Below are positions 1-64,000 of a stretch of 64,000 nt of DNA, piece by piece. The stretch is from Actinoplanes sp. NBRC 103695. Lineage in GTDB: Bacteria > Actinomycetota > Actinomycetes > Mycobacteriales > Micromonosporaceae. Numbering within the stretch: the first letter of the stretch is position 1; each line of letters starts with the position of its first letter. A program made the position numbers and the translations under genes. The stretch spans positions 58,794 through 122,793 of the forward strand of contig NZ_BSTL01000001.1 of NCBI RefSeq assembly GCF_030269485.1, in the 5' to 3' direction. The notes under the pieces were generated by a model that saw nothing but the letters and a program-made list of their open reading frames with translations, did no database searches and had not been told where the DNA came from.

Positions 1-977
1 AACCCGAGGTGCCCGGTCAGCCGGCCGAGTCCGCTGGTCAGCGACCAGTTCTCCGGCGAGACGGGAGTGCTCAGCGTGCCCAGCCAGCCGTACCCGGTGC
101 CCGCCGCCGCCGTGATCAGCGCGGTCGCCGCACCTGCCGTGCCCACCACCGTGGCCGCGGCACGCATCCGCCGCCCGCGCCCGTCCAGCTGAGAGGCCCA
201 GATGACGGCGACCGCGACGAGCCCCAGCACCGCCGGCGCCTTCACCAGCGCCGCCGCCACGACCAGGACCGTCGCCACGACCGGCCGGCGCCGGACCGCG
301 GCGGCCAGGCCCACGGCGAGCAGGCCGACCATCAGCGCGTCGTTGTGCGCGCCGCCGACGAAGTGGATCAGCGTCAGCGGGTTGAGCACGACCAGCCAGG
401 CGGCGGCCCGGGGACCGACCCCGGCGGCCGGGGCGAGCGTGCGGATCGCCACCGCGAGCAGCGCCAGCCCGCCGATCGCGACCAGCCGCATCGCGACCAC
501 GCCGAGCAGCAGGTGGGAGCTCAGCGGCGGGGCGATCAACTCGCTGACGATCAGGAACGCCGGGCCGTACGGGCTGGGGGTGTGCTGCCAGATCGCCGGG
601 ATCTGCTCGGCGATCAACCCGCCGAGGACCGCCGGTCCGTGCTGGTAGACGTCGATCCCGGCGTCGACCATCTGCCCCTGGGCCAGGTAGCTGTAGACGT
701 CCCGGCTGAACAGCGGCGGGGTGAACAGCAGCGGGGCGCTCCACAACGCGAGCGTGCGCCACGGGTCGTCCGGTGCGACCCGGCCGTACCACCACCAGCC
801 CGCGACGAGCAGCGCCAGCCCGCAGTAGACGGCTACCAGGCCTGCCTGCGCGTTGGTGCCACCGGCGAAGAACGGGATGCCGACCGGGAGCGCGCCGGCG
901 CCGAGGCCACCCGCGGCGATCAGCGCGGAGCCGCCGAGCCCGGTTGCCCGGGACAGGGCGACATGATCTTTTCGCAC
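1..977 (-). CDS. MptB-like polyprenol-phosphomannose-dependent alpha-1,6-mannosyltransferase (3' end outside window)
   Basis: Partial gene; about 325 codons are visible and the C-terminus lies beyond the window edge. The reverse-strand translation is a polytopic membrane protein with many hydrophobic stretches. It contains the segment FSRDVYSYLAQGQMVDAG, which is characteristic of the MptA/MptB family of integral-membrane GT-C mannosyltransferases, followed by YGPAFL and LNPLTLIHFVGGAHND. The family transfers mannose from polyprenyl-phosphate mannose onto lipomannan-type glycolipids at the outer face of the membrane. The likely start is GTG at 977 (VRKDHVALSRATG); no good ribosome site is visible, so the start is uncertain. 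It is divergent from the sigma factor gene at 1081. Confidence 0.8.
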   Translation of the reverse strand, partial: MRKDHVALSRATGLGGSALIAAGGLGAGALPVGIPFFAGGTNAQAGLVAVYCGLALLVAGWWWYGRVAPDDPWRTLALWSAPLLFTPPLFSRDVYSYLAQGQMVDAGIDVYQHGPAVLGGLIAEQIPAIWQHTPSPYGPAFLIVSELIAPPLSSHLLLGVVAMRLVAIGGLALLAVAIRTLAPAAGVGPRAAAWLVVLNPLTLIHFVGGAHNDALMVGLLAVGLAAAVRRRPVVATVLVVAAALVKAPAVLGLVAVAVIWASQLDGRGRRMRAAATVVGTAGAATALITAAAGTGYGWLGTLSTPVSPENWSLTSGLGRLTGHLG

Positions 978-992
978 CGATGGATCTTTTCG
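965..992. promoter_or_regulatory. Divergent intergenic region with a 10-bp direct repeat
   Basis: The gap between the mannosyltransferase (start about 977) and the sigma factor (start about 1081) carries two copies of GATCTTTTCG at 965-974 and 983-992, 18 bp apart start to start. It is the only A/T-rich patch nearby and may hold the promoter of one or both genes. No clear -35/-10 pair can be assigned. Confidence 0.25.
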
Positions 993-1080
993 ATCACGCG
1001 TGTCGAGAGGTGAACGCCCGCATGTCGCGGAAGGTGATTCCTGCTGTCACGATGAGCCCTCTGCCGGACATGGGATTCAC

Positions 1081-1647
1081 GTGAGCTCTGCGACCGAGGA
1101 CGAGAAGCGCTTCCGCCGGCTGTACGCGGACAACTTTCCGTTGCTGCTCGCGTACGCCCTGCGCCGGGTCGAACAACCCGACGACGCGGCGGACGTGGTG
1201 GGCGAGACGTTCCTGATCGCCTGGCGGCGCCTGCGTGAGCTGCCGCCCGATCCCGAGGTGCGGCTCTGGCTGTACGGCGTCGCGCGGCGCGTGCTGGCCA
1301 ACTTCCACCGCGGCGGCGTCCGCCGGGACCGGCTGGGCGAACGGCTGCGGCAGCGGCTGACCACGGTGTTCGCGGCCGACCCGGGCACCGAGGTGCCGGA
1401 GCGGCTCGCGGTGCGCCAGGCGCTGGCCCGGCTCAGCGAACCCGACCGGGAGGTGCTGATGCTCACCGCGTGGGAGGGGCTGGAGCCCCGGGAGGTGGCG
1501 AGTGTGCTGAACGTGAGCCCGAGCGCCGTGCGTACCCGTCTCTCCCGGGCTCGGGCCCGGCTGCGCGAACTGACCGGTGACGATCCGGATCGGTCCGGAC
1601 ATGAACTGGGTGTCCTGACCGTTCCCGTCCCGAAGGAGGCACGATGA
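1081..1647 (+). CDS. ECF-type RNA polymerase sigma factor
   Basis: A 188-aa group IV sigma factor. Region 2 lies at about residues 11-75 (FRRLYADNFPLLLAYALRR then DVVGETFLIAWRRL, the usual helix binding -10 and core). Region 4 is near the C-terminus (SEPDREVLMLTAWEGLEPRE, then VASVLNVSPSAVRTRLSRAR, a helix-turn-helix for the -35). The GTG start at 1081 (VSSATEDEKRF) is chosen because it gives normal family length; an ATG at 1000 in the same frame would add 27 residues unlike sigma factors. The stop overlaps the start of the next gene by 4 bp (ATGA), so the two are translationally coupled and the partner probably acts with it, perhaps as an anti-sigma factor. Confidence 0.9.
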   Translation: MSSATEDEKRFRRLYADNFPLLLAYALRRVEQPDDAADVVGETFLIAWRRLRELPPDPEVRLWLYGVARRVLANFHRGGVRRDRLGERLRQRLTTVFAADPGTEVPERLAVRQALARLSEPDREVLMLTAWEGLEPREVASVLNVSPSAVRTRLSRARARLRELTGDDPDRSGHELGVLTVPVPKEAR

Positions 1648-2708
1648 CCGACGAGCGGTTCGACCGGAAGATCCATGACGCGGACCCCTACCGTCCGGAG
1701 ATCGCGGAGAGCCTCGCCGGGGCGGAGCAGCATCTCCTGGAGGAGATCATGTCCGAGCCCCAACCGCGCCGGGCCGTGTTCCGCCGCGCGGCGTTCACGC
1801 TGGCCGCCGCGGCAGTGCTCGTCATCGCCGTCGCGGTGTCGCTGGTGTTCCGCTCGCAGCCGTCGCAGACGCGGGCGATCGTGCCGCCCGGCGCGGCGGT
1901 GCCCGAGCAGAAGCAGGCGCCGGCCATGACCCCGGCCGCCTGGCAGAAGCTGGCCGAGGAGGCGCCCCGGCTGATCGTCGACGCGGAGGGCTGGAAGGTC
2001 ACCCACGCGTACGGCTTCGCCGACCACACCGGCACGATGGCCTTCGGCAAGGGCAAGCAGATCCTGGAGATGAACTGGTACCCGGCGGGGCAGTACCAGG
2101 GCTACCGCAAGGACCGGGACGCGGTCAGCAAGCCGGAACCGGCCGTCGTCGACGGCTGGAAGGGCAAGACCGTCCGGTACACCGCCACCGACTTCGCGAC
2201 CATGCTGGAGCCGCGGGACGGCGTCTTTGTGGAGCTGCGCGGCCAGCTCGTCGCGAACCGGGCGGCCTACGACGAGCTGCTCACCAACGTGAAGCGGGTC
2301 GACGTGAAGACGTGGCTGGCGGCGCTGCCGCCGGAGATCGTGACGCCGGACAAGGCCCAGGACGCGGCCGCCAAGATCCTCGCCGACATCCCGTTGCCGC
2401 CCGGGTTCGACCCGAAGAAGGTGAAGTACGAGGGCACCAACGACCCGTACCAGTTCGGCGCGCGGGTCACCTCCGAGGTCGGCTGCCGCTGGATCGCCGA
2501 GTGGGACCGGGCGAAGAAGGCCGGCGACAAGCCGGCGATGGACAAGGCCGCCGATGCGCTCAAGAGCAGCCACGACTGGAAGGTGCTCAACGACATGAAC
2601 GCCGAGGGCGACTGGCCGGAGGTGTTCTGGGAGTACTCCGACAAGATCGCCCACGGCGAGCTGCCGGTCGGCTACAAGTCGGGGCTGGGCTGCGGCACCA
2701 GCTGGTGA
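1644..2708 (+). CDS. CU044_5270-family membrane protein, partner of the sigma factor
   Basis: A 354-aa protein with a short cytoplasmic N-terminus rich in charged residues, one transmembrane helix at about residues 50-68 (FTLAAAAVLVIAVAVSLVF) and a large extracytoplasmic domain. This layout, and its position directly behind an ECF sigma gene, match the actinobacterial CU044_5270 family, usually found as the second gene of such pairs. It has no recognisable zinc-binding anti-sigma (HxxxCxxC) motif. By position it is likely to sense an envelope signal or sequester the sigma factor, but this is inferred. It overlaps the sigma gene by 4 bp. Confidence 0.8.
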   Translation: MTDERFDRKIHDADPYRPEIAESLAGAEQHLLEEIMSEPQPRRAVFRRAAFTLAAAAVLVIAVAVSLVFRSQPSQTRAIVPPGAAVPEQKQAPAMTPAAWQKLAEEAPRLIVDAEGWKVTHAYGFADHTGTMAFGKGKQILEMNWYPAGQYQGYRKDRDAVSKPEPAVVDGWKGKTVRYTATDFATMLEPRDGVFVELRGQLVANRAAYDELLTNVKRVDVKTWLAALPPEIVTPDKAQDAAAKILADIPLPPGFDPKKVKYEGTNDPYQFGARVTSEVGCRWIAEWDRAKKAGDKPAMDKAADALKSSHDWKVLNDMNAEGDWPEVFWEYSDKIAHGELPVGYKSGLGCGTSW

Positions 2709-2765
2709 CGGAAGACATCGACGCCTGCGGATTGGTTGCAGTCCACTCGGTATTCAATATCATCG

Positions 2766-4124
2766 ATGTTCATGGACGAGTTCGCCGGTCGGCTGGGAGC
2801 GCTTCGCCGGCTGCGCGGGCTCACCCAGGAGCGGCTGGCGGACGTCTCCGGCCTGAGCGTCCGCGGCATCCGTGAGCTGGAACGCGGCCGTGGCCGGGCG
2901 CCGCGGCCGCGGACCGCCGCGCTGCTCGCCGACGCCCTGCTCCTGGCCGGCGCCGAACGTGCCGACTTCCTCGCCCTCACCACCGCCCGGGGCCGATGCG
3001 ACATCGACGCGGCCCCGCCCGGTGAGCTGCCGCCGGCGATCAACGACCTCACCGGCCGCGACGGCGAACTCGCCCGGCTCGCCTCCCTCGCCTCGCCGGG
3101 CATCGCGTTCCGGCGTCCCGGCCCCGCCGTCGTCGTCCTGCACAGCCTGGCCGGCATCGGCAAGACCAGCCTCGCGATCGGCGCCGGGCACCGCGTCCGC
3201 AGCGGCTTCCCCGACGGGCAGCTCTTCGCCGACATGCTGGGCGGCACGCTGAAACCGCTCGACCCGGCCGTCGTCCTCGGCCGCTTCCTGCGCTCGCTCG
3301 GCGTCCCCGACGAGCAGCTCCCGCCCACCCGGGCCGCCCGCGTCGCGCTCTACCGGACCCTCACCCACGACCGGCGCCTCGTCGTCGTGCTCGACAACGC
3401 CGCCGACGAACGCCAGGTCCGCCCGCTGCTGCCCGCCGGCGCCGGGTCGTTCGTGCTGGTCACCAGCCGTCGCCCGCTCGCCGGTATGGAGGCGGTCGAG
3501 CGGCTGGCCCTGGGCATCCTCACCCACCCGGCCGGGCGCGCGCTGCTGCGGAGCATCGTCGGGCCACGCGCCATCGCCGAGCCGGCCGCGACCGCGGAAC
3601 TCGCCGGGCTGTGCGGCCACCTCCCGCTCGCCCTGCGCATCGCCGGCAACCGGCTGGCCAGCCGCCCGTCCTGGAGCGTGGCGAGGATGGTGGGTCAACT
3701 ACGCGACCTGGGTACGCGGCTGAGCACGCTCACCGCCGGCGACCAGGGCGTCCGGGCCGCCTTCGCCGTCTCGTACGGTCAGCTGACACCGGCCGCGGCC
3801 CTGGTCTTCCGCCGCAGCTCCCTGCTCGCCCCGGCCGACTTCGGCGTGAGCCTCGCCGCGGTCACCGCCGATCTGCCGGACGCGCCGACCGCGGCCGCGC
3901 TGGAGGAACTGGTCGACTTCGGCCTGTTATGTACCGCGGGAGAGCGCTATCAGTTCCACGAGCTGGTCCGGCTGTTCGCCCTGGAACGGCTCCAGCAGGA
4001 CGAGCCCGGCCGGACCGTGGTCGCCGCCCGCGCCCGCATGGTCGGCTGGGTGCTCCAGCGCACCGGCAGGTCCGGTTATGCCGGTCCTGTGCCTGGTCCA
4101 GGCCACGATCCGATGGTCAGCTGA
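2766..4124 (+). CDS. XRE-family HTH / NB-ARC (STAND) regulator, short form
   Basis: A 452-aa protein. Residues about 1-60 form an XRE helix-turn-helix (LGALRRLRGLTQERLADVSG then RGIRELERGRG). A P-loop NTPase of the NB-ARC/AP-ATPase class follows: Walker A LAGIGKTSLA with Lys at about 133, Walker B RRLVVVLDNA, an RNBS-B-like VLVTSRRPLAG, and the GxP motif GHLPLALRIAGNRLA. Near the C-terminus lies a winged-helix-like ARC2 segment (YQFHELVRLFALERL). Relatives usually carry hundreds of further residues, often TPR repeats, but this one stops soon after the ARC domain. The start is ATG 2766 or 2772. It may act as an NTP-dependent transcription switch. The gene for the S1 protease starts 36 bp downstream on the same strand. 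Confidence 0.8.
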   Translation: MFMDEFAGRLGALRRLRGLTQERLADVSGLSVRGIRELERGRGRAPRPRTAALLADALLLAGAERADFLALTTARGRCDIDAAPPGELPPAINDLTGRDGELARLASLASPGIAFRRPGPAVVVLHSLAGIGKTSLAIGAGHRVRSGFPDGQLFADMLGGTLKPLDPAVVLGRFLRSLGVPDEQLPPTRAARVALYRTLTHDRRLVVVLDNAADERQVRPLLPAGAGSFVLVTSRRPLAGMEAVERLALGILTHPAGRALLRSIVGPRAIAEPAATAELAGLCGHLPLALRIAGNRLASRPSWSVARMVGQLRDLGTRLSTLTAGDQGVRAAFAVSYGQLTPAAALVFRRSSLLAPADFGVSLAAVTADLPDAPTAAALEELVDFGLLCTAGERYQFHELVRLFALERLQQDEPGRTVVAARARMVGWVLQRTGRSGYAGPVPGPGHDPMVS

Positions 4125-4160
4125 GGGCCATCCCCCGCAGGATCATCGAAAGGCAGTCGC

Positions 4161-5285
4161 ATGAAGAGACGCCTCGCCGCCACCCTCGGCATCGCCGGTG
4201 CGATCGCGCTGGTCATGACCGGGTCTCCGGCCGGTGCCGCGCCGGCCGGCCCCGACCGGACAGCGCAGACCTTCCAGTTCCCGGAGAGATACCAGAAGCA
4301 GATCCCGCTGCAGAAGGCGGCAAGCGCGATCCGCAACGAGATCGAGCGCGGCACCTACGCCGGGTACGCCGGCATCGAGCTCGCGGACGACCACGTGGTG
4401 CTCTGGTGGAAGGGCGCCCTGCCCGCGACCATGGCCAAGGTCGCCCGGGCCGCGGCGGCGAACGCCACCATCGAGGTCCGATCGGCTGCCCACTCGCTGG
4501 CCGAACTGCGCGCCGCCGGCGCCACGCTGCGCTCGGCTCACCCCGGCGTCCGGGTCAAGTACGCGGTCGACGGCAGCAAGGTGGTGCTGAGCGTCGCGTC
4601 CGCGTCGACCCTCAAGAGCGCCCCGAAGGCCGACGTTCCGGTGTCCGTCGAGGTGACCGGCGCCAAGGTGGCGACCAGCCGCCGGGACGACTGGGCGCCG
4701 TGGATCGGTGGCGCCGACGCGATCATCGGCAACGCCCGCTGCACCAGTGGCTTCGCCGTCAAGAACAGCGCCAACCAGCAGTTCCTGCTGCTCGCCGGCC
4801 ACTGCGGCGACAACGGCAACCAGGTCCGCGACGGCGTCGGCGAGGTCATCGGCACCTTCACCGGCGACAACTCGACCCACGACCTCGGGCTGGTCGCCAC
4901 CGGCTCGGTCGACAACCAGATGTACGTCGGCGGCCTGGACAGCAACGCGGTCATCAACGTCGACGGCTGGGACTGGGTGTTCGCCGGCGAGTACCTGTGC
5001 CAGTCCGGCGGCTCGTCGGCCCGTGACATCGGCGGCCCGGTCTGCAACCTGCGGGTCGAGAAGTTCAACACCGACCCGGGCGACGCGGTCGAGGCCCGTC
5101 AGGTCGACGGCCAGGCCGCGGTCCGCGGCGGCGACAGCGGCGGCCCGGTCTACTCCGGCTCGGCCGGCGGCGGCGCCATCGCCAAGGGCATCAACTGCTA
5201 CACCTACGTCGGCAACAACACCATCCTGGGCTTCCAGGACTTCGGCACGGCCACCCGTGACTACGGCATCTGGATCGCCGACTAG
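4161..5285 (+). CDS. Secreted trypsin-like serine protease (S1 family) with propeptide
   Basis: A 374-aa pre-pro-protease. Residues 1-27 are a signal peptide (MKRRLAATLGIAGAIALVMT, cleavage near AGAAPA). About 150 residues of pro-region follow, resembling those of streptogrisin/alpha-lytic-type enzymes. The catalytic triad is visible: His214 in AGHCGDNG, Asp241 in THDLGLV and Ser326 in RGGDSGGPVYSG. Two cysteine pairs typical of bacterial S1 proteases are present (RCTSG with GHCG; YLCQ with VCN). It is expected to be exported by Sec and matured by removal of the pro-region. A strong terminator follows. Confidence 0.93.
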   Translation: MKRRLAATLGIAGAIALVMTGSPAGAAPAGPDRTAQTFQFPERYQKQIPLQKAASAIRNEIERGTYAGYAGIELADDHVVLWWKGALPATMAKVARAAAANATIEVRSAAHSLAELRAAGATLRSAHPGVRVKYAVDGSKVVLSVASASTLKSAPKADVPVSVEVTGAKVATSRRDDWAPWIGGADAIIGNARCTSGFAVKNSANQQFLLLAGHCGDNGNQVRDGVGEVIGTFTGDNSTHDLGLVATGSVDNQMYVGGLDSNAVINVDGWDWVFAGEYLCQSGGSSARDIGGPVCNLRVEKFNTDPGDAVEARQVDGQAAVRGGDSGGPVYSGSAGGGAIAKGINCYTYVGNNTILGFQDFGTATRDYGIWIAD

Positions 5286-5295
5286 AACACCCTCA

Positions 5296-5348
5296 GGCCC
5301 GGGTCCTCCGGCTGCCGGCTCAGCCGTCGGCGCCGGAGGGCCCGGGCC
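5296..5348 (+). terminator. Strong hairpin terminator after the S1 protease
   Basis: Inverted repeat with arms 5296-5312 and 5332-5348, 17 bp with one mismatch, very G/C-rich, followed by GATTTCTGTC. It lies 10 bp after the protease stop codon and separates it from the next operon. Confidence 0.75.
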
Positions 5349-5363
5349 GATTTCTGTCACACC

Positions 5364-5379
5364 CGAACGCTAACGTTCG
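5364..5379. promoter_or_regulatory. Palindrome upstream of the DUF4132/MoxR/VWA operon
   Basis: CGAACG-CTAA-CGTTCG, perfect 6-bp arms, 69 bp before the ATG at 5448. A second, imperfect dyad (CCGACGG...CCGTTCGG) follows at about 5391-5408. These may be operator sites for the six-gene operon. No regulator gene is adjacent. Confidence 0.35.
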
Positions 5380-5447
5380 CCCTGCTGTTGCCGACGGTCT
5401 CCGTTCGGCACCGGTGTGATCGTGTTCGTGCTGACGACGGGTGGGGC

Positions 5448-8400
5448 ATGCGCAGTTTCGAGTTCATCGAGGGCAGCTCGGCGAAATTCTGGGAGATCTG
5501 GCAGGACGGTTCCGAGGTCACCGTGCGGTTCGGCCGGGTCGGCACCAGCGGCCAGACCAAGGTCAAGACCTTCGATGACACCGCCGCGGCCTCCGCCCAC
5601 GAGACCAAGCTGATCGCCGAGAAGACCCGCAAGGGGTACGCCGAGACGACCGCCGCCTCGGCTTCCCCCACACCACTTACTACTCCTGTCGTTGTGCCTG
5701 TCTCACCACCCCTCAATGATGAGGATGCGTTCGTGTTTCCGGCGGCGTGGCATCGGTATCGGTGGGCGCGGCGCGGTGGCAGCGGGGTCGGGCGGTTCGT
5801 GCCGGACCCCAAGGCCGGGGCCGCGGTCAAGGAGATGTCGGCGAGTTTCCGGTCGGCGGAGGAGGACGTGGCGTCCTGCGCCGCGCGGGCGGTCGCCGCC
5901 ACGCTCCCCTGGCGGCACCGCGAGAGGGCCGCCGCCTTCGCCGACCACTGGATCGCCCAGCACGGCCTGCGGTTCGCCGCCGAGGCGGCGGTGCGCGCGA
6001 TGAGCATCGTGGTCTCCGACGAGAAAGTGCCGACCGCCCGGGAACTCCGGCCCGGCGACACCCGGCAGAGCTACCAGATCGACAGCCCGATGCTGATCGC
6101 CTTCCGGGTGCGGCACGCCCTCGCGTCCGCCACCGACGAGGAGTACGCCGAGGTCGTCGCCGCGCTCACGCCGCATCGGGCCGGGCACGCCTACGCCCGC
6201 GCGGCCACCTCGGTCCTCCTGCCGACGCAGCACGAGTGGGTGGCTGAGGACGTCGCCTCGGCGAGCGCCGGCCACGACTCCTACCTCGCCACGTTCCTGC
6301 TCGCGGCCGTCTCCACCCGGGCGCAGCTCGACGCCCTGGCGCCGGACGTGACCTTCTGGCCGGTCGTCGGCTCGCTCGCCATGCCGACGACGCTGGCCGA
6401 CCCGCTCGGCTCCGACATCGCGCCGGCGATGTTCGGCTGGCTCGCCGAGGACTACGCCGACTCCGACGCCAAGCGGCGCATCCTCGCCGTGCTCGCGGCC
6501 CTGCCCGGCGACGACGTGATGGGCGGCCTGATCGAGCGGGCCGACCAGAGGTTCGTCGCGCCCGCGCTGACCGACGCGGCCGCCCGCTATCCCGTGCGGG
6601 CCATGCGACTGCTGGCCGAGGGGGCCGGCAACCGTACCGTCGCCGATCTGCTCCGCGCGCACGTGCTCGCCCACCCCGAACTGCTCGAGCAGGTCATGCC
6701 ACAACTGAGCCCGGCCGCCGCAAGCCGGGTCGAGGCGATCGTCGACGAGGCCGGCGCGGTCGCGGAGGCGCCCGTCGAGGCGGTGCCGCCGCTGCTCGCC
6801 GACCCGCCGTGGCGCAACCGCCCCAAAGCCGCGAAGCCGGTCGTGATCGCCGGGCTGGAGTGCACCGACCCACCGGCGATGGCCTGGCTCGACGGCGAAC
6901 GCGAGTCCTGGCGGCAGACGCACGTCGACCGCTACAACAGCCACGGCGGCTCCTGGGAGGCCGTGGGCCGGCGGATCCTCGCCGGGCAGTCACGCTGGAA
7001 CGACGCCCCCTACTTCCTCGCGGAAGCGCCCGACCAGGTCGCCCAGCCGGTCGTCGCCGCCTGGCGGCGGATCACCGACACCTGGAACGCCGGAAGCTAC
7101 CTGCGGCTCGCCGCCGGCCGCTTCGAGCTCGCCGCGCTGCCCGTGTCGCTCGACACCGCGAGGCGCGCCCCCTCGGACGCGGCGCGGCTCCTGCTCCCGT
7201 TCGAGTCGGTCGAGGTCGTGCTGCTCATGGCCGACTGGCTGGCGCGGCTCAAGACGGTTCGTGGCACCGCCCTCGAGTGGTTGCTGCGCCATCCCGCGGC
7301 CGCCGCCCGGGCGCTGGTTCCGGCCGCCCTGCAGAAGCCGGGTGTGGCCCGGCGCCAGGCCGAGGGGGCACTGTTCGCGCTGCACGGCAACGGTCACACC
7401 GAGGCGATCCGGTCCGCCGCGGCCGGCTACGGCGCCGAGGCCGCCACCGCGATCGACACGCTGCTGGCGACCGACCCGGCGGCGCTGCTCCCGGCCAAGA
7501 TGCCGCCGGTGCCCGCGTGGGCGGTGCCCGGCCTGTTGCCGCCGGTGCTGCTGGCCGACGGATCGGGGGTGCTGCCCGCCGAAGCGGTCACCAACCTGGT
7601 CCAGATGCTGGCCATGTCCCGGCTGGGCGAGCCCTACGCCGGTGTGGCGACCGTCGCGGCCGATCTCCGGGCGGCGAGCCTGGCGGAGTTCGCCTGGGGG
7701 CTCTTCCAGCGCTGGCAGAACTTCGGGGCCAACTCCAAGGAGGGCTGGGTCCTGGACGCGCTCGGCCTGCTCGGCGACGACGAGACGGTTCGCCGGCTCA
7801 CCCCGCTGATCTTGGCCTGGCCCGGGGAGGCCGGCCACGCCAAGGCGGTCACCGGCGTGAACGTGCTGGCCGAGATCGGCACCGACGTCGCCCTGATGCA
7901 CCTGCACGGCATCGCGCAGCGGGCCAAGTTCCGGGGCCTCAAGACGACCGCGGGCGAGAAGATGGACGAGGTCGCCGCTGCGCTGGGCCTCACCGGCGAG
8001 CAGTTGGCCGACCGGCTGGTGCCCGACTTCGGGCTGGCCGCCGACGGCAGCATGCGCCTCGGCTACGGGCCACGGCAGTTCACCGTTGGCTTCGATGAGC
8101 AGCTCCGGCCGTACGTCGTGGACAGCAGCGGGAAACACCTCAAAGCCCTGCCCAAACCGGGTTTGAAGGACGACGCCGAGCTCGCGCCGGCCGCCTTCAA
8201 GGCGTTCGCCGCCCTGAAGAAGGACGTGCGCACGGTCGCGGCCGACCAGCTGCGCCGCCTGGAACGAGCCATGGTGACCGGGCGGCGGTGGAGCGGCGGC
8301 GACTTCCGGCGGCTGTTCGTCGAGCACCCGCTGGTGTGGCACATCGTCCGTCGCCTGGTCTGGGGCGTCTACGACGCGTCCGGGACGCTGATCGGCGCGG

Positions 8401-8942
8401 TCCGGGTGGCCGAGGACCGCACCTTCTCCACAGTGGAGGACGACGAGACCGCGCTCGCCGACGACGCGATCGTCGGGGTCGCGCATCCGCTCGAGCTCGA
8501 CGCTGCCCTGCCCGACTGGGCCGAGGTGTTCGCCGACTACGAGATCCTGCAGCCGTTCCCGCAGCTCGGCAGGCCGACGTTCGCGCTGACCCCGGCGGAG
8601 GCCGCGGCCGGCCGGCTGACCCGTTTCGAGGGCATCACCGTGCCGACCGGCCGGGTGATCGGACTGGAACGCCGTGGCTGGAAACGTGAGGAGCCGCAGG
8701 ACGGCGGCCACCAGGGCTACATCGAGCTGAGCCTGGCCACGAACCGGGCGGTGGTCATCTCCCTCGACCCGGGCATCGCGATCGGCGCCATCGACATCTT
8801 CCCCGAGCAGAAACTCGAGGAGATCTTCCTGTCCGACGGCAGCGACAGCTGGTACCGCAAGGACGGCCGCCTGCCGTTGAGCTCGCTCGACCGGATCGCC
8901 GTCTCGGAGGTCATCCGCGACCTGACGGAGGTGACCGCGTGA
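5448..8942 (+). CDS. WGR domain / DUF4132 protein (MolR/YehI-like)
   Basis: A 1,164-aa protein. Residues about 1-70 are a WGR domain (FWEIWQDGSEVTVRFGRVG then GQTKVKTFDD), a nucleic-acid-associated module also found in PARPs. The middle is rich in alanine/leucine helical, HEAT-like segments. The C-terminal half contains the DUF4132 region (for example LRPYVVDSSGKHLKALPKPG, LVWGVYDASG, HPLELDAALPDWAEVFADYE). The family is represented in E. coli by YehI, once named MolR; its biochemical role is unknown. The ATG at 5448 follows a G-rich stretch (GGGTGGGGC) and begins exactly at the WGR domain. It overlaps the next gene by 4 bp and heads a six-gene operon. Confidence 0.85.
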   Translation: MRSFEFIEGSSAKFWEIWQDGSEVTVRFGRVGTSGQTKVKTFDDTAAASAHETKLIAEKTRKGYAETTAASASPTPLTTPVVVPVSPPLNDEDAFVFPAAWHRYRWARRGGSGVGRFVPDPKAGAAVKEMSASFRSAEEDVASCAARAVAATLPWRHRERAAAFADHWIAQHGLRFAAEAAVRAMSIVVSDEKVPTARELRPGDTRQSYQIDSPMLIAFRVRHALASATDEEYAEVVAALTPHRAGHAYARAATSVLLPTQHEWVAEDVASASAGHDSYLATFLLAAVSTRAQLDALAPDVTFWPVVGSLAMPTTLADPLGSDIAPAMFGWLAEDYADSDAKRRILAVLAALPGDDVMGGLIERADQRFVAPALTDAAARYPVRAMRLLAEGAGNRTVADLLRAHVLAHPELLEQVMPQLSPAAASRVEAIVDEAGAVAEAPVEAVPPLLADPPWRNRPKAAKPVVIAGLECTDPPAMAWLDGERESWRQTHVDRYNSHGGSWEAVGRRILAGQSRWNDAPYFLAEAPDQVAQPVVAAWRRITDTWNAGSYLRLAAGRFELAALPVSLDTARRAPSDAARLLLPFESVEVVLLMADWLARLKTVRGTALEWLLRHPAAAARALVPAALQKPGVARRQAEGALFALHGNGHTEAIRSAAAGYGAEAATAIDTLLATDPAALLPAKMPPVPAWAVPGLLPPVLLADGSGVLPAEAVTNLVQMLAMSRLGEPYAGVATVAADLRAASLAEFAWGLFQRWQNFGANSKEGWVLDALGLLGDDETVRRLTPLILAWPGEAGHAKAVTGVNVLAEIGTDVALMHLHGIAQRAKFRGLKTTAGEKMDEVAAALGLTGEQLADRLVPDFGLAADGSMRLGYGPRQFTVGFDEQLRPYVVDSSGKHLKALPKPGLKDDAELAPAAFKAFAALKKDVRTVAADQLRRLERAMVTGRRWSGGDFRRLFVEHPLVWHIVRRLVWGVYDASGTLIGAVRVAEDRTFSTVEDDETALADDAIVGVAHPLELDAALPDWAEVFADYEILQPFPQLGRPTFALTPAEAAAGRLTRFEGITVPTGRVIGLERRGWKREEPQDGGHQGYIELSLATNRAVVISLDPGIAIGAIDIFPEQKLEEIFLSDGSDSWYRKDGRLPLSSLDRIAVSEVIRDLTEVTA

Positions 8943-10993
8943 CCTCCGCGGTGCCGCCGCTGCTGGCCGGCCCGCCGTGGCGCGACCGCGGATCCGCCAG
9001 GCCGGTGGTGGTCACCGGGCTGGAGTGCGCCGACCCGGTCACCGTCGAGTGGGGCGCCGGCGAGCGAGCGGAATGGCTGGGGGAGCCACGCCCGACCTAC
9101 TGGGCGATGGACTCGTGGGAGAGGGCCGCCGGTAACTTCCGGGACGGTCCGACGACCTGGCACTACCAGGTCGAGCTTTTCCTGCACGGGCCCGAGGAGA
9201 TCTTCCGGCCGTTGCTCGCGGACTGGCGCCCGGACCCGCGCTGGGATGCCGCCGGCGTGCTGCGCGCGGCCGGCGCCCGGTTCGAGCAGGACGCCCTGCC
9301 GCCCCTGCTGCACGCCGCCCGTCGCCGGCCGGATGAGCTCGGCTTCCTGGTGCTCCCGTTCTCGTCGCCGGATCTGGCCGTGGCCATGGCCGAGGCACTG
9401 ACCCGCAAGACGCTCCGCGGCCTCGCGCAGGCCTGGCTCGCGCGGCACCCGGCGGCAGCCGCCCGGGCGCTCGTCCCGGCCGCGCTGCAGAAGCCCGGCA
9501 CCGCCCGGCGCCAGGCCGAGAAGGCACTGCTCACGTTGCACGACCACGGCCAGAGCGGGGCGGTGCGGACCGCGGCGGCCGGATACGGCGAGGTGGCCGC
9601 GGCGGCGATCGAGACGCTGCTCGGCACCGACCGCGCGGCCCTGCTGCCGGCCCGGATGCCCCCGGTCCCGGCATGGGCGGCGGCCGGGTCGCTGCCACGG
9701 GTGAGGACGCGCGGCGGCGGCATCCTGCCCGACGACGCGATCGGAGCGCTGGTCCAGATGCTTGCCATCTCCCGGCTCGACGACCCGTACATCGGCGTGG
9801 AGACCGTCGCCGCCGACCTCGACCCGGCGAGCCTCGCCGAGTTCGCGTGGAGCCTGTTCCTGCTCTGGGACGGCTCCGGCGGCAACAGCAAGGACAACTG
9901 GGCGCTCGACGCCCTCGGCCTGCTCGGCGACGACGAGACGGTACGCCGGCTCACCCCGCTGATCCTGTGGTGGCCGGGGCAGGGCAACCACGCCCGTGCG
10001 GTCACCGGCGTGTCCGTGCTGGCCGCCATCGGATCCGACGTCGCTCTTCTGTATCTGAGCCGGATCTCCCGGCGGGCCACGTTCAAGGGGCTCAAGTCGG
10101 CCGCCACGGAGAAGATGGACGAGGTGGCGACCGGGCTCGGGCTGACCGCCGAGCAACTCGCCGACCGGCTGGTGCCCGACTTCGGCCTGGGCACCGACGG
10201 CGGCATGACGCTCGACTACGGGCCGCGGCAGTTCACCGTCGGGTTCGACGAGCAGCTCCGGCCGTACGTGATGGGCGCCGACGGCCGGCATCTCAAAGCC
10301 CTGCCCAAACCGGGCTCGAAGGACGACGCCGAGCTCGCGCCGGCCGCCCACCAGGCGTTCACGACGTTGAAGAAAGAGGTCCGCACGGTCGCCACCGAGC
10401 AGCTGCGCCGGCTGGAACGGGCCATGATGAAACGCCGCCGGTGGACCGGTGCCGAGTTCCGCCGGTACTTCGTCGAGCACCCGCTGCTCCGGCACATCAG
10501 CCGCCGCCTGGTCTGGGGCGTCTACGACTCCTCGGGCGTGCTGGCCGGCGCGGTCCGGGTGGCGGAGGACCGCAGCCTCGCCACGGTGGCGGACGACGAG
10601 ACCGGGCTGGCCGACGACGCCGTCATCGGCATCGCGCACCCGCTGGAACTCGGCGGGAGCCTGCCCGACTGGGTCGAGGTGTTCGCCGATTACGAGATCC
10701 TGCAACCGTTCCCGCAGCTGGGGCGGCAGACCTTCACACCCACGGCGGACGAGACCGCGGCCGGTCGGCTCCTCCGCTTCGAGGGCGTCGCCCTGTCGCC
10801 CGACGCCGCCCAGGGTCTGGAGTACCGCGGCTGGCGGCTGGACCGGGACAGGGTCGTGTTCGAGCTGTCCGGAAAACCCTCGGTGGTCGTGTCGCTCGCG
10901 GGCTACGCCGTCCAGCAGGTCTCCCTGCCCGGCGACCTCGACGCCGTCACCCTCTCCGACGTCATCCGCCATCTCACGGAGGCCACCAAGTGA
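8939..10993 (+). CDS. DUF4132 protein lacking a WGR domain, paralogue of the preceding gene
   Basis: A 684-aa protein aligning throughout with residues about 445-1164 of the previous gene. Shared segments include PPLLA-PPWR near the start, GYG-EAA-AI-TLL, DALGLLGDDETVRRLTPLI, LRPYV, HLKALPKPG and VFADYEILQPFPQLGR. It appears to be a tandem duplicate without the WGR module and with a distinct first 150 residues. The GTG start overlaps the upstream stop (GTGA), and its own stop overlaps the ATPase start the same way. Function is unknown; the duplication suggests two DUF4132 subunits, only one carrying the nucleic-acid-type WGR domain. Confidence 0.8.
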   Translation: MTSAVPPLLAGPPWRDRGSARPVVVTGLECADPVTVEWGAGERAEWLGEPRPTYWAMDSWERAAGNFRDGPTTWHYQVELFLHGPEEIFRPLLADWRPDPRWDAAGVLRAAGARFEQDALPPLLHAARRRPDELGFLVLPFSSPDLAVAMAEALTRKTLRGLAQAWLARHPAAAARALVPAALQKPGTARRQAEKALLTLHDHGQSGAVRTAAAGYGEVAAAAIETLLGTDRAALLPARMPPVPAWAAAGSLPRVRTRGGGILPDDAIGALVQMLAISRLDDPYIGVETVAADLDPASLAEFAWSLFLLWDGSGGNSKDNWALDALGLLGDDETVRRLTPLILWWPGQGNHARAVTGVSVLAAIGSDVALLYLSRISRRATFKGLKSAATEKMDEVATGLGLTAEQLADRLVPDFGLGTDGGMTLDYGPRQFTVGFDEQLRPYVMGADGRHLKALPKPGSKDDAELAPAAHQAFTTLKKEVRTVATEQLRRLERAMMKRRRWTGAEFRRYFVEHPLLRHISRRLVWGVYDSSGVLAGAVRVAEDRSLATVADDETGLADDAVIGIAHPLELGGSLPDWVEVFADYEILQPFPQLGRQTFTPTADETAAGRLLRFEGVALSPDAAQGLEYRGWRLDRDRVVFELSGKPSVVVSLAGYAVQQVSLPGDLDAVTLSDVIRHLTEATK

Positions 10994-12099
10994 AAGAGCT
11001 CGAGGTCACCGCACCCGCCGATCAGGTGCAGCGGCCACCGGCCGAGGTCCGCTACGCCGACGAACTGGCGCGGCTGCGGGCCGACGACACCGCCGCGCGG
11101 CCGCCCGGCTGGGTGCTCAGCGTGCAGGCCGCCCGCCGGTTCGTCATCGGCGACGACCGGCTCGGCGTCAGCCGCAAGTTCGTCGGCGACCCGTCGCTCA
11201 TCGACCGGGCGCTCATCACGCTCGCCACCAGCCGCGGGCTGATGCTGGTCGGCGACCCGGGCACCGCGAAATCGCTGCTCTCCGAGTTGCTCGCGGCGGC
11301 GGTCAGCGGCGACTCCACACTCACCATCCAGGGCGGCGCGGCCACCACCGAGGACCAGATCCGCTACTCGTGGAACTACGCGCTGCTGGTCGCCGACGGG
11401 CCGTCCACCCGCTCGCTGGTTCCCGCGCCGCTGCTGCGCGGCATGGCCGAGGGGCGGGCCGTGCGCTTCGAGGAGATCACCCGCTGCCCGCTGGAGGTGC
11501 AGGACTGCCTGCTGTCCCCGCTCTCCGACCGGATGCTGGCCATCCCCGAACTGACCGGGCCGGAGTCGATGGTCTTCGCCCGGGACGGCTTCACCGTCAT
11601 CGCCACCGCGAACACCCGCGACCGCGGCGTCAACGACATGAGCTCCGCCCTGAAGCGGCGGTTCAACTTCGAGACGGTGTTCCCGATCGCCGACTTCGAC
11701 ACCGAACTCACACTCGTGGCCGACGAGGCCGGGAAGCTGCTGCGGCGCTCCGGGGTCACCGCCGAGCCGCGGCGGGACGTCCTCGAGGTGCTGGTCACCA
11801 CGTTCCGCGAGCTGCGCGGCGGGGAGACCGCGCGGGGCGACACGATGGAACGGCTGTCCTCGGTGATGAGCACGGCCGAGGCGGTGTCGGTGGCGCACGC
11901 CGTCGGGCTGCGCGGCTGGTTCCTGCGCGGCGAGTCCGGCAACGCCGAGGACGTGGTCGCCTGCCTGGCCGGCACGGCCGCCAAGGACAGCCCCGAGGAC
12001 CTGGCGAAACTCCGCCGCTACCTGGCCCAGCAGGTCGACTGGCGCACCGGCGGGCAGTGGCAGGAACTGCGCCGGGCCCGGCACCTGCTCCCGGGCTGA
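10990..12099 (+). CDS. MoxR-family AAA+ ATPase (YehL-like)
   Basis: A 369-aa single AAA+ module. Walker A is GDPGTAKS with Lys94. The Walker B position reads AVRFEEIT (Glu161-Glu162), so the usual Asp is replaced by Glu. Sensor 1 is VIATANTRDRGVND and the arginine-finger region is SALKRRFNFETV. MoxR ATPases form hexameric rings that remodel partner proteins and are typically encoded beside VWA proteins, as here. The start is GTG 10990 (VKELEVTAP), overlapping the upstream stop by 4 bp. It most resembles the ATPase encoded with VWA and SWIM proteins in the E. coli yeh locus. It probably supplies the energy for the complex encoded by this operon. Confidence 0.88.
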   Translation: MKELEVTAPADQVQRPPAEVRYADELARLRADDTAARPPGWVLSVQAARRFVIGDDRLGVSRKFVGDPSLIDRALITLATSRGLMLVGDPGTAKSLLSELLAAAVSGDSTLTIQGGAATTEDQIRYSWNYALLVADGPSTRSLVPAPLLRGMAEGRAVRFEEITRCPLEVQDCLLSPLSDRMLAIPELTGPESMVFARDGFTVIATANTRDRGVNDMSSALKRRFNFETVFPIADFDTELTLVADEAGKLLRRSGVTAEPRRDVLEVLVTTFRELRGGETARGDTMERLSSVMSTAEAVSVAHAVGLRGWFLRGESGNAEDVVACLAGTAAKDSPEDLAKLRRYLAQQVDWRTGGQWQELRRARHLLPG

Positions 12100-12102
12100 A
12101 CC

Positions 12103-14526
12103 GTGCCGGTCACGTTCATCGGCGTCCGCCACCACAGTCCCGCGTGCGCGCGGCTGGTCGCCGACACCATCGACGAGCTGCGGCCCGCGTACGTGCTGAT
12201 CGAGGGCCCCGCCGACCTCAACGAACGGATCGGCGAACTGCTCCTCGGGCACCAGCTTCCGGTCGCCGTGTTCACCAGCTACCGCGACGACGAGCGGCGG
12301 CACGGCTCCTGGGCGCCGTTCTGCGACTACTCGCCCGAATGGGTTGCTCTCACCCGGGGCCGGGCAGTGGGCGCGGAACTGCGCTTCATCGACCTGCCCG
12401 CCTGGCACCCCGCCTTCGCCGGACGCAGCAACCGGTACGCGGACGCCGAGCTGCGCTACGCCGACGTCATGGAACGGCTGTGCCGCGGCTTCGGCGTCGA
12501 CAACGTGGACGCGCTGTGGGACCACCTGTTCGAGATCGCACCCACGGACGGGCTGGCCGAGCGGCTGGCCACCTACTTCGACCTGGTACGCGGAGAAGCC
12601 GCGGCGGGGGAGTCGGACACCGCACGCGAGGCGTACATGGCGTCCTGGGTGCGAGCCGCGGCCGCCTCCGCCGGGGACCGGCCGGTCGTCGTGGTGACGG
12701 GCGGCTTCCACCGGCCGGCCCTGGTGACCCTCGCCGCGACCGGGGACACGGAGTGGCCGGCGGCGCCACGGCTGCCCGAGGGCGCGCTGGGCGGCAGCTA
12801 CCTGGTGCCGTACTCGTTCCGGCGCCTCGACGCGTTCGACGGTTACCAGTCCGGGATGCCGTCGCCCGGGTACTACCAGGAACTGTGGGAGTCCGGGCCG
12901 TCCGCGGCGGCGCGACACCTCGTCACCTCGGTGGCCGGCCGCCTGCGGAACCGGAAACAACCCGTGTCCACCGCCGACCTGATCGCCGCCCGGGCCACCG
13001 CCGACGGGCTCGCCATGGTTCGCGGCCACGCCTCCCCGGCTCGGGCCGACGTCCTTGACGGCCTGGCTTCGGCCCTGGTCAACGAGGCGTTGGACGTACC
13101 CCTGCCGTGGTCCTCCCGGGGCACCCTGCGAGCCGGCAGCCACCCGGTCGTCGTCGAGATGGTCGCCGCGCTCAGCGGGAACCGCGTCGGGCGCCTGCAC
13201 CCCGGCACGCCCGCGCCGCCCCTGGTCCACGACCTCGACGCCGAACTCGCCCGCGCCGGCCTCGACGGTGCCGGCGACCTCGACCTGGACCTCACCCGCC
13301 CCGGCGACCGCTCGCGCAGCGTGATCCTGCACCGGGTGCGGGTGCTCGGAGTGCCCGGCTTCTCCCGCACCGCCGGGCCGTCGGTGGGCCTGGACCCGGC
13401 GCTGCGCGAACGCTGGGCCCTGCGCCCCGACCCCGGCCGCCTCACCGCCGTGATCGAGGCCGGCGCCCACGGCGCGACCCTGGCCGACGCCTGCGCGGCC
13501 GCCCTCGCCGAGCGGGCCGTCCTGGCCGGCCGGGACGTCGACGCCCTGGCCGCGGTGCTGTTCGACGCCGCCCTGGCCGGCGTGACCGAAGTGTCCGACC
13601 GGGCCCTCGCCGACATCGACGCCGGCGTCGCCGCCGCGCCCGACCTGAGCCCGGTCGGCCGCATGCTGGCCGTGGTCCTGACGATGTGGCGGCACGACCG
13701 CGTCTTCGGCACCATCCACAGCGCCGTCCTCGGGCGCGTGGTGACCGCAGCGGTCCGTCGCATCCTCTGGCTGGCCGAAGGCGCGCACGGCGGCGCGGCA
13801 CCGGCCGACCTGGGCCGGATAGCGGCGCTGGCCGCCTGCCGCGACGCCCTCCGCCATGCCGGGCGGGCCCTCTCGCTCGATCTGCACGGCGCTGTCGAGA
13901 CGGCCTCTCGGGTCAGCGCCGACCCGGCCGCCCCGCCTGATCTGCGCGGCGCCGCCTTCGGCCTCCGATGGGCACTCGCCGACCTCGTAACCTCCGCCTT
14001 GCCCGCGTCGGGCCCCGGCTCCGGCGTGACGGGCGCGGCTGTTCCCGATCCCTTTGAGCCCGTGGGTGTTGATGCGGTTCGGGCTGTGCGCGGCGCCTTC
14101 GTGGCGGCGACGGCCGGGGACTGGCTGGCCGGGCTGTTCGCGGTGGCGCGGGAAGAAGTCCTGCACGACGAGGAGGTTGTCGCGCTGCTCGACGATCTGC
14201 TGTCGGGGATGGGGACGGAGGACTTCCTCGTTGCGTTGCCCGCTTTGCGGCAGGCGTTCGAGTTCTTCCCGCCGCGGGAACGGGAGACGATCGCGGGGCG
14301 GTTGCTCGCCAGGCGCGGGCTCGGCGGGACCGGGCGGAGCCTGCTGCGGAGCGCCGTCGACCCTTCGGTGGTGGCGGCTGGGATGCGGCTCGACGAGCGC
14401 GTCGACGAGTTGTTGTCGAGCGTGGGGCTGGTCACGGGCACGGGGATCGCGGGGCTGGTTAGAGGTGTGGCGATCGTGGGCGTGGAGGGTGCGGGGTTGA
14501 GCACCGAGACGGAGGGTCGGGCGTGA
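12103..14526 (+). CDS. DUF5682 family protein (YehM-like)
   Basis: An 807-aa protein beginning MPVTFIGVRHHSPACARLV, the typical start of DUF5682. LIEGPADLNE, SWAPFCDYSPEW and a TraB/ChaN-like pattern (VVVVTGGFHRPAL) follow. The combination of an N-terminal RHHSP and a central GGFHRP recalls the haem-binding/protease-like TraB-ChaN (EreA) superfamily, but this is only a motif impression. The C-terminal two-thirds is helical and alanine-rich. The GTG start lies 3 bp after the ATPase stop, and the stop overlaps the VWA gene by 4 bp. No function is known for the family; it is strongly tied to MoxR/VWA operons. Confidence 0.8.
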   Translation: MPVTFIGVRHHSPACARLVADTIDELRPAYVLIEGPADLNERIGELLLGHQLPVAVFTSYRDDERRHGSWAPFCDYSPEWVALTRGRAVGAELRFIDLPAWHPAFAGRSNRYADAELRYADVMERLCRGFGVDNVDALWDHLFEIAPTDGLAERLATYFDLVRGEAAAGESDTAREAYMASWVRAAAASAGDRPVVVVTGGFHRPALVTLAATGDTEWPAAPRLPEGALGGSYLVPYSFRRLDAFDGYQSGMPSPGYYQELWESGPSAAARHLVTSVAGRLRNRKQPVSTADLIAARATADGLAMVRGHASPARADVLDGLASALVNEALDVPLPWSSRGTLRAGSHPVVVEMVAALSGNRVGRLHPGTPAPPLVHDLDAELARAGLDGAGDLDLDLTRPGDRSRSVILHRVRVLGVPGFSRTAGPSVGLDPALRERWALRPDPGRLTAVIEAGAHGATLADACAAALAERAVLAGRDVDALAAVLFDAALAGVTEVSDRALADIDAGVAAAPDLSPVGRMLAVVLTMWRHDRVFGTIHSAVLGRVVTAAVRRILWLAEGAHGGAAPADLGRIAALAACRDALRHAGRALSLDLHGAVETASRVSADPAAPPDLRGAAFGLRWALADLVTSALPASGPGSGVTGAAVPDPFEPVGVDAVRAVRGAFVAATAGDWLAGLFAVAREEVLHDEEVVALLDDLLSGMGTEDFLVALPALRQAFEFFPPRERETIAGRLLARRGLGGTGRSLLRSAVDPSVVAAGMRLDERVDELLSSVGLVTGTGIAGLVRGVAIVGVEGAGLSTETEGRA

Positions 14527-15656
14527 CTGATCCGGGTCTGGAACGGTGGCGGCTGGTGCTGGGGAAGCCAGCGTCGGCCATGGGTCCGCTGGGTGCGGAC
14601 GGTGCGGCTCGGGATGCGGCGCTGGACTGGCTCTACGGGCGCGATGAAGACCATGACCGGCGGGATGTGCGACAGGGCGCCGCGACCACGGGACGAGAAG
14701 GCGGGGACGGGCCGTCGCTGCTGACCACGGTGGACTGGCTCCACGACATCAACCGGCTGTTCCCGCGGGAGACCATCGAAAGGCTGCAGCGGGACGCGGT
14801 CGAACGCTACGAGATCAACGACATCGTGACCGATCCGGCCGTGCTGGAGACGATCGAGCCCAACCCTTCGCTGCTGCGGGCCGTGCTGCAGACCAAGCAT
14901 CTGATGAACCCGGAGGTACTTCGGCTGGCCCGGCGGATCGTCGAGGCGGTCGTCCGGGACCTGCTGGCGAAGATGGCCACCGAGGTGCGGGCGGCGTTCA
15001 CCGGGGCGCGGGCGCGGCGGCCCAGCCGGTGGAAGCAGGCCCGCGACTTCGACATCACCCGGACGCTGCGGGCCAACCTCGGGCACTACCGGCCGGAGGA
15101 GCGGCGGCTCTACATCGAGACGCCGCACTTCTTCTCGCGCACCCGGCGTCACGTCGAACAATGGCAGGTCATCCTGCTCGTCGACCAGTCCGGCTCGATG
15201 GTCGACTCGGTGATCCACTCGGCGGTGACCGCGGCGTGCCTGTGGGGGCTGCCGGGCGTTCGTACCCATCTGATCGCCTTTGACACCGAGGTCGTCGACC
15301 TGACCAGCGAGGTGGACGACCCGGTCGAACTCCTGATGAAGGTGCAGCTCGGCGGCGGCACGGACATCGCGCGGGCGGTCCGGTACGGCGCGTCGCTGAT
15401 CGAGCGGCCGGGGCGGACGATCGTGGCGCTGATCAGCGACTTCTATGAGGGCGGCTCGCGGTCGGACCTGATCCGGACGGTGCGCGAGATGGTCGACCAG
15501 GGGACCAGGGTGCTGGGGCTGGCGGCGCTCGACGAGCAGGCCAACCCGAGCTTCGACCGGGACATGGCGCAGAGCCTCGCCGACGTCGGCGCGTCCGTGG
15601 GGGCGATGACGCCGGGCGAGCTGGCGGCGTTCGTGGCCGAGCAGGTGGGGCGATGA
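14523..15656 (+). CDS. VWA domain protein (YehP-like)
   Basis: A 377-aa protein. The N-terminal half is helical (YEINDIVTDPAVLETIEPNP, LRLARRIVEAVVRDLL). A von Willebrand A domain starts near residue 215 with a complete MIDAS: DQSGSMVDS (Asp221), a later GGGTDIARAV and LISDFYEGG. Such proteins bind a divalent metal and act as partners of MoxR ATPases. It is encoded with a 4-bp overlap behind the DUF5682 gene. Its last 16 codons (MTPGELAAFVAEQVGR) are the first copy of a 47-bp tandem repeat that runs up to the next gene. Confidence 0.88.
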   Translation: MTDPGLERWRLVLGKPASAMGPLGADGAARDAALDWLYGRDEDHDRRDVRQGAATTGREGGDGPSLLTTVDWLHDINRLFPRETIERLQRDAVERYEINDIVTDPAVLETIEPNPSLLRAVLQTKHLMNPEVLRLARRIVEAVVRDLLAKMATEVRAAFTGARARRPSRWKQARDFDITRTLRANLGHYRPEERRLYIETPHFFSRTRRHVEQWQVILLVDQSGSMVDSVIHSAVTAACLWGLPGVRTHLIAFDTEVVDLTSEVDDPVELLMKVQLGGGTDIARAVRYGASLIERPGRTIVALISDFYEGGSRSDLIRTVREMVDQGTRVLGLAALDEQANPSFDRDMAQSLADVGASVGAMTPGELAAFVAEQVGR

Positions 15657-15746
15657 CGCTGGGGGAGCTGGTGGCGTTCGTTGCCGGGCTGGTGGGGCGA
15701 TGATGCCGGGTGAGCCGACCGTGAGCGGCGCCGGGCTGGTGGGGCG
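15606..15746 (+). repeat. 47-bp tandem repeat, three copies, bridging the VWA and SWIM genes
   Basis: Copies start at 15606, 15653 and 15700, each beginning ATGA and ending CTGGTGGGGCG or CAGGTGGGGCG. The SWIM gene's ATG at 15747 sits exactly where a fourth copy would start. The first copy is the last 47 bp before the VWA stop junction. Because 47 is not a multiple of 3, each copy is read in a new frame. Copies 2 and 3 encode 16-codon mini-ORFs (MTLGELVAFVAGLVGR and MMPGEPTVSGAGLVGR), each ending in a TGA that overlaps the next ATG. Confidence 0.85.
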
Positions 15747-18002
15747 ATGAGGGCGGATCTGCTGGCGCTCACCGACGCCACCCTGGCCGAGCTCACCAAC
15801 CGCGGGCTGGTCAAGCGGGCCGGGCGCGAGCTCGAACGCGCCCGGCCGGAGCTGGCCGAGGACGACGACGGCACGGTGCGGGCGTCCTTCCCGGACGGGG
15901 TTGCCACGATGCTGCCGGTCGGCGGGCTGGACAAGGGCTCGTGCGGGTGCGGTGCCCCGGGCGTTTGCCGGCACATTGTCGGGCTGGTGCTGGCCTACCA
16001 GCACGCCAGGACCGCGCGGGCCGAGGAAGGGACCGCACGAGCTGAGCAAGGGACCGCGCGAGCTGAGCAAGGGACCGCGCGAGCTGAGGAAGGGACCGCG
16101 CAAGCTGAGGAAGGCACCGGGCGAGCTGAGGAAGGGACCGGGCAAGCTGAGGAAGGGACCGGGCGAGCTGAGGAAGGGACCGGGCAAGCTGAGGAAGGGA
16201 CCGGGCGAGCTGAGGAAGGGACCGGGCAAGCTGAGGAAGTCACCGGGCGAACCGCGGAAGACGGTGCGTCCCAGAACGAGCCGGCGCGTGGCGATGCCGC
16301 CGGTCGACCGGCGGCAGCCAGGCCCGCGCGAACACCGGGACCGGACGCGACGGGTCGTGGCGGCAGCGGGTGGTCGCCGGGGCAGTTCACCGACGAGGAA
16401 CTGGTGGCTCGGATCGGCGAACGGATGGTCGCGGCCGCCAGGCGTCTCGCGGGGACCGGATATGTCGCCCGGGTGCGCCGGGGACGGCCCGCGGATCCGG
16501 TGCCCAGCGTGGAGTTGCCCACGGCGACCGTGCGGTTCCTCGTACCCTGGGATCTGGGTTTTGCCCGGTCCGACGCGGTCGCCGGGGTGCGCGACGATGT
16601 GATCGCGCTGGCCGTGTGGGCGTTCCGGGTGGCCGACGAGCAGGCGCCGGGGCAGGCGGACGTCCGGGTTCAGGTGGGTGGTGGCGCGGCGCCCGCCGGC
16701 GGGCCCGGGCTGGAGGCGGCGGTTGCGCTGGCCGCGGTGGTGCTGCGGGAGGGCGCGGTCCATCTGGGTGCGGGGCAGGCAGGCGAGATCGCTTCGGTAC
16801 GCCGTGAGCTCGACGCCGCGCGGATGCGGTGGCCGCTGCTCGCCGTGGACGACCTGGCCGGTCAGCTCGAGGCCTACCGGCAGCGCGGCGCACGCTACCG
16901 GCCGGAGTTCCTCGCCGATCACGTCGCGGAACTGTTCGCGCGGCACCGGGCGGTGACCGGCGGCGGCTCGGAGCTGCGATCCCAGGTGCTGGGGACGGAG
17001 GAGGCGGCCGAGACCCCGTTGCGGCGGGCGAGGCTGGACGGGCTCGGGGCGCGGGTCTCGGCGGTCGGCGACGAGCGGGTGGTGGACCTGTTCCTGGCGC
17101 ATGCGGACAGTGCGGCCGTGCTGGTGTTGCGGCGGGCGTACCAGACGGAGGAAGCCGGACCACAGCTGGCCGCGCGGCGCATCGCGGGCGTGACCGTCGG
17201 GATGCTCGCGTCCGGGACGGTCGTGACCGAGTCGGCGGCGCGCAGCGCGAGCCGGGCGGTGCGGCTCGGCGCGCGGCGACTCAGCCGGACCGAGGCGATG
17301 GCGTCGCGCGGAGCCTGGCAGCATCTGCCGCCGTCACTGATCGCGGACGACCTGACCGCCCTGGCCGCGGAGCTGGACGCGCTGCCACCCCGGCCGATCC
17401 GCGCGCGCGTGCAGGCCGAGCTGGTGCGGGTGATCCCGGTGACGGCGGTGCGGTCGGTGAGCTACGCGCCGGGCGATCAGCGGCTGGACGCGGTGATCGA
17501 GGACGCGGCCGGCGTCCCGGCGACGATCTCGGCGACGCATGCGGCGTGCGTGCCGGGCCGGTTGGACAGCATGGCCGCGGCGCTGGACGGCGACGTCCGG
17601 TTCGTCTCGGGGACGGTTCGCCGCGCCGGCGGGGGTGTCCTGATCGATCCGCTCGGCTTCGCGATGCCGGACGGCGTGGTGGTGCCCGACCTGGCGCCGG
17701 CCGCCCGGGCCGCCGACCCGGCCGCCCGCCCCGCCTCGCAGGACGATCCGCTCGGAAGCGCACTGGACGAGGCGGTCACGCTGCTCGCCGAGGTGGCGCA
17801 CCGGGGCCTGCGGCATGCGCCGGCCACGGTGGGCGACCGTCTCCGATCGGTGGGCGGCCGTCTGACCACGCTGGGAATGCGCCGCGCGGGCGCGGGGGTG
17901 GAGTCGTTTGCGGCGCTGCTGGGCCCGGATCCGGGCGACCCGGCCGTGTCCGCCTGGGTGGACGCCTACCTGCGCGTCTGCCTGGCCGCCGAGCTCCGAT
18001 GA
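15747..18002 (+). CDS. SWIM zinc-finger protein with 7-residue repeat tract (YehQ-like)
   Basis: A 751-aa protein. A SWIM zinc finger (CxCx5CxH) lies at residues 66-76: Cys66 and Cys68 in SCGCG, Cys74 and His76 in VCRHIVG. SWIM fingers bind DNA or protein. Residues 88-171 are a low-complexity linker of twelve 7-residue units alternating GTGRAEE and GTGQAEE. The remaining 580 residues have no motif I recognise beyond similarity in layout to YehQ-type proteins. The start ATG is supplied by the end of the preceding 47-bp repeat, so translation probably depends on reinitiation. It is the last gene of the operon. Confidence 0.8.
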   Translation: MRADLLALTDATLAELTNRGLVKRAGRELERARPELAEDDDGTVRASFPDGVATMLPVGGLDKGSCGCGAPGVCRHIVGLVLAYQHARTARAEEGTARAEQGTARAEQGTARAEEGTAQAEEGTGRAEEGTGQAEEGTGRAEEGTGQAEEGTGRAEEGTGQAEEVTGRTAEDGASQNEPARGDAAGRPAAARPARTPGPDATGRGGSGWSPGQFTDEELVARIGERMVAAARRLAGTGYVARVRRGRPADPVPSVELPTATVRFLVPWDLGFARSDAVAGVRDDVIALAVWAFRVADEQAPGQADVRVQVGGGAAPAGGPGLEAAVALAAVVLREGAVHLGAGQAGEIASVRRELDAARMRWPLLAVDDLAGQLEAYRQRGARYRPEFLADHVAELFARHRAVTGGGSELRSQVLGTEEAAETPLRRARLDGLGARVSAVGDERVVDLFLAHADSAAVLVLRRAYQTEEAGPQLAARRIAGVTVGMLASGTVVTESAARSASRAVRLGARRLSRTEAMASRGAWQHLPPSLIADDLTALAAELDALPPRPIRARVQAELVRVIPVTAVRSVSYAPGDQRLDAVIEDAAGVPATISATHAACVPGRLDSMAAALDGDVRFVSGTVRRAGGGVLIDPLGFAMPDGVVVPDLAPAARAADPAARPASQDDPLGSALDEAVTLLAEVAHRGLRHAPATVGDRLRSVGGRLTTLGMRRAGAGVESFAALLGPDPGDPAVSAWVDAYLRVCLAAELR
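16008..16259 (+). repeat. 21-bp in-frame minisatellite, twelve units, in the SWIM gene
   Basis: Units of the type GGGACCGGGCGAGCTGAGGA-A run without interruption from 16008 to 16259. The central part is a higher-order 42-bp alternation (CGA versus CAA, giving Arg then Gln), repeated three times nearly perfectly from 16155. The period is a multiple of 3, so copy-number change would keep the reading frame and alter only linker length. Confidence 0.92.
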
Positions 18003-18378
18003 CAGCGAGCGGGGGCATGCTTGCGCTGGGTTGCCGGGCGGCGCCGGAGGCTTGCTCGTTGTCGCCGCTTGGGCTGAGCGTGGGGTTTCGCTGGGGTTGC
18101 CAGGCGGCGGGGTGACCGCTCGCCCTCGCTGCCGCCGCTTGCGCTTGGCTCAGGGGTAGCTCCTGGCGGTAATTGGGCGTCGGATGGCGGTCTGGGCTAC
18201 CACTTTCCTTCGGCGTGGTAGCTGGTGGCGGTATTTCGGCATCAATGCCGCCGCCCCTTACCACTCTTGCCTGGTCCTACCACTCGCGTTGGGGCTTGCC
18301 AGCGCGAAGACGGCCGGGGTGGCGGCCCCACCGACGTTGCCGTCGATGGGGCCGTGGGACGGGTCGTGGGGCGGGTCG
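18003..18378. other. Convergent intergenic region with several hairpins
   Basis: This is 376 bp between the SWIM gene and the convergent PI-PLC/chitinase gene. No coding sequence is supported. It holds a perfect 8-bp-stem hairpin, GCTACCAC (18196-18203) with GTGGTAGC (18215-18222), and a tight CGGCAT-CA-ATGCCG hairpin at 18237-18250. Scattered repeats of TACCAC and GCTTGCGCT are also present. The hairpins probably terminate transcription from both sides. Confidence 0.5.
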
Positions 18379-21300
18379 TCAGCTGGCCGGGCCGATGAGC
18401 TTCCAGGGCTCGTGGTCGGCGTCGGCGCCCGTGCCGGGGATGTTGTTCTGGGTCCACCACTTGGCGTGCCAGACCTTGCCGTTGTACTTGACCGTGGTCT
18501 GCTCGACGGTCTGGGTCGACGGGTCGTAGACCTTTGCCGCGTCCCAGTTCGGGGCGTTGCAGCCGCCGGTGGGCGGGGTTGCTCTGCCCAGGCCCTTCAG
18601 GTTGTCGGTTGCGGGGGCGTAGGCCGTGCCGCCGAGCGACAGGCTGGTGTTCACCGGGCCGGTCACCGGGAGGAAGTAGATGATCGGCAGGTCCAGGGTG
18701 CGGCCCGCGGGGATGATCTGGCAGTAGTCGAGCGTGGTGCTCACCCGGTGGAAGGTGGAGCCGGGGGTGAGGCGCCACTGGCCGTCGGTCTGCCAGTTGA
18801 CGTCCTTGACCAGCGGGGACGTCGAGGCGGGCAGGTCGAACGACAGCACCGAATCCTTGCCGCCGCCCAGCGTGCGGCCGGTGTTGTTGGTGATCCGGAG
18901 CGTGGGGGTGAGGGGCCACAGGTTGGCTGTCTGGGTCGGGTAGTCGACCAGGTCCACGCTGATGTTCGCGGTGACCGCCGGTGCGGTTCCGGTGCTGCCG
19001 GCTCGCAGGTCCGTCGAGTACGCGCCGGCGTTGCCCAGCTTCTCGTTGATGCGGGTGGTCAGCGTGTAACCCATGCCGCACGGGTGCTGGGCGTCCACCG
19101 TGGCGGGGCAGGCGTAGTCGCCGCCGAGCTCCCACATCATCACGCCACCCGCGCCGGACGAGCGGACGAAGTCGGTGATCGCGTCGACGCCCTGTTCGTC
19201 CTCGGTGGACAGGAAGACCCTCTTGGTGTTGTTCCACAGCCAGGACGTCTTCGTCGCGTTGTCCCAGAAACGGGTGTACGTGCCGGACAGGCGGTCGGCG
19301 GGATCGCTGTCCGGTGTCAGGCCGACCGCGGGGGCGTACCTCGGAAGGATGTTGCTCTCGAGGTTCTTCGCATGCCACAGCGGGTTCGTGCCGGAGCCGA
19401 GCTCGCCGCCGTTCGAGGTGTCGTCGTGCCAGATGTTGTCGATGCCGACCGCGCCGTCGCCGCACGGGCGGCGGATGCCGGTGCCGGGCTCGCATCCGGT
19501 CCTCGACGAACTGCCCCACATGCCGTTCGTACCGCCGGTGACGTTCTTCCAGCCGCGCGTGTAGTACGGGATGCCGATGTTGACCCGGCCCGCCTGCAAC
19601 GCGCCGCGCATGTATTTGAGGGCCCAGGTCGTGTTGAAGTAGCCGATGCCGCCGTACTCGGGGGTCGAGTACTGGTCGGCGAGCTCCGGGTCACGGCCGT
19701 CGTCGGCCAGGGCGGCGTTCGGGCCCACCACGTCGTTCCAGGTGCCGTGGTAGTCGTACGCCATCAGGTTGGTGAAGTCCTGGTAGTCCAGCGCCGTCTG
19801 GTTGGCCATGCCGCGCACCAGGTAGCCGGACGCCGACGAGGCCGAGGTGAGCTGGTAGTACTTGTTGTCGGCCGCCGACGCCCGGTTGAGGGAGTCCCGC
19901 AGCGTCTTCATCAGCGCGGTGTAACCGGCGGGCAGGCCACGGCGGCGCGGGTTGGCGGTGCCCCAGTCGGCCGGGTTGCCGGTGTCGTCCAGCACGGTCG
20001 GATATTCGAAGTCGATGTCGACACCGTCGAAGCCGTACGTGCGCAGGAAGGTCACCGCCGACCCGGCGAACGTGTCGATCCCGCCCTGGTTGACGCTGCC
20101 GTCGGTGTTGGTGGTCATCGCGTAGAAGCCGCCCGACCCGGCCCAGCCACCCACCGAGATGAGCGTTTTGACACGCGGATGAAGGCGTTTGTACTTGGTC
20201 AGAAGATTGAAATGCCCGCGGTACGGCAGGGACGTGTCCATCTCCGCGCCGGTCTGACCGGGCCATTCCGTCCGGGTGGCCGAACCGTCGACGGTGATCT
20301 GGTTGTCCACCACGCCCGCGAACGCGTAGTTGAGGTGCGTGACTTTCGACCACGGAATGTTCTTCACCAGGTAGTGCGGGGTGCCGTCGGCGCCCGTACG
20401 CCCGCCGTTGAAGTAGGCCACGACCCGGCGCGGACGACCCTGGCCGAGCCACTCCCGGCCGTCGCTCTGATAGATCTTGCAGTACGGCACGGACACGCCG
20501 GCCGTGGTCGCGAGGCCGTCGGGCCGGCAGTCGCCGGAAGCGCCGGGACGGGTGCCGCCGTCGTCACCGCCGGCGTGTTGTTCCATCGGGTCGCCGACGC
20601 CGCCGTTGTCGTCCACCGGGTCCGGCCCGGTCGTGTTGCGCTCCACGATGTCGTCGATCAGCCCGCCGCCGGGGAAGTCCATCATCACCACGCCGGTGCG
20701 GGTCATCGACGGCTCGCCGCCGAAGTTGTCGTCCCGGTCCGGGTAGAACTCGGGGCAGCGGCCGTCGGTGTCGTGCAGGCACTGGATGAGGAACTCGTTG
20801 ACGCCGTTGGCGGTGGGGGAGCCGCCGGCCACCGTGAACGGATGCGCGCCGGAACCCGAGCCGCTGGTGTAGTTGATGTACATCGCGTCCGGCTCGTAGA
20901 CGTGTTCCCGCTCGCCCGGCCGGTGCAGATCCCACACGCCGTTGGTCTTCCGCAGGTGGGTGCGGACCTTCTCCCACTTGTCGTCGATGTCGTCGATCTG
21001 ATCGACCTGGTAGTCGTCCTGCACGTACTCGCCGTTGGATCCGCCGCCGGGGTAGGGCTGCCTCAGCCCGTACCCGGAGTAGATCCCGCCCTGCACACCG
21101 CGGAAACCCAGCAGGACGATCTTGCCGCGCGTCTCACCCAGCGTGGGGATGTCGGCCTGGCTGGTGCCGGTGACCGACGGCGTCCAGAAGAGGCTGCTCC
21201 AGTCGGTGGCCGGGCGGGACTCGTCGCCCTCGCCCGTGTAGGCCTTGCCCTCCAGGTACGACCGCAGCGTCTTGAGGCGCCACTCGTCGTTGCCGTAGCC

Positions 21301-21840
21301 GCCGGCGTCGTCGCAGGAGCCGGTCTCGCCGGTGCACTCGGCCTTGAGGTGCAGCAGGATCGTCTCGCGCGGGTGCGCGGCGAGGAAGTCCCGGGTCTTG
21401 GTCAGCACGTCGGCGAAGTTGGCCCACTGGTAGTAGGTGCCGTGGTGGACGGTGAAACTGACCCCGGCATCACCGGAGTCGACGCGTACGCGGATGTCGA
21501 GCGCCCGGATGCCTGCGGTGAACTGGGTGGTCAGCGTCCCCGCGCTGTAGCCGTGGTTCTCCTGTGTCTTGGTGAGGCTCGTGGTCAGCGGGTCGCACGT
21601 GTCGCCGCTGTCACCGGAGTACCCGCACAGCGCCAGGCTGTCGTGCGTGCCCGGCACCGACAGCCGGGCCAGGCTGGTGTCGCCGGGCACCCGGCTCATC
21701 CAGTCGACGTTGGCGGCGGCGGCGGACTCGATGCTGTTGTAGTACTCGTTGGCCTGGGCCGCGCCGCCGCTGACCACGAGCGTGGCCGCGGTGGTCGCGA
21801 GGCTCAGTGCGGCGGCCAGGAACAGCCGTGGTCTCGGCAA
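18379..21840 (-). CDS. Secreted PI-PLC X domain / GH18 chitinase / CBM5-12 fusion
   Basis: A multidomain secreted protein of about 1,153 aa. A signal peptide (PRPRLFLAAALSLATTAATL, cleavage near GGAAQA) precedes a phosphatidylinositol-specific phospholipase C X-like domain. That domain has the catalytic-type histidines in SVPGTHDSLAL and VHHGTYYQW, plus IRALDIRVRV. A Gly/Asp linker leads to a GH18 domain (VVAYFNGGRTG, LISVGGWAGSGGF, DGVDIDFEYP with catalytic Glu at about 612). The C-terminus is a small aromatic chitin-binding module (WDAAKVYDPSTQTV...VWHAKWWTQNNIPG). The TTG at 21840 is preferred because AGGGGGA lies just upstream; an ATG at 21873 would add 11 residues. The chitinase assignment is secure; the lipase half could act on GPI-like or inositol phospholipids. 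Confidence 0.85.
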   Translation of the reverse strand: MPRPRLFLAAALSLATTAATLVVSGGAAQANEYYNSIESAAAANVDWMSRVPGDTSLARLSVPGTHDSLALCGYSGDSGDTCDPLTTSLTKTQENHGYSAGTLTTQFTAGIRALDIRVRVDSGDAGVSFTVHHGTYYQWANFADVLTKTRDFLAAHPRETILLHLKAECTGETGSCDDAGGYGNDEWRLKTLRSYLEGKAYTGEGDESRPATDWSSLFWTPSVTGTSQADIPTLGETRGKIVLLGFRGVQGGIYSGYGLRQPYPGGGSNGEYVQDDYQVDQIDDIDDKWEKVRTHLRKTNGVWDLHRPGEREHVYEPDAMYINYTSGSGSGAHPFTVAGGSPTANGVNEFLIQCLHDTDGRCPEFYPDRDDNFGGEPSMTRTGVVMMDFPGGGLIDDIVERNTTGPDPVDDNGGVGDPMEQHAGGDDGGTRPGASGDCRPDGLATTAGVSVPYCKIYQSDGREWLGQGRPRRVVAYFNGGRTGADGTPHYLVKNIPWSKVTHLNYAFAGVVDNQITVDGSATRTEWPGQTGAEMDTSLPYRGHFNLLTKYKRLHPRVKTLISVGGWAGSGGFYAMTTNTDGSVNQGGIDTFAGSAVTFLRTYGFDGVDIDFEYPTVLDDTGNPADWGTANPRRRGLPAGYTALMKTLRDSLNRASAADNKYYQLTSASSASGYLVRGMANQTALDYQDFTNLMAYDYHGTWNDVVGPNAALADDGRDPELADQYSTPEYGGIGYFNTTWALKYMRGALQAGRVNIGIPYYTRGWKNVTGGTNGMWGSSSRTGCEPGTGIRRPCGDGAVGIDNIWHDDTSNGGELGSGTNPLWHAKNLESNILPRYAPAVGLTPDSDPADRLSGTYTRFWDNATKTSWLWNNTKRVFLSTEDEQGVDAITDFVRSSGAGGVMMWELGGDYACPATVDAQHPCGMGYTLTTRINEKLGNAGAYSTDLRAGSTGTAPAVTANISVDLVDYPTQTANLWPLTPTLRITNNTGRTLGGGKDSVLSFDLPASTSPLVKDVNWQTDGQWRLTPGSTFHRVSTTLDYCQIIPAGRTLDLPIIYFLPVTGPVNTSLSLGGTAYAPATDNLKGLGRATPPTGGCNAPNWDAAKVYDPSTQTVEQTTVKYNGKVWHAKWWTQNNIPGTGADADHEPWKLIGPAS

Positions 21841-21995
21841 GGGATCCCCCTGTGCTCGGCGAGCGCCAGACATGGACGATCATCGATACTACGCGGTTGC
21901 CGGGAATTCAGGTGAAAGTGGCGCGAATAAACCGGACACGCCGGACCGTGACCGAATGGCACGTCATTTGTCCGTTTTGGATTAGCTTGACGATC

Positions 21996-23816
21996 ATGAC
22001 GGAGCTGGTCACCTCGCGGGTGTCCGTTCTCGAGGTGCTGGGACGTGCCCGCGACCACCTGGTCGCGCGGCAGGACCCGGCCGGCTGGTGGCGCGGCCTG
22101 CTCGAGACCAACGTGACGATGGACGCCGAGGACCTGCTGCTCCGCGAGATGCTCGGGATCCGTACGCCGGAGGAGACCGCCGCCACCGCCGCCTGGATCC
22201 GCTCCCGGCAGCGCCCCGACGGCACCTGGGCGACCTTCCACGACGGCCCGCCGGACCTGTCCGCCGGCGTCGAGGCGTACGTGGCGCTGCGCCTCGCCGG
22301 CGATCAGCCGGACGCGCCCCACCTGGCGCGCGCCGCCTCCTGGATCAGCGCCAACGGCGGCCCGCAACGCACCCGGGTCCTCACCCGCGTCTGGCTGGCC
22401 ATGGTGGGCCTGTGGAGCTGGGACACGCTGCCGTCGCTGCCGCCCGAGCTGATCCTGCTGCCGCGGTGGGCGCCGTTCAGCATCTACGACTGGGCATGCT
22501 GGGCGCGGCAGACCATCGTGCCGCTGGCCGTGGTCCGCGCGCACCGCCCGGCGCACCCGCTGCCGTTCGACCTTGCCGAGCTCGGCGCTCCGCCCGTCCC
22601 GGCGTCGAAGGCCCCGCGCAACGGTCCGCTCCGGCGGCTCGCCCTGCGCCGCTGCCTCACCTGGATCGTCGACCGGCAGGAGGCGGACGGCTCCTGGGGC
22701 GGCATGCGGCCGCCGTGGGTCTACTCGATCCTGGCGCTCCGGCTCGCCGGGCACCCCGCCGCCGACCGCGGCCTGGCCGGCCTCGAACGGTTCACCGTGC
22801 GAGGCGACGAGGGGCGGTGGGTGGAGGCCTGCCAGTCGCCGGTCCGGGACACCGTCCTCTCGGTCGTCGCGCTCACCGACGCCGGGCTGGCCGGCGACCA
22901 CCCGGCGGTCGGGGCGGCCGCCGACTGGATCCTGGCGGAGGAGGTCCGGCGAACGGGGGACTGGGCCGTGCGACGTCCGTACGGCCGGGCCGGCGGCTGG
23001 TCGTTCGAGTTCGACAACGACGTCTACCCGGACACCGACGACACCGCCGAGGCCGTGCTGGCGCTGCTGCGGGCACGCACCACCGGCAACGCGCGCCGGG
23101 TGGACGCCGCGGTCCGCCGCGGATGCGAGTGGCTGATCGCCATGCAGTCGGCGGACGGCGGCTGGGGCGCCTTCGACGCGGACAACACCAGCAGGTGGCC
23201 GGGGCGGCTGACGTCCGGCCTCGGCGTGACGACCGACCCGCCCTCGGCCGACGTCACCGCGCACGTGATCGAGGCGCTCAGCCAGGGCGGCGCGGGCGGG
23301 ACCTCGGCGGTCCGGCGCGGCGCCGACTGGTTGCTGCGCAACCAGGAGGAGGACGGTTCCTGGTTCGGCCGGTGGGGCGTCAATCATGTGTACGGTACGG
23401 GCGCCGCCCTGCCCGCCCTGGCCGCCGCCCGCACGGGTGTGGACGGTGCCCGCGCCGACCGGATCGACGAGGCGATCGCCCGCGGCGTCGCCTGGCTGAC
23501 CGCCTGCCAGCAACCGGACGGTGGCTGGGGCGAGGACCCGCGCTCCTACCGCGACCGGTCGTACATCGGCCGTGGCCCGGCGACCCCGTCGCAGACCGCG
23601 TGGGGCCTGATCGGGCTGCTGGCCGGTGACGCGGGCGCCGAGGCGATGGGCCGGGCCGCCGACTGGCTGACCGGGCACCAGCGGCCCGACGGCGGCTGGG
23701 ACGAGCCGCACTACACGGGCACCGGTTCCCCCGGCGACCTCTACATCAACCACCACCTGTACCGGATCGTCTTCCCGCTCAGCGCGCTCGGCCGGTACGC
23801 GAGCCGGCATGGCTGA
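21996..23816 (+). CDS. shc: Squalene-hopene cyclase
   Basis: A 606-aa class II triterpene cyclase that converts squalene to hopene/hopanol for membrane hopanoids. The catalytic DXDD motif is present (DTDDTA, Asp346-Asp349). Six QW-type repeats are readable: QRPDGTW, QEADGSWGG, QSADGGWGAF, QEEDGSWFGRW, QQPDGGWGED and QRPDGGWDE. WSFEFDNDVYPDTDD is the normal active-site strand. Length is slightly below the usual 630-650 aa. The start ATG at 21996 (MTELVTSRVSVLEVL) is preceded by an A/T-richer region. The stop overlaps the next gene by 8 bp, so the two are an operon. Confidence 0.95.
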   Translation: MTELVTSRVSVLEVLGRARDHLVARQDPAGWWRGLLETNVTMDAEDLLLREMLGIRTPEETAATAAWIRSRQRPDGTWATFHDGPPDLSAGVEAYVALRLAGDQPDAPHLARAASWISANGGPQRTRVLTRVWLAMVGLWSWDTLPSLPPELILLPRWAPFSIYDWACWARQTIVPLAVVRAHRPAHPLPFDLAELGAPPVPASKAPRNGPLRRLALRRCLTWIVDRQEADGSWGGMRPPWVYSILALRLAGHPAADRGLAGLERFTVRGDEGRWVEACQSPVRDTVLSVVALTDAGLAGDHPAVGAAADWILAEEVRRTGDWAVRRPYGRAGGWSFEFDNDVYPDTDDTAEAVLALLRARTTGNARRVDAAVRRGCEWLIAMQSADGGWGAFDADNTSRWPGRLTSGLGVTTDPPSADVTAHVIEALSQGGAGGTSAVRRGADWLLRNQEEDGSWFGRWGVNHVYGTGAALPALAAARTGVDGARADRIDEAIARGVAWLTACQQPDGGWGEDPRSYRDRSYIGRGPATPSQTAWGLIGLLAGDAGAEAMGRAADWLTGHQRPDGGWDEPHYTGTGSPGDLYINHHLYRIVFPLSALGRYASRHG

Positions 23817-24750
23817 CCTCGCCGTCCTCTCGTGGCCCGGTGCGGTCCGCGCCCGGGTGGGCGAGGTGCTGGACGACTTCCTGGCCGGCCGCACGCTGCC
23901 CGGCACCGAGGAGTTCCGGCCGCTGCCCGCCGACGTGATCGCCGAGGTCGTCCGGGACGGCCGGCGGACCCGGTCGCTGTTCTGCGCGGCGGGCGCCCTG
24001 GCCGGCGGAGGGGATCCGCTCGCACCCCAGGTGGTCCAGGTGGCGGCGGGGCTGGAACTGTTCCACGCGTTCACCCTCATCCACTTCCGCGGCGGCCCGT
24101 CGATCGTGCCCCGTGTCGGCGCGGCGGGCGCCATCTTGTTCGGCGACCTCTGCCTGGTCTGGTCCCAGGAGCTGATCGAGTCGGCCGGCATCGGCCCCGC
24201 CGCCCGGCCGTTCCTGACGGCGATGCGCACCGAGGCCATCGCCGGCCAGTACCTCGCCATCGACCCGTCCGCGCCGTCGGCCGAGGAGGACCGGGCGTGG
24301 AAGGTCACCCGGCTGAGGACCGCGTCCCACACCGTGCAGCGGCCGCTGCAGATCGGTGCGGCGCTGGCCGGGGCGCCACGGTCGGCGCTGGCGTTCTGCT
24401 CGGCCTTCGGCGCCCTGATGGGCGAGGCCTGCCACCTCCGCGAGGAGCTGGGCGACCTTCTCGGTGATCGACCGCTGCCCGGGAGGCGCTCCATACTGAT
24501 GTCCCTGGCCTGGCGGCACGCCGGCCCGGCGCAGCGGCGCACGATTGCGGCCCTGCACGGCAACCCCGCCCTGGATGACGAGGGTGCCGCCGGCCTGCGC
24601 GCCGTGATCCGGGAGACCGGCGCCGACCGCATGGCCGCCGAGCTGATCGCCGACCGGACGGAACTCGCGCTCGCCGCCGTCCGTGAATCCGGTCTGTCGG
24701 CCGAGGCGCGTTCCGCGCTGACCGAGCTGGCTCACGCCGCCACGAGCTGA
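23809..24750 (+). CDS. Degenerate polyprenyl-synthetase-like protein linked to squalene-hopene cyclase
   Basis: A 313-aa protein with the all-helical trans-prenyltransferase fold signature but no active-site aspartates. Where active enzymes have HDDxxD after the HxF(S/T)L(I/L)H helix, this reads LFHAFTLIHFRGGPSIVP; the first Asp-rich motif is deleted. The second, normally (Q/L)xRDDxxxxxGD, reads LREELGDLLGD. It therefore cannot chelate magnesium in the usual way. It is probably not a synthase but a partner of the cyclase or of a true prenyl synthase encoded elsewhere. The ATG at 23809 overlaps the shc end; its 3' end overlaps the convergent exporter by 19 bp. Confidence 0.7.
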   Translation: MADLAVLSWPGAVRARVGEVLDDFLAGRTLPGTEEFRPLPADVIAEVVRDGRRTRSLFCAAGALAGGGDPLAPQVVQVAAGLELFHAFTLIHFRGGPSIVPRVGAAGAILFGDLCLVWSQELIESAGIGPAARPFLTAMRTEAIAGQYLAIDPSAPSAEEDRAWKVTRLRTASHTVQRPLQIGAALAGAPRSALAFCSAFGALMGEACHLREELGDLLGDRPLPGRRSILMSLAWRHAGPAQRRTIAALHGNPALDDEGAAGLRAVIRETGADRMAAELIADRTELALAAVRESGLSAEARSALTELAHAATS

Positions 24751-25580
24751 GGCCGCTGATCCCGCACCGGCGGCGCCGTCACCCGGGCCGGGGTCGCGGT
24801 GCGCGTGGCGAGCCCGATCACGCCGAGGGTGACGCACGCCGCGGCCACCAGGGCGAGCACCGTACCCGCGACGCCGAACCGGAAGCCCTCGCCGAGCATC
24901 AGCATCCCGACCGTCGTGGCCACCACCGGGTTCGCGACGCTGACCATCGCCAGGGGCGCCGCGAGGCCCCCGCCCCGGTACGAGAGCTGGCTCAGCACGA
25001 GGCCCCCGCCCGCGAAGAGGGCTATCGGGGCCAGCGCCGGCACCGAGAGACCGGCCGCCTGAGTCTTGATCATCACCGAGGCGACGCCGAACGCCGTACC
25101 CGAAGCGGCCGCCAGGAGCAGGCTGCGGGCCGGCGGCGACGAACTCGACCGCGCGACGCTCGCGAGCACAGCCACTCCGGCAAGGGTGATCGTCGTCAGC
25201 CACCACCCCTCGGCGACCGTGAGGACGGCGGGCTCGTCCGGTACGGCGGTCAGCGCCAGGATCCCGGCGAGGCCGGCCACGGTCAGCCCGGCGTCCCGCC
25301 AGGCCTCCGGGGTCACCCTGCTCCGGGTACGGACGGCGGCGATCGGCAGCGCGAACAGCAGCGTGAGCGCACCGAGCGCCTGAACCACGCCGACCGTGCC
25401 GTACCCCAGCGCGATCACGTGAAGGCCGGCGCCCGCACCGGTGAGCACCAGTGTCAGCAGCCAGCGTGGCGCGCTGCGGCGACCGCCGGCGGCGAGCTGT
25501 TCCTGCACCACGGCGGCGGCCGCGTACCCGGCCGCGGACAGCACGGAGAGCAGGACCGCGTACTGGATGCTGTTCGTCAT
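24732..25580 (-). CDS. DMT-superfamily (EamA-type) transporter
   Basis: A 282-aa membrane protein with about ten hydrophobic helices in two repeats. It starts SIQYAVLLSVLSAAGYAAAA and contains the typical tenth-helix region GVAGTVLALVAAACVTLGVI. The VSVANPVVATTVGMLMLGE segment matches the conserved EamA motif. Such transporters export metabolites or amino acids; the substrate cannot be inferred here. It converges on, and slightly overlaps, the prenyl-synthetase-like gene. Confidence 0.85.
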   Translation of the reverse strand: MTNSIQYAVLLSVLSAAGYAAAAVVQEQLAAGGRRSAPRWLLTLVLTGAGAGLHVIALGYGTVGVVQALGALTLLFALPIAAVRTRSRVTPEAWRDAGLTVAGLAGILALTAVPDEPAVLTVAEGWWLTTITLAGVAVLASVARSSSSPPARSLLLAAASGTAFGVASVMIKTQAAGLSVPALAPIALFAGGGLVLSQLSYRGGGLAAPLAMVSVANPVVATTVGMLMLGEGFRFGVAGTVLALVAAACVTLGVIGLATRTATPARVTAPPVRDQRPQLVAA

Positions 25581-25670
25581 GCTCCTCAGCCTGCCGTGGA
25601 TCGCCCGCGAGGTCGTCCTACCAGCGCAGGCATCCGCGGATACCGCGTCAGTAGTAGGGGCTTCGCGGCC

Positions 25671-25757
25671 TCAGCGCGCCGGCGGCAGGTCGCCGGGGCG
25701 GATCAGACCACTCTGGTACGCGATGACGACGAGCTGCGCCCGGTCCCGTACGCCTAG
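25671..25757 (-). pseudogene. Remnant of a LuxR/NarL-type response regulator C-terminus
   Basis: About 28 codons reading KLGVRDRAQLVVIAYQSGL followed by IRPGD and a stop. This matches the last recognition helix and tail of NarL/LuxR response regulators (usually KLGVRDRAQLVV-AYE-GLV-PG). No receiver domain or first HTH helix is found upstream on this strand. Several short GATACCGCG/CGCGG motifs around 25630-25830 suggest rearrangement. Confidence 0.6.
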
Positions 25758-25878
25758 CTTGCGGCCCGCGTCGTGTCCGCGTGGTATCCGCGGCGGGCCG
25801 GATACCGCGGTCGCGGTAGCCGCGAATGACCATGGCCGGGGGACGCGCACGGCACCCGCCGCGGAGCACCGTGGCGCC

Positions 25879-26382
25879 ATGAGCGACTCGACCGAACGAC
25901 GCCGATCCCGCATGGATGCCGGTTCCTCGTGCCCGGTGCTGCCGAGAGGCGAGCGGGCGCTGGCCGGCGGGCGTGACACCGCCACCAACCGGTATGTCGT
26001 GGCGACCCGGAACGCGGTGTACCACCAGGGTTTCCGGTGGGAGTTCGAGCCGTGGCGCCGGCTGGGATGGGACCGGGTCGAACGCGCCGACTGGGACGCC
26101 GGCCGCGCCGAGCTGACCCTGGTCGGGCTCGAGGGGCCGCACCTGACGCTGCGGTGGCCGGGCAACCGCGGCCTGCTCGATCTGGCCCGGGAGCGGATCG
26201 CCGCGACCACCCTGCTGCGCGTGCCGGTGTGCCGGGCCGGGCAGACGGTCGGCTGGTTGTCCGCACGGCGGCCCGCCGGGTCCGGTGACGTCCGGTGGGT
26301 GTTGCGCGCCGCCGGTGTCGAGCTGACAGACGAGGAGCTGGCGCGGGCCATCAGGCAGGCACGCGTCCAGTCCGGCATCTGA
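25879..26382 (+). CDS. Conserved actinobacterial hypothetical protein
   Basis: A 167-aa protein. The core (VLPRGERALAGGRDTATNRY, AVYHQGFRWEF, WDRVERADWDAGRAELTLVG) has the alternating beta-strand look of small PH-like domains common in actinobacteria, which often start LP-GER-LA. The C-terminal part (SGDVRWVLRAAGVELTDEEL, RAIRQARVQSG) is charged and helical. No signal peptide or membrane segment. The ATG at 25879 (MSDSTERRR) is likely; a later ATG at 25912 (MDAGSS) is possible. I do not know its role. Confidence 0.65.
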   Translation: MSDSTERRRSRMDAGSSCPVLPRGERALAGGRDTATNRYVVATRNAVYHQGFRWEFEPWRRLGWDRVERADWDAGRAELTLVGLEGPHLTLRWPGNRGLLDLARERIAATTLLRVPVCRAGQTVGWLSARRPAGSGDVRWVLRAAGVELTDEELARAIRQARVQSGI

Positions 26383-26510
26383 ATGAAGCGCCGGTACACC
26401 ACGGCGCTGGCAGCCGTACATGACCACCGTGGGGGCCTGCTCATCCCGCGCCCGTGCGGGCTCGCCACCGCGGAGAGCGCCCGGATCGCCGAGCCCGCCC
26501 GATGACCCCG

Positions 26511-27239
26511 TCAGATCCGGGTCGTGGCCGAGCGCAGGGCCGCGAGGAGCCGGGCCGCCTCGGCCTCGTCGGTGGTGTCCCGGGTGGCGGTCCCGTCGGC
26601 CGCGCTGCCCAGGAACAGCCCGGTGGCGTCGGCCACCGCGCCCTTCGCGGACGCGTGGATCGCCTGGACCCCGGTCGCCACCAGCGAATCCACCAGGTCG
26701 GGCCGCACCCCGCCGCCGGCCATGATCTCGATCCGTCCCGCGGCGGCGTCGACCAGCGCCGTCAGGCCGGACAGCCCGTCGGCGACGGTGGACGGGCAGC
26801 CCGAGGTCAGGATCCGCCCGACGCCGAGCGACACCAGCTCGTCGAGGGCCGCGGCGGGGTCGGGGAGCGCGTCGAACGCCCGGTGGAACGTCACCGCCGC
26901 CGCACCGGCCGCGTCGACCACCCGTGCGACCAGGTCACGGTCGATCCGGCCGGCGCGCAGGCCACCCACCACGACCCCGGCCGCCCCGGCGGCCACGGCA
27001 TGGCGCACGTCGTGGACCGTCAGGGCGACCTCGTCCGCGTCGTACTCGAAGCCGCCGGCCCTCGGCCGGACCAGCACGTGGACCTCAGGCCCGGCGGCGG
27101 CGGCCGCGATCAGCCCCAGCGACGGCGTGACGCCGCCCAGGGGGAGTGCCGAGCAGAGCTCGATCCGGTCCGCCCCGAGCCGGGCGGCCACCGCGAGGCC
27201 GTGCGTGTCCTGCACGGCGAGCTCGAACGTCACCATCAC
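26511..27239 (-). CDS. cutC: CutC-family protein (PF03932 domain)
   Basis: A 242-aa TIM-barrel protein with the CutC landmarks: ELAVQDTHGLAVAARLGADR, IELCSALPLGGVTPSLGLI, VHVLVRPRAGGFEYD, VTFHRAFD, ILTSGCPSTV and IMAGGGVRPD. The family was linked to copper tolerance in E. coli, though that role is doubtful and its reaction is unsettled. The start ATG is at 27239. Its first bases overlap the end of the Lrp regulator gene by 4 bp, so both are on one transcript. Confidence 0.92.
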   Translation of the reverse strand: MMVTFELAVQDTHGLAVAARLGADRIELCSALPLGGVTPSLGLIAAAAAGPEVHVLVRPRAGGFEYDADEVALTVHDVRHAVAAGAAGVVVGGLRAGRIDRDLVARVVDAAGAAAVTFHRAFDALPDPAAALDELVSLGVGRILTSGCPSTVADGLSGLTALVDAAAGRIEIMAGGGVRPDLVDSLVATGVQAIHASAKGAVADATGLFLGSAADGTATRDTTDEAEAARLLAALRSATTRI

Positions 27240-27694
27240 AGCGGCGCGATCACGGGGTTGCGGGCGTGCTGGTAGATCACCGAGCTGCGGAATCCGACTA
27301 TCTCCCTGCGCTTGCTGAACCTGTCCATCAGGAAGCCGTGCAGGCTGTCCACCGACGGGACGGCGACGTGCACCAGGAAGTCGTCGCCGCCGGCCACCAC
27401 GAACACCTCGAGCACCTCGGGCAGGCCGGTCACGTACGCCTTGAAGCCGTCGATCACGTCCCGGCTCAGCGGCCGGACCTGCACGTTCAGCAGGGCCTGC
27501 ACGTGCCGGTTGAGGGCGGCCAGGTCGATCTCCGCGTGGTAGCCGCCGATCACGCCGCGCTCGCGCAGCAGCCGGACCCGCTCCAGGCAGGTGGACGGTG
27601 CGATGCCGACCGTGCGGGCGAGGTCCCGGTTCGTCTGCCGCGCATCTGCCTGCAGCTCACGGACGATGGCCGCATCAAGTTCGTCCACGGCCAC
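27236..27694 (-). CDS. Lrp/AsnC-family transcriptional regulator
   Basis: A 152-aa protein. The N-terminal winged HTH reads VDELDAAIVRELQADARQT, NRDLARTVGIAPSTCLERVR, LLRERGVIGGYHAEID. The C-terminal ligand-binding RAM domain contains VLEVFVVAGGDDFLVHVAVP. The start is GTG 27694 (VAVDELD) or GTG 27688. It is divergent from an amino-acid dehydrogenase gene with a shared 72-bp promoter region containing a palindrome. It most likely senses a branched-chain amino acid and controls that gene, as with the Bkd/Vdh regulators of streptomycetes. It is followed by cutC. Confidence 0.9.
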   Translation of the reverse strand: MAVDELDAAIVRELQADARQTNRDLARTVGIAPSTCLERVRLLRERGVIGGYHAEIDLAALNRHVQALLNVQVRPLSRDVIDGFKAYVTGLPEVLEVFVVAGGDDFLVHVAVPSVDSLHGFLMDRFSKRREIVGFRSSVIYQHARNPVIAPL

Positions 27695-27710
27695 AATTCT
27701 GGCATGACAG

Positions 27711-27725
27711 CCGAATTTCGTTCGG
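27711..27725. promoter_or_regulatory. Likely Lrp-type operator between regulator and dehydrogenase
   Basis: CCGAA-TTTCG-TTCGG is a 15-bp inverted repeat with perfect 5-bp arms and an A/T-leaning centre, the usual size for Lrp/AsnC sites. It lies 17 bp from the regulator start and 41 bp before the dehydrogenase start. Confidence 0.55.
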
Positions 27726-27766
27726 TGATCTGCCGCACAGGCCCGGTGAATGCTTAACGTCGCGGC

Positions 27767-28735
27767 ATGAACCACGAACGAATTGTCATCGAGCGAGGCC
27801 GCCGCTCCGGATTCCCGATCATCGTCGCCGTGCACTCGACGTCCCGGGGCCAGGCCATCGGCGGATGCCGGATGAAGGGCTACGCCGGCTGGCGGGACGG
27901 GCTGGCCGACGCGCTGCGGCTGTCGACGGCGATGACCGCCAAGAGTGCCCTGGCCGGCCTTCCGCACGGCGGCGGCAAGACGGTCGTCGCGCTGCCGGCC
28001 GGCCGGATCCTCGACGCGGGGGAGAGGCGGGACGCGCTGCTCGACACCGGGGACGTCATCGCCGGCCTGAACGGCGCGTACGCCACCGGCCCGGACGTCG
28101 GCACCGGGCCGGCCGACATGGACGTGATCGCGGAACGCACGCCGCACGTCTTCTGCCGGACGGACAAGAGTGGCGACCCGTCCGAGGGCACCGCCGCGGG
28201 TGTCGTCGCCGCCCTGCGCGCGGTGTGCGCGCACCGGTTCGGGTCGGCCGACCTCGCGGGGCGCAGCTTCGCGGTGCTCGGCCTCGGCCACGTCGGCGCC
28301 CACCTGGTCCGCATGCTCGCCGAGCTGCATGCCAAGCTCCTGGTCAGCGACATCAACCCGGCTCTGCGTACGGTCGCCGAAGCGCACGGCGCCACCTGGA
28401 CCAGCCCGGACGAGTGCCTGACCGCCGAGGTCGACGTGCTCGTCCCGGCCGCGCTCGGCGGGCTGCTCACCCCGGCCACCGTCCCCGTCCTGCGCTGCGC
28501 TGCGATCGCCGGACCGGCCAACAACCAGCTCGACGGCCCGTCGACCGCCGGCCTGCTGCGGGACCGCGGGATCCTCTTCGCACCGGACATCGTGGTCAGT
28601 GCCGGCGGCATCATCCACGCGATCGAGATCGAGCTGCACGGCGCCACCCCGGCGCAGGCGACGCGGCGGATCGACAGCATCGAGGACACGCTCGGGAAGG
28701 TCCTGAACGGGCACTTGGCCGTTTCGTTGCAGTAG
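27767..28735 (+). CDS. Glu/Leu/Phe/Val dehydrogenase (branched-chain amino-acid dehydrogenase type)
   Basis: A 322-aa NAD-dependent amino-acid dehydrogenase catalysing reversible oxidative deamination to a 2-oxo acid. The glycine-rich substrate loop is GLPHGGGKTVV (Lys in GGGK), an earlier lysine sits in MTAKSALAG, and the Rossmann motif is VLGLGHVGAHLVRML. ALGGLLTP, GPANNQL and VVSAGGIIHAIEIE match valine/leucine dehydrogenases. Length is a little below the usual 350-365 aa because the N-terminus is short. The Lrp gene is divergent. Substrate is probably Leu, Val or Phe. Confidence 0.87.
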   Translation: MNHERIVIERGRRSGFPIIVAVHSTSRGQAIGGCRMKGYAGWRDGLADALRLSTAMTAKSALAGLPHGGGKTVVALPAGRILDAGERRDALLDTGDVIAGLNGAYATGPDVGTGPADMDVIAERTPHVFCRTDKSGDPSEGTAAGVVAALRAVCAHRFGSADLAGRSFAVLGLGHVGAHLVRMLAELHAKLLVSDINPALRTVAEAHGATWTSPDECLTAEVDVLVPAALGGLLTPATVPVLRCAAIAGPANNQLDGPSTAGLLRDRGILFAPDIVVSAGGIIHAIEIELHGATPAQATRRIDSIEDTLGKVLNGHLAVSLQ

Positions 28736-28861
28736 TTCCGCCACTTTCCCGCATGTGCACGAACTCCGTCGTCTACAGGGGAGTGTTGACCTCCTGTGGG
28801 AGAGTTACCGGCATCTATGTGCCAGGTGAAGGGGACCCGGCCGACGGGGAGGCACAGAGGT

Positions 28862-31800
28862 ATGCGCCTGAGAAGACTTTCCGCCGCACTGGTAGCCGTG
28901 GGGACGTTCGCTGCGCTCAGCGCGGTCGCTCCCACGGCGGCCCAGGCGGCAGCGCGGAAGGTCGCGGACGGGACGGCGACCAGCGTCACGCTGATCACCG
29001 GCGACCGCGTCACCTTCAGCGACAGGGGCGGGGTCAGCGTGCAGCGCGCGCCCGGCCGCGAGAAGATCAGATTCGTCGGCCGCGTCTCCGAGGGTCACCG
29101 GTACGTGATCCCGACCGATGCGCTGCCCCTGCTCGAGGCCAAGAAGATCGACCAGCGGCTGTTCGACCTGACCGCGCTCGAGGACTTCGGCTACACCGGC
29201 GACGCCGTCCTTCCGCTGCTGCTCGCGTACCCGAAGAACAGCAAGAGAAAGCCGGCCACCGCGACCACCGCCCGCGTCACCCGTGACCTCACCGAGGTGG
29301 GCGCGCTGGCCGTGGACGTGCCGCTGGCGGACCGTGGCGACTCGTGGGTCTCGATGCGCCAGGACAAGAACGTCGAGCGGATCTACCTGGACGGCAAGCG
29401 CAAGATCAACCTCGACGTCAGCGTGCCCCAGATCGGCGCGCCGGCCGCCTGGGCCGAGGGCCTGGACGGCACCGGCGTCACCGTCGCCATCCTGGACACC
29501 GGCATCGACGCCACCCACCCGGACTTCGCCGGGAAGATCGTGGCGCAGGAGAACTTCACCAGCCTGCCGACCGCGGACGACAACGTCGGCCACGGCACCC
29601 ACGTCGCCTCGATCATCGCCGGCAGCGGCGCCAAGTCGGGCGGCAAGTACAAGGGTGTCGCCCCGGGCGCGAAGCTCGCCATCGGCAAGGTGTGCGAGGT
29701 CGAGTGGTGCGAGGAGTCGGCGATCCTGGCCGGCATGGAGTGGGGAGCGCAGGCCGCACCGATCGTCAACATGAGCCTCGGTGGCGGCGACGCCCCGGGC
29801 ATCGACCCGCTGGAGCAGGCCGTCGAGGACCTGACCGCGGCGCACGGCTCGCTGTTCGTGATCGCGGCCGGTAACGACGGCTACTTCGGCGACCACACGG
29901 TCGGCTCCCCGGGCAGCGCGGACTCGGCGCTCACCGTCGGCGCCGTCGACCGCGAGGACAAGATCGCGGACTTCTCCAGCCGCGGCCCGCGGGTCGGCGA
30001 CGACGCGATCAAGCCGGACATCACCGCGCCCGGCGTGGAGATCGTGGCCGCCCAGGCCGCGAACGGCTTCATCGGCACCCCGGCCGCCGACGGCTACGTC
30101 GCCCTCAGCGGCACCTCGATGGCCACCCCGCACGTGGCGGGCGCGGCCGCGATCGTCACCCAGCAGCACCCCGGCTGGTCCCCGAAGCAGCGCAAGACCC
30201 TGCTGATGGGTGCGGCCAAGCCGACCGAGGGCGCGAGTGTCTTCGAGCAGGGCGCCGGTCGGGTCGACGTGGCCCGGGTCGTGCACCAGGCGGTGTCGGT
30301 GGACGAGGGCAGCGTCAGCTTCGGCCTCCAGCAGTGGCCGCACGACGACGACGCCCCGATCACCAAGACCATCACGTACCGCAACGGCGGCACGGCGCCG
30401 GTCACCCTGGCGCTCACCCTCCAGGGCGACACCGGGACCTTCGAGCTCGGCGCGACCAGCGTGACCGTGCCGGCCGGCGGGACCGCCGCGACCACCGTCA
30501 CCGCGGACACCCGGGGCGACGGATCGGACGGCTTCCTCACCGGACGCGTGGTCGCCACCGGCGGCGACGTCAAGGTGGAGACGCCGGTCGCGGTCAACCG
30601 CGAGGTGGAGAGCTACGACGTCACGTTCTCGCACATCGGCCGGGACGGCGAGGGCGCGACCGACTACCTGACGGTGCTCACCTCGCTCGCCGACGGCAGG
30701 GCGTACGACATGTTCGGCGGCGACGCCGACGCCAAGATCCGCCTGCCCAAGGGTGAGTACGGCCTGTTCAGCTGGATCTGGGGCCCGGAGGACCTGAGCT
30801 TCCTGGTCCAGCCGAAGCTCGTGGTCGACGGCCCGGACACGATCAAGCTGGACGCCCGGCGCGGCAAGCCGGTGGTCGTCACGCCGCCGCGCAGGGACGC
30901 GTCCCAGGCGCTGGTCGGCGTCAACGCGGACTGGTCCGGCGAGAACTTCAGCTCCGGCGCGTCGGCGCTGTCCGGTACGCCCGGTGACACGTTCACCGCG
31001 CAGATCGGCGGCAGTGGCAAGGTGGACCAGTTCACCGCGTCGATCAACTCGGTCTTCGCCAAGGCGGACGCCGAGGGCGGCTTCCTGAACAGCCCGTACA
31101 CGTACGAGGCCTCGTGGCTGCGCAAGGGCTCGTTCTACAACGGGTACGTCAAGACCATCGATCCGAGCACGCTGGCGCAGGTCAAGACCAACTACAACCA
31201 GGAGGCAGCCGGCGAGGGCGTGATCGGCGTCAAGATCAACTGGCCGAACCTGGGCGACATCGGCGGCTGGGCCGCGGGCCTGCCGTTCCGCACGCCGTTC
31301 CAGCGCACCGAGTGGCTGAACACGGACGGCCCGACGAGCTGGTCGGCCGACTTCGAGCAGGACTACCAGCCGGACCCGGGTGAGTTCCCCGAGTTCCTCA
31401 GCGGCTCGTCCGCGCCGGACGCCAAGCTCAAGGCCGGTCAGGTCTACAAGCAGGACTGGAACCGTGCGGTGTTCGCGCCGTCGGTGAACGGTGACGTGGA
31501 CACCGCGGTCCGGTACGGCGACGTCATCGTCGCCGGGGTGCCGCTGTTCAGCGAGGGTTCCGGTCACCTGGGCTGGTCGCAGTACGACGAGGCCCGGACC
31601 GCGCTCTACTCGGGCAACACGCTGATCGGCGAGAACGCCGGCGACTACGGCGAATTCGAGGTCCCGGCCGGCGCGGCGCCGTACCGCCTGGAGATGTCCG
31701 CCTCGCGCGGCACTCCGCACCGCCTGTCCACCGCGGTCAGCGCCTCGTGGACCTTCACCTCGGACACCGGCGAGGAGTACCGCCTGCCGCTGTCCACGGT

Positions 31801-32098
31801 CAGGTTCAGCCCCAAGCTGGACGAGACCAACTCGGCACCGGCGGGCGCGTTCAACGTGCCGGCGACGGTGGAGCGGCCCAAGGGTTCGACGGCCAAGCCG
31901 AACCGCCAGTTCACGGCCGAGTTCTCCACCGACGATGGCCGCAGCTGGCAGCCGGCCCGGGTGACCGGCGCCGGCGACGACCGCGTCATCAAGGTCACCA
32001 ACCCGGCCTCCGGCGCCGTGTCCTTGCGCGTCCACACCATCGACGGCGCGGGCAACACCGCGTCGATCACGGTGGTCAAGGCGTACGTGGTGGGTTAG
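28862..32098 (+). CDS. Secreted subtilisin-like S8 serine protease
   Basis: A 1,078-aa secreted protease. The signal peptide is MRLRRLSAALVAVGTFAALS, cleaved near AAQAA. A pro-region of about 165 residues precedes the catalytic domain: Asp212 in AILDTGID, His244 in GHGTHVASI, the oxyanion-region Asn in VIAAGNDG, and Ser419 in LSGTSMATPHVAG. About 600 residues of beta-rich sequence follow, as in large actinomycete S8 proteases. The ATG at 28862 is chosen over an upstream ATG because a GAGG-type site precedes it and the signal peptide begins there. It has its own terminator. Confidence 0.94.
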   Translation: MRLRRLSAALVAVGTFAALSAVAPTAAQAAARKVADGTATSVTLITGDRVTFSDRGGVSVQRAPGREKIRFVGRVSEGHRYVIPTDALPLLEAKKIDQRLFDLTALEDFGYTGDAVLPLLLAYPKNSKRKPATATTARVTRDLTEVGALAVDVPLADRGDSWVSMRQDKNVERIYLDGKRKINLDVSVPQIGAPAAWAEGLDGTGVTVAILDTGIDATHPDFAGKIVAQENFTSLPTADDNVGHGTHVASIIAGSGAKSGGKYKGVAPGAKLAIGKVCEVEWCEESAILAGMEWGAQAAPIVNMSLGGGDAPGIDPLEQAVEDLTAAHGSLFVIAAGNDGYFGDHTVGSPGSADSALTVGAVDREDKIADFSSRGPRVGDDAIKPDITAPGVEIVAAQAANGFIGTPAADGYVALSGTSMATPHVAGAAAIVTQQHPGWSPKQRKTLLMGAAKPTEGASVFEQGAGRVDVARVVHQAVSVDEGSVSFGLQQWPHDDDAPITKTITYRNGGTAPVTLALTLQGDTGTFELGATSVTVPAGGTAATTVTADTRGDGSDGFLTGRVVATGGDVKVETPVAVNREVESYDVTFSHIGRDGEGATDYLTVLTSLADGRAYDMFGGDADAKIRLPKGEYGLFSWIWGPEDLSFLVQPKLVVDGPDTIKLDARRGKPVVVTPPRRDASQALVGVNADWSGENFSSGASALSGTPGDTFTAQIGGSGKVDQFTASINSVFAKADAEGGFLNSPYTYEASWLRKGSFYNGYVKTIDPSTLAQVKTNYNQEAAGEGVIGVKINWPNLGDIGGWAAGLPFRTPFQRTEWLNTDGPTSWSADFEQDYQPDPGEFPEFLSGSSAPDAKLKAGQVYKQDWNRAVFAPSVNGDVDTAVRYGDVIVAGVPLFSEGSGHLGWSQYDEARTALYSGNTLIGENAGDYGEFEVPAGAAPYRLEMSASRGTPHRLSTAVSASWTFTSDTGEEYRLPLSTVRFSPKLDETNSAPAGAFNVPATVERPKGSTAKPNRQFTAEFSTDDGRSWQPARVTGAGDDRVIKVTNPASGAVSLRVHTIDGAGNTASITVVKAYVVG

Positions 32099-32113
32099 TT
32101 CTCTCGGTACGCC

Positions 32114-32144
32114 GGGCGGGGTCTCCTTCGTGGGGGCCCCGCCC
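32114..32144 (+). terminator. Hairpin terminator after the S8 protease
   Basis: Arms GGGCGGGG (32114-32121) and CCCCGCCC (32137-32144), with an inner CTCC-TTCG-TGGGGG region forming a TTCG-type tetraloop. It lies 15 bp past the protease stop and also close to the 3' end of the convergent toxin operon. Confidence 0.75.
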
Positions 32145-32152
32145 TTCCGTCG

Positions 32153-32422
32153 TCAATCGGCGGGTGAGACGACCCAGACCCGGCCGACGGCCACGACCTC
32201 GGCGTCGGCCCGGTCGACCACCAGGATGGTCTCGCCGGTGCGCTGTGTCCGGGGCGTGGGGTGATCGACGCCCAGTACTCGGACCGGTCGCCCGGTGGCC
32301 TCGTCCCGCAGGTGCGGCAGCCCGGCGAGCTCGCCTCCGACGACCATTCCGACCGCGACAAGCCCGCCCCGGGCGGCGATGTCGAACACCTCATTGACCC
32401 GAAACTGCTTAGCTGCTGTCAT
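32153..32422 (-). CDS. Small protein downstream of toxin, probable immunity protein
   Basis: An 89-aa cytoplasmic protein (MTAAKQFRVNEVFDIAARGG...). The pattern F-V--VFDI--RG-LV--G-V--G (FRVNEVFDIAARGGLVAVGM) and RPVRVLGVDHPTPR resemble the EF-Tu domain-2-like beta-barrel. That likeness is by eye only. It starts 14 bp inside the 3' end of the zincin-toxin gene, in the classic immunity position, and is the last gene of the operon. Its role in neutralising the toxin is inferred from position and size. Confidence 0.6.
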   Translation of the reverse strand: MTAAKQFRVNEVFDIAARGGLVAVGMVVGGELAGLPHLRDEATGRPVRVLGVDHPTPRTQRTGETILVVDRADAEVVAVGRVWVVSPAD

Positions 32423-33632
32423 CACGACCGTTTCTATACCGTTCGAGGGCAGGCACCTCACTGTCGTAGGCCCGATCCTCGAGTTCCTTCAGCGGCCGAT
32501 GCAGGTGTTCACCCGCACGTTGTTGCTGCACATGGGTGTGTTCGTGAGCGATCGTAGCGGCCAGCGTCTCGTCATCGGCGAAGCTTGCCGGGCCGAGGCG
32601 GATCTGTGCTCCGCTCATCTCGGACGGCGTGTACGCGCCGGCGTCCATGTGATCGAGGTACCGGATCTCCTCGGGATCACTGATGATCACGACGTCGACA
32701 TCATTGAGATCGACATCCATCCGACCGGCGATGTCACGGACGTTGTCCAGCGTCATCGGAGTGCCCGGGCCGTTGTCCAGGACATCTTGGTTGCTGCGCA
32801 CCGGACTCTTGCTGAAGAAGACCGGAGCAGCCGGCGTTTCGGGCGCGCCGGACATCGGGTGGGACCGGCTCATCCGGCGGAGGGCCTGCTTGATGGCGTC
32901 GAGCGCACCGGTGAGCTCGTCGAGCTTGCCATTGAGCCGACGGAGACTGTTCAGGAGGCCGCGGATGAAGTGCTGGATCTTGTCGACCCACTTGGCCACG
33001 AGGGTGGCTACCTGTCCGATCACCACCGGCGTCGCTATACCCAGCGTGAGGCCGGCCTCAGCCAGCCACTGGGGCAACCGGGCAGCAAGCGTTGCGACGA
33101 ACTGGGCGATCAGGTCACGGACGATGCCGCGGACGAGTCCGACGAGGAGGCCGGCGCCCTCGACCGCGTGTGAGATCGCTCCGGCCGCCGTGGCGATGCC
33201 GCCGATGGCGTCCGCCTGCGCGCCGGCATGATTCCGGTAAGCCTCGCCGGAGTCGCCCAGCCACGCCGCGGTCTGGCTGCGAACCGATGAAAGGTACTGT
33301 TGCTGGCTCTCGGTGACAGCCGCGGAGACATTTCGCCATGTCGCCGAATGGGCGGCGACTTCATCCGGATTGCCCGCGAGCCAGTCGAGGGCGTCCTTCA
33401 GGGGCTTGACGTGTTCCATCAGCCAGCCGACGCCCCACGCCACCAGTGAGCCCAACGGGTCGATCACCAGGCCCAAAACGTCCAGCGCGCCGCCGACGCC
33501 GCCGAGCGAGGTGTCCACCCAGCTGTTGTCATTGATGCCACTGCTGATCTGTGCGGCGTCCTCCACCAGGCCCAAGCCGGTGTACCAGGTCGTCGAACTG
33601 TGCGCATCGGCGACCAGTGGATTGTCGGTCAC
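32409..33632 (-). CDS. Type VII secretion polymorphic toxin with C-terminal zincin (HExxH) domain
   Basis: A 407-aa protein. Residues about 1-160 are helical with the WXG100-like segment NPDEVAAHSATWRNVSAAVT and later WLGDSGEAYRNH. Residues about 160-235 are hydrophobic helices (ISHAVEGAGLLVGLVRGIV, LTLGIATPVVIGQVATLV). The C-terminal 130 residues are a separate domain after a Pro-rich hinge: TPMTLDNVRDIAGRMDVDLN, IISDPEEIRYLD, then AATIAHEHTHVQQ, giving HExxH (His363, Glu364, His367), with a possible third ligand in ELEDRAYDSE. The domain is likely to be a metallopeptidase effector. Overlaps with the genes on both sides indicate tight coupling with an EspC-like chaperone partner and a probable immunity gene. 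Confidence 0.75.
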   Translation of the reverse strand: MTDNPLVADAHSSTTWYTGLGLVEDAAQISSGINDNSWVDTSLGGVGGALDVLGLVIDPLGSLVAWGVGWLMEHVKPLKDALDWLAGNPDEVAAHSATWRNVSAAVTESQQQYLSSVRSQTAAWLGDSGEAYRNHAGAQADAIGGIATAAGAISHAVEGAGLLVGLVRGIVRDLIAQFVATLAARLPQWLAEAGLTLGIATPVVIGQVATLVAKWVDKIQHFIRGLLNSLRRLNGKLDELTGALDAIKQALRRMSRSHPMSGAPETPAAPVFFSKSPVRSNQDVLDNGPGTPMTLDNVRDIAGRMDVDLNDVDVVIISDPEEIRYLDHMDAGAYTPSEMSGAQIRLGPASFADDETLAATIAHEHTHVQQQRAGEHLHRPLKELEDRAYDSEVPALERYRNGRDDSS

Positions 33633-33958
33633 AACGGCAGGCTGAGGCCGGGGCCTGCGGCGCGGTTCACTTCGCCGGCGGCTTGAGCATCACTCTGCTC
33701 CATTGCTGCTGCGACGCCGCGCAACTTCAGCGCCGTCTCCTCCAGCGCCTCGGTAGCGTCGTTCATCGCGTCCGACGCACTGACGAAGAGAGGACTGAGA
33801 AGGCCGGGCAGGAACTGGCAGAGCTGCCCGTACGCCTGGGTATCGATGGAGACCTCACGGACCGCCGACCGCGCCCGCCGCATCTGGTCCGAGGCTTCGC
33901 CGACCGCGGCGCTTTGCCGGAGAAGGTCGCTCGCGGAGATCTGAAAGCCCTGACTCAT
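33629..33958 (-). CDS. EspC-like type VII secretion target (WXG100-related)
   Basis: A 109-aa all-helical protein: MSQGFQISASDLLRQSAAVG, QLCQFLPGLLSPLF, ALEETALKLRGVAAAMEQSD. Length, helix-turn-helix hairpin layout and the F-(I/V)-A/S-DLL start match DUF2580/EspC proteins that dimerise with and pilot toxins through ESX/type VII secretion. No classical WXG is present; the hairpin turn is around LCQFLPGL. It overlaps the toxin gene by 4 bp and the YbaB-like gene by 4 bp. Confidence 0.72.
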   Translation of the reverse strand: MSQGFQISASDLLRQSAAVGEASDQMRRARSAVREVSIDTQAYGQLCQFLPGLLSPLFVSASDAMNDATEALEETALKLRGVAAAMEQSDAQAAGEVNRAAGPGLSLPL

Positions 33959-34341
33959 CGCAGATCCTCCCTCTCGTCCGGTGAAGGGAACCTGGTGTCG
34001 AAGGAGTTGATGACGGCCCGCCCGGTCTCAGAGTCCTCGCCGACGGTGGCTCGTACCTCCTCGGCGGCTCTGCCCGACAAATCGGCTTGAGCGGCTCTCA
34101 TCACGGAAAGAATCTCCCGGGACAACTGTCTGCCGGACAGGTCTTTGACGCCATCAGCCAGGTCGAGCTTTTCCATCTGGCCCGCCGCGCCGACCGTGAT
34201 CCGGATCGTGCCGTCACGACTCTCCGCCGTGCCGGTCAGGGAAGCCACTCGACGGGAGAGCTCGACGCTCCTCTCGGCCTGCGCGTTCACCTGCGACACC
34301 CAAGAGTCGAGCCACTCCTCGGCGGCATCGATGTCGTTCAT
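33955..34341 (-). CDS. YbaB/EbfC-family protein of a type VII operon
   Basis: A 128-aa protein: AEEWLDSWVSQVNAQAERSV, DGTIRITVGAAGQMEKLDL, LSREILSVMRAAQADLSGRA. The heptad-like N-terminus plus a central beta-sheet (T-RIT-GA-G---LDL) is the YbaB/EbfC fold, seen as EspL/EspB-associated proteins in actinobacterial ESX loci. The ATG at 34341 has AGGGG five bases upstream and is preferred over ATG 34356. It probably assists the secreted toxin; DNA binding is possible but unproven. Confidence 0.75.
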   Translation of the reverse strand: MNDIDAAEEWLDSWVSQVNAQAERSVELSRRVASLTGTAESRDGTIRITVGAAGQMEKLDLADGVKDLSGRQLSREILSVMRAAQADLSGRAAEEVRATVGEDSETGRAVINSFDTRFPSPDEREDLR

Positions 34342-34352
34342 GACCCCTGCTT

Positions 34353-34544
34353 TCATCGATGAACTGGCAGCGTAACCGCGGTCTGCGCCAGTGTCAGCCG
34401 ACCGGGGTCGCCGTTTAGCGCCGCTGAACCGGGTCTTGCCGGTCGCTGCTGCCGCGCGTTGTCTCCGGCGAAGCCGGTCACGCCGGCCGCGGCGATGAGG
34501 ATCACGATCACGCGCATGACGAGCCGGCGCCGGGAGGAGGCCAT
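34353..34544 (-). CDS. Small membrane or secreted peptide
   Basis: A 63-aa product (MASSRRRLVMRVIVILIAAA...) with a positively charged start and one hydrophobic segment (VMRVIVILIAAAGVTGFAG), then a polar tail ending LTLAQTAVTLPVHR. Its ATG (34544, or 34547) overlaps the stop of the upstream gene in ATGATGG. It ends 11 bp before the YbaB-like gene. I do not recognise a family; its place in the chain of overlapping genes supports it being real. Confidence 0.5.
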   Translation of the reverse strand: MASSRRRLVMRVIVILIAAAGVTGFAGDNARQQRPARPGSAALNGDPGRLTLAQTAVTLPVHR

Positions 34545-35563
34545 CATGGCTTGGTCTCGTAGATGGCGAACGGCAGGTACGTCGGCTGGCCGCCGCCCGG
34601 GAGGCTCTTCGGGTCGAAGATCTCCAGGCTGCCCAGGACGTAGCAGGTGGCCGGAGTGGACCGGCTCGTTTGCAGGGCGAGCCGCGCCTCGCCGGCTGCG
34701 TTCGCCGTGACCGTGTGGGTGGCCTGGTAGAAGTGGTTGCCCCGGCGGCCTGCCGAACCGGCGCAGGCGTACAGGTGCACGTCGGTGGTCGTGCCGGGGG
34801 GAAGGCCGCCGAAGAAGACGTCGATGGTCGACCCGGCGGCGGCGCGCAGGGGAGCGATCGCCATCGTGGGGTGGTCGGTGCGCCGGGTGACGAACGTGCT
34901 GCGGGCGTGATCCTTCCCCTGGCTGGCCTCGACGGCGTAGCGGCCCTCGGGACCGCCGGGCGGGAACGGGAAGACCGGCTCGGTCGTGGCGTCCCACCCG
35001 GGCGGCAGAATCTTGGTGATGACGGCCCCGGCCGGCGTCGTGAACTCCAGGGTCACCGCGAAGTCACCGTGGAATCCGAACAGGCAGAACAGCGGCGCGC
35101 TCGGGATGGTCACGACCTCGGGCGCGGCCACCACGAGCTCGCCGGGTCCCTGGTTCGGCGCGCATTCCGGCCCGCCGCCGACGAAGAACTCGAGCTGCTC
35201 CGCGACCCCCTCGGGCGGTGGCTGGTCCCGGCGGAGCATCTCGTCCATCGACGCGCTCTCCCGCGTCCGGGCGCCGGGAGGGAGTCCGCCGGCGTCGGGA
35301 CGCTTCGAGGTGGATGCTGATGCGGTTTCCGGGGTGGCGACGGGCGTGAGGGGAACGGGTGACGAGGCCGGCGGCGACTGTGGTGGCGAGAAGGACGGCA
35401 GAGGCGGCGCCGGCGTCACAGACCGGGACGGTACGGGGGCGACGGCCGATCGCGCGCGAGAATCGTCACCGGTGAACCGGATCGCGACGCTGCTCGTGGC
35501 CGCGAGGACCGCGACCACCGGCACGACGATGCGGCGCACCCACAGCACGGCCTCGGTTGCCAT
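34544..35563 (-). CDS. Membrane-anchored hypothetical protein, first gene of the type VII toxin operon
   Basis: A 339-aa protein with an N-terminal transmembrane helix or signal (VLWVRRIVVPVVAVLAATSS), a Pro/Ser-rich stalk at about residues 45-90, and an exported domain with alternating beta strands (ELVVAAPEVVTIPSAPLFCL, AVTLEFTTPAGAVITKILPP, AGSTIDVFFGGLPPGTTTDV). Four cysteines (ECAP, FCLF, YACAG, TCYV) may pair outside the cell. Function unknown. A surface or envelope role is inferred from topology and operon membership. Confidence 0.65.
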   Translation of the reverse strand: MATEAVLWVRRIVVPVVAVLAATSSVAIRFTGDDSRARSAVAPVPSRSVTPAPPLPSFSPPQSPPASSPVPLTPVATPETASASTSKRPDAGGLPPGARTRESASMDEMLRRDQPPPEGVAEQLEFFVGGGPECAPNQGPGELVVAAPEVVTIPSAPLFCLFGFHGDFAVTLEFTTPAGAVITKILPPGWDATTEPVFPFPPGGPEGRYAVEASQGKDHARSTFVTRRTDHPTMAIAPLRAAAGSTIDVFFGGLPPGTTTDVHLYACAGSAGRRGNHFYQATHTVTANAAGEARLALQTSRSTPATCYVLGSLEIFDPKSLPGGGQPTYLPFAIYETKP

Positions 35564-35728
35564 CGACCCCCCATGACGCCCCCGTCGGATCGATGGCAGT
35601 TTCTCAGGGGACTCGCCCGGCCGCCAGACCTGTGGATGACTTTGGACAGTCCCTCCGCTGCGTCCCGATCACGGACAGCAGGGGGAAGACCGGCCCCGGC
35701 TCGGCGACCAGCGCCGCCGCTTCCGGCA

Positions 35729-36609
35729 TCACCGGCGCGGTCCCGCGGGTCGGCGGCGGAGCCGGAGTTCGAGCGCGGCGGCCACGGCTTCGCCGGCCGG
35801 ACAGGAGACGTCCGGGACGACACCGCGGCCTTCCCAGTTGGTCCCGGTGCGTGAGTCCACCACGTACGCCTCCGGCAGCAGCCCGAGCACCGACGGCCCG
35901 AGCCGGACCGGCGTGATGTGGTCGGCCGCGCCCGGAGTCCGTTCACCGACGACGGTGACCCTCCCGCGCGCCTGCAGGTGGTAGGCGAGCGCTTCCCCGA
36001 GGAGAACGTCCCCTCGCCCACGAGAACAGCGACGGGCTGGGTGAGGGCGGTCCCGGGTGCCAGGTCGGGGGTCCACCACTGCCGCCGCCGATCCCGGTAG
36101 ACCACGTCGGACAGCTGCTCGGCCTCGTCCCCGAGCAGCCGCCCGGCGATCAGGGCGACCGTGGCCGGATCCCCGCCGCCGTTGCCGCGCAGGTCGAGCA
36201 GGATGCGCTCGGCCCCGTCGGCCAGCGTGAACGCGGCTTCCAGGAACGGCCGGGCCGGCCCGATCGCGTCGAGTCCGTCGACCCGGATCAGGCAGGCGCC
36301 GCCGTCCAGCCGCCGCGCCTCACCGACGCCGGCGGCCCGCGCCCGCACCTCGTCCGGGTCGGTCGGCGGCCAGCCTTTGCTCTCCTCGTCGGCGGGCTCG
36401 GTCCCGTCCGGCTCGAAGACCAGCAGCAGGTGCCGGCTGTGCTCCCACGCGACCTGTTCGATCTCGCGGCACACGCCCGCGGTCACCGCGTCCGGGCTCC
36501 CGCCGAACCGCTCCCGCACCTCGACGGCGAGCCGGTCCCGCCGCTCCCCGGCCGGCATCAGCCGTTCGATCCACCCGGCCAGCCGCTCGACGAGATCCCC
36601 TACGGTCAT
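35729..36609 (-). pseudogene. S41-family peptidase broken by a frameshift
   Basis: The first part (ATG 36609) reads as an S41/IRBP-like peptidase: DGGACLIRVDGLDAIGPARP, ERILLDLRGNGGGDPATVA, VAVLVGEGTFSSG. Reading then leaves the family. The -1 frame from the same point continues it exactly: EALAYHLQARGRVTVVGER, TPGAADHITPVRLG and GTNWEGRGVVPDVSC, ending at 35729. The break is at the C4 run 35995-35998 (GGGG on the coding strand), directly after the nucleophile loop. One missing G, or a sequencing error, explains it. The intact product would be about 293 aa. Confidence 0.8.
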
Positions 36610-36700
36610 CGCTCCACGCTAGATGCCGCGGCGCCGCTCCGGGCGGCCGTTCGCGCAGGGCAGACGGCAGGCGATGACTGTAGGGGATCTCGTCGAGCGG
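36583..36700. repeat. 30-bp inverted repeat copying the S41 gene start
   Basis: Arms 36583-36612 and 36671-36700 are reverse complements with one mismatch, 58 bp apart. The first arm contains the S41 peptidase start codon (coding MTVGDLVER on the minus strand). The second encodes the same MTVGDLVER on the plus strand, where it begins a 31-codon open frame (36674-36769). Confidence 0.85.
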
Positions 36701-36788
36701 CCGTTCGTGTCGGCAGACGGTTCGTGCTTCCGGATGGGCATGGAGGCCGTCCGCCGCGGCCGGCTCTGAAACACCCCGGCAATACCGG

Positions 36789-37313
36789 TCAGGCGCGGCG
36801 GCGGGCCCGGTACGCCGCCATCTTGGCCTGGCTGCCGCACTCCTGCATGCCGCACCAGGTGCGGCGGGCGCCTCGGGAACGGTCCACATAGAGCCGCGTG
36901 CACGCCGGCTTGGCGCACTCCTTGACCGTCGTGCCGGTCTCGCTCAGCAGGGTCAGCAGGGAACGGGCGACGTCGGAGAGCGCGGCGCCGACCGGGCCGG
37001 TGCGGCGCAGGCCGTCCGCGGTCAGGGCGAGGCGGACGGGGGCCACGGCGGCGTACTCGTTGACCGTGGCGAGTGCGTCCGGCGGGAGCGGCCGGCCGCC
37101 GGTGTGGGCCAGCACCAGCGCGTACGCCGCCTCGCGCAGCCGCCGGGCGGAGGTCAGATCGGCCGGGTCCGCCCCGGGCGGCGTGTCCAGCACCCCGGCC
37201 CGGACCAGCCAGTCGTCGAGATCGTCCGGCGAATCCAGCGTCTCCTCGGGGGTGTCCCGCCGCCACTTCAGGGTGCCGGCGAGATCCAGGGCGAGGTTGC
37301 CGCTCACGAACAT
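36789..37313 (-). CDS. CGNR zinc-finger (ABATE-domain) regulator
   Basis: A 174-aa protein. The N-terminal ABATE-type helical domain has LALDLAGTLKWR and LREAAYALVLAHTGG. The C-terminal CGNR-like zinc finger is CAKPACTRLYVDRSR then RRTWCGMQECGSQAKMAAYR; the CGNR positions read CGSQ. These proteins are treated as DNA-binding regulators. The gene is divergent from the DinB-aminotransferase gene, with repeated GGTTACC/GGTAACC elements between them that it may bind. Confidence 0.85.
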   Translation of the reverse strand: MFVSGNLALDLAGTLKWRRDTPEETLDSPDDLDDWLVRAGVLDTPPGADPADLTSARRLREAAYALVLAHTGGRPLPPDALATVNEYAAVAPVRLALTADGLRRTGPVGAALSDVARSLLTLLSETGTTVKECAKPACTRLYVDRSRGARRTWCGMQECGSQAKMAAYRARRRA

Positions 37314-37361
37314 GCCCCGATGTTACCCCCTTGACCGGTAACTCGATTGCCCGGCACACTG

Positions 37362-37386
37362 CGGTTACCAGTCAAACCGGTAACCG
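37362..37386. promoter_or_regulatory. Inverted repeat, likely operator between CGNR regulator and fusion enzyme
   Basis: CGGTTACC (37362-37369) and GGTAACCG (37379-37386) are perfect 8-bp arms around a 9-bp spacer. A second, looser pair, GTTACC at 37322 and CCGGTAAC at 37335, lies beside the regulator start. The arms recur four times in 65 bp, suggesting cooperative or autoregulatory binding. Confidence 0.55.
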
Positions 37387-37395
37387 GAGGTCACC

Positions 37396-38958
37396 ATGCT
37401 CGACCGGGACGACTACCTCTACTTCGCCGGGCGCGCGCTCGACGGCATGATCGGCATCGTTGCCACCCTCGGGGACGAGCGTGCCAACGCGCGGTCCGGC
37501 GGCAACTCGCCCTACGCCCTGCTCACCCACTGCCTGGGTGTGGTCGAGGCGTGGGCCGGCGGCCTGGTCGCCGGGCGTCCGGTCGAGCGCGACAGGGCGG
37601 CCGAGTTCACCGCGTCCGGGCCGGTCGCGCCGCTGCTCGAGCGTTGCGCGAAGGTCCGGGCCGCCTTCCACGCCGACGTGCACGCCGCCCGTCCGCGGGC
37701 GCCGCTGGCCGCGCGCCCGCCGGCCGGCTTCGACGGGCCGGACCGCGAGCTCGACCAGGGCGCCGCGCTGCTGCACGTCTACGAGGAACTGGCCCAGCAC
37801 CACGGCCAGATGGAGGTGCTGCGCGACCTGATCGTGGCCGGCACGCCCGGTCCGCCCGAGCGGCTGCGGGACGGGCTCGGGGCCAAGTGGCGCGACGTCG
37901 AGCCGGACGTGCTGCCCGCCTGGGTCGCGGACATGGATCTCGGGGTGGCGCCGCCGATCCTCGACCGCGTCGGCGCTGTTCTCGCCCGGCAGGACCTCGG
38001 CTATCCGCTCCGGCCGGACGACGCGGTGGTCGAGGCGTTCGAGGGGCGGATGCGCGACCGGTACGGCTGGGCGCCGCGCCCCGGGCGTACCCGTGTCCTG
38101 AGTGATCTTCTCCAGATCCTGCAGATCATGATCGAGCTGACCACGGAACCAGGCGACGGCGTGGCGCTGCATGTGCCGGCCTATCCGCCGTTCCTCGCGT
38201 CGATCCGGCGCGCCGGGCGGGTGGTCGTGCCGATCCGGATGCGTTCGGGCCCGTCCGGCTGGACCTTCGACGCGGCAGAAGCGGCCGCCGCGAAGCTGCT
38301 GGTCGTGGTGAACCCGCAGAATCCGACCGGCCGCGTCTTCCGCGCCGCCGAGCTCGAGGCACTGGCCGCCCTGGCCGCCGGGCACGACCTGACGGTGCTG
38401 GCCGACGAGATCCACGCCGACCTGGTGTACGCGCCGCACCGGCACATCCCGTTCGCCTCGCTGCCGGGCATGGCGGGCCGGACCGTGACCGCCACCTCGG
38501 CCACGAAGGCCTTCAACATCGCCGGGCTCCGCTGCGCGATCGCCCACCTCGGTTCGGACGCGGTCGCGGAGCGTCTGGCCGCGGCGCCACTCGACTTCTT
38601 CGGTACGCCGGACATCCTCGGTCGCGTGGCCACCGCGGCGGCGTGGACCGAGGCGGGCGGCTGGCACGACGACCTGATGACGCTGCTGCGCGCCAACCGG
38701 GACCGGGTCGCCGCCTGGGCGACCACCCGCGGGCTGACCCACCACGTCCCGGAGGCGACCTACCTGAGCTGGATCGATTTCGCCGGCACCCCGATCGCCG
38801 GCGACCCGGCCGGGCACATCCTGCGCACCGGCCGCGTCCAGCTCAGCCCGGGCCTCGACTTCGGCGCCGAGAGCACCTACGCCCGGATCAACTTCGCCAC
38901 CACGCCCGAGACGCTGGAGGCGATCCTCGCCGGCGTCGACAAGTCCCTCCAGCGGTAG
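37396..38958 (+). CDS. DinB-like domain fused to MalY/PatB-type PLP aminotransferase
   Basis: A 520-aa fusion. Residues about 1-150 are a DinB/mycothiol-type four-helix domain with metal-binding-type histidines in LLTHCLGVVEAW and VYEELAQHHGQMEVLRDLI. Residues about 155-520 are a complete fold-type I PLP enzyme of the MalY/PatB cystathionine beta-lyase class: WVADMDLGVAPPI, NPQNPTGRVF, VLADEIHADLVY, and Lys371 in SATKAFNIAGLR. Typical MalY proteins are about 390 aa and start near WRD. The natural reaction is C-S bond cleavage. A DinB partner of the thiol-transferase kind suggests mycothiol or cysteine-conjugate metabolism, which is an inference. CGNR regulator divergent. Confidence 0.85.
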   Translation: MLDRDDYLYFAGRALDGMIGIVATLGDERANARSGGNSPYALLTHCLGVVEAWAGGLVAGRPVERDRAAEFTASGPVAPLLERCAKVRAAFHADVHAARPRAPLAARPPAGFDGPDRELDQGAALLHVYEELAQHHGQMEVLRDLIVAGTPGPPERLRDGLGAKWRDVEPDVLPAWVADMDLGVAPPILDRVGAVLARQDLGYPLRPDDAVVEAFEGRMRDRYGWAPRPGRTRVLSDLLQILQIMIELTTEPGDGVALHVPAYPPFLASIRRAGRVVVPIRMRSGPSGWTFDAAEAAAAKLLVVVNPQNPTGRVFRAAELEALAALAAGHDLTVLADEIHADLVYAPHRHIPFASLPGMAGRTVTATSATKAFNIAGLRCAIAHLGSDAVAERLAAAPLDFFGTPDILGRVATAAAWTEAGGWHDDLMTLLRANRDRVAAWATTRGLTHHVPEATYLSWIDFAGTPIAGDPAGHILRTGRVQLSPGLDFGAESTYARINFATTPETLEAILAGVDKSLQR

Positions 38959-38961
38959 CTG

Positions 38962-39369
38962 TCAGTCGTCCGACGCCTGGCGCTTCCGCAGCTCGTCCTC
39001 GCGGCGCTTGAGGTCGGCCTCCCACTTCTTCATCATCGCCTCGTCGTCCTTGAGCGACCCGGCCAGGTTGCGCAGGAACTCCGGGTCGTCGTCGGGGGCG
39101 AGCGACTGCCCGCGCCTCGGCCGCTCGTCCTCCGGGAAGCCGGAGCCAGGCCGCCACCTCTCGCCGTTGCTCATCCGGACGGCGCGGGGCGGCCGCCCGG
39201 CCACGAACCAGGCGATCGCGCCGATCGGCGAGAACAGCAGGATCAGGAACACCCAAACCACGCGGGGCAGGGCGCGGATGGCGTGCTCGTCGGCCGAGAG
39301 GCAGTCGATCAGGGCGACCACGAGCAGCACGATGTCGAGGAGCACGAACAGCGAGTAGAGGCGGAACAT
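38962..39369 (-). CDS. PLDc_N domain membrane protein
   Basis: A 135-aa protein with two N-terminal transmembrane helices (LYSLFVLLDIVLLVVALIDC; VVWVFLILLFSPIGAIAWFV) separated by the short loop of the PLDc_N (cardiolipin-synthase N-terminal) module, followed by a charged cytoplasmic tail (EFLRNLAGSLKDDEAMMKKW, EADLKRREDELRKRQ) likely to be helical or coiled-coil. No phospholipase catalytic domain follows. Converges on the preceding fusion gene with a 3-bp gap. Confidence 0.85.
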   Translation of the reverse strand: MFRLYSLFVLLDIVLLVVALIDCLSADEHAIRALPRVVWVFLILLFSPIGAIAWFVAGRPPRAVRMSNGERWRPGSGFPEDERPRRGQSLAPDDDPEFLRNLAGSLKDDEAMMKKWEADLKRREDELRKRQASDD

Positions 39370-39453
39370 GGCGACGATGTTCTCAGAGATCTCTCAGGTT
39401 CGTGGTCCCTTTCGGGAGCTGGACGGGAACAGCCGACGCCGGCCGGGCAGGAG

Positions 39454-39487
39454 GCCGCCGCCCGGTGTGGGAATCCCGGGCGGCGGC
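39454..39487. terminator. Strong hairpin downstream of the pectate lyase gene
   Basis: Arms GCCGCCGCCCGG (39454-39465) and CCGGGCGGCGGC (39476-39487), a perfect 12-bp stem with a 10-nt loop, 39 bp past the pectate lyase stop on its strand. Confidence 0.75.
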
Positions 39488-39490
39488 TGT

Positions 39491-39524
39491 TCTTCTCGGG
39501 TACGGGCTCTTCTCGGGTACGGGC
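39491..39524. repeat. 17-bp tandem direct repeat
   Basis: TCTTCTCGGGTACGGGC occurs twice head to tail (39491-39507, 39508-39524) between the hairpin and the pectate lyase stop codon. Probably a small slippage duplication in the 3' untranslated region. Confidence 0.85.
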
Positions 39525-39525
39525 G

Positions 39526-40506
39526 TCAGATCGAAATCTTGCCCGCGCCCGCGTTCGCGGTGACCAGCGACTTCACGTTCGACGCCGCGTCCGGGGTGTA
39601 GGAGTAGGGGATCGAGGCGACGCTGCCGCCGGTCTGGCCGCTGCCGGAGTTGACCAGCAGGTTGTTGCGGGCGACCAGCGTGCCCGGGCCGGAGTCGCCC
39701 TCGCCGAGGTGGAACGGGTCGCTGACACCTTCGAAGGAGTTGGCCTCGACGAGGACGCCGGCGCCTTCGGTGGAGGCGACGCCGTAGCCGCTGTTGCTGC
39801 GGTAGTAGTTGTTGTAGACGTGCACCGGGTTGCCGAAGCGCACGCGGGGGTGGCGCTGGGTGGAGCCGTCGAAATAGTTGTGGTGGTACGTGACGCGCAG
39901 GTGGCCACGGTCCTGGCTGCCGTTGTCGTCACTGTGGCCCAGCAGCATCGACTTGTCGTGGCTGAAGACCCGGTTCCACGACACCGTGACGAAGTCGGAG
40001 CCGCGCTTGACGTCCACGGCGCCGTCGTAGCCGTTGCTGAACGAGTTGTGGTCGATCCAGATGTTGGTGGCCGACTCCTGCACGTTGATCGCGTCGTCGT
40101 TCCAGTTCCGGAAGTTCAGGTTCCGGATGATGACGTTACGGTCGCCGTTGACGTTGAGGCCGCAGCCCGCGATCGTCGCCCCGGAGTTGCCGACGATGGT
40201 CTTGTTCGACCGCACCCGCAGCATGCCGGAGCAGGAGATGGTGCCGGAGACGCGGATGACCGCGGCACTCGTCGAGCCGAGCGCGCTGGTCAGGGCGGAG
40301 GCGCTGGTGACGGTGGTGGCCGAGGCGCTGCCGCCGCCGGTGGTGCCGCCGTTCTGGGTGCTCCAGCCGACCTGGTCGAGGACGCCGAAGGGCTGCGCGC
40401 CGGTGGTCCCCTGGCCGTGTGCGGCACCGGCCGCACCACCGGCGATGAGGACGGGCACCGCCAGGACGGAGACATACTTCAGAAGCCGTGGAATGCGGCC
40501 GGACAT
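39526..40506 (-). CDS. Secreted pectate lyase (PL1 family)
   Basis: A 326-aa secreted parallel beta-helix enzyme cleaving polygalacturonate by beta-elimination. Signal peptide: LLKYVSVLAVPVLIAGGAAG, cleavage near AHGQ. The PL1 signature stretches are intact: NIWIDHNSFSNGYDGAVDVK, HDKSMLLGHSDDNG and YHHNYFDGSTQRHPRVRFG, the last holding the catalytic-type arginine. Calcium ligands are expected at the DDA and DGAVD aspartates. An imperfect CebR-like operator lies 128 bp upstream of the start, similar to the one before the rhamnogalacturonan lyase gene. Confidence 0.94.
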   Translation of the reverse strand: MSGRIPRLLKYVSVLAVPVLIAGGAAGAAHGQGTTGAQPFGVLDQVGWSTQNGGTTGGGSASATTVTSASALTSALGSTSAAVIRVSGTISCSGMLRVRSNKTIVGNSGATIAGCGLNVNGDRNVIIRNLNFRNWNDDAINVQESATNIWIDHNSFSNGYDGAVDVKRGSDFVTVSWNRVFSHDKSMLLGHSDDNGSQDRGHLRVTYHHNYFDGSTQRHPRVRFGNPVHVYNNYYRSNSGYGVASTEGAGVLVEANSFEGVSDPFHLGEGDSGPGTLVARNNLLVNSGSGQTGGSVASIPYSYTPDAASNVKSLVTANAGAGKISI

Positions 40507-40633
40507 GACTCACCACTCCTTCAATTGGGGAGAGGAACGCAATTTCGCGCAGGGCACGGTGGAATGCGATGCTGCGCGTTGCGGTGGCCCGCGACCTGCG
40601 GTCGAAGGCGGATCCGCTGCGTGCTCTCTGATA

Positions 40634-40649
40634 GTGGGAACGCTCCCAC
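40634..40649. promoter_or_regulatory. CebR/LacI-like operator upstream of pectate lyase
   Basis: GTGGGA-ACGC-TCCCAC. The 14-bp core TGGGAACGCTCCCA differs at one position from the CebR consensus TGGGAGCGCTCCCA known in Streptomyces. It is in the 259-bp region between the pectate lyase gene and the divergent phosphatase gene. Confidence 0.65.
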
Positions 40650-40765
40650 GCACAGAAAAGCACAGCCCGACATTGTTGTGAACCCATTGACGTTTGCAGA
40701 TTATTTGCATACGTCCGAGCTGCACTGATTCGCGCGCCGGATGGCTCCCGGGCCTCGAGTGGTCG

Positions 40766-41950
40766 ATGATGGGGTGGATGCATGCTCCGATGGAGGCCGT
40801 ACGCCGGCTTTTGGATCTACGGCACCGCGGCCGCGCCGAAGACCTCCCCGCGGTGCTGATGCATGCCGCGCCGCTGCTGGGCGCCGAGACCGCGGGCGTC
40901 CTGCTGATCGACTACGGCCAGCTCGACCTCTGCCCGCTGCAGGGCACCACGCCGGAGGCCGCCGAGCCGAGACCGGTGCTGGACACCCCGGCCGGCCACT
41001 GCTTCACCACCGCGACCGAGTCGTGGCTCGACGACCCCGAGGGCGGGCGGCTCTGGCTGCCGCTGCTGCACGGCGCCGAACGGCTGGGCGTGCTCGAGCT
41101 GGGCGTCAAGGCGTACCCGTCGGACGAGGCCCGGCACGACCTGGAGACGATCGCCGCGCTGGTGGCCGAGCTGATCGCCAGCCGCCGCTTCTACGGCGAC
41201 GCGGTCGAACGCACCCGCCGCCGGCTGCCGATGCAGCTGGCCGCCGAGATCATCTGGAACCAGTTGCCGCCGCTCACCTGCGCGGTCGACGGCACCGTGG
41301 TGACCGCGGTCCTGGAGCCCTGCTACGACGTCGGCGGCGACGCCTTCGACTACGCGGCCAACGGCGACATCCTGCACGTCGGCCTCTTCGACACGGTCGG
41401 CCACGGCATCGACGCCAGCTCGCTCACCACGCTGAGCCTCAACACCTACCGCAACGCCCGCCGCTCCGGGCTGGGCCTCGCCGACACCTACCGCTCGATC
41501 GACAAGTGGATCCGCGCCCGGCACCCCGGCAAGTTCGTCACCGCGCTCCTCGCCGAGCTGGACACCGCGACCGGCCGTTACCAGCGGATCAGCGCCGGGC
41601 ATCCGGCCGAGCTGCTGCTGCGCGGTGGCCGTCGCTCGCCCGCGCTGCCCGCTCCCAACGCCCTCCCGCTCGGTCTCGGCGCGATGATCAACCGCCCGCC
41701 GCAGGTCGTCGAGCAGCAGCTCGAGCCGGGGGACACCCTGGTGCTCTACACGGACGGCATCACCGAGGCGCGGGACGCGAGCGGCGCCCTCTTCGGGCCC
41801 GAGCGGCTGTCCGAGTTCGTCCTCGACGCGATGGAGCGGGGGTACTCCGCCGCCGAGCTGATGCGCCGCCTGGTCCATGCGATCATCTCGTACGAGGCGG
41901 GCGAGCTCCGTGACGACGCCACCGCCGCGATGATCCAGTGGCACCACTGA
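40766..41950 (+). CDS. PP2C-type SpoIIE serine phosphatase with GAF-like sensor
   Basis: A protein of about 394 aa. The N-terminal 150 residues look like a GAF sensor (LMHAAPLLGAETAGVLLIDY, LWLPLLHGAERLGVLELGV). The C-terminal SpoIIE domain has metal-binding motifs GGDAFDYAANGDILHVGLFD, TVGHGIDASSL, FVTALLAELD, ISAGHPAELLLRGG and YTDGITEARDASG. Such enzymes dephosphorylate anti-anti-sigma (STAS) proteins in partner-switching networks. No kinase or STAS partner is nearby. Several ATGs cluster at 40766, 40769, 40778 and 40790, so the start is uncertain. Confidence 0.87.
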   Translation: MMGWMHAPMEAVRRLLDLRHRGRAEDLPAVLMHAAPLLGAETAGVLLIDYGQLDLCPLQGTTPEAAEPRPVLDTPAGHCFTTATESWLDDPEGGRLWLPLLHGAERLGVLELGVKAYPSDEARHDLETIAALVAELIASRRFYGDAVERTRRRLPMQLAAEIIWNQLPPLTCAVDGTVVTAVLEPCYDVGGDAFDYAANGDILHVGLFDTVGHGIDASSLTTLSLNTYRNARRSGLGLADTYRSIDKWIRARHPGKFVTALLAELDTATGRYQRISAGHPAELLLRGGRRSPALPAPNALPLGLGAMINRPPQVVEQQLEPGDTLVLYTDGITEARDASGALFGPERLSEFVLDAMERGYSAAELMRRLVHAIISYEAGELRDDATAAMIQWHH

Positions 41951-42002
41951 CCTAGGTCCCCTGCTCCACGACCCTGCTCCCCGTCGCCGATCGCCGCTTG
42001 GA

Positions 42003-42039
42003 AAAGTGATATCACTTTGATAGTCTGATGACATCATCA
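42003..42039. promoter_or_regulatory. Two adjacent palindromes before the SPFH/RHH/GPP34 cassette
   Basis: AAAGTGATATCACTTT (42003-42018) is a perfect 16-bp palindrome in an A/T-rich patch. It is followed by TGATG-ACAT-CATCA (42026-42039). A good ribosome site, AAGGAG at 42045-42050, precedes the ATG at 42057. The sites probably bind the regulator of the cassette, possibly the ribbon-helix-helix protein encoded in it. Confidence 0.6.
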
Positions 42040-42056
42040 CGGTGAAGGAGTCCTCC

Positions 42057-42968
42057 ATGACGGAACACCTCGATCTGCCCGCCCCGCAGGTGCGCGAGCG
42101 CATCGCCCGAGGCGCTTCGGGCTGGCCGGTCCTCGCTGCGGCCGTCCTGGTGATCATCGTCGGCATCGCGACGTTCATCGCCGGCGTGCAGCAGCAGGAC
42201 GACGCGGTCATCCTCAGCCTCGTCGGGTTCAGCGTCCTGCTCGGGCTGGCCGGCCTGCTCGCCCTGGCCGGTCTCACCCCCGTCGCGCCCGGCGAGGCCC
42301 GAGTCCTTCAGCTCCTCGGCCGCTACATCGGCACCGTCCGCACCGACGGGCTGCGCTGGGTCAACCCGCTCACCGCCAGGCGCCGTGTCTCCACCCGGAT
42401 CCGCAACCACGAGACCGATGTGCTCAAGGTCAACGACGCCGACGGCAACCCCATCGAGATCGCCGCCGTGGTCGTCTGGCAGGTCGAGGACACCGCCCGT
42501 GCCGTCTTCGAGGTCGACGACTTCATCGAGTTCGTCGCCATCCAGACCGAGACCGCCGTCCGGCACATCGCCAACAGCTACTCCTACGACTCCCACGACA
42601 CCACCCTGATGTCCCTGCGCGACAACGCCGACGAGATCACCGCCCGGTTGTCCGAGGAGATCGGCGTACGCGTCGCCGCCGCCGGAGTGAAGATCATCGA
42701 GTCCCGGCTGACCCGCCTCGCCTACTCGCCCGAGATCGCTCATGCCATGCTCCGCCGGCAGCAGGCGAACGCGATCGTGGCGGCCCGGGCCCGCATCGTC
42801 GAGGGTGCGGTGGGCATGGTGGAGATGGCGCTGCTCCGCCTCGCCGAGAACCACGTCGTCGACCTGGACGAGGAGCGCAAGGCCGCGATGGTCAGCAACC
42901 TGCTGGTGGTCCTCTGCGGCGACCGGGACGCCCAGCCCGTGGTCAACGCGGGCACCCTCTACTCCTAG
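42057..42968 (+). CDS. SPFH/band-7 domain membrane protein
   Basis: A 303-aa protein. Two N-terminal membrane helices ([39 protein letters not shown]) are followed by an SPFH domain: [71 protein letters not shown]. The C-terminal helical part ([20 protein letters not shown]) is of the type that drives oligomerisation. Related proteins scaffold membrane microdomains. It begins a three-gene run with an RHH protein 4 bp downstream and a GPP34 protein. Confidence 0.9.
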
Positions 42969-42972
42969 GCAC

Positions 42973-43263
42973 ATGGCTACCGAACGGAAGAAGCTCCTTC
43001 TCCGGCTCGATCCGGCCGTGCACGACGCGCTCGCACGCTGGGCCGGGGATGAGCTTCGCAGCACCAACGCCCACATCGAGTACCTGCTGCGCAGGGCCCT
43101 CGCCGACGCCGGCCGGCTCCCCGGCGGGGTCGGCCGGATCCGAGGTCCCGGGAGGCCCCCCGCCACCTCGGACGTCCCGGAAGGCTCGAACGACCCGGGC
43201 GACTCGGACGACCCGGAAGACTCGAACGACTCGAACGACTCGAACGACTCGGAAGGACAGTGA
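42973..43263 (+). CDS. Ribbon-helix-helix protein with acidic repeat tail
   Basis: A 96-aa protein. Residues about 5-45 (KKLLLRLDPAVHDALARWAG, LRSTNAHIEYLLRRAL) fit an Arc/CopG-like ribbon-helix-helix DNA-binding fold, with the LLLRLD strand for base contacts. The last 30 residues are an acidic low-complexity tail (SNDPGDSDDPEDSNDSNDSN). Its DNA contains three exact copies of GACTCGAAC at 43219-43245. It lies between SPFH and GPP34 genes and may repress the cassette through the nearby palindromes. Confidence 0.78.
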   Translation: MATERKKLLLRLDPAVHDALARWAGDELRSTNAHIEYLLRRALADAGRLPGGVGRIRGPGRPPATSDVPEGSNDPGDSDDPEDSNDSNDSNDSEGQ

Positions 43264-43264
43264 C

Positions 43265-43885
43265 ATGGAAGTGCCCGCCCGTCTCGCGCAGCGCATGTTC
43301 CTGCTGGCCTACAACCCCGACAAGGGCAGGGTTGCCATCGGCTCCCACCTCGGCGCCCTGCTCCGCGCCGCCGCCCTCGCCGACCTCTATGTCACCGGCC
43401 ATCTCGCCGACGAGCGCGGTCGCGCCGTCGTGACCCGGCACCCGTGCCACGATCCGGTTCTGCTGCCCTTGCTCGAGGAGATCGCCGCCTCGCGCCCGCG
43501 CAAGTGGCAGGTCTGGGTCGGCCGCCGGCAGCGTCACCTCATCAGGGAGACGCGCCGGCAGCTCGGTGACGGCGGCTGGGTCCGCCTCGAGCCCTACAAG
43601 ATCCTGGGGCTCTTCCCGGCGACACGGGTGACCGTCCGCGACCCGCGCGTCCGCAAGGAGCTGATCGGCCGCGTCACCGGCGCCCTGAAGAAGCCGATCG
43701 ACCGGGTCGACCCGGCCGATGCGGCGCTGGTGGCCATCGTCGCCGCGGGAGACCTCAAGATCGTGCTCGATCGGCAGCGCCGCCGGGCCAACAAGCGCCG
43801 GCTCCGGGAGCTCACCGCGCTCAGTGGACCGATCGGACCGGCCCTGCGCCGGGCGATCGAGGAGGCTTCGTCGGCGGGCGGCTGA
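43265..43885 (+). CDS. GPP34 (GOLPH3-like) family protein
   Basis: A 206-aa protein: LAQRMFLLAYNPDKGRVAIG, LGALLRAAALADLYVTGHLA, DPVLLPLLEEIAASRPRKW, IDRVDPADAALVAIVAAGDL. This is the pattern of bacterial relatives of Golgi phosphoprotein 3, which binds membrane phosphoinositides in eukaryotes; bacterial roles are not established. It starts 1 bp after the RHH gene's stop. Pairing with an SPFH protein suggests a peripheral membrane factor. Confidence 0.88.
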   Translation: MEVPARLAQRMFLLAYNPDKGRVAIGSHLGALLRAAALADLYVTGHLADERGRAVVTRHPCHDPVLLPLLEEIAASRPRKWQVWVGRRQRHLIRETRRQLGDGGWVRLEPYKILGLFPATRVTVRDPRVRKELIGRVTGALKKPIDRVDPADAALVAIVAAGDLKIVLDRQRRRANKRRLRELTALSGPIGPALRRAIEEASSAGG

Positions 43886-43906
43886 AAACCGCGTCCAGAG
43901 GAGAAA

Positions 43907-43920
43907 TTGGGAGCGCTCCC
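43907..43920. promoter_or_regulatory. Perfect CebR-type operator before the rhamnogalacturonan lyase gene
   Basis: TGGGAGCGCTCCCA, a perfect 14-bp palindrome identical to the CebR consensus of Streptomyces (a LacI-family repressor relieved by oligosaccharides). It directly abuts the -35 element of the predicted promoter. Confidence 0.82.
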
Positions 43921-43949
43921 ATTGACTTCGGTTGATGCGCTGCTTAGCG
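43921..43949 (+). promoter_or_regulatory. Predicted sigma-70-type promoter of the rhamnogalacturonan lyase gene
   Basis: -35 TTGACT (43921-43926), 17-bp spacer, -10 TAGCGT (43944-43949). The start codon is 46 bp downstream. An AAGCGCTT palindrome at 43962-43969 may be a second repressor site. Confidence 0.65.
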
Positions 43950-43994
43950 TGTCCGCCAAGGTAAGCGCTTTCCCGACTCCCGTGGACGGTACCG

Positions 43995-45791
43995 ATGAAC
44001 CGAGCCAAGACCCTGGCGGCTGCGAGCGTCCTCCTCGTGGTCGCCGGCGGCGCGGTCGCCGCACAGGCGCACGCCGCCGAACAGTCCTCCGTACCCGTCG
44101 CGAACCCCGGCGTCACCGAGAAGCTCGACCGCGGCCTGATCGCCATGCGGACGCCGAAGGGCAACTTCCTGTCCTGGCGTCAGCTCACCGGCGACGCGGC
44201 CACCTACGCCGTCTACCGGGACGGCGCCAGGATCGCCACGAGCGGCGTCACCAACTTCACCGACGTGGGCGCCCCGGCCGGCGCCACCTACACCGTCGGC
44301 AGCGGTGTCGGGACGCTGGCCGCCGGTGACCCCGTGCAAACGTTCGCCACCAGCCAGGACGTGCCGATCCAGATCCCGGCGGGCGGCACCACCCCGGACG
44401 GCGTCGCGTACACCTACTCGGCCAACGACGCGAGCGTCGGTGACCTGGACGGCGACGGGCAGTGGGAGATCGTCCTCAAGTGGGATCCGTCCAACGCCAA
44501 GGACAACTCGCAGTCCGGCTACACCGGCAACGTCTTCATCGACGCGTATGAGCTGAACGGCACCCGGCTGTGGCGCATCGACCTGGGCCGGAACATCCGG
44601 GCCGGCGCCCACTACACCCAGTTCCAGGTGTACGACTACGACGGGGACGGCAAGTCCGAGGTGGCGATGAAGACCGCCGACGGTACGAAGGACGGCGGTG
44701 GGACCGTGATCGGGTCGTCGTCGGCGGACTACCGGAACTCGTCCGGCTACATCCTGACCGGGCCGGAGTTCCTCACCGTGTTCAGCGGGCAGACCGGCCG
44801 GGCGCTGGACACCGAGAACTACGTGCCGGCCCGCGGAACCGTGTCGTCGTGGGGGGACAGCTACGGCAACCGGGTCGACCGGTTCCTGGCCGGCACCGCG
44901 TACGTCACCGGCTCGTACCCGAGCATCATCATGGCCCGCGGGTACTACACGCGCAGCGTCATCGCGGCGTGGGACTTCCGGAACGGGGCGCTGACCCGGC
45001 GCTGGACCTTCGACAGCAGCTCGTCGACGAACGGCTCGGCGTGGACGGGACAAGGCAACCACCAGCTCTCGATCGCCGACGTGGACGCCGACGGGCGGGA
45101 CGAGATCCTGTACGGCGCCATGGCCGTCGACGACAACGGCAACGGGCTGTGGGTGAACGGGCAGGGGCACGGCGACGCCTACCACGTCGGTGACCTCATC
45201 CCCGGCCGCGCGGGGCTGGAGGTCTTCAAGGTCGACGAGTCGACGACGAAGCTGGCGGCGTGGATGGCGGACGCGCGTACCGGATCGATCATCTGGTCGA
45301 ACGCGTCCTGCGGCTGTGACAACGGGCGCGGCGTGTCGGCCGACATCTACGCGGGCAGCCCGGGCGCCGAGTCGTGGTCGTCGGCGGTCAGCGGGCTGTT
45401 CAACACCGGCGGCGGGAACATCGGGCGCAAGCCGGGCTCGGCGAACTTCGTCATCTGGTGGGACGGCGACGGCCAGCGGGAGCTGCTCGACGGCACACAC
45501 ATCGACAAGTACGGGACCGGCGGCGACACCCGGCTGCTGACCGCGAGTGGCGTGCACTCCAACAACGGCACCAAGGCGACGCCGTCGCTTCAGGCGGACA
45601 TCCTCGGCGACTGGCGCGAGGAGGCCATCTGGCCGACCAGCGACAACACGAAGCTGCGCATCTACTCGACGACCGACTCGACCAGCATCTCCCGGCCGTC
45701 GCTGATGCAGGACCGGATGTACCGCGAGGCGGTCGCCTGGCAGAACACGGCGTACAACCAGCCGCCGCACCCGAGCTTCGCCATCGGCTGA
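43995..45791 (+). CDS. Secreted rhamnogalacturonan lyase (PL11 family)
   Basis: A 598-aa secreted enzyme that cleaves rhamnogalacturonan I backbone by beta-elimination. Signal peptide MNRAKTLAAASVLLVVAGGA, cleavage near AHAAEQ. The eight-bladed propeller typical of PL11 shows in repeated Ca-binding DxDxDG loops (GDLDGDGQWEI, VYDYDGDGKSEVAMK, IADVDADGRDEILYG) and in YTYSANDASVGDLDGDGQWE. DGTHIDKYGTGGDTRLL and WPTSDNTKLRIYSTTD near the C-terminus match the family. Length matches YesW/YesX-type enzymes. Controlled by a perfect CebR-like operator; the pectate lyase gene carries a close variant. Confidence 0.95.
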   Translation: MNRAKTLAAASVLLVVAGGAVAAQAHAAEQSSVPVANPGVTEKLDRGLIAMRTPKGNFLSWRQLTGDAATYAVYRDGARIATSGVTNFTDVGAPAGATYTVGSGVGTLAAGDPVQTFATSQDVPIQIPAGGTTPDGVAYTYSANDASVGDLDGDGQWEIVLKWDPSNAKDNSQSGYTGNVFIDAYELNGTRLWRIDLGRNIRAGAHYTQFQVYDYDGDGKSEVAMKTADGTKDGGGTVIGSSSADYRNSSGYILTGPEFLTVFSGQTGRALDTENYVPARGTVSSWGDSYGNRVDRFLAGTAYVTGSYPSIIMARGYYTRSVIAAWDFRNGALTRRWTFDSSSSTNGSAWTGQGNHQLSIADVDADGRDEILYGAMAVDDNGNGLWVNGQGHGDAYHVGDLIPGRAGLEVFKVDESTTKLAAWMADARTGSIIWSNASCGCDNGRGVSADIYAGSPGAESWSSAVSGLFNTGGGNIGRKPGSANFVIWWDGDGQRELLDGTHIDKYGTGGDTRLLTASGVHSNNGTKATPSLQADILGDWREEAIWPTSDNTKLRIYSTTDSTSISRPSLMQDRMYREAVAWQNTAYNQPPHPSFAIG

Positions 45792-45818
45792 GGCGAGGCC
45801 GAGGGTGACCTGAACGGC

Positions 45819-45854
45819 CGCCCGGGTCTTCTGATCGGCGCAGGGGCCCGGGCG
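45819..45854. terminator. Hairpin between convergent lyase and permease genes
   Basis: Arms CGCCCGGG (45819-45826) and CCCGGGCG (45847-45854), a perfect 8-bp stem, 27 bp past the lyase stop and 13 bp past the permease stop on the other strand; it can serve both directions. Confidence 0.65.
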
Positions 45855-45866
45855 TGCTTCAAAGAA

Positions 45867-46622
45867 TCAGCCCGTGACGGCTCGGGCCCAGGGCAGGGCG
45901 AGGCGTTCGACCGCCACCACGGTGTAGAAGAGCGTGATGCTGAGCAGGGCGAGCAGCAGGACCGCGGCGAAGGCCAGGGGAGTGTCCGCGTTGGCGCTGG
46001 ACAGGGCGATCACCGCGCCCAGGCCGTTCTGCGGACTGCTGATCTCGGCCACCACCGCGCCGATCACGGCCAGCGTGGCGCCGACCTTCAGCCCGACGAA
46101 GATTTGCGGCAGTGCCCACGGGAGCCGGAACCGGGCGTACGCCTGCCACCGGGAAGCGGCCATCGACCGGGACAGCTCGGTGAGCTCGATCGGCAGCGAG
46201 GTCAGGCCGGCCGACGCGGAGAGCACGATCGGGAAGAACGAGATGAGCACGACCAGCACGATCTTTGGCTGGAGGCCGAAACCGAGCCAGACGACCAGCA
46301 GGGGAGCGATGGCGACCTTGGGTACGGCGTTGACCGCGACCAGCAGCGGCAGGGTCGCCCGCTGGATCAGGCCGGACGAGGTCAGCCCGATCGCGATCAG
46401 CACCCCGGCCGCGGCCGCCAGCCCGAACCCGAGCAGCGTCGACGCGACCGTGTGGCCCAGCTCGGCCACCAGGTAGCGGGGCTGTTGCCGGAACGCCGTC
46501 ACGATGTCCGGGGGCGACGGCAGGAAGAACGGCCGGATGTCGAGGGCGTCGGTCAGCCACCACCACAACGCGATCGCCCCGGTCGCTGTCACCACGGGGG
46601 CGAGAAATCCGGTGCGGCTCAC
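45867..46622 (-). CDS. ABC transporter permease (SsuC/TauC/ThiX type)
   Basis: A 251-aa integral membrane protein with six or so helices (FLAPVVTATGAIALWWWLTD, VASTLLGFGLAAAAGVLIAI, IVLVVLISFFPIVLSASAGL). The ATPase-coupling EAA-like loop is SRSMAASRWQAYARFRLPWA. It matches permeases of nitrate/sulfonate/taurine/thiamine-precursor importers. Start GTG 46622 overlaps the methyltransferase stop by 4 bp. It belongs with the lipoprotein encoded at 47386-48381; the ATPase subunit is not in this operon. Confidence 0.88.
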   Translation of the reverse strand: MSRTGFLAPVVTATGAIALWWWLTDALDIRPFFLPSPPDIVTAFRQQPRYLVAELGHTVASTLLGFGLAAAAGVLIAIGLTSSGLIQRATLPLLVAVNAVPKVAIAPLLVVWLGFGLQPKIVLVVLISFFPIVLSASAGLTSLPIELTELSRSMAASRWQAYARFRLPWALPQIFVGLKVGATLAVIGAVVAEISSPQNGLGAVIALSSANADTPLAFAAVLLLALLSITLFYTVVAVERLALPWARAVTG

Positions 46623-47389
46623 GCAAACCCAGCCGTCGAATAGAGCAGGTGCGCGCGGATGACCATTTCCGGGTCGTTCATCAGCGCCAGCACGCGATCG
46701 ATGTCGGCGTCGGACATGCCGGCGTCGCGGAAGGCGGGCCGCTGCTGCACGATGTTGGCGGCCTGCAACAGGGCGCCGGGGGAGCCGCCCGGCCAGGACC
46801 GCGCGTGCACCTCGGTGGTGACGCCGGTGAGGCCGGCGTCGAGCATCGCGGCGTGCGCCCGGCCGGCCCAGGTCCCGTCGTTGCCGCGGGCCGGCAGCAC
46901 CCGGTCGACCAGGGTGTCGTGGTAGGCGTTGTAGACGGCGGCGTCGGCCGGGGTCGGCGCGCGCAGCACACCCATGCGGATGGTCGAGTAGAAGTCCTCG
47001 ATGAGCAGCACCCCGCCCGGCGCCAGGGCCGCGGCCAGCCGTTTCAGCACCGCCTCGCGGTCGGGCAGGTGGAGCAGCAGCAGGCGGGCGTGGATGAGAT
47101 CCCACGGCCCGGGCGGGAGCGGCTCGCGTTGCAGGTCGTGCTCGAGGACGCCGAACCCGCCGTCCCGTGGCAGGTGCCGCACGTCGAGGTCGGTGGCGAG
47201 CACCTCGCCGCCCAGTGCCGCCAGCCGCGCGGCCATGCTGCCGCCGCCGGCGCCGAGCTCGAGACACCGCTTGTTCGTGACGCCGCCGAGCCCCGCGATC
47301 CGGGCGGTGGAGAAGTCGTCGAACATCGCCGCCAGGTGGCGATGCCGGTTCGCCGCCTCGGCGTCGGCGTTCCCGAAGGCGTACGTCAT
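46619..47389 (-). CDS. SAM-dependent methyltransferase within the ABC operon
   Basis: A 256-aa class I methyltransferase. Motif I is CLELGAGGGSMAARLA, motif II-like EVLATDLDVRHLP, motif IV WDLIHARLLLLHLPD, and motif VI-like LAPGGVLLIEDFYST. The substrate is unknown. The start ATG 47389 overlaps the stop of the binding-protein gene by 4 bp, and its stop overlaps the permease start by 4 bp. Such placement inside an uptake operon suggests the methyl acceptor may be the imported compound or a derivative, which is inference. Confidence 0.88.
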   Translation of the reverse strand: MTYAFGNADAEAANRHRHLAAMFDDFSTARIAGLGGVTNKRCLELGAGGGSMAARLAALGGEVLATDLDVRHLPRDGGFGVLEHDLQREPLPPGPWDLIHARLLLLHLPDREAVLKRLAAALAPGGVLLIEDFYSTIRMGVLRAPTPADAAVYNAYHDTLVDRVLPARGNDGTWAGRAHAAMLDAGLTGVTTEVHARSWPGGSPGALLQAANIVQQRPAFRDAGMSDADIDRVLALMNDPEMVIRAHLLYSTAGFA

Positions 47390-48381
47390 TGCGGCGTCAG
47401 CGGGAACTCGACCACCTTGTCGGCGGTCAGGCCCGGCGGGATCAACCCGGTCTCGACGAGCACGGCGATCGCGGTGGTCACCCGCGCGCGGTCGATCGCG
47501 CCGAGCGGTTTGCCGGCGGCCGGTTTCGTGTACGGGGTCATCAGCGTGATCTCGCCCTTCGCGGCGGCGGCGGCGCTCGCCGGGTTCTTCCGGTGCAGCA
47601 GCGCGGCGGCCTCGTCCGGATGCTCCAGGGTGTACTGCAGACCCTCGAGGGCGGCATCCCGGAAGCGGCGGACCAGGTCCGGATCCTCGGCGATCGTCGC
47701 GGTGCTGGTGATGATCGCGTTGCCGAAGAGCTCGGGCAGGACGTCGCTGTAGGGCAGCACGGTCATCGGCTTGCCGGCCGCCTTCTCGATGCCCGGCCGC
47801 CCGATCAGGAACGTGCTCAGGGCGTCGACCCGCCCGGCCGCCAGGAGCGCGGGCACCTGTTGCGGCGAGGCGTTCACCCACTTGACCGTTGCGGCATCGA
47901 AGCCGGCCTTCCTGGCGTACGCGGGAAAGAGAAGTTGATTGACCGACCCGGTGGCCGCGCCGAGCGTCCTGCCGGAGAGATCGCCGGGCTTGCGCACCGG
48001 GCCGTCCTGGGGAGCGACGATCGACACCAGGGTCTCCTGATGGATCGCGGCGATCGCCCGGAAGCCGGTGAACGTGCCCTTGCCGGCCAGGATGGTGCCG
48101 CCGATCAGATCGTTGTCGGCGAACTGGACGCGGCCCGCGGCGAGTGTCTTCAGGTTTTCCCCGGTCGCCGCGCCGAGCTGGATCTCAACGTCCAGGCCGG
48201 CCTCGCGGAAGTAGCCCTTCTCCTGGGCGATCCAGGCGAAGGCGTCGCGCCCGGCGGCGCCGAAGGCGGTCAGATAGACGATCTTGCGCAGCTCGGGACC
48301 AGTTTCGCCGGGCTTGCCCGAACAGCCGCCGACGAGTAGAAGAATGATGACGATCGATAGAAGTGCTCGCACCCTATCCAT
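47386..48381 (-). CDS. ABC transporter substrate-binding lipoprotein (NMT1/THI5-like)
   Basis: A 331-aa lipoprotein. The signal peptide ends in lipobox LLVGGC (Cys20). The mature protein has the periplasmic-binding fold of the NMT1/SsuA family: IVYLTAFGAAGRDAFAWIAQ, KGYFREAGLDVEI, VNQLLFPAYARKAGFDAATV, GRVDALSTFLIGRPG. Members bind thiamine precursors, sulfonates, nitrate or aromatic compounds. It is the first gene of the operon with a methyltransferase and a permease; the divergent GH5 gene shares its upstream region. Confidence 0.88.
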   Translation of the reverse strand: MDRVRALLSIVIILLLVGGCSGKPGETGPELRKIVYLTAFGAAGRDAFAWIAQEKGYFREAGLDVEIQLGAATGENLKTLAAGRVQFADNDLIGGTILAGKGTFTGFRAIAAIHQETLVSIVAPQDGPVRKPGDLSGRTLGAATGSVNQLLFPAYARKAGFDAATVKWVNASPQQVPALLAAGRVDALSTFLIGRPGIEKAAGKPMTVLPYSDVLPELFGNAIITSTATIAEDPDLVRRFRDAALEGLQYTLEHPDEAAALLHRKNPASAAAAAKGEITLMTPYTKPAAGKPLGAIDRARVTTAIAVLVETGLIPPGLTADKVVEFPLTPQ

Positions 48382-48432
48382 CTGATCGATTCAAGACCAT
48401 AGATCAATCACGGCGGAGGAAGTGTCCAAGAA

Positions 48433-50214
48433 TTGACTGTCCACATGCTCCTCCCCGTGCTTCTGACGCTGCTGCCCGCGCCCGCGGCGCCCATGTCCGA
48501 CTGGACCGCTCCGCTCAGCACGCGCGGGCGCTACATCGTCGACGCGGACGGAGAGCGGTTCAAGCTGAGGTCGGTCAACTGGCACGGTGCGAGCGGCACC
48601 TCGACAGGGACCGGGCACCACGCCGGGGAGGACTCCGGGCGCATCCCGCTCGGCCTGGACCGGGCGCCCCTGGAGGAGATCGTCGCCGGCATCGGAGAGC
48701 TCGCCGCGAACAGTGTGCGGCTGCCGTTCTCCAGCGAGATGGTGCACGACCAGCAGCCGGTCACCGACACGGCGGTGGCGGCCAACCCGTCGATGCGCGG
48801 CCTGACCCCGCTCGCCGTCTACGACCGGGTGGTCACCGCGCTGACCGGCGCCGGGCTCGCCGTGATCCTGAACAACCACACCAACACCACCCGCTGGTGC
48901 TGCGGCGTCGACGGCAACGAGCGGTGGAACACCTCCCAGACCACGGCCGCGTGGGAGGAGACCTGGCTCACCATGGCCCGGCGGTACCGGGACAACCCGC
49001 GGGTGGTCGGCGCGGACCTCTACAACGAGGTACGCCGAACCGTCTGGGACGACCCGAACTGGGGCCTCGGCGACGACCACGACTGGTTCGCCGCATCCCA
49101 GCGCCTCGGCGACCGCATCCTCCGCGAAGCGAACCCCGACCTGCTCATCATCGTCGAGGGCATCAACTGGACCGGCATCCCGGTGGACGGGTTCCCGCAC
49201 GAGCGCCCCACCCTCAGGCCGGTGCGCACGCTCTCCCACACGCTCACGACGTCCGGCAAGCTGGTCTACTCCGCCCACTTCTACGACTACACCGGCCCCA
49301 ACCACAGCGGCGCGACCGGCACGGGAGAGACCAGCGACCCGCGCTACCGAGACCTCACGCGTACGGAGCTCTCCGACGTTCTGCAGCGGGACGCCTTCTA
49401 CGTCTCCTCGACGCCTGGCCGGCACTTCACCGCGCCGGTGTGGATCAGCGAGTTCGGCATCGACCGCAACGCCCCGGCGGGTTCGAAGGAGCGGGCCTGG
49501 TTCGGCAACTTCGCCGACTTCCTCATCCAGGCGGACGCCGACTTCGCGTACTGGCCGGCGGTCAGCTGGACCGGCAACAACGGCTGGGGCCTGCTCTTCT
49601 GGGACAGCGCCGGCGCGCGCACCTCGGTCGCCGACGACTGGCGGGCGGCCGACTGGCGGCGCCTGGTGGAAACGCCCGGCCGCACCGGACACATCGACCC
49701 GGTCACCCGCTGGTCGATGCTGAGCCCCGACCACGGCGACTTCATCGCCTCCCGGCACACCGGGGACTGGGATCCGGGCGCGCGCAAGGCGGCCTGCCCC
49801 GACGACCAGCTCCTGATCGGCCTCAGCCACACCGGCAACCGGGGCCTCTGCACCTCCGCCGGCCCTCCCTGGTCGTCGTCCACCGTGGTGACCGACGAGC
49901 GATACGTGACGGACGACTGGGCGTCCGGTTACACCAAGCTGCAGTGCCCGGCCGGGGCGTTCCTGGTGGGCTACGCGGTGCGCGGGGCGGCGATGTCCAG
50001 CGCGCTGTGCGCCTCCGGCGCCCTCGCGGGTGCGGGCCGCACGGTCTGGTTCGACCGCGGCGACAACCGGCCGGTCGGTGGTCCGGGCGGCGATTACGCG
50101 TACGGCCGGTACAAGGGCCAGTGCGCCGACGACGAGTACGCGGCCGGGATCGCGTACACCGGCCGTCTCGGCTCGTCCCGCACCCCCGACGCCCTCTTCT
50201 GCCGCCGCCGCTAG
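48433..50214 (+). CDS. Secreted GH5-family glycoside hydrolase with C-terminal beta-rich tail
   Basis: A protein of about 593 aa. A short hydrophobic signal (MLLPVLLTLLPAPAA) precedes a GH5 TIM barrel: FKLRSVNWHGASG, LAANSVRLPFSSEM, LAVILNNHTNTTRWCC, acid/base Glu199 in ADLYNEVR and nucleophile Glu340 in VWISEFGID. Likely substrate is a beta-glucan or mannan. The C-terminal 170 residues (HTGDWDPGARKAACPDDQLL, SGYTKLQCPAGAFLVGYAVR) are Cys-rich, with repeated CP/A-D---G motifs. The start is TTG 48433, which has GGAGGA 12 bp upstream, or ATG 48445; no basic residue precedes the signal core. Confidence 0.87.
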   Translation: MTVHMLLPVLLTLLPAPAAPMSDWTAPLSTRGRYIVDADGERFKLRSVNWHGASGTSTGTGHHAGEDSGRIPLGLDRAPLEEIVAGIGELAANSVRLPFSSEMVHDQQPVTDTAVAANPSMRGLTPLAVYDRVVTALTGAGLAVILNNHTNTTRWCCGVDGNERWNTSQTTAAWEETWLTMARRYRDNPRVVGADLYNEVRRTVWDDPNWGLGDDHDWFAASQRLGDRILREANPDLLIIVEGINWTGIPVDGFPHERPTLRPVRTLSHTLTTSGKLVYSAHFYDYTGPNHSGATGTGETSDPRYRDLTRTELSDVLQRDAFYVSSTPGRHFTAPVWISEFGIDRNAPAGSKERAWFGNFADFLIQADADFAYWPAVSWTGNNGWGLLFWDSAGARTSVADDWRAADWRRLVETPGRTGHIDPVTRWSMLSPDHGDFIASRHTGDWDPGARKAACPDDQLLIGLSHTGNRGLCTSAGPPWSSSTVVTDERYVTDDWASGYTKLQCPAGAFLVGYAVRGAAMSSALCASGALAGAGRTVWFDRGDNRPVGGPGGDYAYGRYKGQCADDEYAAGIAYTGRLGSSRTPDALFCRRR

Positions 50215-50353
50215 CCGCGCCGGCTCAGGCCGTTCCCGGATGGCACAGGGTCAGTCGATCCCTTGGCTGCGGACCAACGGGACTACCAGCGCCCTGCTTC
50301 GCCAGTACTTCTGTAAGGCCAGCGACCTCAGGGGCCGGGAGTGCTTTTCGAAG

Positions 50354-51190
50354 CTAATAGGGGGTCACTTTAGATTCTGCGACGCGTTTGATGACCGCGG
50401 TTCCACCGTTAGGAACGTACGCAAATGCGCCCTTTATTCCGTCCGATAGGCTGCAGATCAAATCCTCGCTCATTTTGTCCCGCCGCCCAATCCGGCGAAG
50501 ATCAACCAGATAGCCGGCTTTCGTGGCGCTCTCGGACAGCTTCACGTGATCCCCCGCGAGGTGGTTATAGTTGTAGTTCAGGCCAATTTCGATTACTATC
50601 GCGGCTTCAATATGGCCGCCCGTAAATTGGTCCAACCTTGCTTCGGCAAGCTGTTCGGGCGCCAAGATCGCGAAGTCGAAGTTCCCGCGACCGCCCTTGT
50701 CTGGGCGAGGCCGGGTTTCCGGCCACTCCTTGTGTATCAGTTGCGTTTTATGGCCCGTGCCGCCAATGGGATGAAGCCCCTGAAAAACCTCTTCTCGGGC
50801 AAGCAGCTCGTATAGATGCAGGTGAAGCGAGTGTTCAACTCGATGTAGGTGCGGGTTCGTAAGGAATGATTGGATAAGTTCGTCTATGGCGCCGTCAACC
50901 GTTTCTGTTGCTTTGTTCAACCACTTGGTGTCGGGTGGGGTGGACAGTAGCTGAACATCCGTCAGATCTTCAATCTGGTTGGCGCCGCGAGATCTTAGCC
51001 AATCTACAAGTTCAGCAACGGTTGCATGCTGCCTGATGTCGGACCGCGATATATGTTCGTCCCGGGTCGCGAACTCGAATATGTACTCCCACAACTTCCC
51101 TGCGTCTTTCGCCGCGCGGATCCGAACCACTTGCCGCTTCTGCCTTGTAATCTTTACCAGGCGTCCCTCTATCAAGCGTTCTTCATCCAT
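50354..51190 (-). CDS. Isolated lower-GC gene, possible PD-(D/E)xK-type nuclease
   Basis: A 278-aa protein (MDEERLIEGRLVKITRQKRQ...). The N-terminal third is basic with a short helical part (ELVDWLRSRGANQIEDL). A candidate nuclease core lies at residues 165-235: GNFDFAIL (Asp172), then AAIVIEIGL (Glu201), a nearby Lys217 in DHVKLSES, and AGYLVDLRR. The Lys normally directly after Glu is a Gly, so the assignment is tentative. Start ATG 51190 has AGGAG five bases upstream. Codon use and GC are clearly lower than in all neighbours, with A/T third positions common. No partner gene is adjacent. It is likely to be a transferred accessory gene. Confidence 0.6.
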   Translation of the reverse strand: MDEERLIEGRLVKITRQKRQVVRIRAAKDAGKLWEYIFEFATRDEHISRSDIRQHATVAELVDWLRSRGANQIEDLTDVQLLSTPPDTKWLNKATETVDGAIDELIQSFLTNPHLHRVEHSLHLHLYELLAREEVFQGLHPIGGTGHKTQLIHKEWPETRPRPDKGGRGNFDFAILAPEQLAEARLDQFTGGHIEAAIVIEIGLNYNYNHLAGDHVKLSESATKAGYLVDLRRIGRRDKMSEDLICSLSDGIKGAFAYVPNGGTAVIKRVAESKVTPY

Positions 51191-51496
51191 CGTCGCTCCT
51201 AACGCAAACGGTTCGACCATCAGAGTACGAAGCGCCAACTGAGTATGAGAACCAAACGGCAGAATATGGGGTTCTCGCGTCATCATTGAGGCGTCCTGCG
51301 GCTGATGCCCGGATGCCCCACGGTCGCGACCCGCCTCCTCCGGCACCCGGATCGTGCCGGCCGCGGGGATCGCCCGCGTCCATACGGCGGCAGTCGCGTT
51401 GTCCCGTGAGCTGTCCCGGGACAGCACCAACGGCACCCTGCAGCTCCCTTGATCCTGGCTCTTCTTTCGGCATGATCCGGCGTCTACGATGGCGCG
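51191..51496. other. Divergent intergenic region with palindrome
   Basis: This is 306 bp between the lower-GC gene and the methyltransferase gene. The first 100 bp share the lower GC of the former gene; the rest is GC-rich. It holds a perfect 16-bp palindrome GCTGTCCCGGGACAGC (51410-51425) with another TTGTCCCG just before it. I see no supported coding sequence. Confidence 0.5.
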
Positions 51497-52294
51497 ATGC
51501 AGACGGACTCCGCGGACTGGTCCAAGATCGACACGTCCGTGCCGCATCCGGCTCGGCGCTACGACTACTGGCTGGGCGGCAAGGACAACTTTGCCGCCGA
51601 TCGGCAGTCCGGTGACGAGATCGCGGCGCGGTTCCCCGGCATCCGTACCGCCGTGGTGCAGAATCGCCGCCTGCTGCAGCGCACCGTCACCCACCTCGCC
51701 GGCCTCGGCGTCCGGCAGTTCCTGGACATCGGCACCGGCCTGCCCACCGCCAACAACACGCACGAGGTCGCGCAGGCCCTCGCACCGGAGTCGCGGATCG
51801 TCTATGTGGACAACGACCCGCTGGTGCTCGCCCACGCCCGGGCGTTGCTGACCAGCTCGGACGAAGGCCGGACGACCTACCTCGACGCCGACGTCCGTGA
51901 CCCCGAGCGCATCCTGCGCAGCGACGAGCTCGCCGACACCCTGGACCTCACCCGGCCCGTCGCGCTGATGCTGCTCGCGGTTCTGCACTTCGTGGAGGAC
52001 GACGAGGACCCCTACGGCGTGGTCGGCCGCCTGGTCGCCGCCCTGCCGGCGGGCAGCTGGCTGGTCATGTCCCACGCCACCGGCGACTGGCTGCCGCCGG
52101 AGACGGTCGCCATGTTCGCCTCCGGCAAGCACGGCGCCGGGCGGCTGCGCAGCCGGGCCGAGTTCGCCCGGTTCTTCGACGGCCTCGAGCTGGCCGAGCC
52201 CGGGGTGGTTCCGCTGGCCGAGTGGCATGCCGAGGAAACACCCCCGCCGGCCGCCGAGGTCTCCATGTACGCGGCCGTCGCCCGCAAACCTTAG
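51497..52294 (+). CDS. SAV2177-family SAM-dependent methyltransferase
   Basis: A 265-aa protein of the actinobacterial SAV2177 (DUF574) family. The start reads DTSVPHPARRYDYWLGGKDN, the family hallmark. Motif I is FLDIGTGLPTANNTH, then IVYVDNDPLVLAHARALL, VALMLLAVLHFVEDDEDP and LVMSHATGD. Its substrate is not known; the family is abundant in streptomycetes and relatives. Single-gene transcript with the next gene convergent. Confidence 0.92.
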   Translation: MQTDSADWSKIDTSVPHPARRYDYWLGGKDNFAADRQSGDEIAARFPGIRTAVVQNRRLLQRTVTHLAGLGVRQFLDIGTGLPTANNTHEVAQALAPESRIVYVDNDPLVLAHARALLTSSDEGRTTYLDADVRDPERILRSDELADTLDLTRPVALMLLAVLHFVEDDEDPYGVVGRLVAALPAGSWLVMSHATGDWLPPETVAMFASGKHGAGRLRSRAEFARFFDGLELAEPGVVPLAEWHAEETPPPAAEVSMYAAVARKP

Positions 52295-52302
52295 GTCAGC
52301 GC

Positions 52303-52992
52303 TCAGACCCTGGTGGTCGTGTACTGCTCCACCTCACCCAGAGGCTTCCAGTCGCCGTCCTTCAGGCGCAGCTGGAAGCCTTCGGCCCCGCGCCGCACAC
52401 CGATGGCCTCCAGCCAGCCCTGCTCACCTTTGACCTTGACGTAGACCTCGTCGAAGGCGCCGAACGCGGCGATCAGCTCCGCCTGCAACCCGGCCGGTGT
52501 CTCCGCCGGCGTGGTCGGCCCGGTGAGATAGGCCCTGGCCACCTCGGCGCGGGCCGCGGTGCGGGCGGCCGTCGCGTACGAGCGGGCCCGCAGGTCGCCG
52601 GTGACGAAGTGTGCCAGTGCCAGCACCGTCGCCGAGATGATCACCGCGCCGGCCGCGACCAGGGCGACCGCCATGGGTTCGCCGAGCGAGTCGCGGAACG
52701 GCTTGACCGACCCGATGATCACGCCGCCGACCGCCGCGAGCAGGCCCGCCGCGCCGCCGGCCGCGCCGGCCCGCTTGAGCCACCACTTGGTCATGCTGGT
52801 CACGCCGGACTTGATCACCTGCAGTGACCCGGGGGTGTCGGCGTCCCACTTGGTCTCGGCGACGCCCTTCGCCCGGTCCTCGTCGGTCGCCAGGAACTGC
52901 AGCGCCGTGACCAGCTCGATCAGGGACACACCGTCCGGTTTCGACGGCGGCCAGGTCAATTTATCCAAAGTGTCCTTTGCCACGCCCGGCAT
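52303..52992 (-). CDS. Hypothetical membrane protein
   Basis: A 229-aa protein. N-terminal soluble part (GVSLIELVTALQFLATDEDR), two membrane helices at about residues 76-95 (GGAAGLLAAVGGVIIGSV) and 105-128 (PMAVALVAAGAVIISATVLA), then a soluble C-terminal domain ending DEVYVKVKGEQGWLEAIGV and LRLKDGDWKPLGEVEQYTT. I do not recognise the family. Convergent with the methyltransferase gene, 8 bp apart. Confidence 0.65.
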   Translation of the reverse strand: MPGVAKDTLDKLTWPPSKPDGVSLIELVTALQFLATDEDRAKGVAETKWDADTPGSLQVIKSGVTSMTKWWLKRAGAAGGAAGLLAAVGGVIIGSVKPFRDSLGEPMAVALVAAGAVIISATVLALAHFVTGDLRARSYATAARTAARAEVARAYLTGPTTPAETPAGLQAELIAAFGAFDEVYVKVKGEQGWLEAIGVRRGAEGFQLRLKDGDWKPLGEVEQYTTTRV

Positions 52993-53078
52993 AATGGCGG
53001 CTCGTCGCGCCCGCTGTCCACCCTCCGGTCACCCCGGCCGTAACCGTGTGTCCATATGGATAGCCAAAGCTGACGATC

Positions 53079-53249
53079 ATGATTCGTACGCTCACCGCGT
53101 CCGTCACCGCCGCGCTGAGCCTGCCGGACGCGATCAACCTCGACGACGGCGGCTCCACCGCGACGGCCGTACGCGGCGCCTTGGTCACCATGCCGAGCGG
53201 CGGCGCCGGGCGGGCCGTCGGCGACGCCCTGATTTTCCGTAACCGATAA
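53079..53249 (+). pseudogene. Remnant of a phosphodiester glycosidase (NAGPA-like) C-terminus
   Basis: A 56-codon frame. From codon 17 it reads DAINLDDGGSTATAVRGAL, then VTMPSGGAGRAVGDALIF. Intact phosphodiester glycosidases end AINLDGGGSTTMV...PSD--GERPVGDALLV, so this is the C-terminal piece with small changes (DDGG for DGGG). The catalytic body is missing. The first 15 codons do not belong to it. Its stop is 10 bp before the esterase gene. Confidence 0.65.
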
Positions 53250-53258
53250 GGAGATCCG

Positions 53259-55430
53259 TTGCTAGGCAAACTGCTCGCGCCGGCGATGCTGCTGGTGCCG
53301 GTCGTACCGTTCCAGGCGGCGGCCGTCGACCTCAGCTGCTCACCGGACGTGTCGTTGCGCGGCTTCTCGGACGCGCTCGACAAGGCCATGTTCGAGGGGA
53401 CGCCGGTCGCCGGCCTGTCCGCCATCGCGCCGACCGGCAACGACCGGGCCCTGGCGCTGGTGGACAACATCGGCACCACCCCGGCCCGGGTCTACGACCT
53501 CACGCTCAAGCGCCCGTCGGTGACCGGCGTGACCCTGCTGACCAGGCCGGACGGCACCCCGTACACGGGGGCGGACTTCGACGGCGAGGGCCTGGTCGTC
53601 GAGCGCGGGGGGAAGAACGTTCTTTCCACCTCGGAGCGGGAGCCGTCGATCCGGCGCTTCCGGTTGTCCGACGGCCGGGAGATCGGCTCGCTGCCGGTGC
53701 CGGCCCGCTTCCAGGTCACCCCGGCCGGGGAAGCCCAGGTCAACCAGACCTTCGAGGCGTTCGCGGCCAGCCCCGACCACAAGGTCCTGTACGCCGGCAT
53801 GGAGGGCGCGCTCTCCGGCGACGTTTCAGGGAATCGGATCATCCGGTACGAGGGATCCTTCCCTCGCCCGGTCGCTCAGTACGCCTATCAGACCGATCCG
53901 GGCCTGGGCCTGGTCGAGCTGCTGTCCCTCGGCGGTGACACGCTCATCGCGATCGAGCGCGGGTTCACCGCCGGGGTGGGCAACACCGTCCGGCTCTACC
54001 AGATCTCCACGCTCGGCGCGGCGGATGTCACGGACGTCGCCTCGTTGAGCACGCTCACCGACCCGCGGGCCTGGCTGGGCAAGCAGCTGCTCGCCGACAT
54101 CGTGAACTGCCCGTCGGCCGGCGCCACCGCAAAGCAGCCCCAGCCCAACCCGCTGCTGGACAACATCGAGGGCGCCGCGCTGGGACGGACGCTGCCCGAC
54201 GGCCGCCGGATCGTGCACCTGATCTCCGACGACAACGGCAGCGCCACCCAGATCACCCGGCTCTACACGTTCGCCGTACACATCAAGCCTGAAGTCTCTC
54301 TGACGGGCCGCGCGATCCTGTCGGCCACGGCGTGGCAGCCCGGACCGGTCTCCGGCACACTGCTGCCGCCGGCCACGGTCAACGGCATCACCCCGCCGTT
54401 CCCGGGCCAGCCCATCCCCGGCTTCTCGGCGATCATCCCGCGGACCGCTGACGACCACTCCGGCAAGCGGCTGCTCGCCATGCCGGACAACGGTTTCGGT
54501 ACCAAGGACAACTCGGCGGACTTCCTGCTCCGGGCGTACGACATCACGCCCGACCACCGCAGGCACACGATCGCGGTGAACGGCTACCTCAGCCTCCGCG
54601 ACCCGGACCGGAAGGTCCCGTTCCCGATCGTCAACCAGAACACCGCCGACCGGCTGCTGACCGGCGCCGACTTCGACCTCGAGTCGCTGCAGCGGGACGC
54701 GCGCGGAGACCTGTGGTTCGGCGAGGAGTTCGGGCCGTTCCTGCTGCGCACCGACGCCACCGGCAAGGTGCTGCAGGCGCCGATCCCGCTGCCCGACGGC
54801 ACCAAGTCGCCGCAGTCGCCGTTCCTGGCACCGGGGGAGGCGGCGACCCTGCCCGCCAGCAAGGGCTTCGAGGCGATGGCGGTGAGCCGCAACGGCTGGA
54901 CGCTCTACCCGATCCTGGAAGGCGCCCGCGTCGCCGACCCTGACCAGCGCCGCCGGGTGGTCTACGAGTTCGACGTCCGCGCCGGCCGGTACACCGGGCG
55001 TACGTGGAGCTTCGCCAACGAGAACGCCTCGCTGGCGGTGGGCGACGCCGCGGTGCTCGACGGCCGGCGCATCCTGCTGATCGAGCGGGACGGCGGCATG
55101 GGCCCGGCGGCACGCGTCAAGCGCCTGATCGAGACCGACCTCGACAAGGTGGGCACGGACGGCTACCTGCCGCGCGAACAGGTCGTCGACCTGATGCGCG
55201 TCGCCGACCCCAGGGGCCTGTCCCTTCCGGCCCGGCCGGGGGAGTACGGCGTCGGCCCGCTCTTCTCGTTCCCGCTGCAGTCGGTGGAGACCGTGCTGCC
55301 GTTGCGGGGCGAGAAGGTCCTGGTGGCCAACGACAACAACTTCCCCGGCAACGACGGCCGCATCCCGGGCAGGCCCGACGACACCGAGATCATCACGATC
55401 GACGTGCCGGGCCTGCGGGACAGGACCTAA
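53259..55430 (+). CDS. Secreted phytase-like esterase protein, two tandem domains
   Basis: A 723-aa secreted protein. Signal peptide MLGKLLAPAMLLVPVVPFQA. Two copies of the esterase-like phytase domain (PF13449-type): residues about 35-345 (GLSAIAPTGNDRALALVDNI, GLVVERGGKNVLSTSEREPS) and about 375-715 (GFSAIIPRTADDHSGKRLLA, MPDNGFGTKDNSADFLLR, LESLQRDARGDLWFGEEFGP, GFEAMAVSRNGWTLYPILEG). The second copy keeps more of the family's DGF/GFG and FGEE motifs. Start TTG 53259 follows AAGGAGATCC. Substrate may be phosphate esters; enzymatic class is only predicted. Confidence 0.85.
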   Translation: MLGKLLAPAMLLVPVVPFQAAAVDLSCSPDVSLRGFSDALDKAMFEGTPVAGLSAIAPTGNDRALALVDNIGTTPARVYDLTLKRPSVTGVTLLTRPDGTPYTGADFDGEGLVVERGGKNVLSTSEREPSIRRFRLSDGREIGSLPVPARFQVTPAGEAQVNQTFEAFAASPDHKVLYAGMEGALSGDVSGNRIIRYEGSFPRPVAQYAYQTDPGLGLVELLSLGGDTLIAIERGFTAGVGNTVRLYQISTLGAADVTDVASLSTLTDPRAWLGKQLLADIVNCPSAGATAKQPQPNPLLDNIEGAALGRTLPDGRRIVHLISDDNGSATQITRLYTFAVHIKPEVSLTGRAILSATAWQPGPVSGTLLPPATVNGITPPFPGQPIPGFSAIIPRTADDHSGKRLLAMPDNGFGTKDNSADFLLRAYDITPDHRRHTIAVNGYLSLRDPDRKVPFPIVNQNTADRLLTGADFDLESLQRDARGDLWFGEEFGPFLLRTDATGKVLQAPIPLPDGTKSPQSPFLAPGEAATLPASKGFEAMAVSRNGWTLYPILEGARVADPDQRRRVVYEFDVRAGRYTGRTWSFANENASLAVGDAAVLDGRRILLIERDGGMGPAARVKRLIETDLDKVGTDGYLPREQVVDLMRVADPRGLSLPARPGEYGVGPLFSFPLQSVETVLPLRGEKVLVANDNNFPGNDGRIPGRPDDTEIITIDVPGLRDRT

Positions 55431-56386
55431 CGCAACGATGACGGTGATTCGGCGCCCGGCACCAGCAGGTGCGGGGCGCCGGTCCCGTTCGCGGGCACGG
55501 CGTGGACGTCCGGCCGGCCGTCGTCCTGTCGCAACGTGTACGCCAGGGTCCGGTCGTCCAGCCACGCCGCCTGGTCGTCCACGCTCGCGGTCTCGGCGGT
55601 CGCGGTCACCCGCATCGTCGCCAGGTCCAGCACCGACAGCCGCCACCCGCGCGCCGGGTCGCCGGCGACCGCCTCCTTGAAGGCCACCCGCGTCCCGTCC
55701 GGGGACAGCGACGGGCACTCCACGTTCGCCTTCAGCGTCACCACCCGCCGCGCCGTCCAGTCGCCGCGCACCAGGTAGCGCTCCCCGGCCGTGCCCAGCG
55801 TCGCGTAGAACGTGTTGTCGTCGCGCGCGAACGTGACACCCCAGTAGTTCACGTCCACGTTGCGATAAGGCTTGCCGTCCCGCGTGATCGCGAAGCTCTC
55901 CAGCGACATCACCGTCGCGCCGGTGGTGGTGTCCAGGATGCCGGTGCGCGTGGAGAATCCGCCTGTCGCGTACGAGTCGCCGCCGACGAACGTGGTCCAC
56001 GCGACCATTCGCCCCGACGGTGAGACCCGCGCGCGGTTCGGCTGGCCCGGGATCGCGAAGGCGCGCTCCGGTTTCAGGTCCGCGTCGAGCACGACGAGCT
56101 CGTTGGACCACGGGTCGGTGGGGCGCAGGCAGACCCCGGTGCCGGCGGCCGCGAAGGCGCGCAGGCATTCGACGGGGGACACGCCGCGTGGCCCGCCGGG
56201 GTCGGCGGCGTCGACCAGGGCCAGGTGCCGGTCGGTCACGGTGAGCAGGCTCGGCCCCGGCGTGAGAGAAAACCTTCCCTGGTACGCCGTCAGCTCGCTG
56301 TCATCCCTCGCCAACGCGGCATAACCGACCGCCACCGAGGCGAGCACGACCGCCGACGCCACGGCGATGCCCACTCGCGCTTTCAC
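55427..56386 (-). CDS. Membrane-anchored beta-propeller (TolB-like) hypothetical protein
   Basis: A 319-aa protein. N-terminal anchor or signal (ARVGIAVASAVVLASVAVGY), then a WD/TolB-like propeller: NRARVSPSGRMVAWTTF, FARDDNTFYATLGTAGERYL, VECPSLSPDGTRVAFKE, TAETASVDDQAAWLDDRTLA. SPDG/SPSG blades are typical of TolB/PD40 repeats. The GTG start at 56386 overlaps the MFS gene stop by 4 bp; its 3' end overlaps the convergent esterase by 4 bp. Probably exported with a role linked to the MFS carrier, which is inferred from the operon. Confidence 0.72.
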   Translation of the reverse strand: MKARVGIAVASAVVLASVAVGYAALARDDSELTAYQGRFSLTPGPSLLTVTDRHLALVDAADPGGPRGVSPVECLRAFAAAGTGVCLRPTDPWSNELVVLDADLKPERAFAIPGQPNRARVSPSGRMVAWTTFVGGDSYATGGFSTRTGILDTTTGATVMSLESFAITRDGKPYRNVDVNYWGVTFARDDNTFYATLGTAGERYLVRGDWTARRVVTLKANVECPSLSPDGTRVAFKEAVAGDPARGWRLSVLDLATMRVTATAETASVDDQAAWLDDRTLAYTLRQDDGRPDVHAVPANGTGAPHLLVPGAESPSSLR

Positions 56387-57597
56387 CGAGCCTCCTTCCG
56401 TACGCGGAGGAGAAAGACCGTGGCGATCACCGCGACCACCGCCAGGGCCGCCGCGGAGCGGATCGCGGCGTCCGGGCCCCACAGCTGCCACGCGGCGCCG
56501 AACAGCACCGACGACACCAGATAGGCGAGCGCCTGCCCGGTCTGCACCAGGGCCAGACCGGTCGTCCGCAGACGTTCCGGCAGCGTGGGAGCCACCAGCG
56601 CCATCAGCACACCGTCCGTGGCGGCGTAGAACAGGCCGTAACAGCCCAGCACCAGCACCACGCGCTGCCAGCCGCCGCCCGGGCCGGCCAGCAGCAGGTA
56701 CGTCGCCGCCAGCGCGAGATAGCCGCCGGCCACCACCGGCAACCGGCCCACCCGGTCGGCGAGCCGGCCCAGCGGCGCGGCGAGCAGCAGGTACGTGAGG
56801 CTGGTGCCGACCGCCAGCAGCGGGAACCAGCGGACGTCCAGGTCCTCGCCGCGCTGGAGCAGCAGGTAGACGAAGCCGTCCCCGATCGTGGCCAGGCCGA
56901 GCAGGCAGGCGGCCCCGAGGATGCTCTTGCTGATCCGCGGCCTGGTTCGCGGCGCCGCCACGACCGGAGCGACCGGGGCCGGGTGTTCCCGCACGAAAAG
57001 TACGAGGACCACGACGCCCAGCGCGGCGACGCAGAAGCTCGCGACGAACACCGCGTCGTACGCCTCGCCGCCCGCCGCGAACAGCACCCCGAGCGCCACC
57101 AGCGGCCCGAGGAACGCCCCGGCGCCGTCCATCATCCGGTGCACCCCGAACGCCCGGCCGAGCTGGTCCGGCGGCACCGACAGGCTGATCAACGCGTCGC
57201 GCGGCGCCGTACGCAAGCCCTTGCCCAACCGGTCCGCGGCGATCACCACGCCGAGCGCGCCCACCGACCTGCCCGCCAGCAGCAGTCCGAGCTTCATCAC
57301 CGCCGACAGCCCGTATCCGAGGCCGGCGACCAGCTTGCGGCCGCGCACCCGATCGGCGACGTACCCGCCGGCAACCCGCACGACCGCGGTCGCGCCCGTG
57401 TAGACGCCGTCCAGCACGCCGAACGCCAGAGGACTCAGATGCAGGCCGACGACCAGGTAGATCGGCAGCACCGCGGTGATCATCTCGCTGGAGACATCGG
57501 TGATCAGGCTGACCGTGCCGAGCGCGAGGACGTTCCCGCCCACGACGCCCTTCGTCAGGCCGGGCCGTGACACGGTGGACAGGTACACGTAGGCCAT
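56383..57597 (-). CDS. MFS transporter
   Basis: A 404-aa transporter with about 12 hydrophobic helices. The loop 2-3 signature is VAGGYVADRVRGRKLVAGLG, followed by RLGKGLRTAPRDALI (motif seen in MFS proteins of the YxxL/tetracycline-efflux-related group), a charged central loop and GRLADRVGRLPVVAGG in the second half. Substrate unknown. Divergent from the metallophosphatase gene, followed by the TolB-like gene. Confidence 0.9.
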   Translation of the reverse strand: MAYVYLSTVSRPGLTKGVVGGNVLALGTVSLITDVSSEMITAVLPIYLVVGLHLSPLAFGVLDGVYTGATAVVRVAGGYVADRVRGRKLVAGLGYGLSAVMKLGLLLAGRSVGALGVVIAADRLGKGLRTAPRDALISLSVPPDQLGRAFGVHRMMDGAGAFLGPLVALGVLFAAGGEAYDAVFVASFCVAALGVVVLVLFVREHPAPVAPVVAAPRTRPRISKSILGAACLLGLATIGDGFVYLLLQRGEDLDVRWFPLLAVGTSLTYLLLAAPLGRLADRVGRLPVVAGGYLALAATYLLLAGPGGGWQRVVLVLGCYGLFYAATDGVLMALVAPTLPERLRTTGLALVQTGQALAYLVSSVLFGAAWQLWGPDAAIRSAAALAVVAVIATVFLLRVRKEAR

Positions 57598-57691
57598 CGT
57601 CCGACGTGGATCTCTCGCATCACAACGGATCTCACATGTTGTTCACCCGAAGGCCGTGCGCCGGTCCATCGACATCCCTATATTTCTAGTC

Positions 57692-59041
57692 ATGCGAGTC
57701 CGCCGCGCCGTTCTTGCCCTCCTGCTCGCCGTTCTCCCGGTCACGGTCGCGTCACCCGCCTCCGCTGCCGCCACGACCTTCACCGCTGTCGCCGACACGT
57801 ACGTGCAGAACGACGCCACCGGCACCAACTACGGAACGTCCGCCCAGATCGTGGTGGACAACTCGCCGGTGCGCCGGACGTTCCTGCGGTTCACCGTCAA
57901 CGGCGTCAGCGGCACGGTCACCTCGGCCCGGCTGCGCCTGCACACGATCAGTGGCAACACCGGCAGCCCCAGCGGCGGCACCTGGTCCGGCGTGTCCAGC
58001 ACCACCTGGTCGGAGACCGGCGTGACCTGGGCCAGCCAGCCGGCCATCGACGGCGGCGCGCTCGGGACGATCGGCTCGGTCGGCGCGAGCGGCTGGTACG
58101 AGGTGGACGTCACCTCCCGGGTGACCGGCGACGGCACGGTCAGCTTCGGCGGCACGTCGTCGAACAGCGACGGCGCCTACTTCGACACCCGGGAGACCGG
58201 CGCGAACGGCCCCCAGCTGGTCGTCACCACCGACTCGGGCACGCCGCCACCGTCCGGCGACCCGGTCCTCGTCGGCGCCGGCGACATCGCCGACTCGGGC
58301 TCCGGCGACAGCGCGACCGCCACCCTCCTCGACGGCATCGCCGGGACGGTCTTCACCACCGGCGACAACGTGTACGACAGCGGCACGGCCGCCGAGTTCA
58401 CGAGCTACTACGCGCCCACGTGGGGACGGCACCGCTCCCGCACCTACCCGACGCCGGGCAACCACGACTACGTGACCTCCGGTGCGACGGGCTACTACAA
58501 CTACTTCGGTACGCGGGCCGGCCCGAGCGGGCGCGGCTACTACTCGTACGACCTGGGCAACTGGCACATCGTCTCGCTGAACTCGAACATCAGCATGGCC
58601 GCCTCGTCGGCGCAGACCCAGTGGCTCCGCACCGACCTGGCCGCCAGCACCAAGCCGTGCACGCTGGCGTACTGGCACCACCCGCTCTTCACCTCGGGCG
58701 CCAACCACGCCCCGTCGACCGCGACCAGGCCGTTGTACCAGGCCCTCTACGACAACAACGCCGACGTGGTGGTCTGGGGCCACAACCACCAGTACGAGCG
58801 CTTCGCCCCGATGAACCCGTCGGGCGCCGTGGACACCGCCCGGGGCCTGCGCACGTGGGTGGCGGGCATGGGCGGGGCCAGCCACTACGGCTTCGGCACG
58901 ATCCAGCCCAACAGCGAGGCCCGCAACAGCTCCGCGTACGGCGTCCTCGAGTTCACCCTGCACGGCAACGCCTACGACTGGCGGTTCGTCCCGGTCGCCG
59001 GTCAGTCCTACGCCGACTCCGGCACCGGCACCTGCCACTGA
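57692..59041 (+). CDS. Secreted metallophosphoesterase with N-terminal CBM96/DNRLRE domain
   Basis: A 449-aa secreted protein. Signal peptide RRAVLALLLAVLPVTVASPA. Residues about 28-185 form a DNRLRE/CBM96-type beta-sandwich (FTAVADTYVQNDATGTNYGT, RTFLRFTVNG). Residues about 195-449 are a calcineurin-like phosphoesterase: GAGDIADSG, FTTGDNVYD, TPGNHDYV, YWHHPLF and VVWGHNHQYERFAP, giving all five metal-ligand blocks. Likely an extracellular phosphatase or phosphodiesterase. Start ATG 57692 is chosen for the signal peptide; an ATG at 57656 would add 12 residues. Confidence 0.9.
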   Translation: MRVRRAVLALLLAVLPVTVASPASAAATTFTAVADTYVQNDATGTNYGTSAQIVVDNSPVRRTFLRFTVNGVSGTVTSARLRLHTISGNTGSPSGGTWSGVSSTTWSETGVTWASQPAIDGGALGTIGSVGASGWYEVDVTSRVTGDGTVSFGGTSSNSDGAYFDTRETGANGPQLVVTTDSGTPPPSGDPVLVGAGDIADSGSGDSATATLLDGIAGTVFTTGDNVYDSGTAAEFTSYYAPTWGRHRSRTYPTPGNHDYVTSGATGYYNYFGTRAGPSGRGYYSYDLGNWHIVSLNSNISMAASSAQTQWLRTDLAASTKPCTLAYWHHPLFTSGANHAPSTATRPLYQALYDNNADVVVWGHNHQYERFAPMNPSGAVDTARGLRTWVAGMGGASHYGFGTIQPNSEARNSSAYGVLEFTLHGNAYDWRFVPVAGQSYADSGTGTCH

Positions 59042-59073
59042 GCGCTGTCCCGGCGGCCGCGACAATCAGGGGC

Positions 59074-59259
59074 ATGGCCCATGTCGTGCCGGAGCGGTGG
59101 CCGGATGACGTGGAAGCCCGCCGGGCGCTGGAGGAGCACCTCCGGGCGCCGGCGGGTGTCGCGGAGATCTTCCACGGGATCGAGATTCCTGGCCGGACCG
59201 AGCCGATTTCGGTGCGACGCGGACGTGCGCGCGTTCGCTCTGGCGGCCGATCAGGCTGA
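59074..59259 (+). pseudogene. Truncated short hypothetical gene
   Basis: 61 codons starting MAHVVPERWPDDVEARRALE. The first about 45 codons look coding (balanced helix-forming EEHLRAPAGVAEIFHGIEIP); after about 59208 the frame runs into the antisense of the XRE-cupin remnant and turns Arg-rich. The original 3' end seems to have been lost at that junction. Family not recognised. Confidence 0.3.
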
Positions 59260-59385
59260 GGAACTCGACCGGGCCCGCGCTCGTCGCGCCGAACCAGTGC
59301 GGGGTGCGCGAGTCGAACGAGGGTGGGCCGTCGCAGCCCGGCCTCGAGCCGGGACAGCGTGCTGACCGAGATGCCGGACTCGCCA
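59214..59385 (-). pseudogene. Remnant of an XRE/cupin transcription regulator
   Basis: On the minus strand, 59385-59321 encodes GESGISVSTLSRLEAGLRRP, the recognition part of an XRE HTH. In a different frame 59318-59214 encodes SFDSRTPHWFGATSAGPVEF, then LSLIGRQSERAHVRV, the usual C-terminal end of XRE-cupin regulators. The approximately 100 residues normally in between are deleted, as is the start. Confidence 0.6.
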
Positions 59386-59549
59386 CGTCGGCCGAGGTCA
59401 TGATCGTGGCCCGGCTTCTCGCCGGGCAGCGCTCGATGTGGGCCGGTGTCGGTGTGATGGTGCTCCTGTTCGCCTTCGTCGTGGCGCGAGTCCCGGCGGA
59501 CGGGCGTAGGGTCGATCGTGAGCGAGGCTAACGATCAGAGGAGCTTGAC

Positions 59550-60401
59550 GTGACCACACCACAGGCCGGTGCCGCGGGCACGATCGACGTCGGCGGGGAC
59601 CTGACGGTCAACCGTCTCGGGTTCGGCGCCATGCGGGTCACCGGGGACGGGATCTGGGGGCCGCCGAAGAGCCGGGAGGACGCCGTCGCGGTGCTCCGGC
59701 GGGTGGTCGAGCTCGGCATCAACTTCATCGACACCGCCGACTCGTACGGGCCGGATGTGAGCGAGGAGCTGATCGCGGAGGCTCTCCACCCGTACCCGGA
59801 AGATCTTGTCATTGCCACCAAGGGCGGGCTGGAGCGGACCGGGCCGGGGCAGTGGCCGGTCAACGGGCGGCCCGAGCACCTGCGCGCGGCGGCCGAGGGC
59901 AGCCTGCGCAAGCTGCGGCTGGAGCAGATCCCGCTCTACCAGTTCCACCGGCCCGACCCGAGCGTGCCGCTGGAGGACTCGATCGGCGCGCTGGTCGAGC
60001 TCAAGAACGAGGGCAAGATCCGGCACATCGGCGTCTCCAACTTCTCCGAGGAGCAGCTGCGGGTGGCGCAGGCGCTGACGCCGATCGTGTCGATCCAGAA
60101 CCGCTACAACATCGACGACCGGCGTTCAGAGTCGCTGGTGGATCTGTGCGAGCAGGAGCGGATCACGTTCCTGCCGTGGGCCCCGATCCAGGACCACCAG
60201 GGCAACGCGACCGTGCAGCGGCTGGCGCGGGAGCACGGCGCGACCCCGCACCAGATCGTGCTGGCCTGGCTGCTCGCCCGGTCCCCGGCGATCCTGCCGA
60301 TCCCGGGCACCGGCTCGGTGGGCCACCTGGAGGAGAACACGGTGGCCGCGTCCATCAAGCTGAGCCAGACCGACGTGGCGGCGATCACCGGCGGGGCCTG
60401 A
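59550..60401 (+). CDS. Aldo/keto reductase
   Basis: A 283-aa NADPH-dependent reductase. The (beta/alpha)8 barrel has the catalytic tetrad: Asp and Tyr in FIDTADSYGPD, Lys in VIATKGGLER, His in YQFHRPDP. IRHIGVSNFSEEQL and ILPIPGTGSVGHLEEN form the cofactor side. The GTG start at 59550 has GAGGAG eight bases upstream. The substrate is unknown. The adjacent minus-strand gene converges on it. Confidence 0.93.
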   Translation: MTTPQAGAAGTIDVGGDLTVNRLGFGAMRVTGDGIWGPPKSREDAVAVLRRVVELGINFIDTADSYGPDVSEELIAEALHPYPEDLVIATKGGLERTGPGQWPVNGRPEHLRAAAEGSLRKLRLEQIPLYQFHRPDPSVPLEDSIGALVELKNEGKIRHIGVSNFSEEQLRVAQALTPIVSIQNRYNIDDRRSESLVDLCEQERITFLPWAPIQDHQGNATVQRLAREHGATPHQIVLAWLLARSPAILPIPGTGSVGHLEENTVAASIKLSQTDVAAITGGA

Positions 60402-60439
60402 GCTTTCCTGCCGGGCCGGCCCGCTCGAGGTGGCCGGGA

Positions 60440-61357
60440 TCAGGATTCGCCGGCCCGCCGCTCGATCACCGGGGACGGGGCCGAGGCCGCGACCATGGTG
60501 GTGGCCGAGCCCTCGTCCTTGCCGGCGAGCGGCGGCCGGGCGCCGGTGCTGCGCAGCGCGACCAGCTTGGACAGTGTGTCGAACCAGAACGGCGCGCCCA
60601 GCATCAGCAGCAGGGCGGTGATCAGCCAGCCCGCGACGTGCGGGCCGAGCCAGGCGGCGCTCGCCCAGTCGGCGGCGCCGGTCCAGCCGACCGGGAGGCC
60701 CAGCGAGGCCATGTCCTCGATCGTCCGCAGGTTGTCGCCGGGGGACGAGGAGGACGCGGCGTTGACGGCCGCCTCGCGCAGCACCGGCTGCCGCCACAGC
60801 GACTGGGCGACGTGGATGGTGGACACGTTGCCCAGCACCGCGACCGCCAGCGCGATGAAGAACAGAATCCCGGTGCTCCACCTCTTGTACGCCTCGCCGA
60901 GACGGCTCATCGTCTCGTCGAACCAGCTCTCCAGGCCCGCCTTGACCTCGATCACCCGGGCGCCGGTCTCGGCGGTCAGCGCCTCGACCCGCTTGTCCAG
61001 CCCCGGCAGCCCGGTCGGCGCGGTCAGCGCGCCCAGCTCGGTGAGCGCGTCGGCGAACGACCGCGCGGACAGGTAGGCCGGTTTGGCGCGACTCTTGAGG
61101 AACCAGGCGCCCTGCCGGGAGGCCGCCTCGATCGAGCTGTAGACCGCCGTCCCCTGGAACATCTCCAGGGCGCGCCGCTGGTCGCCGACCGGGTTACGCG
61201 CGTCGCCGAGCATCTGCCCGATGGTCGCCTCCAGGTCCTTGGAACGCTTGCGCAGCAGCCGGGACAGCCCCTCGACCAGCGCCGAGGCCAGCGACGACAG
61301 GACGAAGAACAGCAGCGCGAGGCCGACCGCGGTCTCCAGTGCTTGAGAGCCGAACAT
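60440..61357 (-). CDS. Hypothetical membrane protein with three helices
   Basis: A 305-aa protein. An N-terminal helix (ALETAVGLALLFFVLSSLAS) is followed by a long soluble helical domain (LLRKRSKDLEATIGQMLGDA, VEALTAETGARVIEVKAGLE), a helix at about residues 170-190 (ILFFIALAVAVLGNVSTIHV) and one near the C-terminus (HVAGWLITALLLMLGAPFWF). It resembles conserved actinobacterial membrane proteins without assigned function. Minus strand, upstream neighbours HAAS and PadR. Confidence 0.7.
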   Translation of the reverse strand: MFGSQALETAVGLALLFFVLSSLASALVEGLSRLLRKRSKDLEATIGQMLGDARNPVGDQRRALEMFQGTAVYSSIEAASRQGAWFLKSRAKPAYLSARSFADALTELGALTAPTGLPGLDKRVEALTAETGARVIEVKAGLESWFDETMSRLGEAYKRWSTGILFFIALAVAVLGNVSTIHVAQSLWRQPVLREAAVNAASSSSPGDNLRTIEDMASLGLPVGWTGAADWASAAWLGPHVAGWLITALLLMLGAPFWFDTLSKLVALRSTGARPPLAGKDEGSATTMVAASAPSPVIERRAGES

Positions 61358-61425
61358 CGATACAGCATGCCAGCCGGGGCGGGAGCCGAGACCGGCCCCC
61401 GCCCCATCAGGAATCAGTGCGGGAA

Positions 61426-62403
61426 TCAGTGGACGCCCACCGTGTGGTGGCCGGGGGAGGGATGCGGCAGGCCGCGACGGGTGCGTTCGGCCCGGATGGC
61501 CGTGTCGGCGACGTCGAAGATCGCGGTCAGGGCCACCGACGCGATGACCGTCCAGGTCAGCCAGTTGAGCGGGTCGGTGCCCCAGCCGAGGCTGCCGAGG
61601 AACGCCGGGTTGAAGAACTGCTCGGTGGACAGCAGCCAGATCATCGGGGCGGCGGAGAGCACCGCGAGCACCGCGTTGACCGCCGTCACCGTGTGGGACC
61701 AGGCGCCGCGGCGGAAGAGCCAGACGGCGTAGGCGCACTCCAGCAGGAGGACCGCGATCAGGTACGGCCACCAGAAGGACCAGCCGGCCGGGTCGAGCAC
61801 GGGCACGTCGAAGAACGTGAACTGCTGGAGCACCAGGGCGACGATCAGCAGGACCGGCCACACCAGGTTCGCCGCGAACTGGCCGAGGGTCTGGAAACCG
61901 GCCTCGTACCTGGGCAGGTCGGCCAGCGCCCAGGTGTGGCGCATCGGCAGGCCGCCGCGGTTGACGCCGGTGCGCTCCAGCAGGGCGAAGATGCCCGTCG
62001 TCCAGAACGCCAGGTGCGCGGCGGTGGTGATGGCGGCGCTGATCGCGGCGCCGATGACCGTGCCGAAGGTGGCGCCGTCGAGCACCTTCACGACCACCGC
62101 GACCACGGCGACGATCGGCAGCACCGTGGTGAAGAACAGGGTCATCAGGCGGCGCCAGACCGGGAACATGTCGGGGCCGATCAGGTACTGCGGGCGGTCG
62201 GCGTAGCCGTCGGCCAGTTTGTCGGGGTCGCCGAGCTCGACCAGCGTCGCCTCGATCGCGGCGGCCTCGGGCTCGCCGCCGTCGACGCGGGAGTCCACCG
62301 CGTCGGCGATGCTGGCGCGGAGCTCGCGCTCGATGTCGGGGCGCTGACGCTCGGGCACCCGGCGCAGCACGGTGAAGACGTAGCGGTCGATGAGCGTGGT
62401 CAT
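61426..62403 (-). CDS. HAAS/permease-prefix-domain membrane protein
   Basis: A 325-aa protein. The first about 75 residues form the HAAS (permease prefix) domain: DRYVFTVLRRVPERQRPDIE, RELRASIADAVDSR, ATLVELGDPDKLADGY. Six or seven membrane helices follow (LMTLFFTTVLPIVAVVAVVV, WPVLLIVALVLQQFTFFDVP, WPYLIAVLLLECAYAVWLF). The start overlaps the stop of the PadR gene by 4 bp. PadR-HAAS pairs are frequent; the regulator controls its own membrane partner. Confidence 0.85.
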   Translation of the reverse strand: MTTLIDRYVFTVLRRVPERQRPDIERELRASIADAVDSRVDGGEPEAAAIEATLVELGDPDKLADGYADRPQYLIGPDMFPVWRRLMTLFFTTVLPIVAVVAVVVKVLDGATFGTVIGAAISAAITTAAHLAFWTTGIFALLERTGVNRGGLPMRHTWALADLPRYEAGFQTLGQFAANLVWPVLLIVALVLQQFTFFDVPVLDPAGWSFWWPYLIAVLLLECAYAVWLFRRGAWSHTVTAVNAVLAVLSAAPMIWLLSTEQFFNPAFLGSLGWGTDPLNWLTWTVIASVALTAIFDVADTAIRAERTRRGLPHPSPGHHTVGVH

Positions 62404-62753
62404 GAGTTGCCCCCCATGGCGGCGTGGTCGTCCAGGTCGTTGATGGCACGGTCGAGCCGCGCCCACTCGTCACGCAGCGCGGACGCCAGCGCGTCGCCCT
62501 GCTCGGTGGTCGTGTAGAACTTCCGCGGCCGGGCCTCGTCCGTGTTCCACGAGCTGGTCAGCAGGCCCTGCGTCTCCAGGCGCCGCAGCAGCGGGTAGAG
62601 CGTGTTGGCCTCCACCTCGAAGCCGGCCTGGCTCAGCGACTCGAGCAGCGAATATCCGTATCCGGGCGTCCGCAGCACGGTCAGGCTCGCGACGACGACC
62701 GTGCCGCGGCGCAGCTCCTGCAGGTGCCCGGCTAGCGTCGCATCCATTGTCAT
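62400..62753 (-). CDS. PadR-family transcriptional regulator
   Basis: A 117-aa protein: LAGHLQELRRGTVVVASLTV, GYGYSLLESLSQAGFEVEAN, TLYPLLRRLETQGLLTSSWN, PRKFYTTTEQGDALASAL. This is the PadR winged helix plus a short C-terminal helix. It probably represses the PadR-HAAS operon and perhaps the divergent P450 gene through the palindrome at 62764-62784. Start ATG 62753 (MTMDATL), or 62747. Confidence 0.92.
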   Translation of the reverse strand: MTMDATLAGHLQELRRGTVVVASLTVLRTPGYGYSLLESLSQAGFEVEANTLYPLLRRLETQGLLTSSWNTDEARPRKFYTTTEQGDALASALRDEWARLDRAINDLDDHAAMGGNS

Positions 62754-62763
62754 GGTGAACACT

Positions 62764-62784
62764 ATACTGTGTGAGACACAATAT
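62764..62784. promoter_or_regulatory. Predicted PadR operator
   Basis: ATACTGTGT-GAG-ACACAATAT, 21 bp, arms match at 8 of 9 positions. This is the ATAC/GTAT-flanked type of PadR site, 11 bp from the PadR start and 33 bp before the P450 start. Confidence 0.75.
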
Positions 62785-62816
62785 GACGAGACCCAACTTC
62801 CCAGTAGCGTGCGGCT

Positions 62817-63974
62817 GTGGAGATTGACTTCTCGGACCCGGCGTTCATCCGCGATCCCTATCCGGCGTTGCGGCGGCTGCCCTCGATCAGCTGGCATCCG
62901 GGGACCGGGCGGTGGCTGGCGGCCGGGCACGCGGACGCGGACGCGGTGCTGCGGGACCGGCGGCTCGGGCGGCTGTGGCGGGACCGGGAGCCGGTCGACG
63001 TCTTCGAGCCGTTCAACCTGCTGCACCGCAACCAGATGATGGAGAACGAGCCGCCCGTCCACACTCGGCTGCGGTCGCTGGTGGCCACGGCGTTCGCGCG
63101 CGGCCACGTCTCCCGCCTGGCGCCCGCGGTCGCCGGGTCGGCCCGGTCGTTGCTCGCCGCGGCCGGCGCGGAGTTCGACCTGCTGGCCGACGTCGCGGAG
63201 CCGCTGGCCGTCACGGTCATCGCCGAACTGCTGGGCGTGCCCGAGCCCGATCGGCACCGGCTGCGGCCGTGGTCGGCGGCGATCGTGCGGATGTACGAGG
63301 TGCGGCGCACACCGGAGGTGGAGGCGGCGGCGCTGGAAGCGTGCCGGGAGTTCGCCGACTATCTGCGCGACCTGGCCGCCCGCCGCGCAGCGTCGCCCCG
63401 CGAGGACTTGATCTCACACCTGGTGTCGGTCAAGGACGGGCTCACCGCCGACGAACTGGTGGCGTCGGCGATCCTGCTGCTGAACGCCGGCCACGAGGCG
63501 TCGGTCAACGCGTTCGGCGGCGGCGTGGTCGCCCTGCTGCGGCATCCGGAACAGCTGGCGCGGCTGAGAGCGGACCGCGGCCTGATCGCGACGGCGGGGG
63601 AGGAGATGATCCGCTACGACCCGCCGCTGCACATGTTCATCCGCACCGCCGCGGCCGACGTCCGCCTGGGCGAGGTCACCATCCCGGCCGGAGCCGAGGT
63701 GGCGGCCCTGCTGGGCGCGGCGAACCGCGATCCGGCCGTCTTCACCGACCCGGACACCTTCGACGTGGGCCGCGACCCCAACCCGCACCTGGGCTTCGGC
63801 GCCGGCCTGCACTTCTGCCTGGGCGCGCCGCTGGCCCGCATCGAACTCCAGGCCGGCCTGTCGGCGCTGCTGGACCACGCCCCGGCACTGGCGCTGGCCG
63901 CCGAGCCGGTGCAGCGGCCGACCTTCGTGCTGCGCGCCTACCACGCCGTTCCGCTCACCACCCGCCCGTCCTGA
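62817..63974 (+). CDS. Cytochrome P450
   Basis: A 385-aa soluble P450. The haem-binding loop is GFGAGLHFCLGAPLAR with axial Cys334. The I-helix shows LLNAGHEASVN, where the usual Thr of A-G-x-x-T is replaced by a Ser one position later. ExxR is EEMIRYDPP. Natural substrate unknown; no ferredoxin gene adjoins. Starts GTG 62817 (VEIDFSDPAFIRDPYPALRR), shares a promoter region with the divergent PadR gene. Confidence 0.93.
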   Translation: MEIDFSDPAFIRDPYPALRRLPSISWHPGTGRWLAAGHADADAVLRDRRLGRLWRDREPVDVFEPFNLLHRNQMMENEPPVHTRLRSLVATAFARGHVSRLAPAVAGSARSLLAAAGAEFDLLADVAEPLAVTVIAELLGVPEPDRHRLRPWSAAIVRMYEVRRTPEVEAAALEACREFADYLRDLAARRAASPREDLISHLVSVKDGLTADELVASAILLLNAGHEASVNAFGGGVVALLRHPEQLARLRADRGLIATAGEEMIRYDPPLHMFIRTAAADVRLGEVTIPAGAEVAALLGAANRDPAVFTDPDTFDVGRDPNPHLGFGAGLHFCLGAPLARIELQAGLSALLDHAPALALAAEPVQRPTFVLRAYHAVPLTTRPS

Positions 63975-63998
63975 CCGTCCCGCCCGTCCTGACCGTCC
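63963..63998. repeat. 18-bp tandem repeat at the window end
   Basis: CGCCCGTCCTGACCGTCC occurs twice in tandem (63963-63980, 63981-63998); the first copy contains the P450 stop codon. It may continue beyond the window. Confidence 0.8.
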
Positions 63999-64000
63999 CG

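What the first reader, a model, noticed from the sequence alone, without database searches (positions are those of the whole stretch)
5448..18002. Six-gene WGR-DUF4132 / DUF4132 / MoxR / DUF5682 / VWA / SWIM operon, a candidate uncharacterised conflict or protein-remodelling system
Six genes are joined by 4-bp overlaps or gaps of a few bases, except at the tandem-repeat junction. They encode a nucleic-acid-type WGR protein, an AAA+ MoxR ATPase, a MIDAS-complete VWA protein, a SWIM zinc finger and two families of unknown function. The same families occur in E. coli as yehI, yehL, yehM, yehP and yehQ, with no known role. MoxR-VWA pairs with nucleic-acid modules are a recurring theme in predicted NTP-dependent conflict systems. 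The actinobacterial version adds a second DUF4132 subunit.
Basis: partly seen in the sequence, partly recalled or inferred. Interest (0 to 1): 0.8.

Follow-up and report, generated by a model that had tools for sequence, protein, structure and literature searches.

The report
DNA-damage-linked MoxR–VWA remodelling operon
This six-gene bacterial operon has a match to the switch sequence of the DNA-damage regulator PafBC in front of it, as do most of the close relatives tested in other actinobacteria, so it is likely turned on by DNA damage and would use an ATP-driven ring to remodel proteins on damaged DNA, which gives a gene set of unknown role a testable job.

Summary
The six genes are there, at the stated coordinates, in a tight operon. 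The order MoxR–DUF5682–VWA–SWIM holds in 78 of the 80 closest named loci and in E. coli yehL-M-P-Q. The second DUF4132 gene is a partial tandem copy of the first (59% identity). The conflict reading found no support: no PADLOC match in the six proteins, and neighbours score like random genes. What stands out is the promoter. The DNA-damage motif TGTCR-N11-TANNNT lies ahead of 41 of 54 testable operons against 3 of 306 control genes; eight other spacings give 0 of 54. It occurs in 19 of 25 named genera (plus 1 of 2 MAG labels). In the window it occurs once in 64 kb, 93 bases before gene 1; that copy is weak outside the core. In the same genome variants precede recA, uvrB, tag, radA, dinB and pup, and PafC is encoded. 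The DUF5682 N-terminus best matches TraB-family folds. I read it as a damage-induced MoxR–VWA remodelling machine; induction, activity and client are untested.

The parts
5354..5376 (+). PafBC/RecA-NDp-like promoter: CTGTCACAC-N8-TAACGT (core TGTCA-N11-TAACGT at 5355-5376), core starts 93 bases before gene 1
   Evidence: Only core match in the 64-kb window, both strands. 3 core matches in 360 kb of random regions of the genus. Outside the core it departs from TTGTCRGTG at 4 of 9 positions.
5448..8942 (+). WGR-DUF4132 protein, 1164 aa
   Evidence: Pfam WGR 7.8e-18, DUF4132 1.9e-62
8939..10993 (+). second DUF4132 protein, 684 aa, partial tandem copy of gene 1 residues 443-1163
   Evidence: 59% identity. 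AlphaFold2 model: helical repeats plus a C-terminal mixed domain, pLDDT 88, pTM 0.75
10990..12099 (+). MoxR-type AAA+ ATPase, 369 aa
   Evidence: AAA_5 5.3e-34. Walker A, sensor 1 and RRF patterns in 79 of 79 relatives; the Walker B pattern used was loose
12103..14526 (+). DUF5682 protein, 807 aa: N-terminal TraB-like domain (about 1-216) plus helical C-terminal part
   Evidence: Pfam 1.4e-106. Model pLDDT 88, pTM 0.83. Best matches TraB-family
14523..15656 (+). VWA_CoxE protein, 377 aa, MIDAS complete
   Evidence: Pfam 7.7e-60. DxSGS in 77 of 79 relatives
15600..15750 (+). 47-bp tandem repeat at the VWA/SWIM junction
   Evidence: TRF, 3.2 copies
15747..18002 (+). SWIM zinc-finger protein, 751 aa
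   Evidence: CxC-x5-CxH motif. Homologous to the gene after VWA in relatives. Pfam SWIM below cut-off
16009..16250 (+). in-frame 21-bp repeat (11.5 copies) in the SWIM gene, coding an acidic/Ala linker
   Evidence: TRF, translation

Best explanation
The operon encodes a MoxR ATPase, a CoxE-type VWA protein, a DUF5682 protein whose predicted N-terminal fold is TraB-like, a SWIM zinc-finger protein and WGR/DUF4132 proteins predicted to be helical repeats, behind a match to the PafBC promoter motif, so it is likely induced by DNA damage and would work as an ATP-driven machine that remodels or strips proteins at damaged DNA. Shown here: the genes, their conserved order, the motif and its enrichment ahead of related operons, the presence of PafC and of the same motif at DNA-repair genes in this genome, and the predicted folds. 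Inferred from family knowledge (recalled): WGR (a DNA-end-binding module in PARP1) and SWIM would address the machine to nucleic acid; the VWA protein would hold a client through its MIDAS; the MoxR ring would pull on it with ATP; the helical-repeat DUF4132 proteins would be the exchangeable client- or partner-binding arm. The TraB-like domain of DUF5682 would be either a hydrolase acting on the client or a structural core. Untested: induction by damage, dependence on PafBC, any activity, and the client.
For: Motif ahead of 41 of 54 testable operons against 3 of 306 other gene starts with at least 60 bp free upstream in the same loci, and 5 of 476 without that filter (Fisher p 7e-39, not corrected for relatedness). 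20 of 27 genus labels, that is 19 of 25 named genera and 1 of 2 MAG labels; 0 of 54 at each of eight other spacings; LexA-type GAAC-N4-GTTC only 1 of 54. In the window's genus 9 of 10 yeh-type operons carry it, window included, and so does the one of G037 in the same order; the Nonomuraea copy L048 does not (part of this set repeats named loci). A stand-alone WGR-DUF4132 gene of the same genome has it too (L026). The paralogous SWIM-DUF5691/MoxR/DUF5682/VWA operon has the strict core in 8 of 21 against 2 of 191 random genes of the genus. Regulon controls in this genome: the TTGTCGTAC variant occurs 18 times against 1 for the reversed pattern and 6 of the 18 precede recA, uvrB, tag, radA, a DEDD exonuclease and pup; the GTG variant (up to 1 mismatch) precedes dinB and a DinG/YoaA-type helicase. 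PafC-type HTH 3.4e-41 beside a WYL/WCX partner, downstream of pafA. The consensus tTGTCRgtg-8-TannnT is in PMC5656591 (passages). E. coli molR is listed as LexA-regulated (PMC11039860, passage), and WGR and DUF4132 genes of Deinococcus as upregulated on DdrO depletion (PMC8533742, passage).
Against: The window's own site is weak outside the core. 13 of 54 operons lack the strict core; 5 of these (3 Nonomuraea, Microtetraspora, Acrocarpospora) have a near match with 2 mismatches, 8 have none better than 4. No clear damage box near the start of the alphaproteobacterial operons checked or of the Iodobacter one. The LexA-like site before E. coli yehF is weak (13 of 20) and such one-mismatch cores are common in that 24-kb stretch (11 sites). 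Of the 18 TTGTCGTAC sites about a third stand before named repair genes; others stand before transporters or unknown genes or have no gene call nearby. PMC9380542 (passage) reports that an initial search suggested the mycobacterial motif is not conserved in S. venezuelae, although 9 of 11 Streptomyces operons here have it. Being in the damage regulon would not show what the proteins do.
Confidence: 0.6

Rival explanations
1. A conflict (anti-phage or anti-plasmid) system that is triggered by damage signals: MoxR-VWA sets a threshold, WGR/SWIM sense foreign nucleic acid, and DUF5682 or DUF4132 is the effector.
For: MoxR-vWA pairs are cores of predicted conflict systems (PMC7159879, passages). 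Patchy within the genus, 11 of 24, and at several sites. Tandem DUF4132 number varies. Found on plasmids, once beside a type I restriction system.
Against: No PADLOC match in the six proteins; neighbours score like controls; no confirmed viral relative; the VWA protein ends with its VWA domain (151-369 of 377), with no variable effector domain attached.
Confidence: 0.17
2. A maturation machine for a metalloenzyme, like CoxD-CoxE or RavA-ViaA, that inserts a metal or cofactor into one client (perhaps linked to molybdenum through the old name MolR).
For: VWA_CoxE match 7.7e-60; MoxR-VWA pairs of this kind act in metal-centre insertion (PMC7159879, passage).
Against: No metalloenzyme gene stands out beside the operon: no Pfam family is in more than 5 of 108 neighbours (first 25 of 106 families shown). 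PMC8533742 saw no change of moeA/moeB with the Deinococcus genes (passage). WGR and SWIM modules and the damage promoter are not expected.
Confidence: 0.12
3. The promoter motif is real but the operon is only carried along in the damage regulon, with a general proteostasis role (like pup, which has the same motif).
For: pup carries the same motif in this genome; MoxR-VWA is a chaperone-type motor.
Against: WGR and SWIM argue for nucleic-acid contact.
Confidence: 0.11

Closest known systems
E. coli yehF-yehH-yehI-yehK-yehL-yehM-yehP-yehQ region (MolR/YehL type)
   Same: Same families in the same order MoxR-DUF5682-VWA-SWIM; WGR and DUF4132 genes upstream. molR listed as LexA-regulated (PMC11039860, passage).
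   Different: WGR and DUF4132 lie on separate or broken genes in K-12; the regulator would be LexA rather than PafBC; I found no described function (search listing).
SWIM-DUF5691 / MoxR / DUF5682 / VWA operon (second type, in all 24 genomes of the genus by the DUF5682 search, gene content seen in 20 of them; also on plasmids of Rhizobium, Methylosinus, Deinococcus, Hymenobacter)
   Same: Shares SWIM, MoxR, DUF5682 and VWA (no VWA gene is annotated in the Methylosinus stretch and no separate SWIM gene in the Hymenobacter one); strict damage motif in 8 of 21.
   Different: DUF5691 in place of WGR-DUF4132; present throughout the genus rather than patchy.
MoxR-vWA ternary conflict systems (Kaur et al. 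2020, PMC7159879, passages)
   Same: MoxR plus vWA core with a third constant component.
   Different: Third component here is DUF5682, not VMAP, iSTAND or beta-propeller; no effector domain on the VWA protein; the MoxR hit to bpMoxR is under the cut-off (21.4 against 27 bits).
CoxD-CoxE / RavA-ViaA MoxR-VWA chaperones
   Same: AAA+ MoxR plus VWA_CoxE.
   Different: Extra WGR, DUF4132, DUF5682 and SWIM proteins; damage promoter.
TraB/TIKI-like proteins
   Different: No significant sequence match; a long helical part is added; activity unknown.

Membership tests
PafBC (RecA-NDp) DNA-damage regulon | promoter motif tTGTCRgtg-N8-TAnnnT ahead of the operon | tested here: met
   Core met at 5355-5376 and in 41 of 54 related operons against 3 of 306 controls; the window's copy is weak outside the core (4 of 9 upstream positions differ)
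PafBC (RecA-NDp) DNA-damage regulon | pafBC encoded and motif in use at repair genes in the same genome | tested here: met
   PafC HTH 3.4e-41 beside a WYL/WCX partner; motif before recA, uvrB, tag, radA, dinB, pup
PafBC (RecA-NDp) DNA-damage regulon | induction by DNA damage that depends on PafBC | not testable with these tools
   needs RNA or reporter assays
LexA (SOS) regulon in actinobacteria | SOS box GAAC-N4-GTTC upstream | tested here: not met
   1 of 54 operons and 1 of 306 controls; none in the window
yeh-type (YehL) MoxR-VWA operons | MoxR, DUF5682, VWA_CoxE and SWIM genes in this order with DUF4132 | tested here: met
   order in 78 of 80 loci
MoxR-vWA ternary conflict systems | MoxR and vWA core | tested here: met
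MoxR-vWA ternary conflict systems | VMAP, iSTAND or beta-propeller third component and variable effector domains | tested here: not met
   Pfam matches above cut-off in the six proteins are only WGR, DUF4132, AAA_5, DUF5682, VWA_CoxE and VWA_2; domains without a Pfam model would be missed
Known anti-phage defence systems | match to PADLOC models or position in defence islands | tested here: not met
   0 of 6 proteins match at 0.001; neighbours score like random genes
TraB/TIKI-like superfamily (DUF5682 N-terminal domain) | fold | tested here: met
TraB/TIKI-like superfamily (DUF5682 N-terminal domain) | sequence profile similarity | tested here: inconclusive
   HHalign to small EreA and YbaP sets not significant (E 0.13 and 0.033; controls 0.14-0.61), though the aligned bits are the expected motifs
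TraB/TIKI-like superfamily (DUF5682 N-terminal domain) | hydrolase or protease activity | not testable with these tools
   needs purified protein

The most novel reading that the evidence does not exclude
A bacterial counterpart of the eukaryotic p97 plus SPRTN pathway: a DNA-damage-induced machine in which WGR and SWIM find blocked DNA, the MoxR ring and VWA protein unfold the protein stuck there, and the TraB-like domain of DUF5682 cuts it, so clearing DNA-protein crosslinks. Different damage regulators (PafBC in actinobacteria, reportedly LexA in E. coli and DdrO in Deinococcus) would have recruited the same gene families independently.
Probability: 0.14. Interest if true: 0.92.

Novelty: new variant of a known kind. 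Interest (0 to 1): 0.7.

Why it matters
The yeh genes of E. coli and their relatives have no role that I found in print (search listings). A promoter motif shared by relatives from 19 named actinobacterial genera gives a direct, cheap test (damage induction, damage survival) and moves the search from phage defence to the DNA-damage response. The TraB-like fold gives DUF5682, a family with no paper under its name in the library searched, a first structural handle. If the machine works on damaged nucleoprotein, bacteria would have a dedicated AAA+ pathway for it.

Full report
What is there. Pfam confirms WGR, two DUF4132, AAA_5/MoxR, DUF5682 and VWA_CoxE (searches had MoxR out of frame); the SWIM model is below its cut-off but the zinc motif is complete. 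The window is part of a 10.8-Mb genome whose close relatives by protein match are Actinoplanes. Gene 2 is a partial tandem copy of gene 1 (59% identity over residues 443-1163).

How conserved it is. In these the order MoxR-DUF5682-VWA-SWIM holds in 78; the exceptions are L092, whose contig begins inside the operon, and L158, where one long DUF5682 gene call is followed by SWIM and no separate VWA gene was called. DUF4132 number upstream of MoxR varies from none to three within the loci held. E. coli K-12 has the same block. Motifs are kept: Walker A, sensor 1 and RRF in 79 of 79 MoxR gene calls, DxSGS in 77 of 79 VWA, CxC..CxH in 73 of 80 SWIM (67 of 68 longer than 600 aa), and in 81 DUF5682 gene calls HH[SG]P in 74, the EG strand end in 78, RE..M in 80 and GxxH in 80. 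In the genus 11 of 24 genomes hold the window's type, judged by DUF5682 score (one of them, G008, only as fragments that I did not examine), and all 24 hold a second type. That second type is SWIM-DUF5691/MoxR/DUF5682/VWA, with gene content seen in 20 of the 24 genomes and in one other genus. Two further layouts exist (L038, L040). In the class, DUF4132 occurs in 39 of 246 genomes.

The promoter. Reading the upstream DNA of the genus copies side by side showed a repeated TTGTC...TA..T pattern. I recalled it, and then confirmed it in PMC5656591 (passages), as the LexA/RecA-independent damage promoter tTGTCRgtg-8-TannnT; PMC6789036 (passages) states that PafBC acts through it. I fixed a core, TGTCR-N11-TANNNT, and tested the 80 named loci: 54 could be tested, 26 could not (first gene cut, missing or not adjacent). 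41 of 54 have the core within -200 to +30 of the first gene, against 3 of 306 other gene starts with at least 60 bp of free upstream DNA in the same loci, and 5 of 476 without that filter. Nine are perfect 23-mers. Spacings of 7-10 and 12-15 give 0 of 54 each (controls 2 of 306 at 7, else 0), the reversed pattern 0, the other strand 1 (7 of 306 in controls), and LexA-type boxes 1. The hits come from 19 of 25 named genera and 1 of 2 MAG labels. In the window's genus 9 of 10 operons have it. The window's own site is the only core match in 64 kb, where 18 random regions of the genus give 3 in 360 kb; its outer bases are poor. The loci are related to each other, so the p value overstates the independent evidence; the spread over genera is the better measure.

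Is the motif a damage motif in this genome? Yes by its company. The TTGTCGTAC variant, which is the form before recA here, occurs 18 times against 1 for the reversed control. Six of the 18 stand before recA, uvrB, tag, radA/sms, a DEDD exonuclease and pup; a seventh stands before a protein with weak AddB/Cas4-type nuclease matches. Others stand before genes without an evident repair role (two that read as ABC-transporter ATPases, a DUF5990 protein, a HEPN_SAV_6107 protein and more), and three sites had no gene call nearby. The first pattern with one mismatch gave 30 hits against 13 for the reversed control; 16 of the 30 lie inside genes, and the intergenic ones include dinB and a DinG/YoaA-type helicase. 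One TTGTCGTAC site lies inside the second-type operon before its VWA gene (L227). pafA is present, followed within 6 kb by a WYL/WCX protein and a PafC-HTH protein.

Other phyla. E. coli molR is listed among LexA-regulated genes (PMC11039860, passage); MolR is YehH (PMC5541211, passage), a pseudogene beside yehI in K-12. In Deinococcus radiodurans DR2173 (WGR) and DRA0165-DRA0166 (DUF4132) rise on DdrO depletion (PMC8533742, passage); whether these lie in a yeh-type operon was not checked. In the Sinorhizobium, Allorhizobium, Rhizobium, Methylosinus, Iodobacter, Proteus and Deinococcus stretches I found no strict box near the operon starts (the Proteus stretch has no annotation, so its operon start was not set). 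So the cross-phylum link rests on literature plus the actinobacterial result.

Conflict test. No PADLOC match, neighbours as in controls (the neighbours come from many genera, the controls from two genomes of the window's genus), neighbour Pfam families shown are ordinary (25 of 106), no viral relative in a close-relative scan and one unannotated phage-labelled record. Patchiness, plasmid copies and varied sites fit horizontal movement but not defence in particular. Of 16 Actinoplanes-type loci, 6 share one context, 2 share upstream genes, 3 are loosely linked and 5 share none (one of the 5 is cut on one side). The Iodobacter plasmid beside a type I restriction system is a single case.

Mechanism. 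I commit to a damage-induced MoxR-VWA remodelling machine. Shown: parts, order, promoter motif, regulon context, predicted folds. Inferred: nucleic-acid targeting by WGR/SWIM, client capture by VWA, ATP-driven remodelling, and a hydrolase or scaffold role of the TraB-like domain. Literature: six full-text searches aimed at these families and one joint search, seen as listings, showed no paper that ties DUF5682 or the operon as a whole to PafBC; the links of molR to LexA and of WGR/DUF4132 genes to DdrO are in print. The library is open-access only.

Noticed in passing
16009-16250: In-frame 21-bp repeat, 11.5 copies at 91% match, inside the SWIM gene; codes an acidic/alanine linker and may vary in copy number.
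   Followed up: no
15600-15750: 47-bp tandem repeat across the VWA/SWIM junction repeats the 3' end of the VWA gene.
   Followed up: no
L025 (G000:C45:4000-23999): A second MoxR/DUF5682/VWA operon with a SWIM-DUF5691 protein, in all 24 genomes of the genus by the DUF5682 search; strict damage motif in 8 of 21 upstream regions.
   Followed up: partly
L038, L040, L041, L044: Two further MoxR-DUF5682-VWA layouts: one with a 452-aa gene, one with DUF5682 fused to VWA next to 1571-aa and 934-aa proteins; these three had no Pfam match.
   Followed up: partly
L026:6716-10339: Stand-alone WGR-DUF4132 gene on the same contig, about 117 kb downstream of the operon (71 kb past the window end), with the same damage motif 55 bases before its start.
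   Followed up: partly
L047: Iodobacter plasmid carries the operon with two DUF4132 genes, IS elements and a type I restriction system next to it.
   Followed up: no
L045: An E. coli plasmid holds the yehI-yohO chromosomal stretch between IS26 copies; the yeh region is also a reported insertion site of a resistance transposon in ST131 (PMC9334617, passages).
   Followed up: no
18379-21873: Large - strand gene with GH18 chitinase, ChiC and PI-PLC-X domains in one protein, and a CBM5/12 match under its cut-off.
   Followed up: no
L129, L137, L153, L156, L157: Perfect PafBC-type 23-mers before Streptomyces operons, although PMC9380542 says an initial search suggested the motif is not conserved in S. 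venezuelae.
   Followed up: partly
L090, L095, L111, L097, L098: Nonomuraea, Microtetraspora and Acrocarpospora operons share a variant TTGTCRGTC-N8-[CA]ATACT; possibly a lineage-specific form of the same promoter.
   Followed up: no
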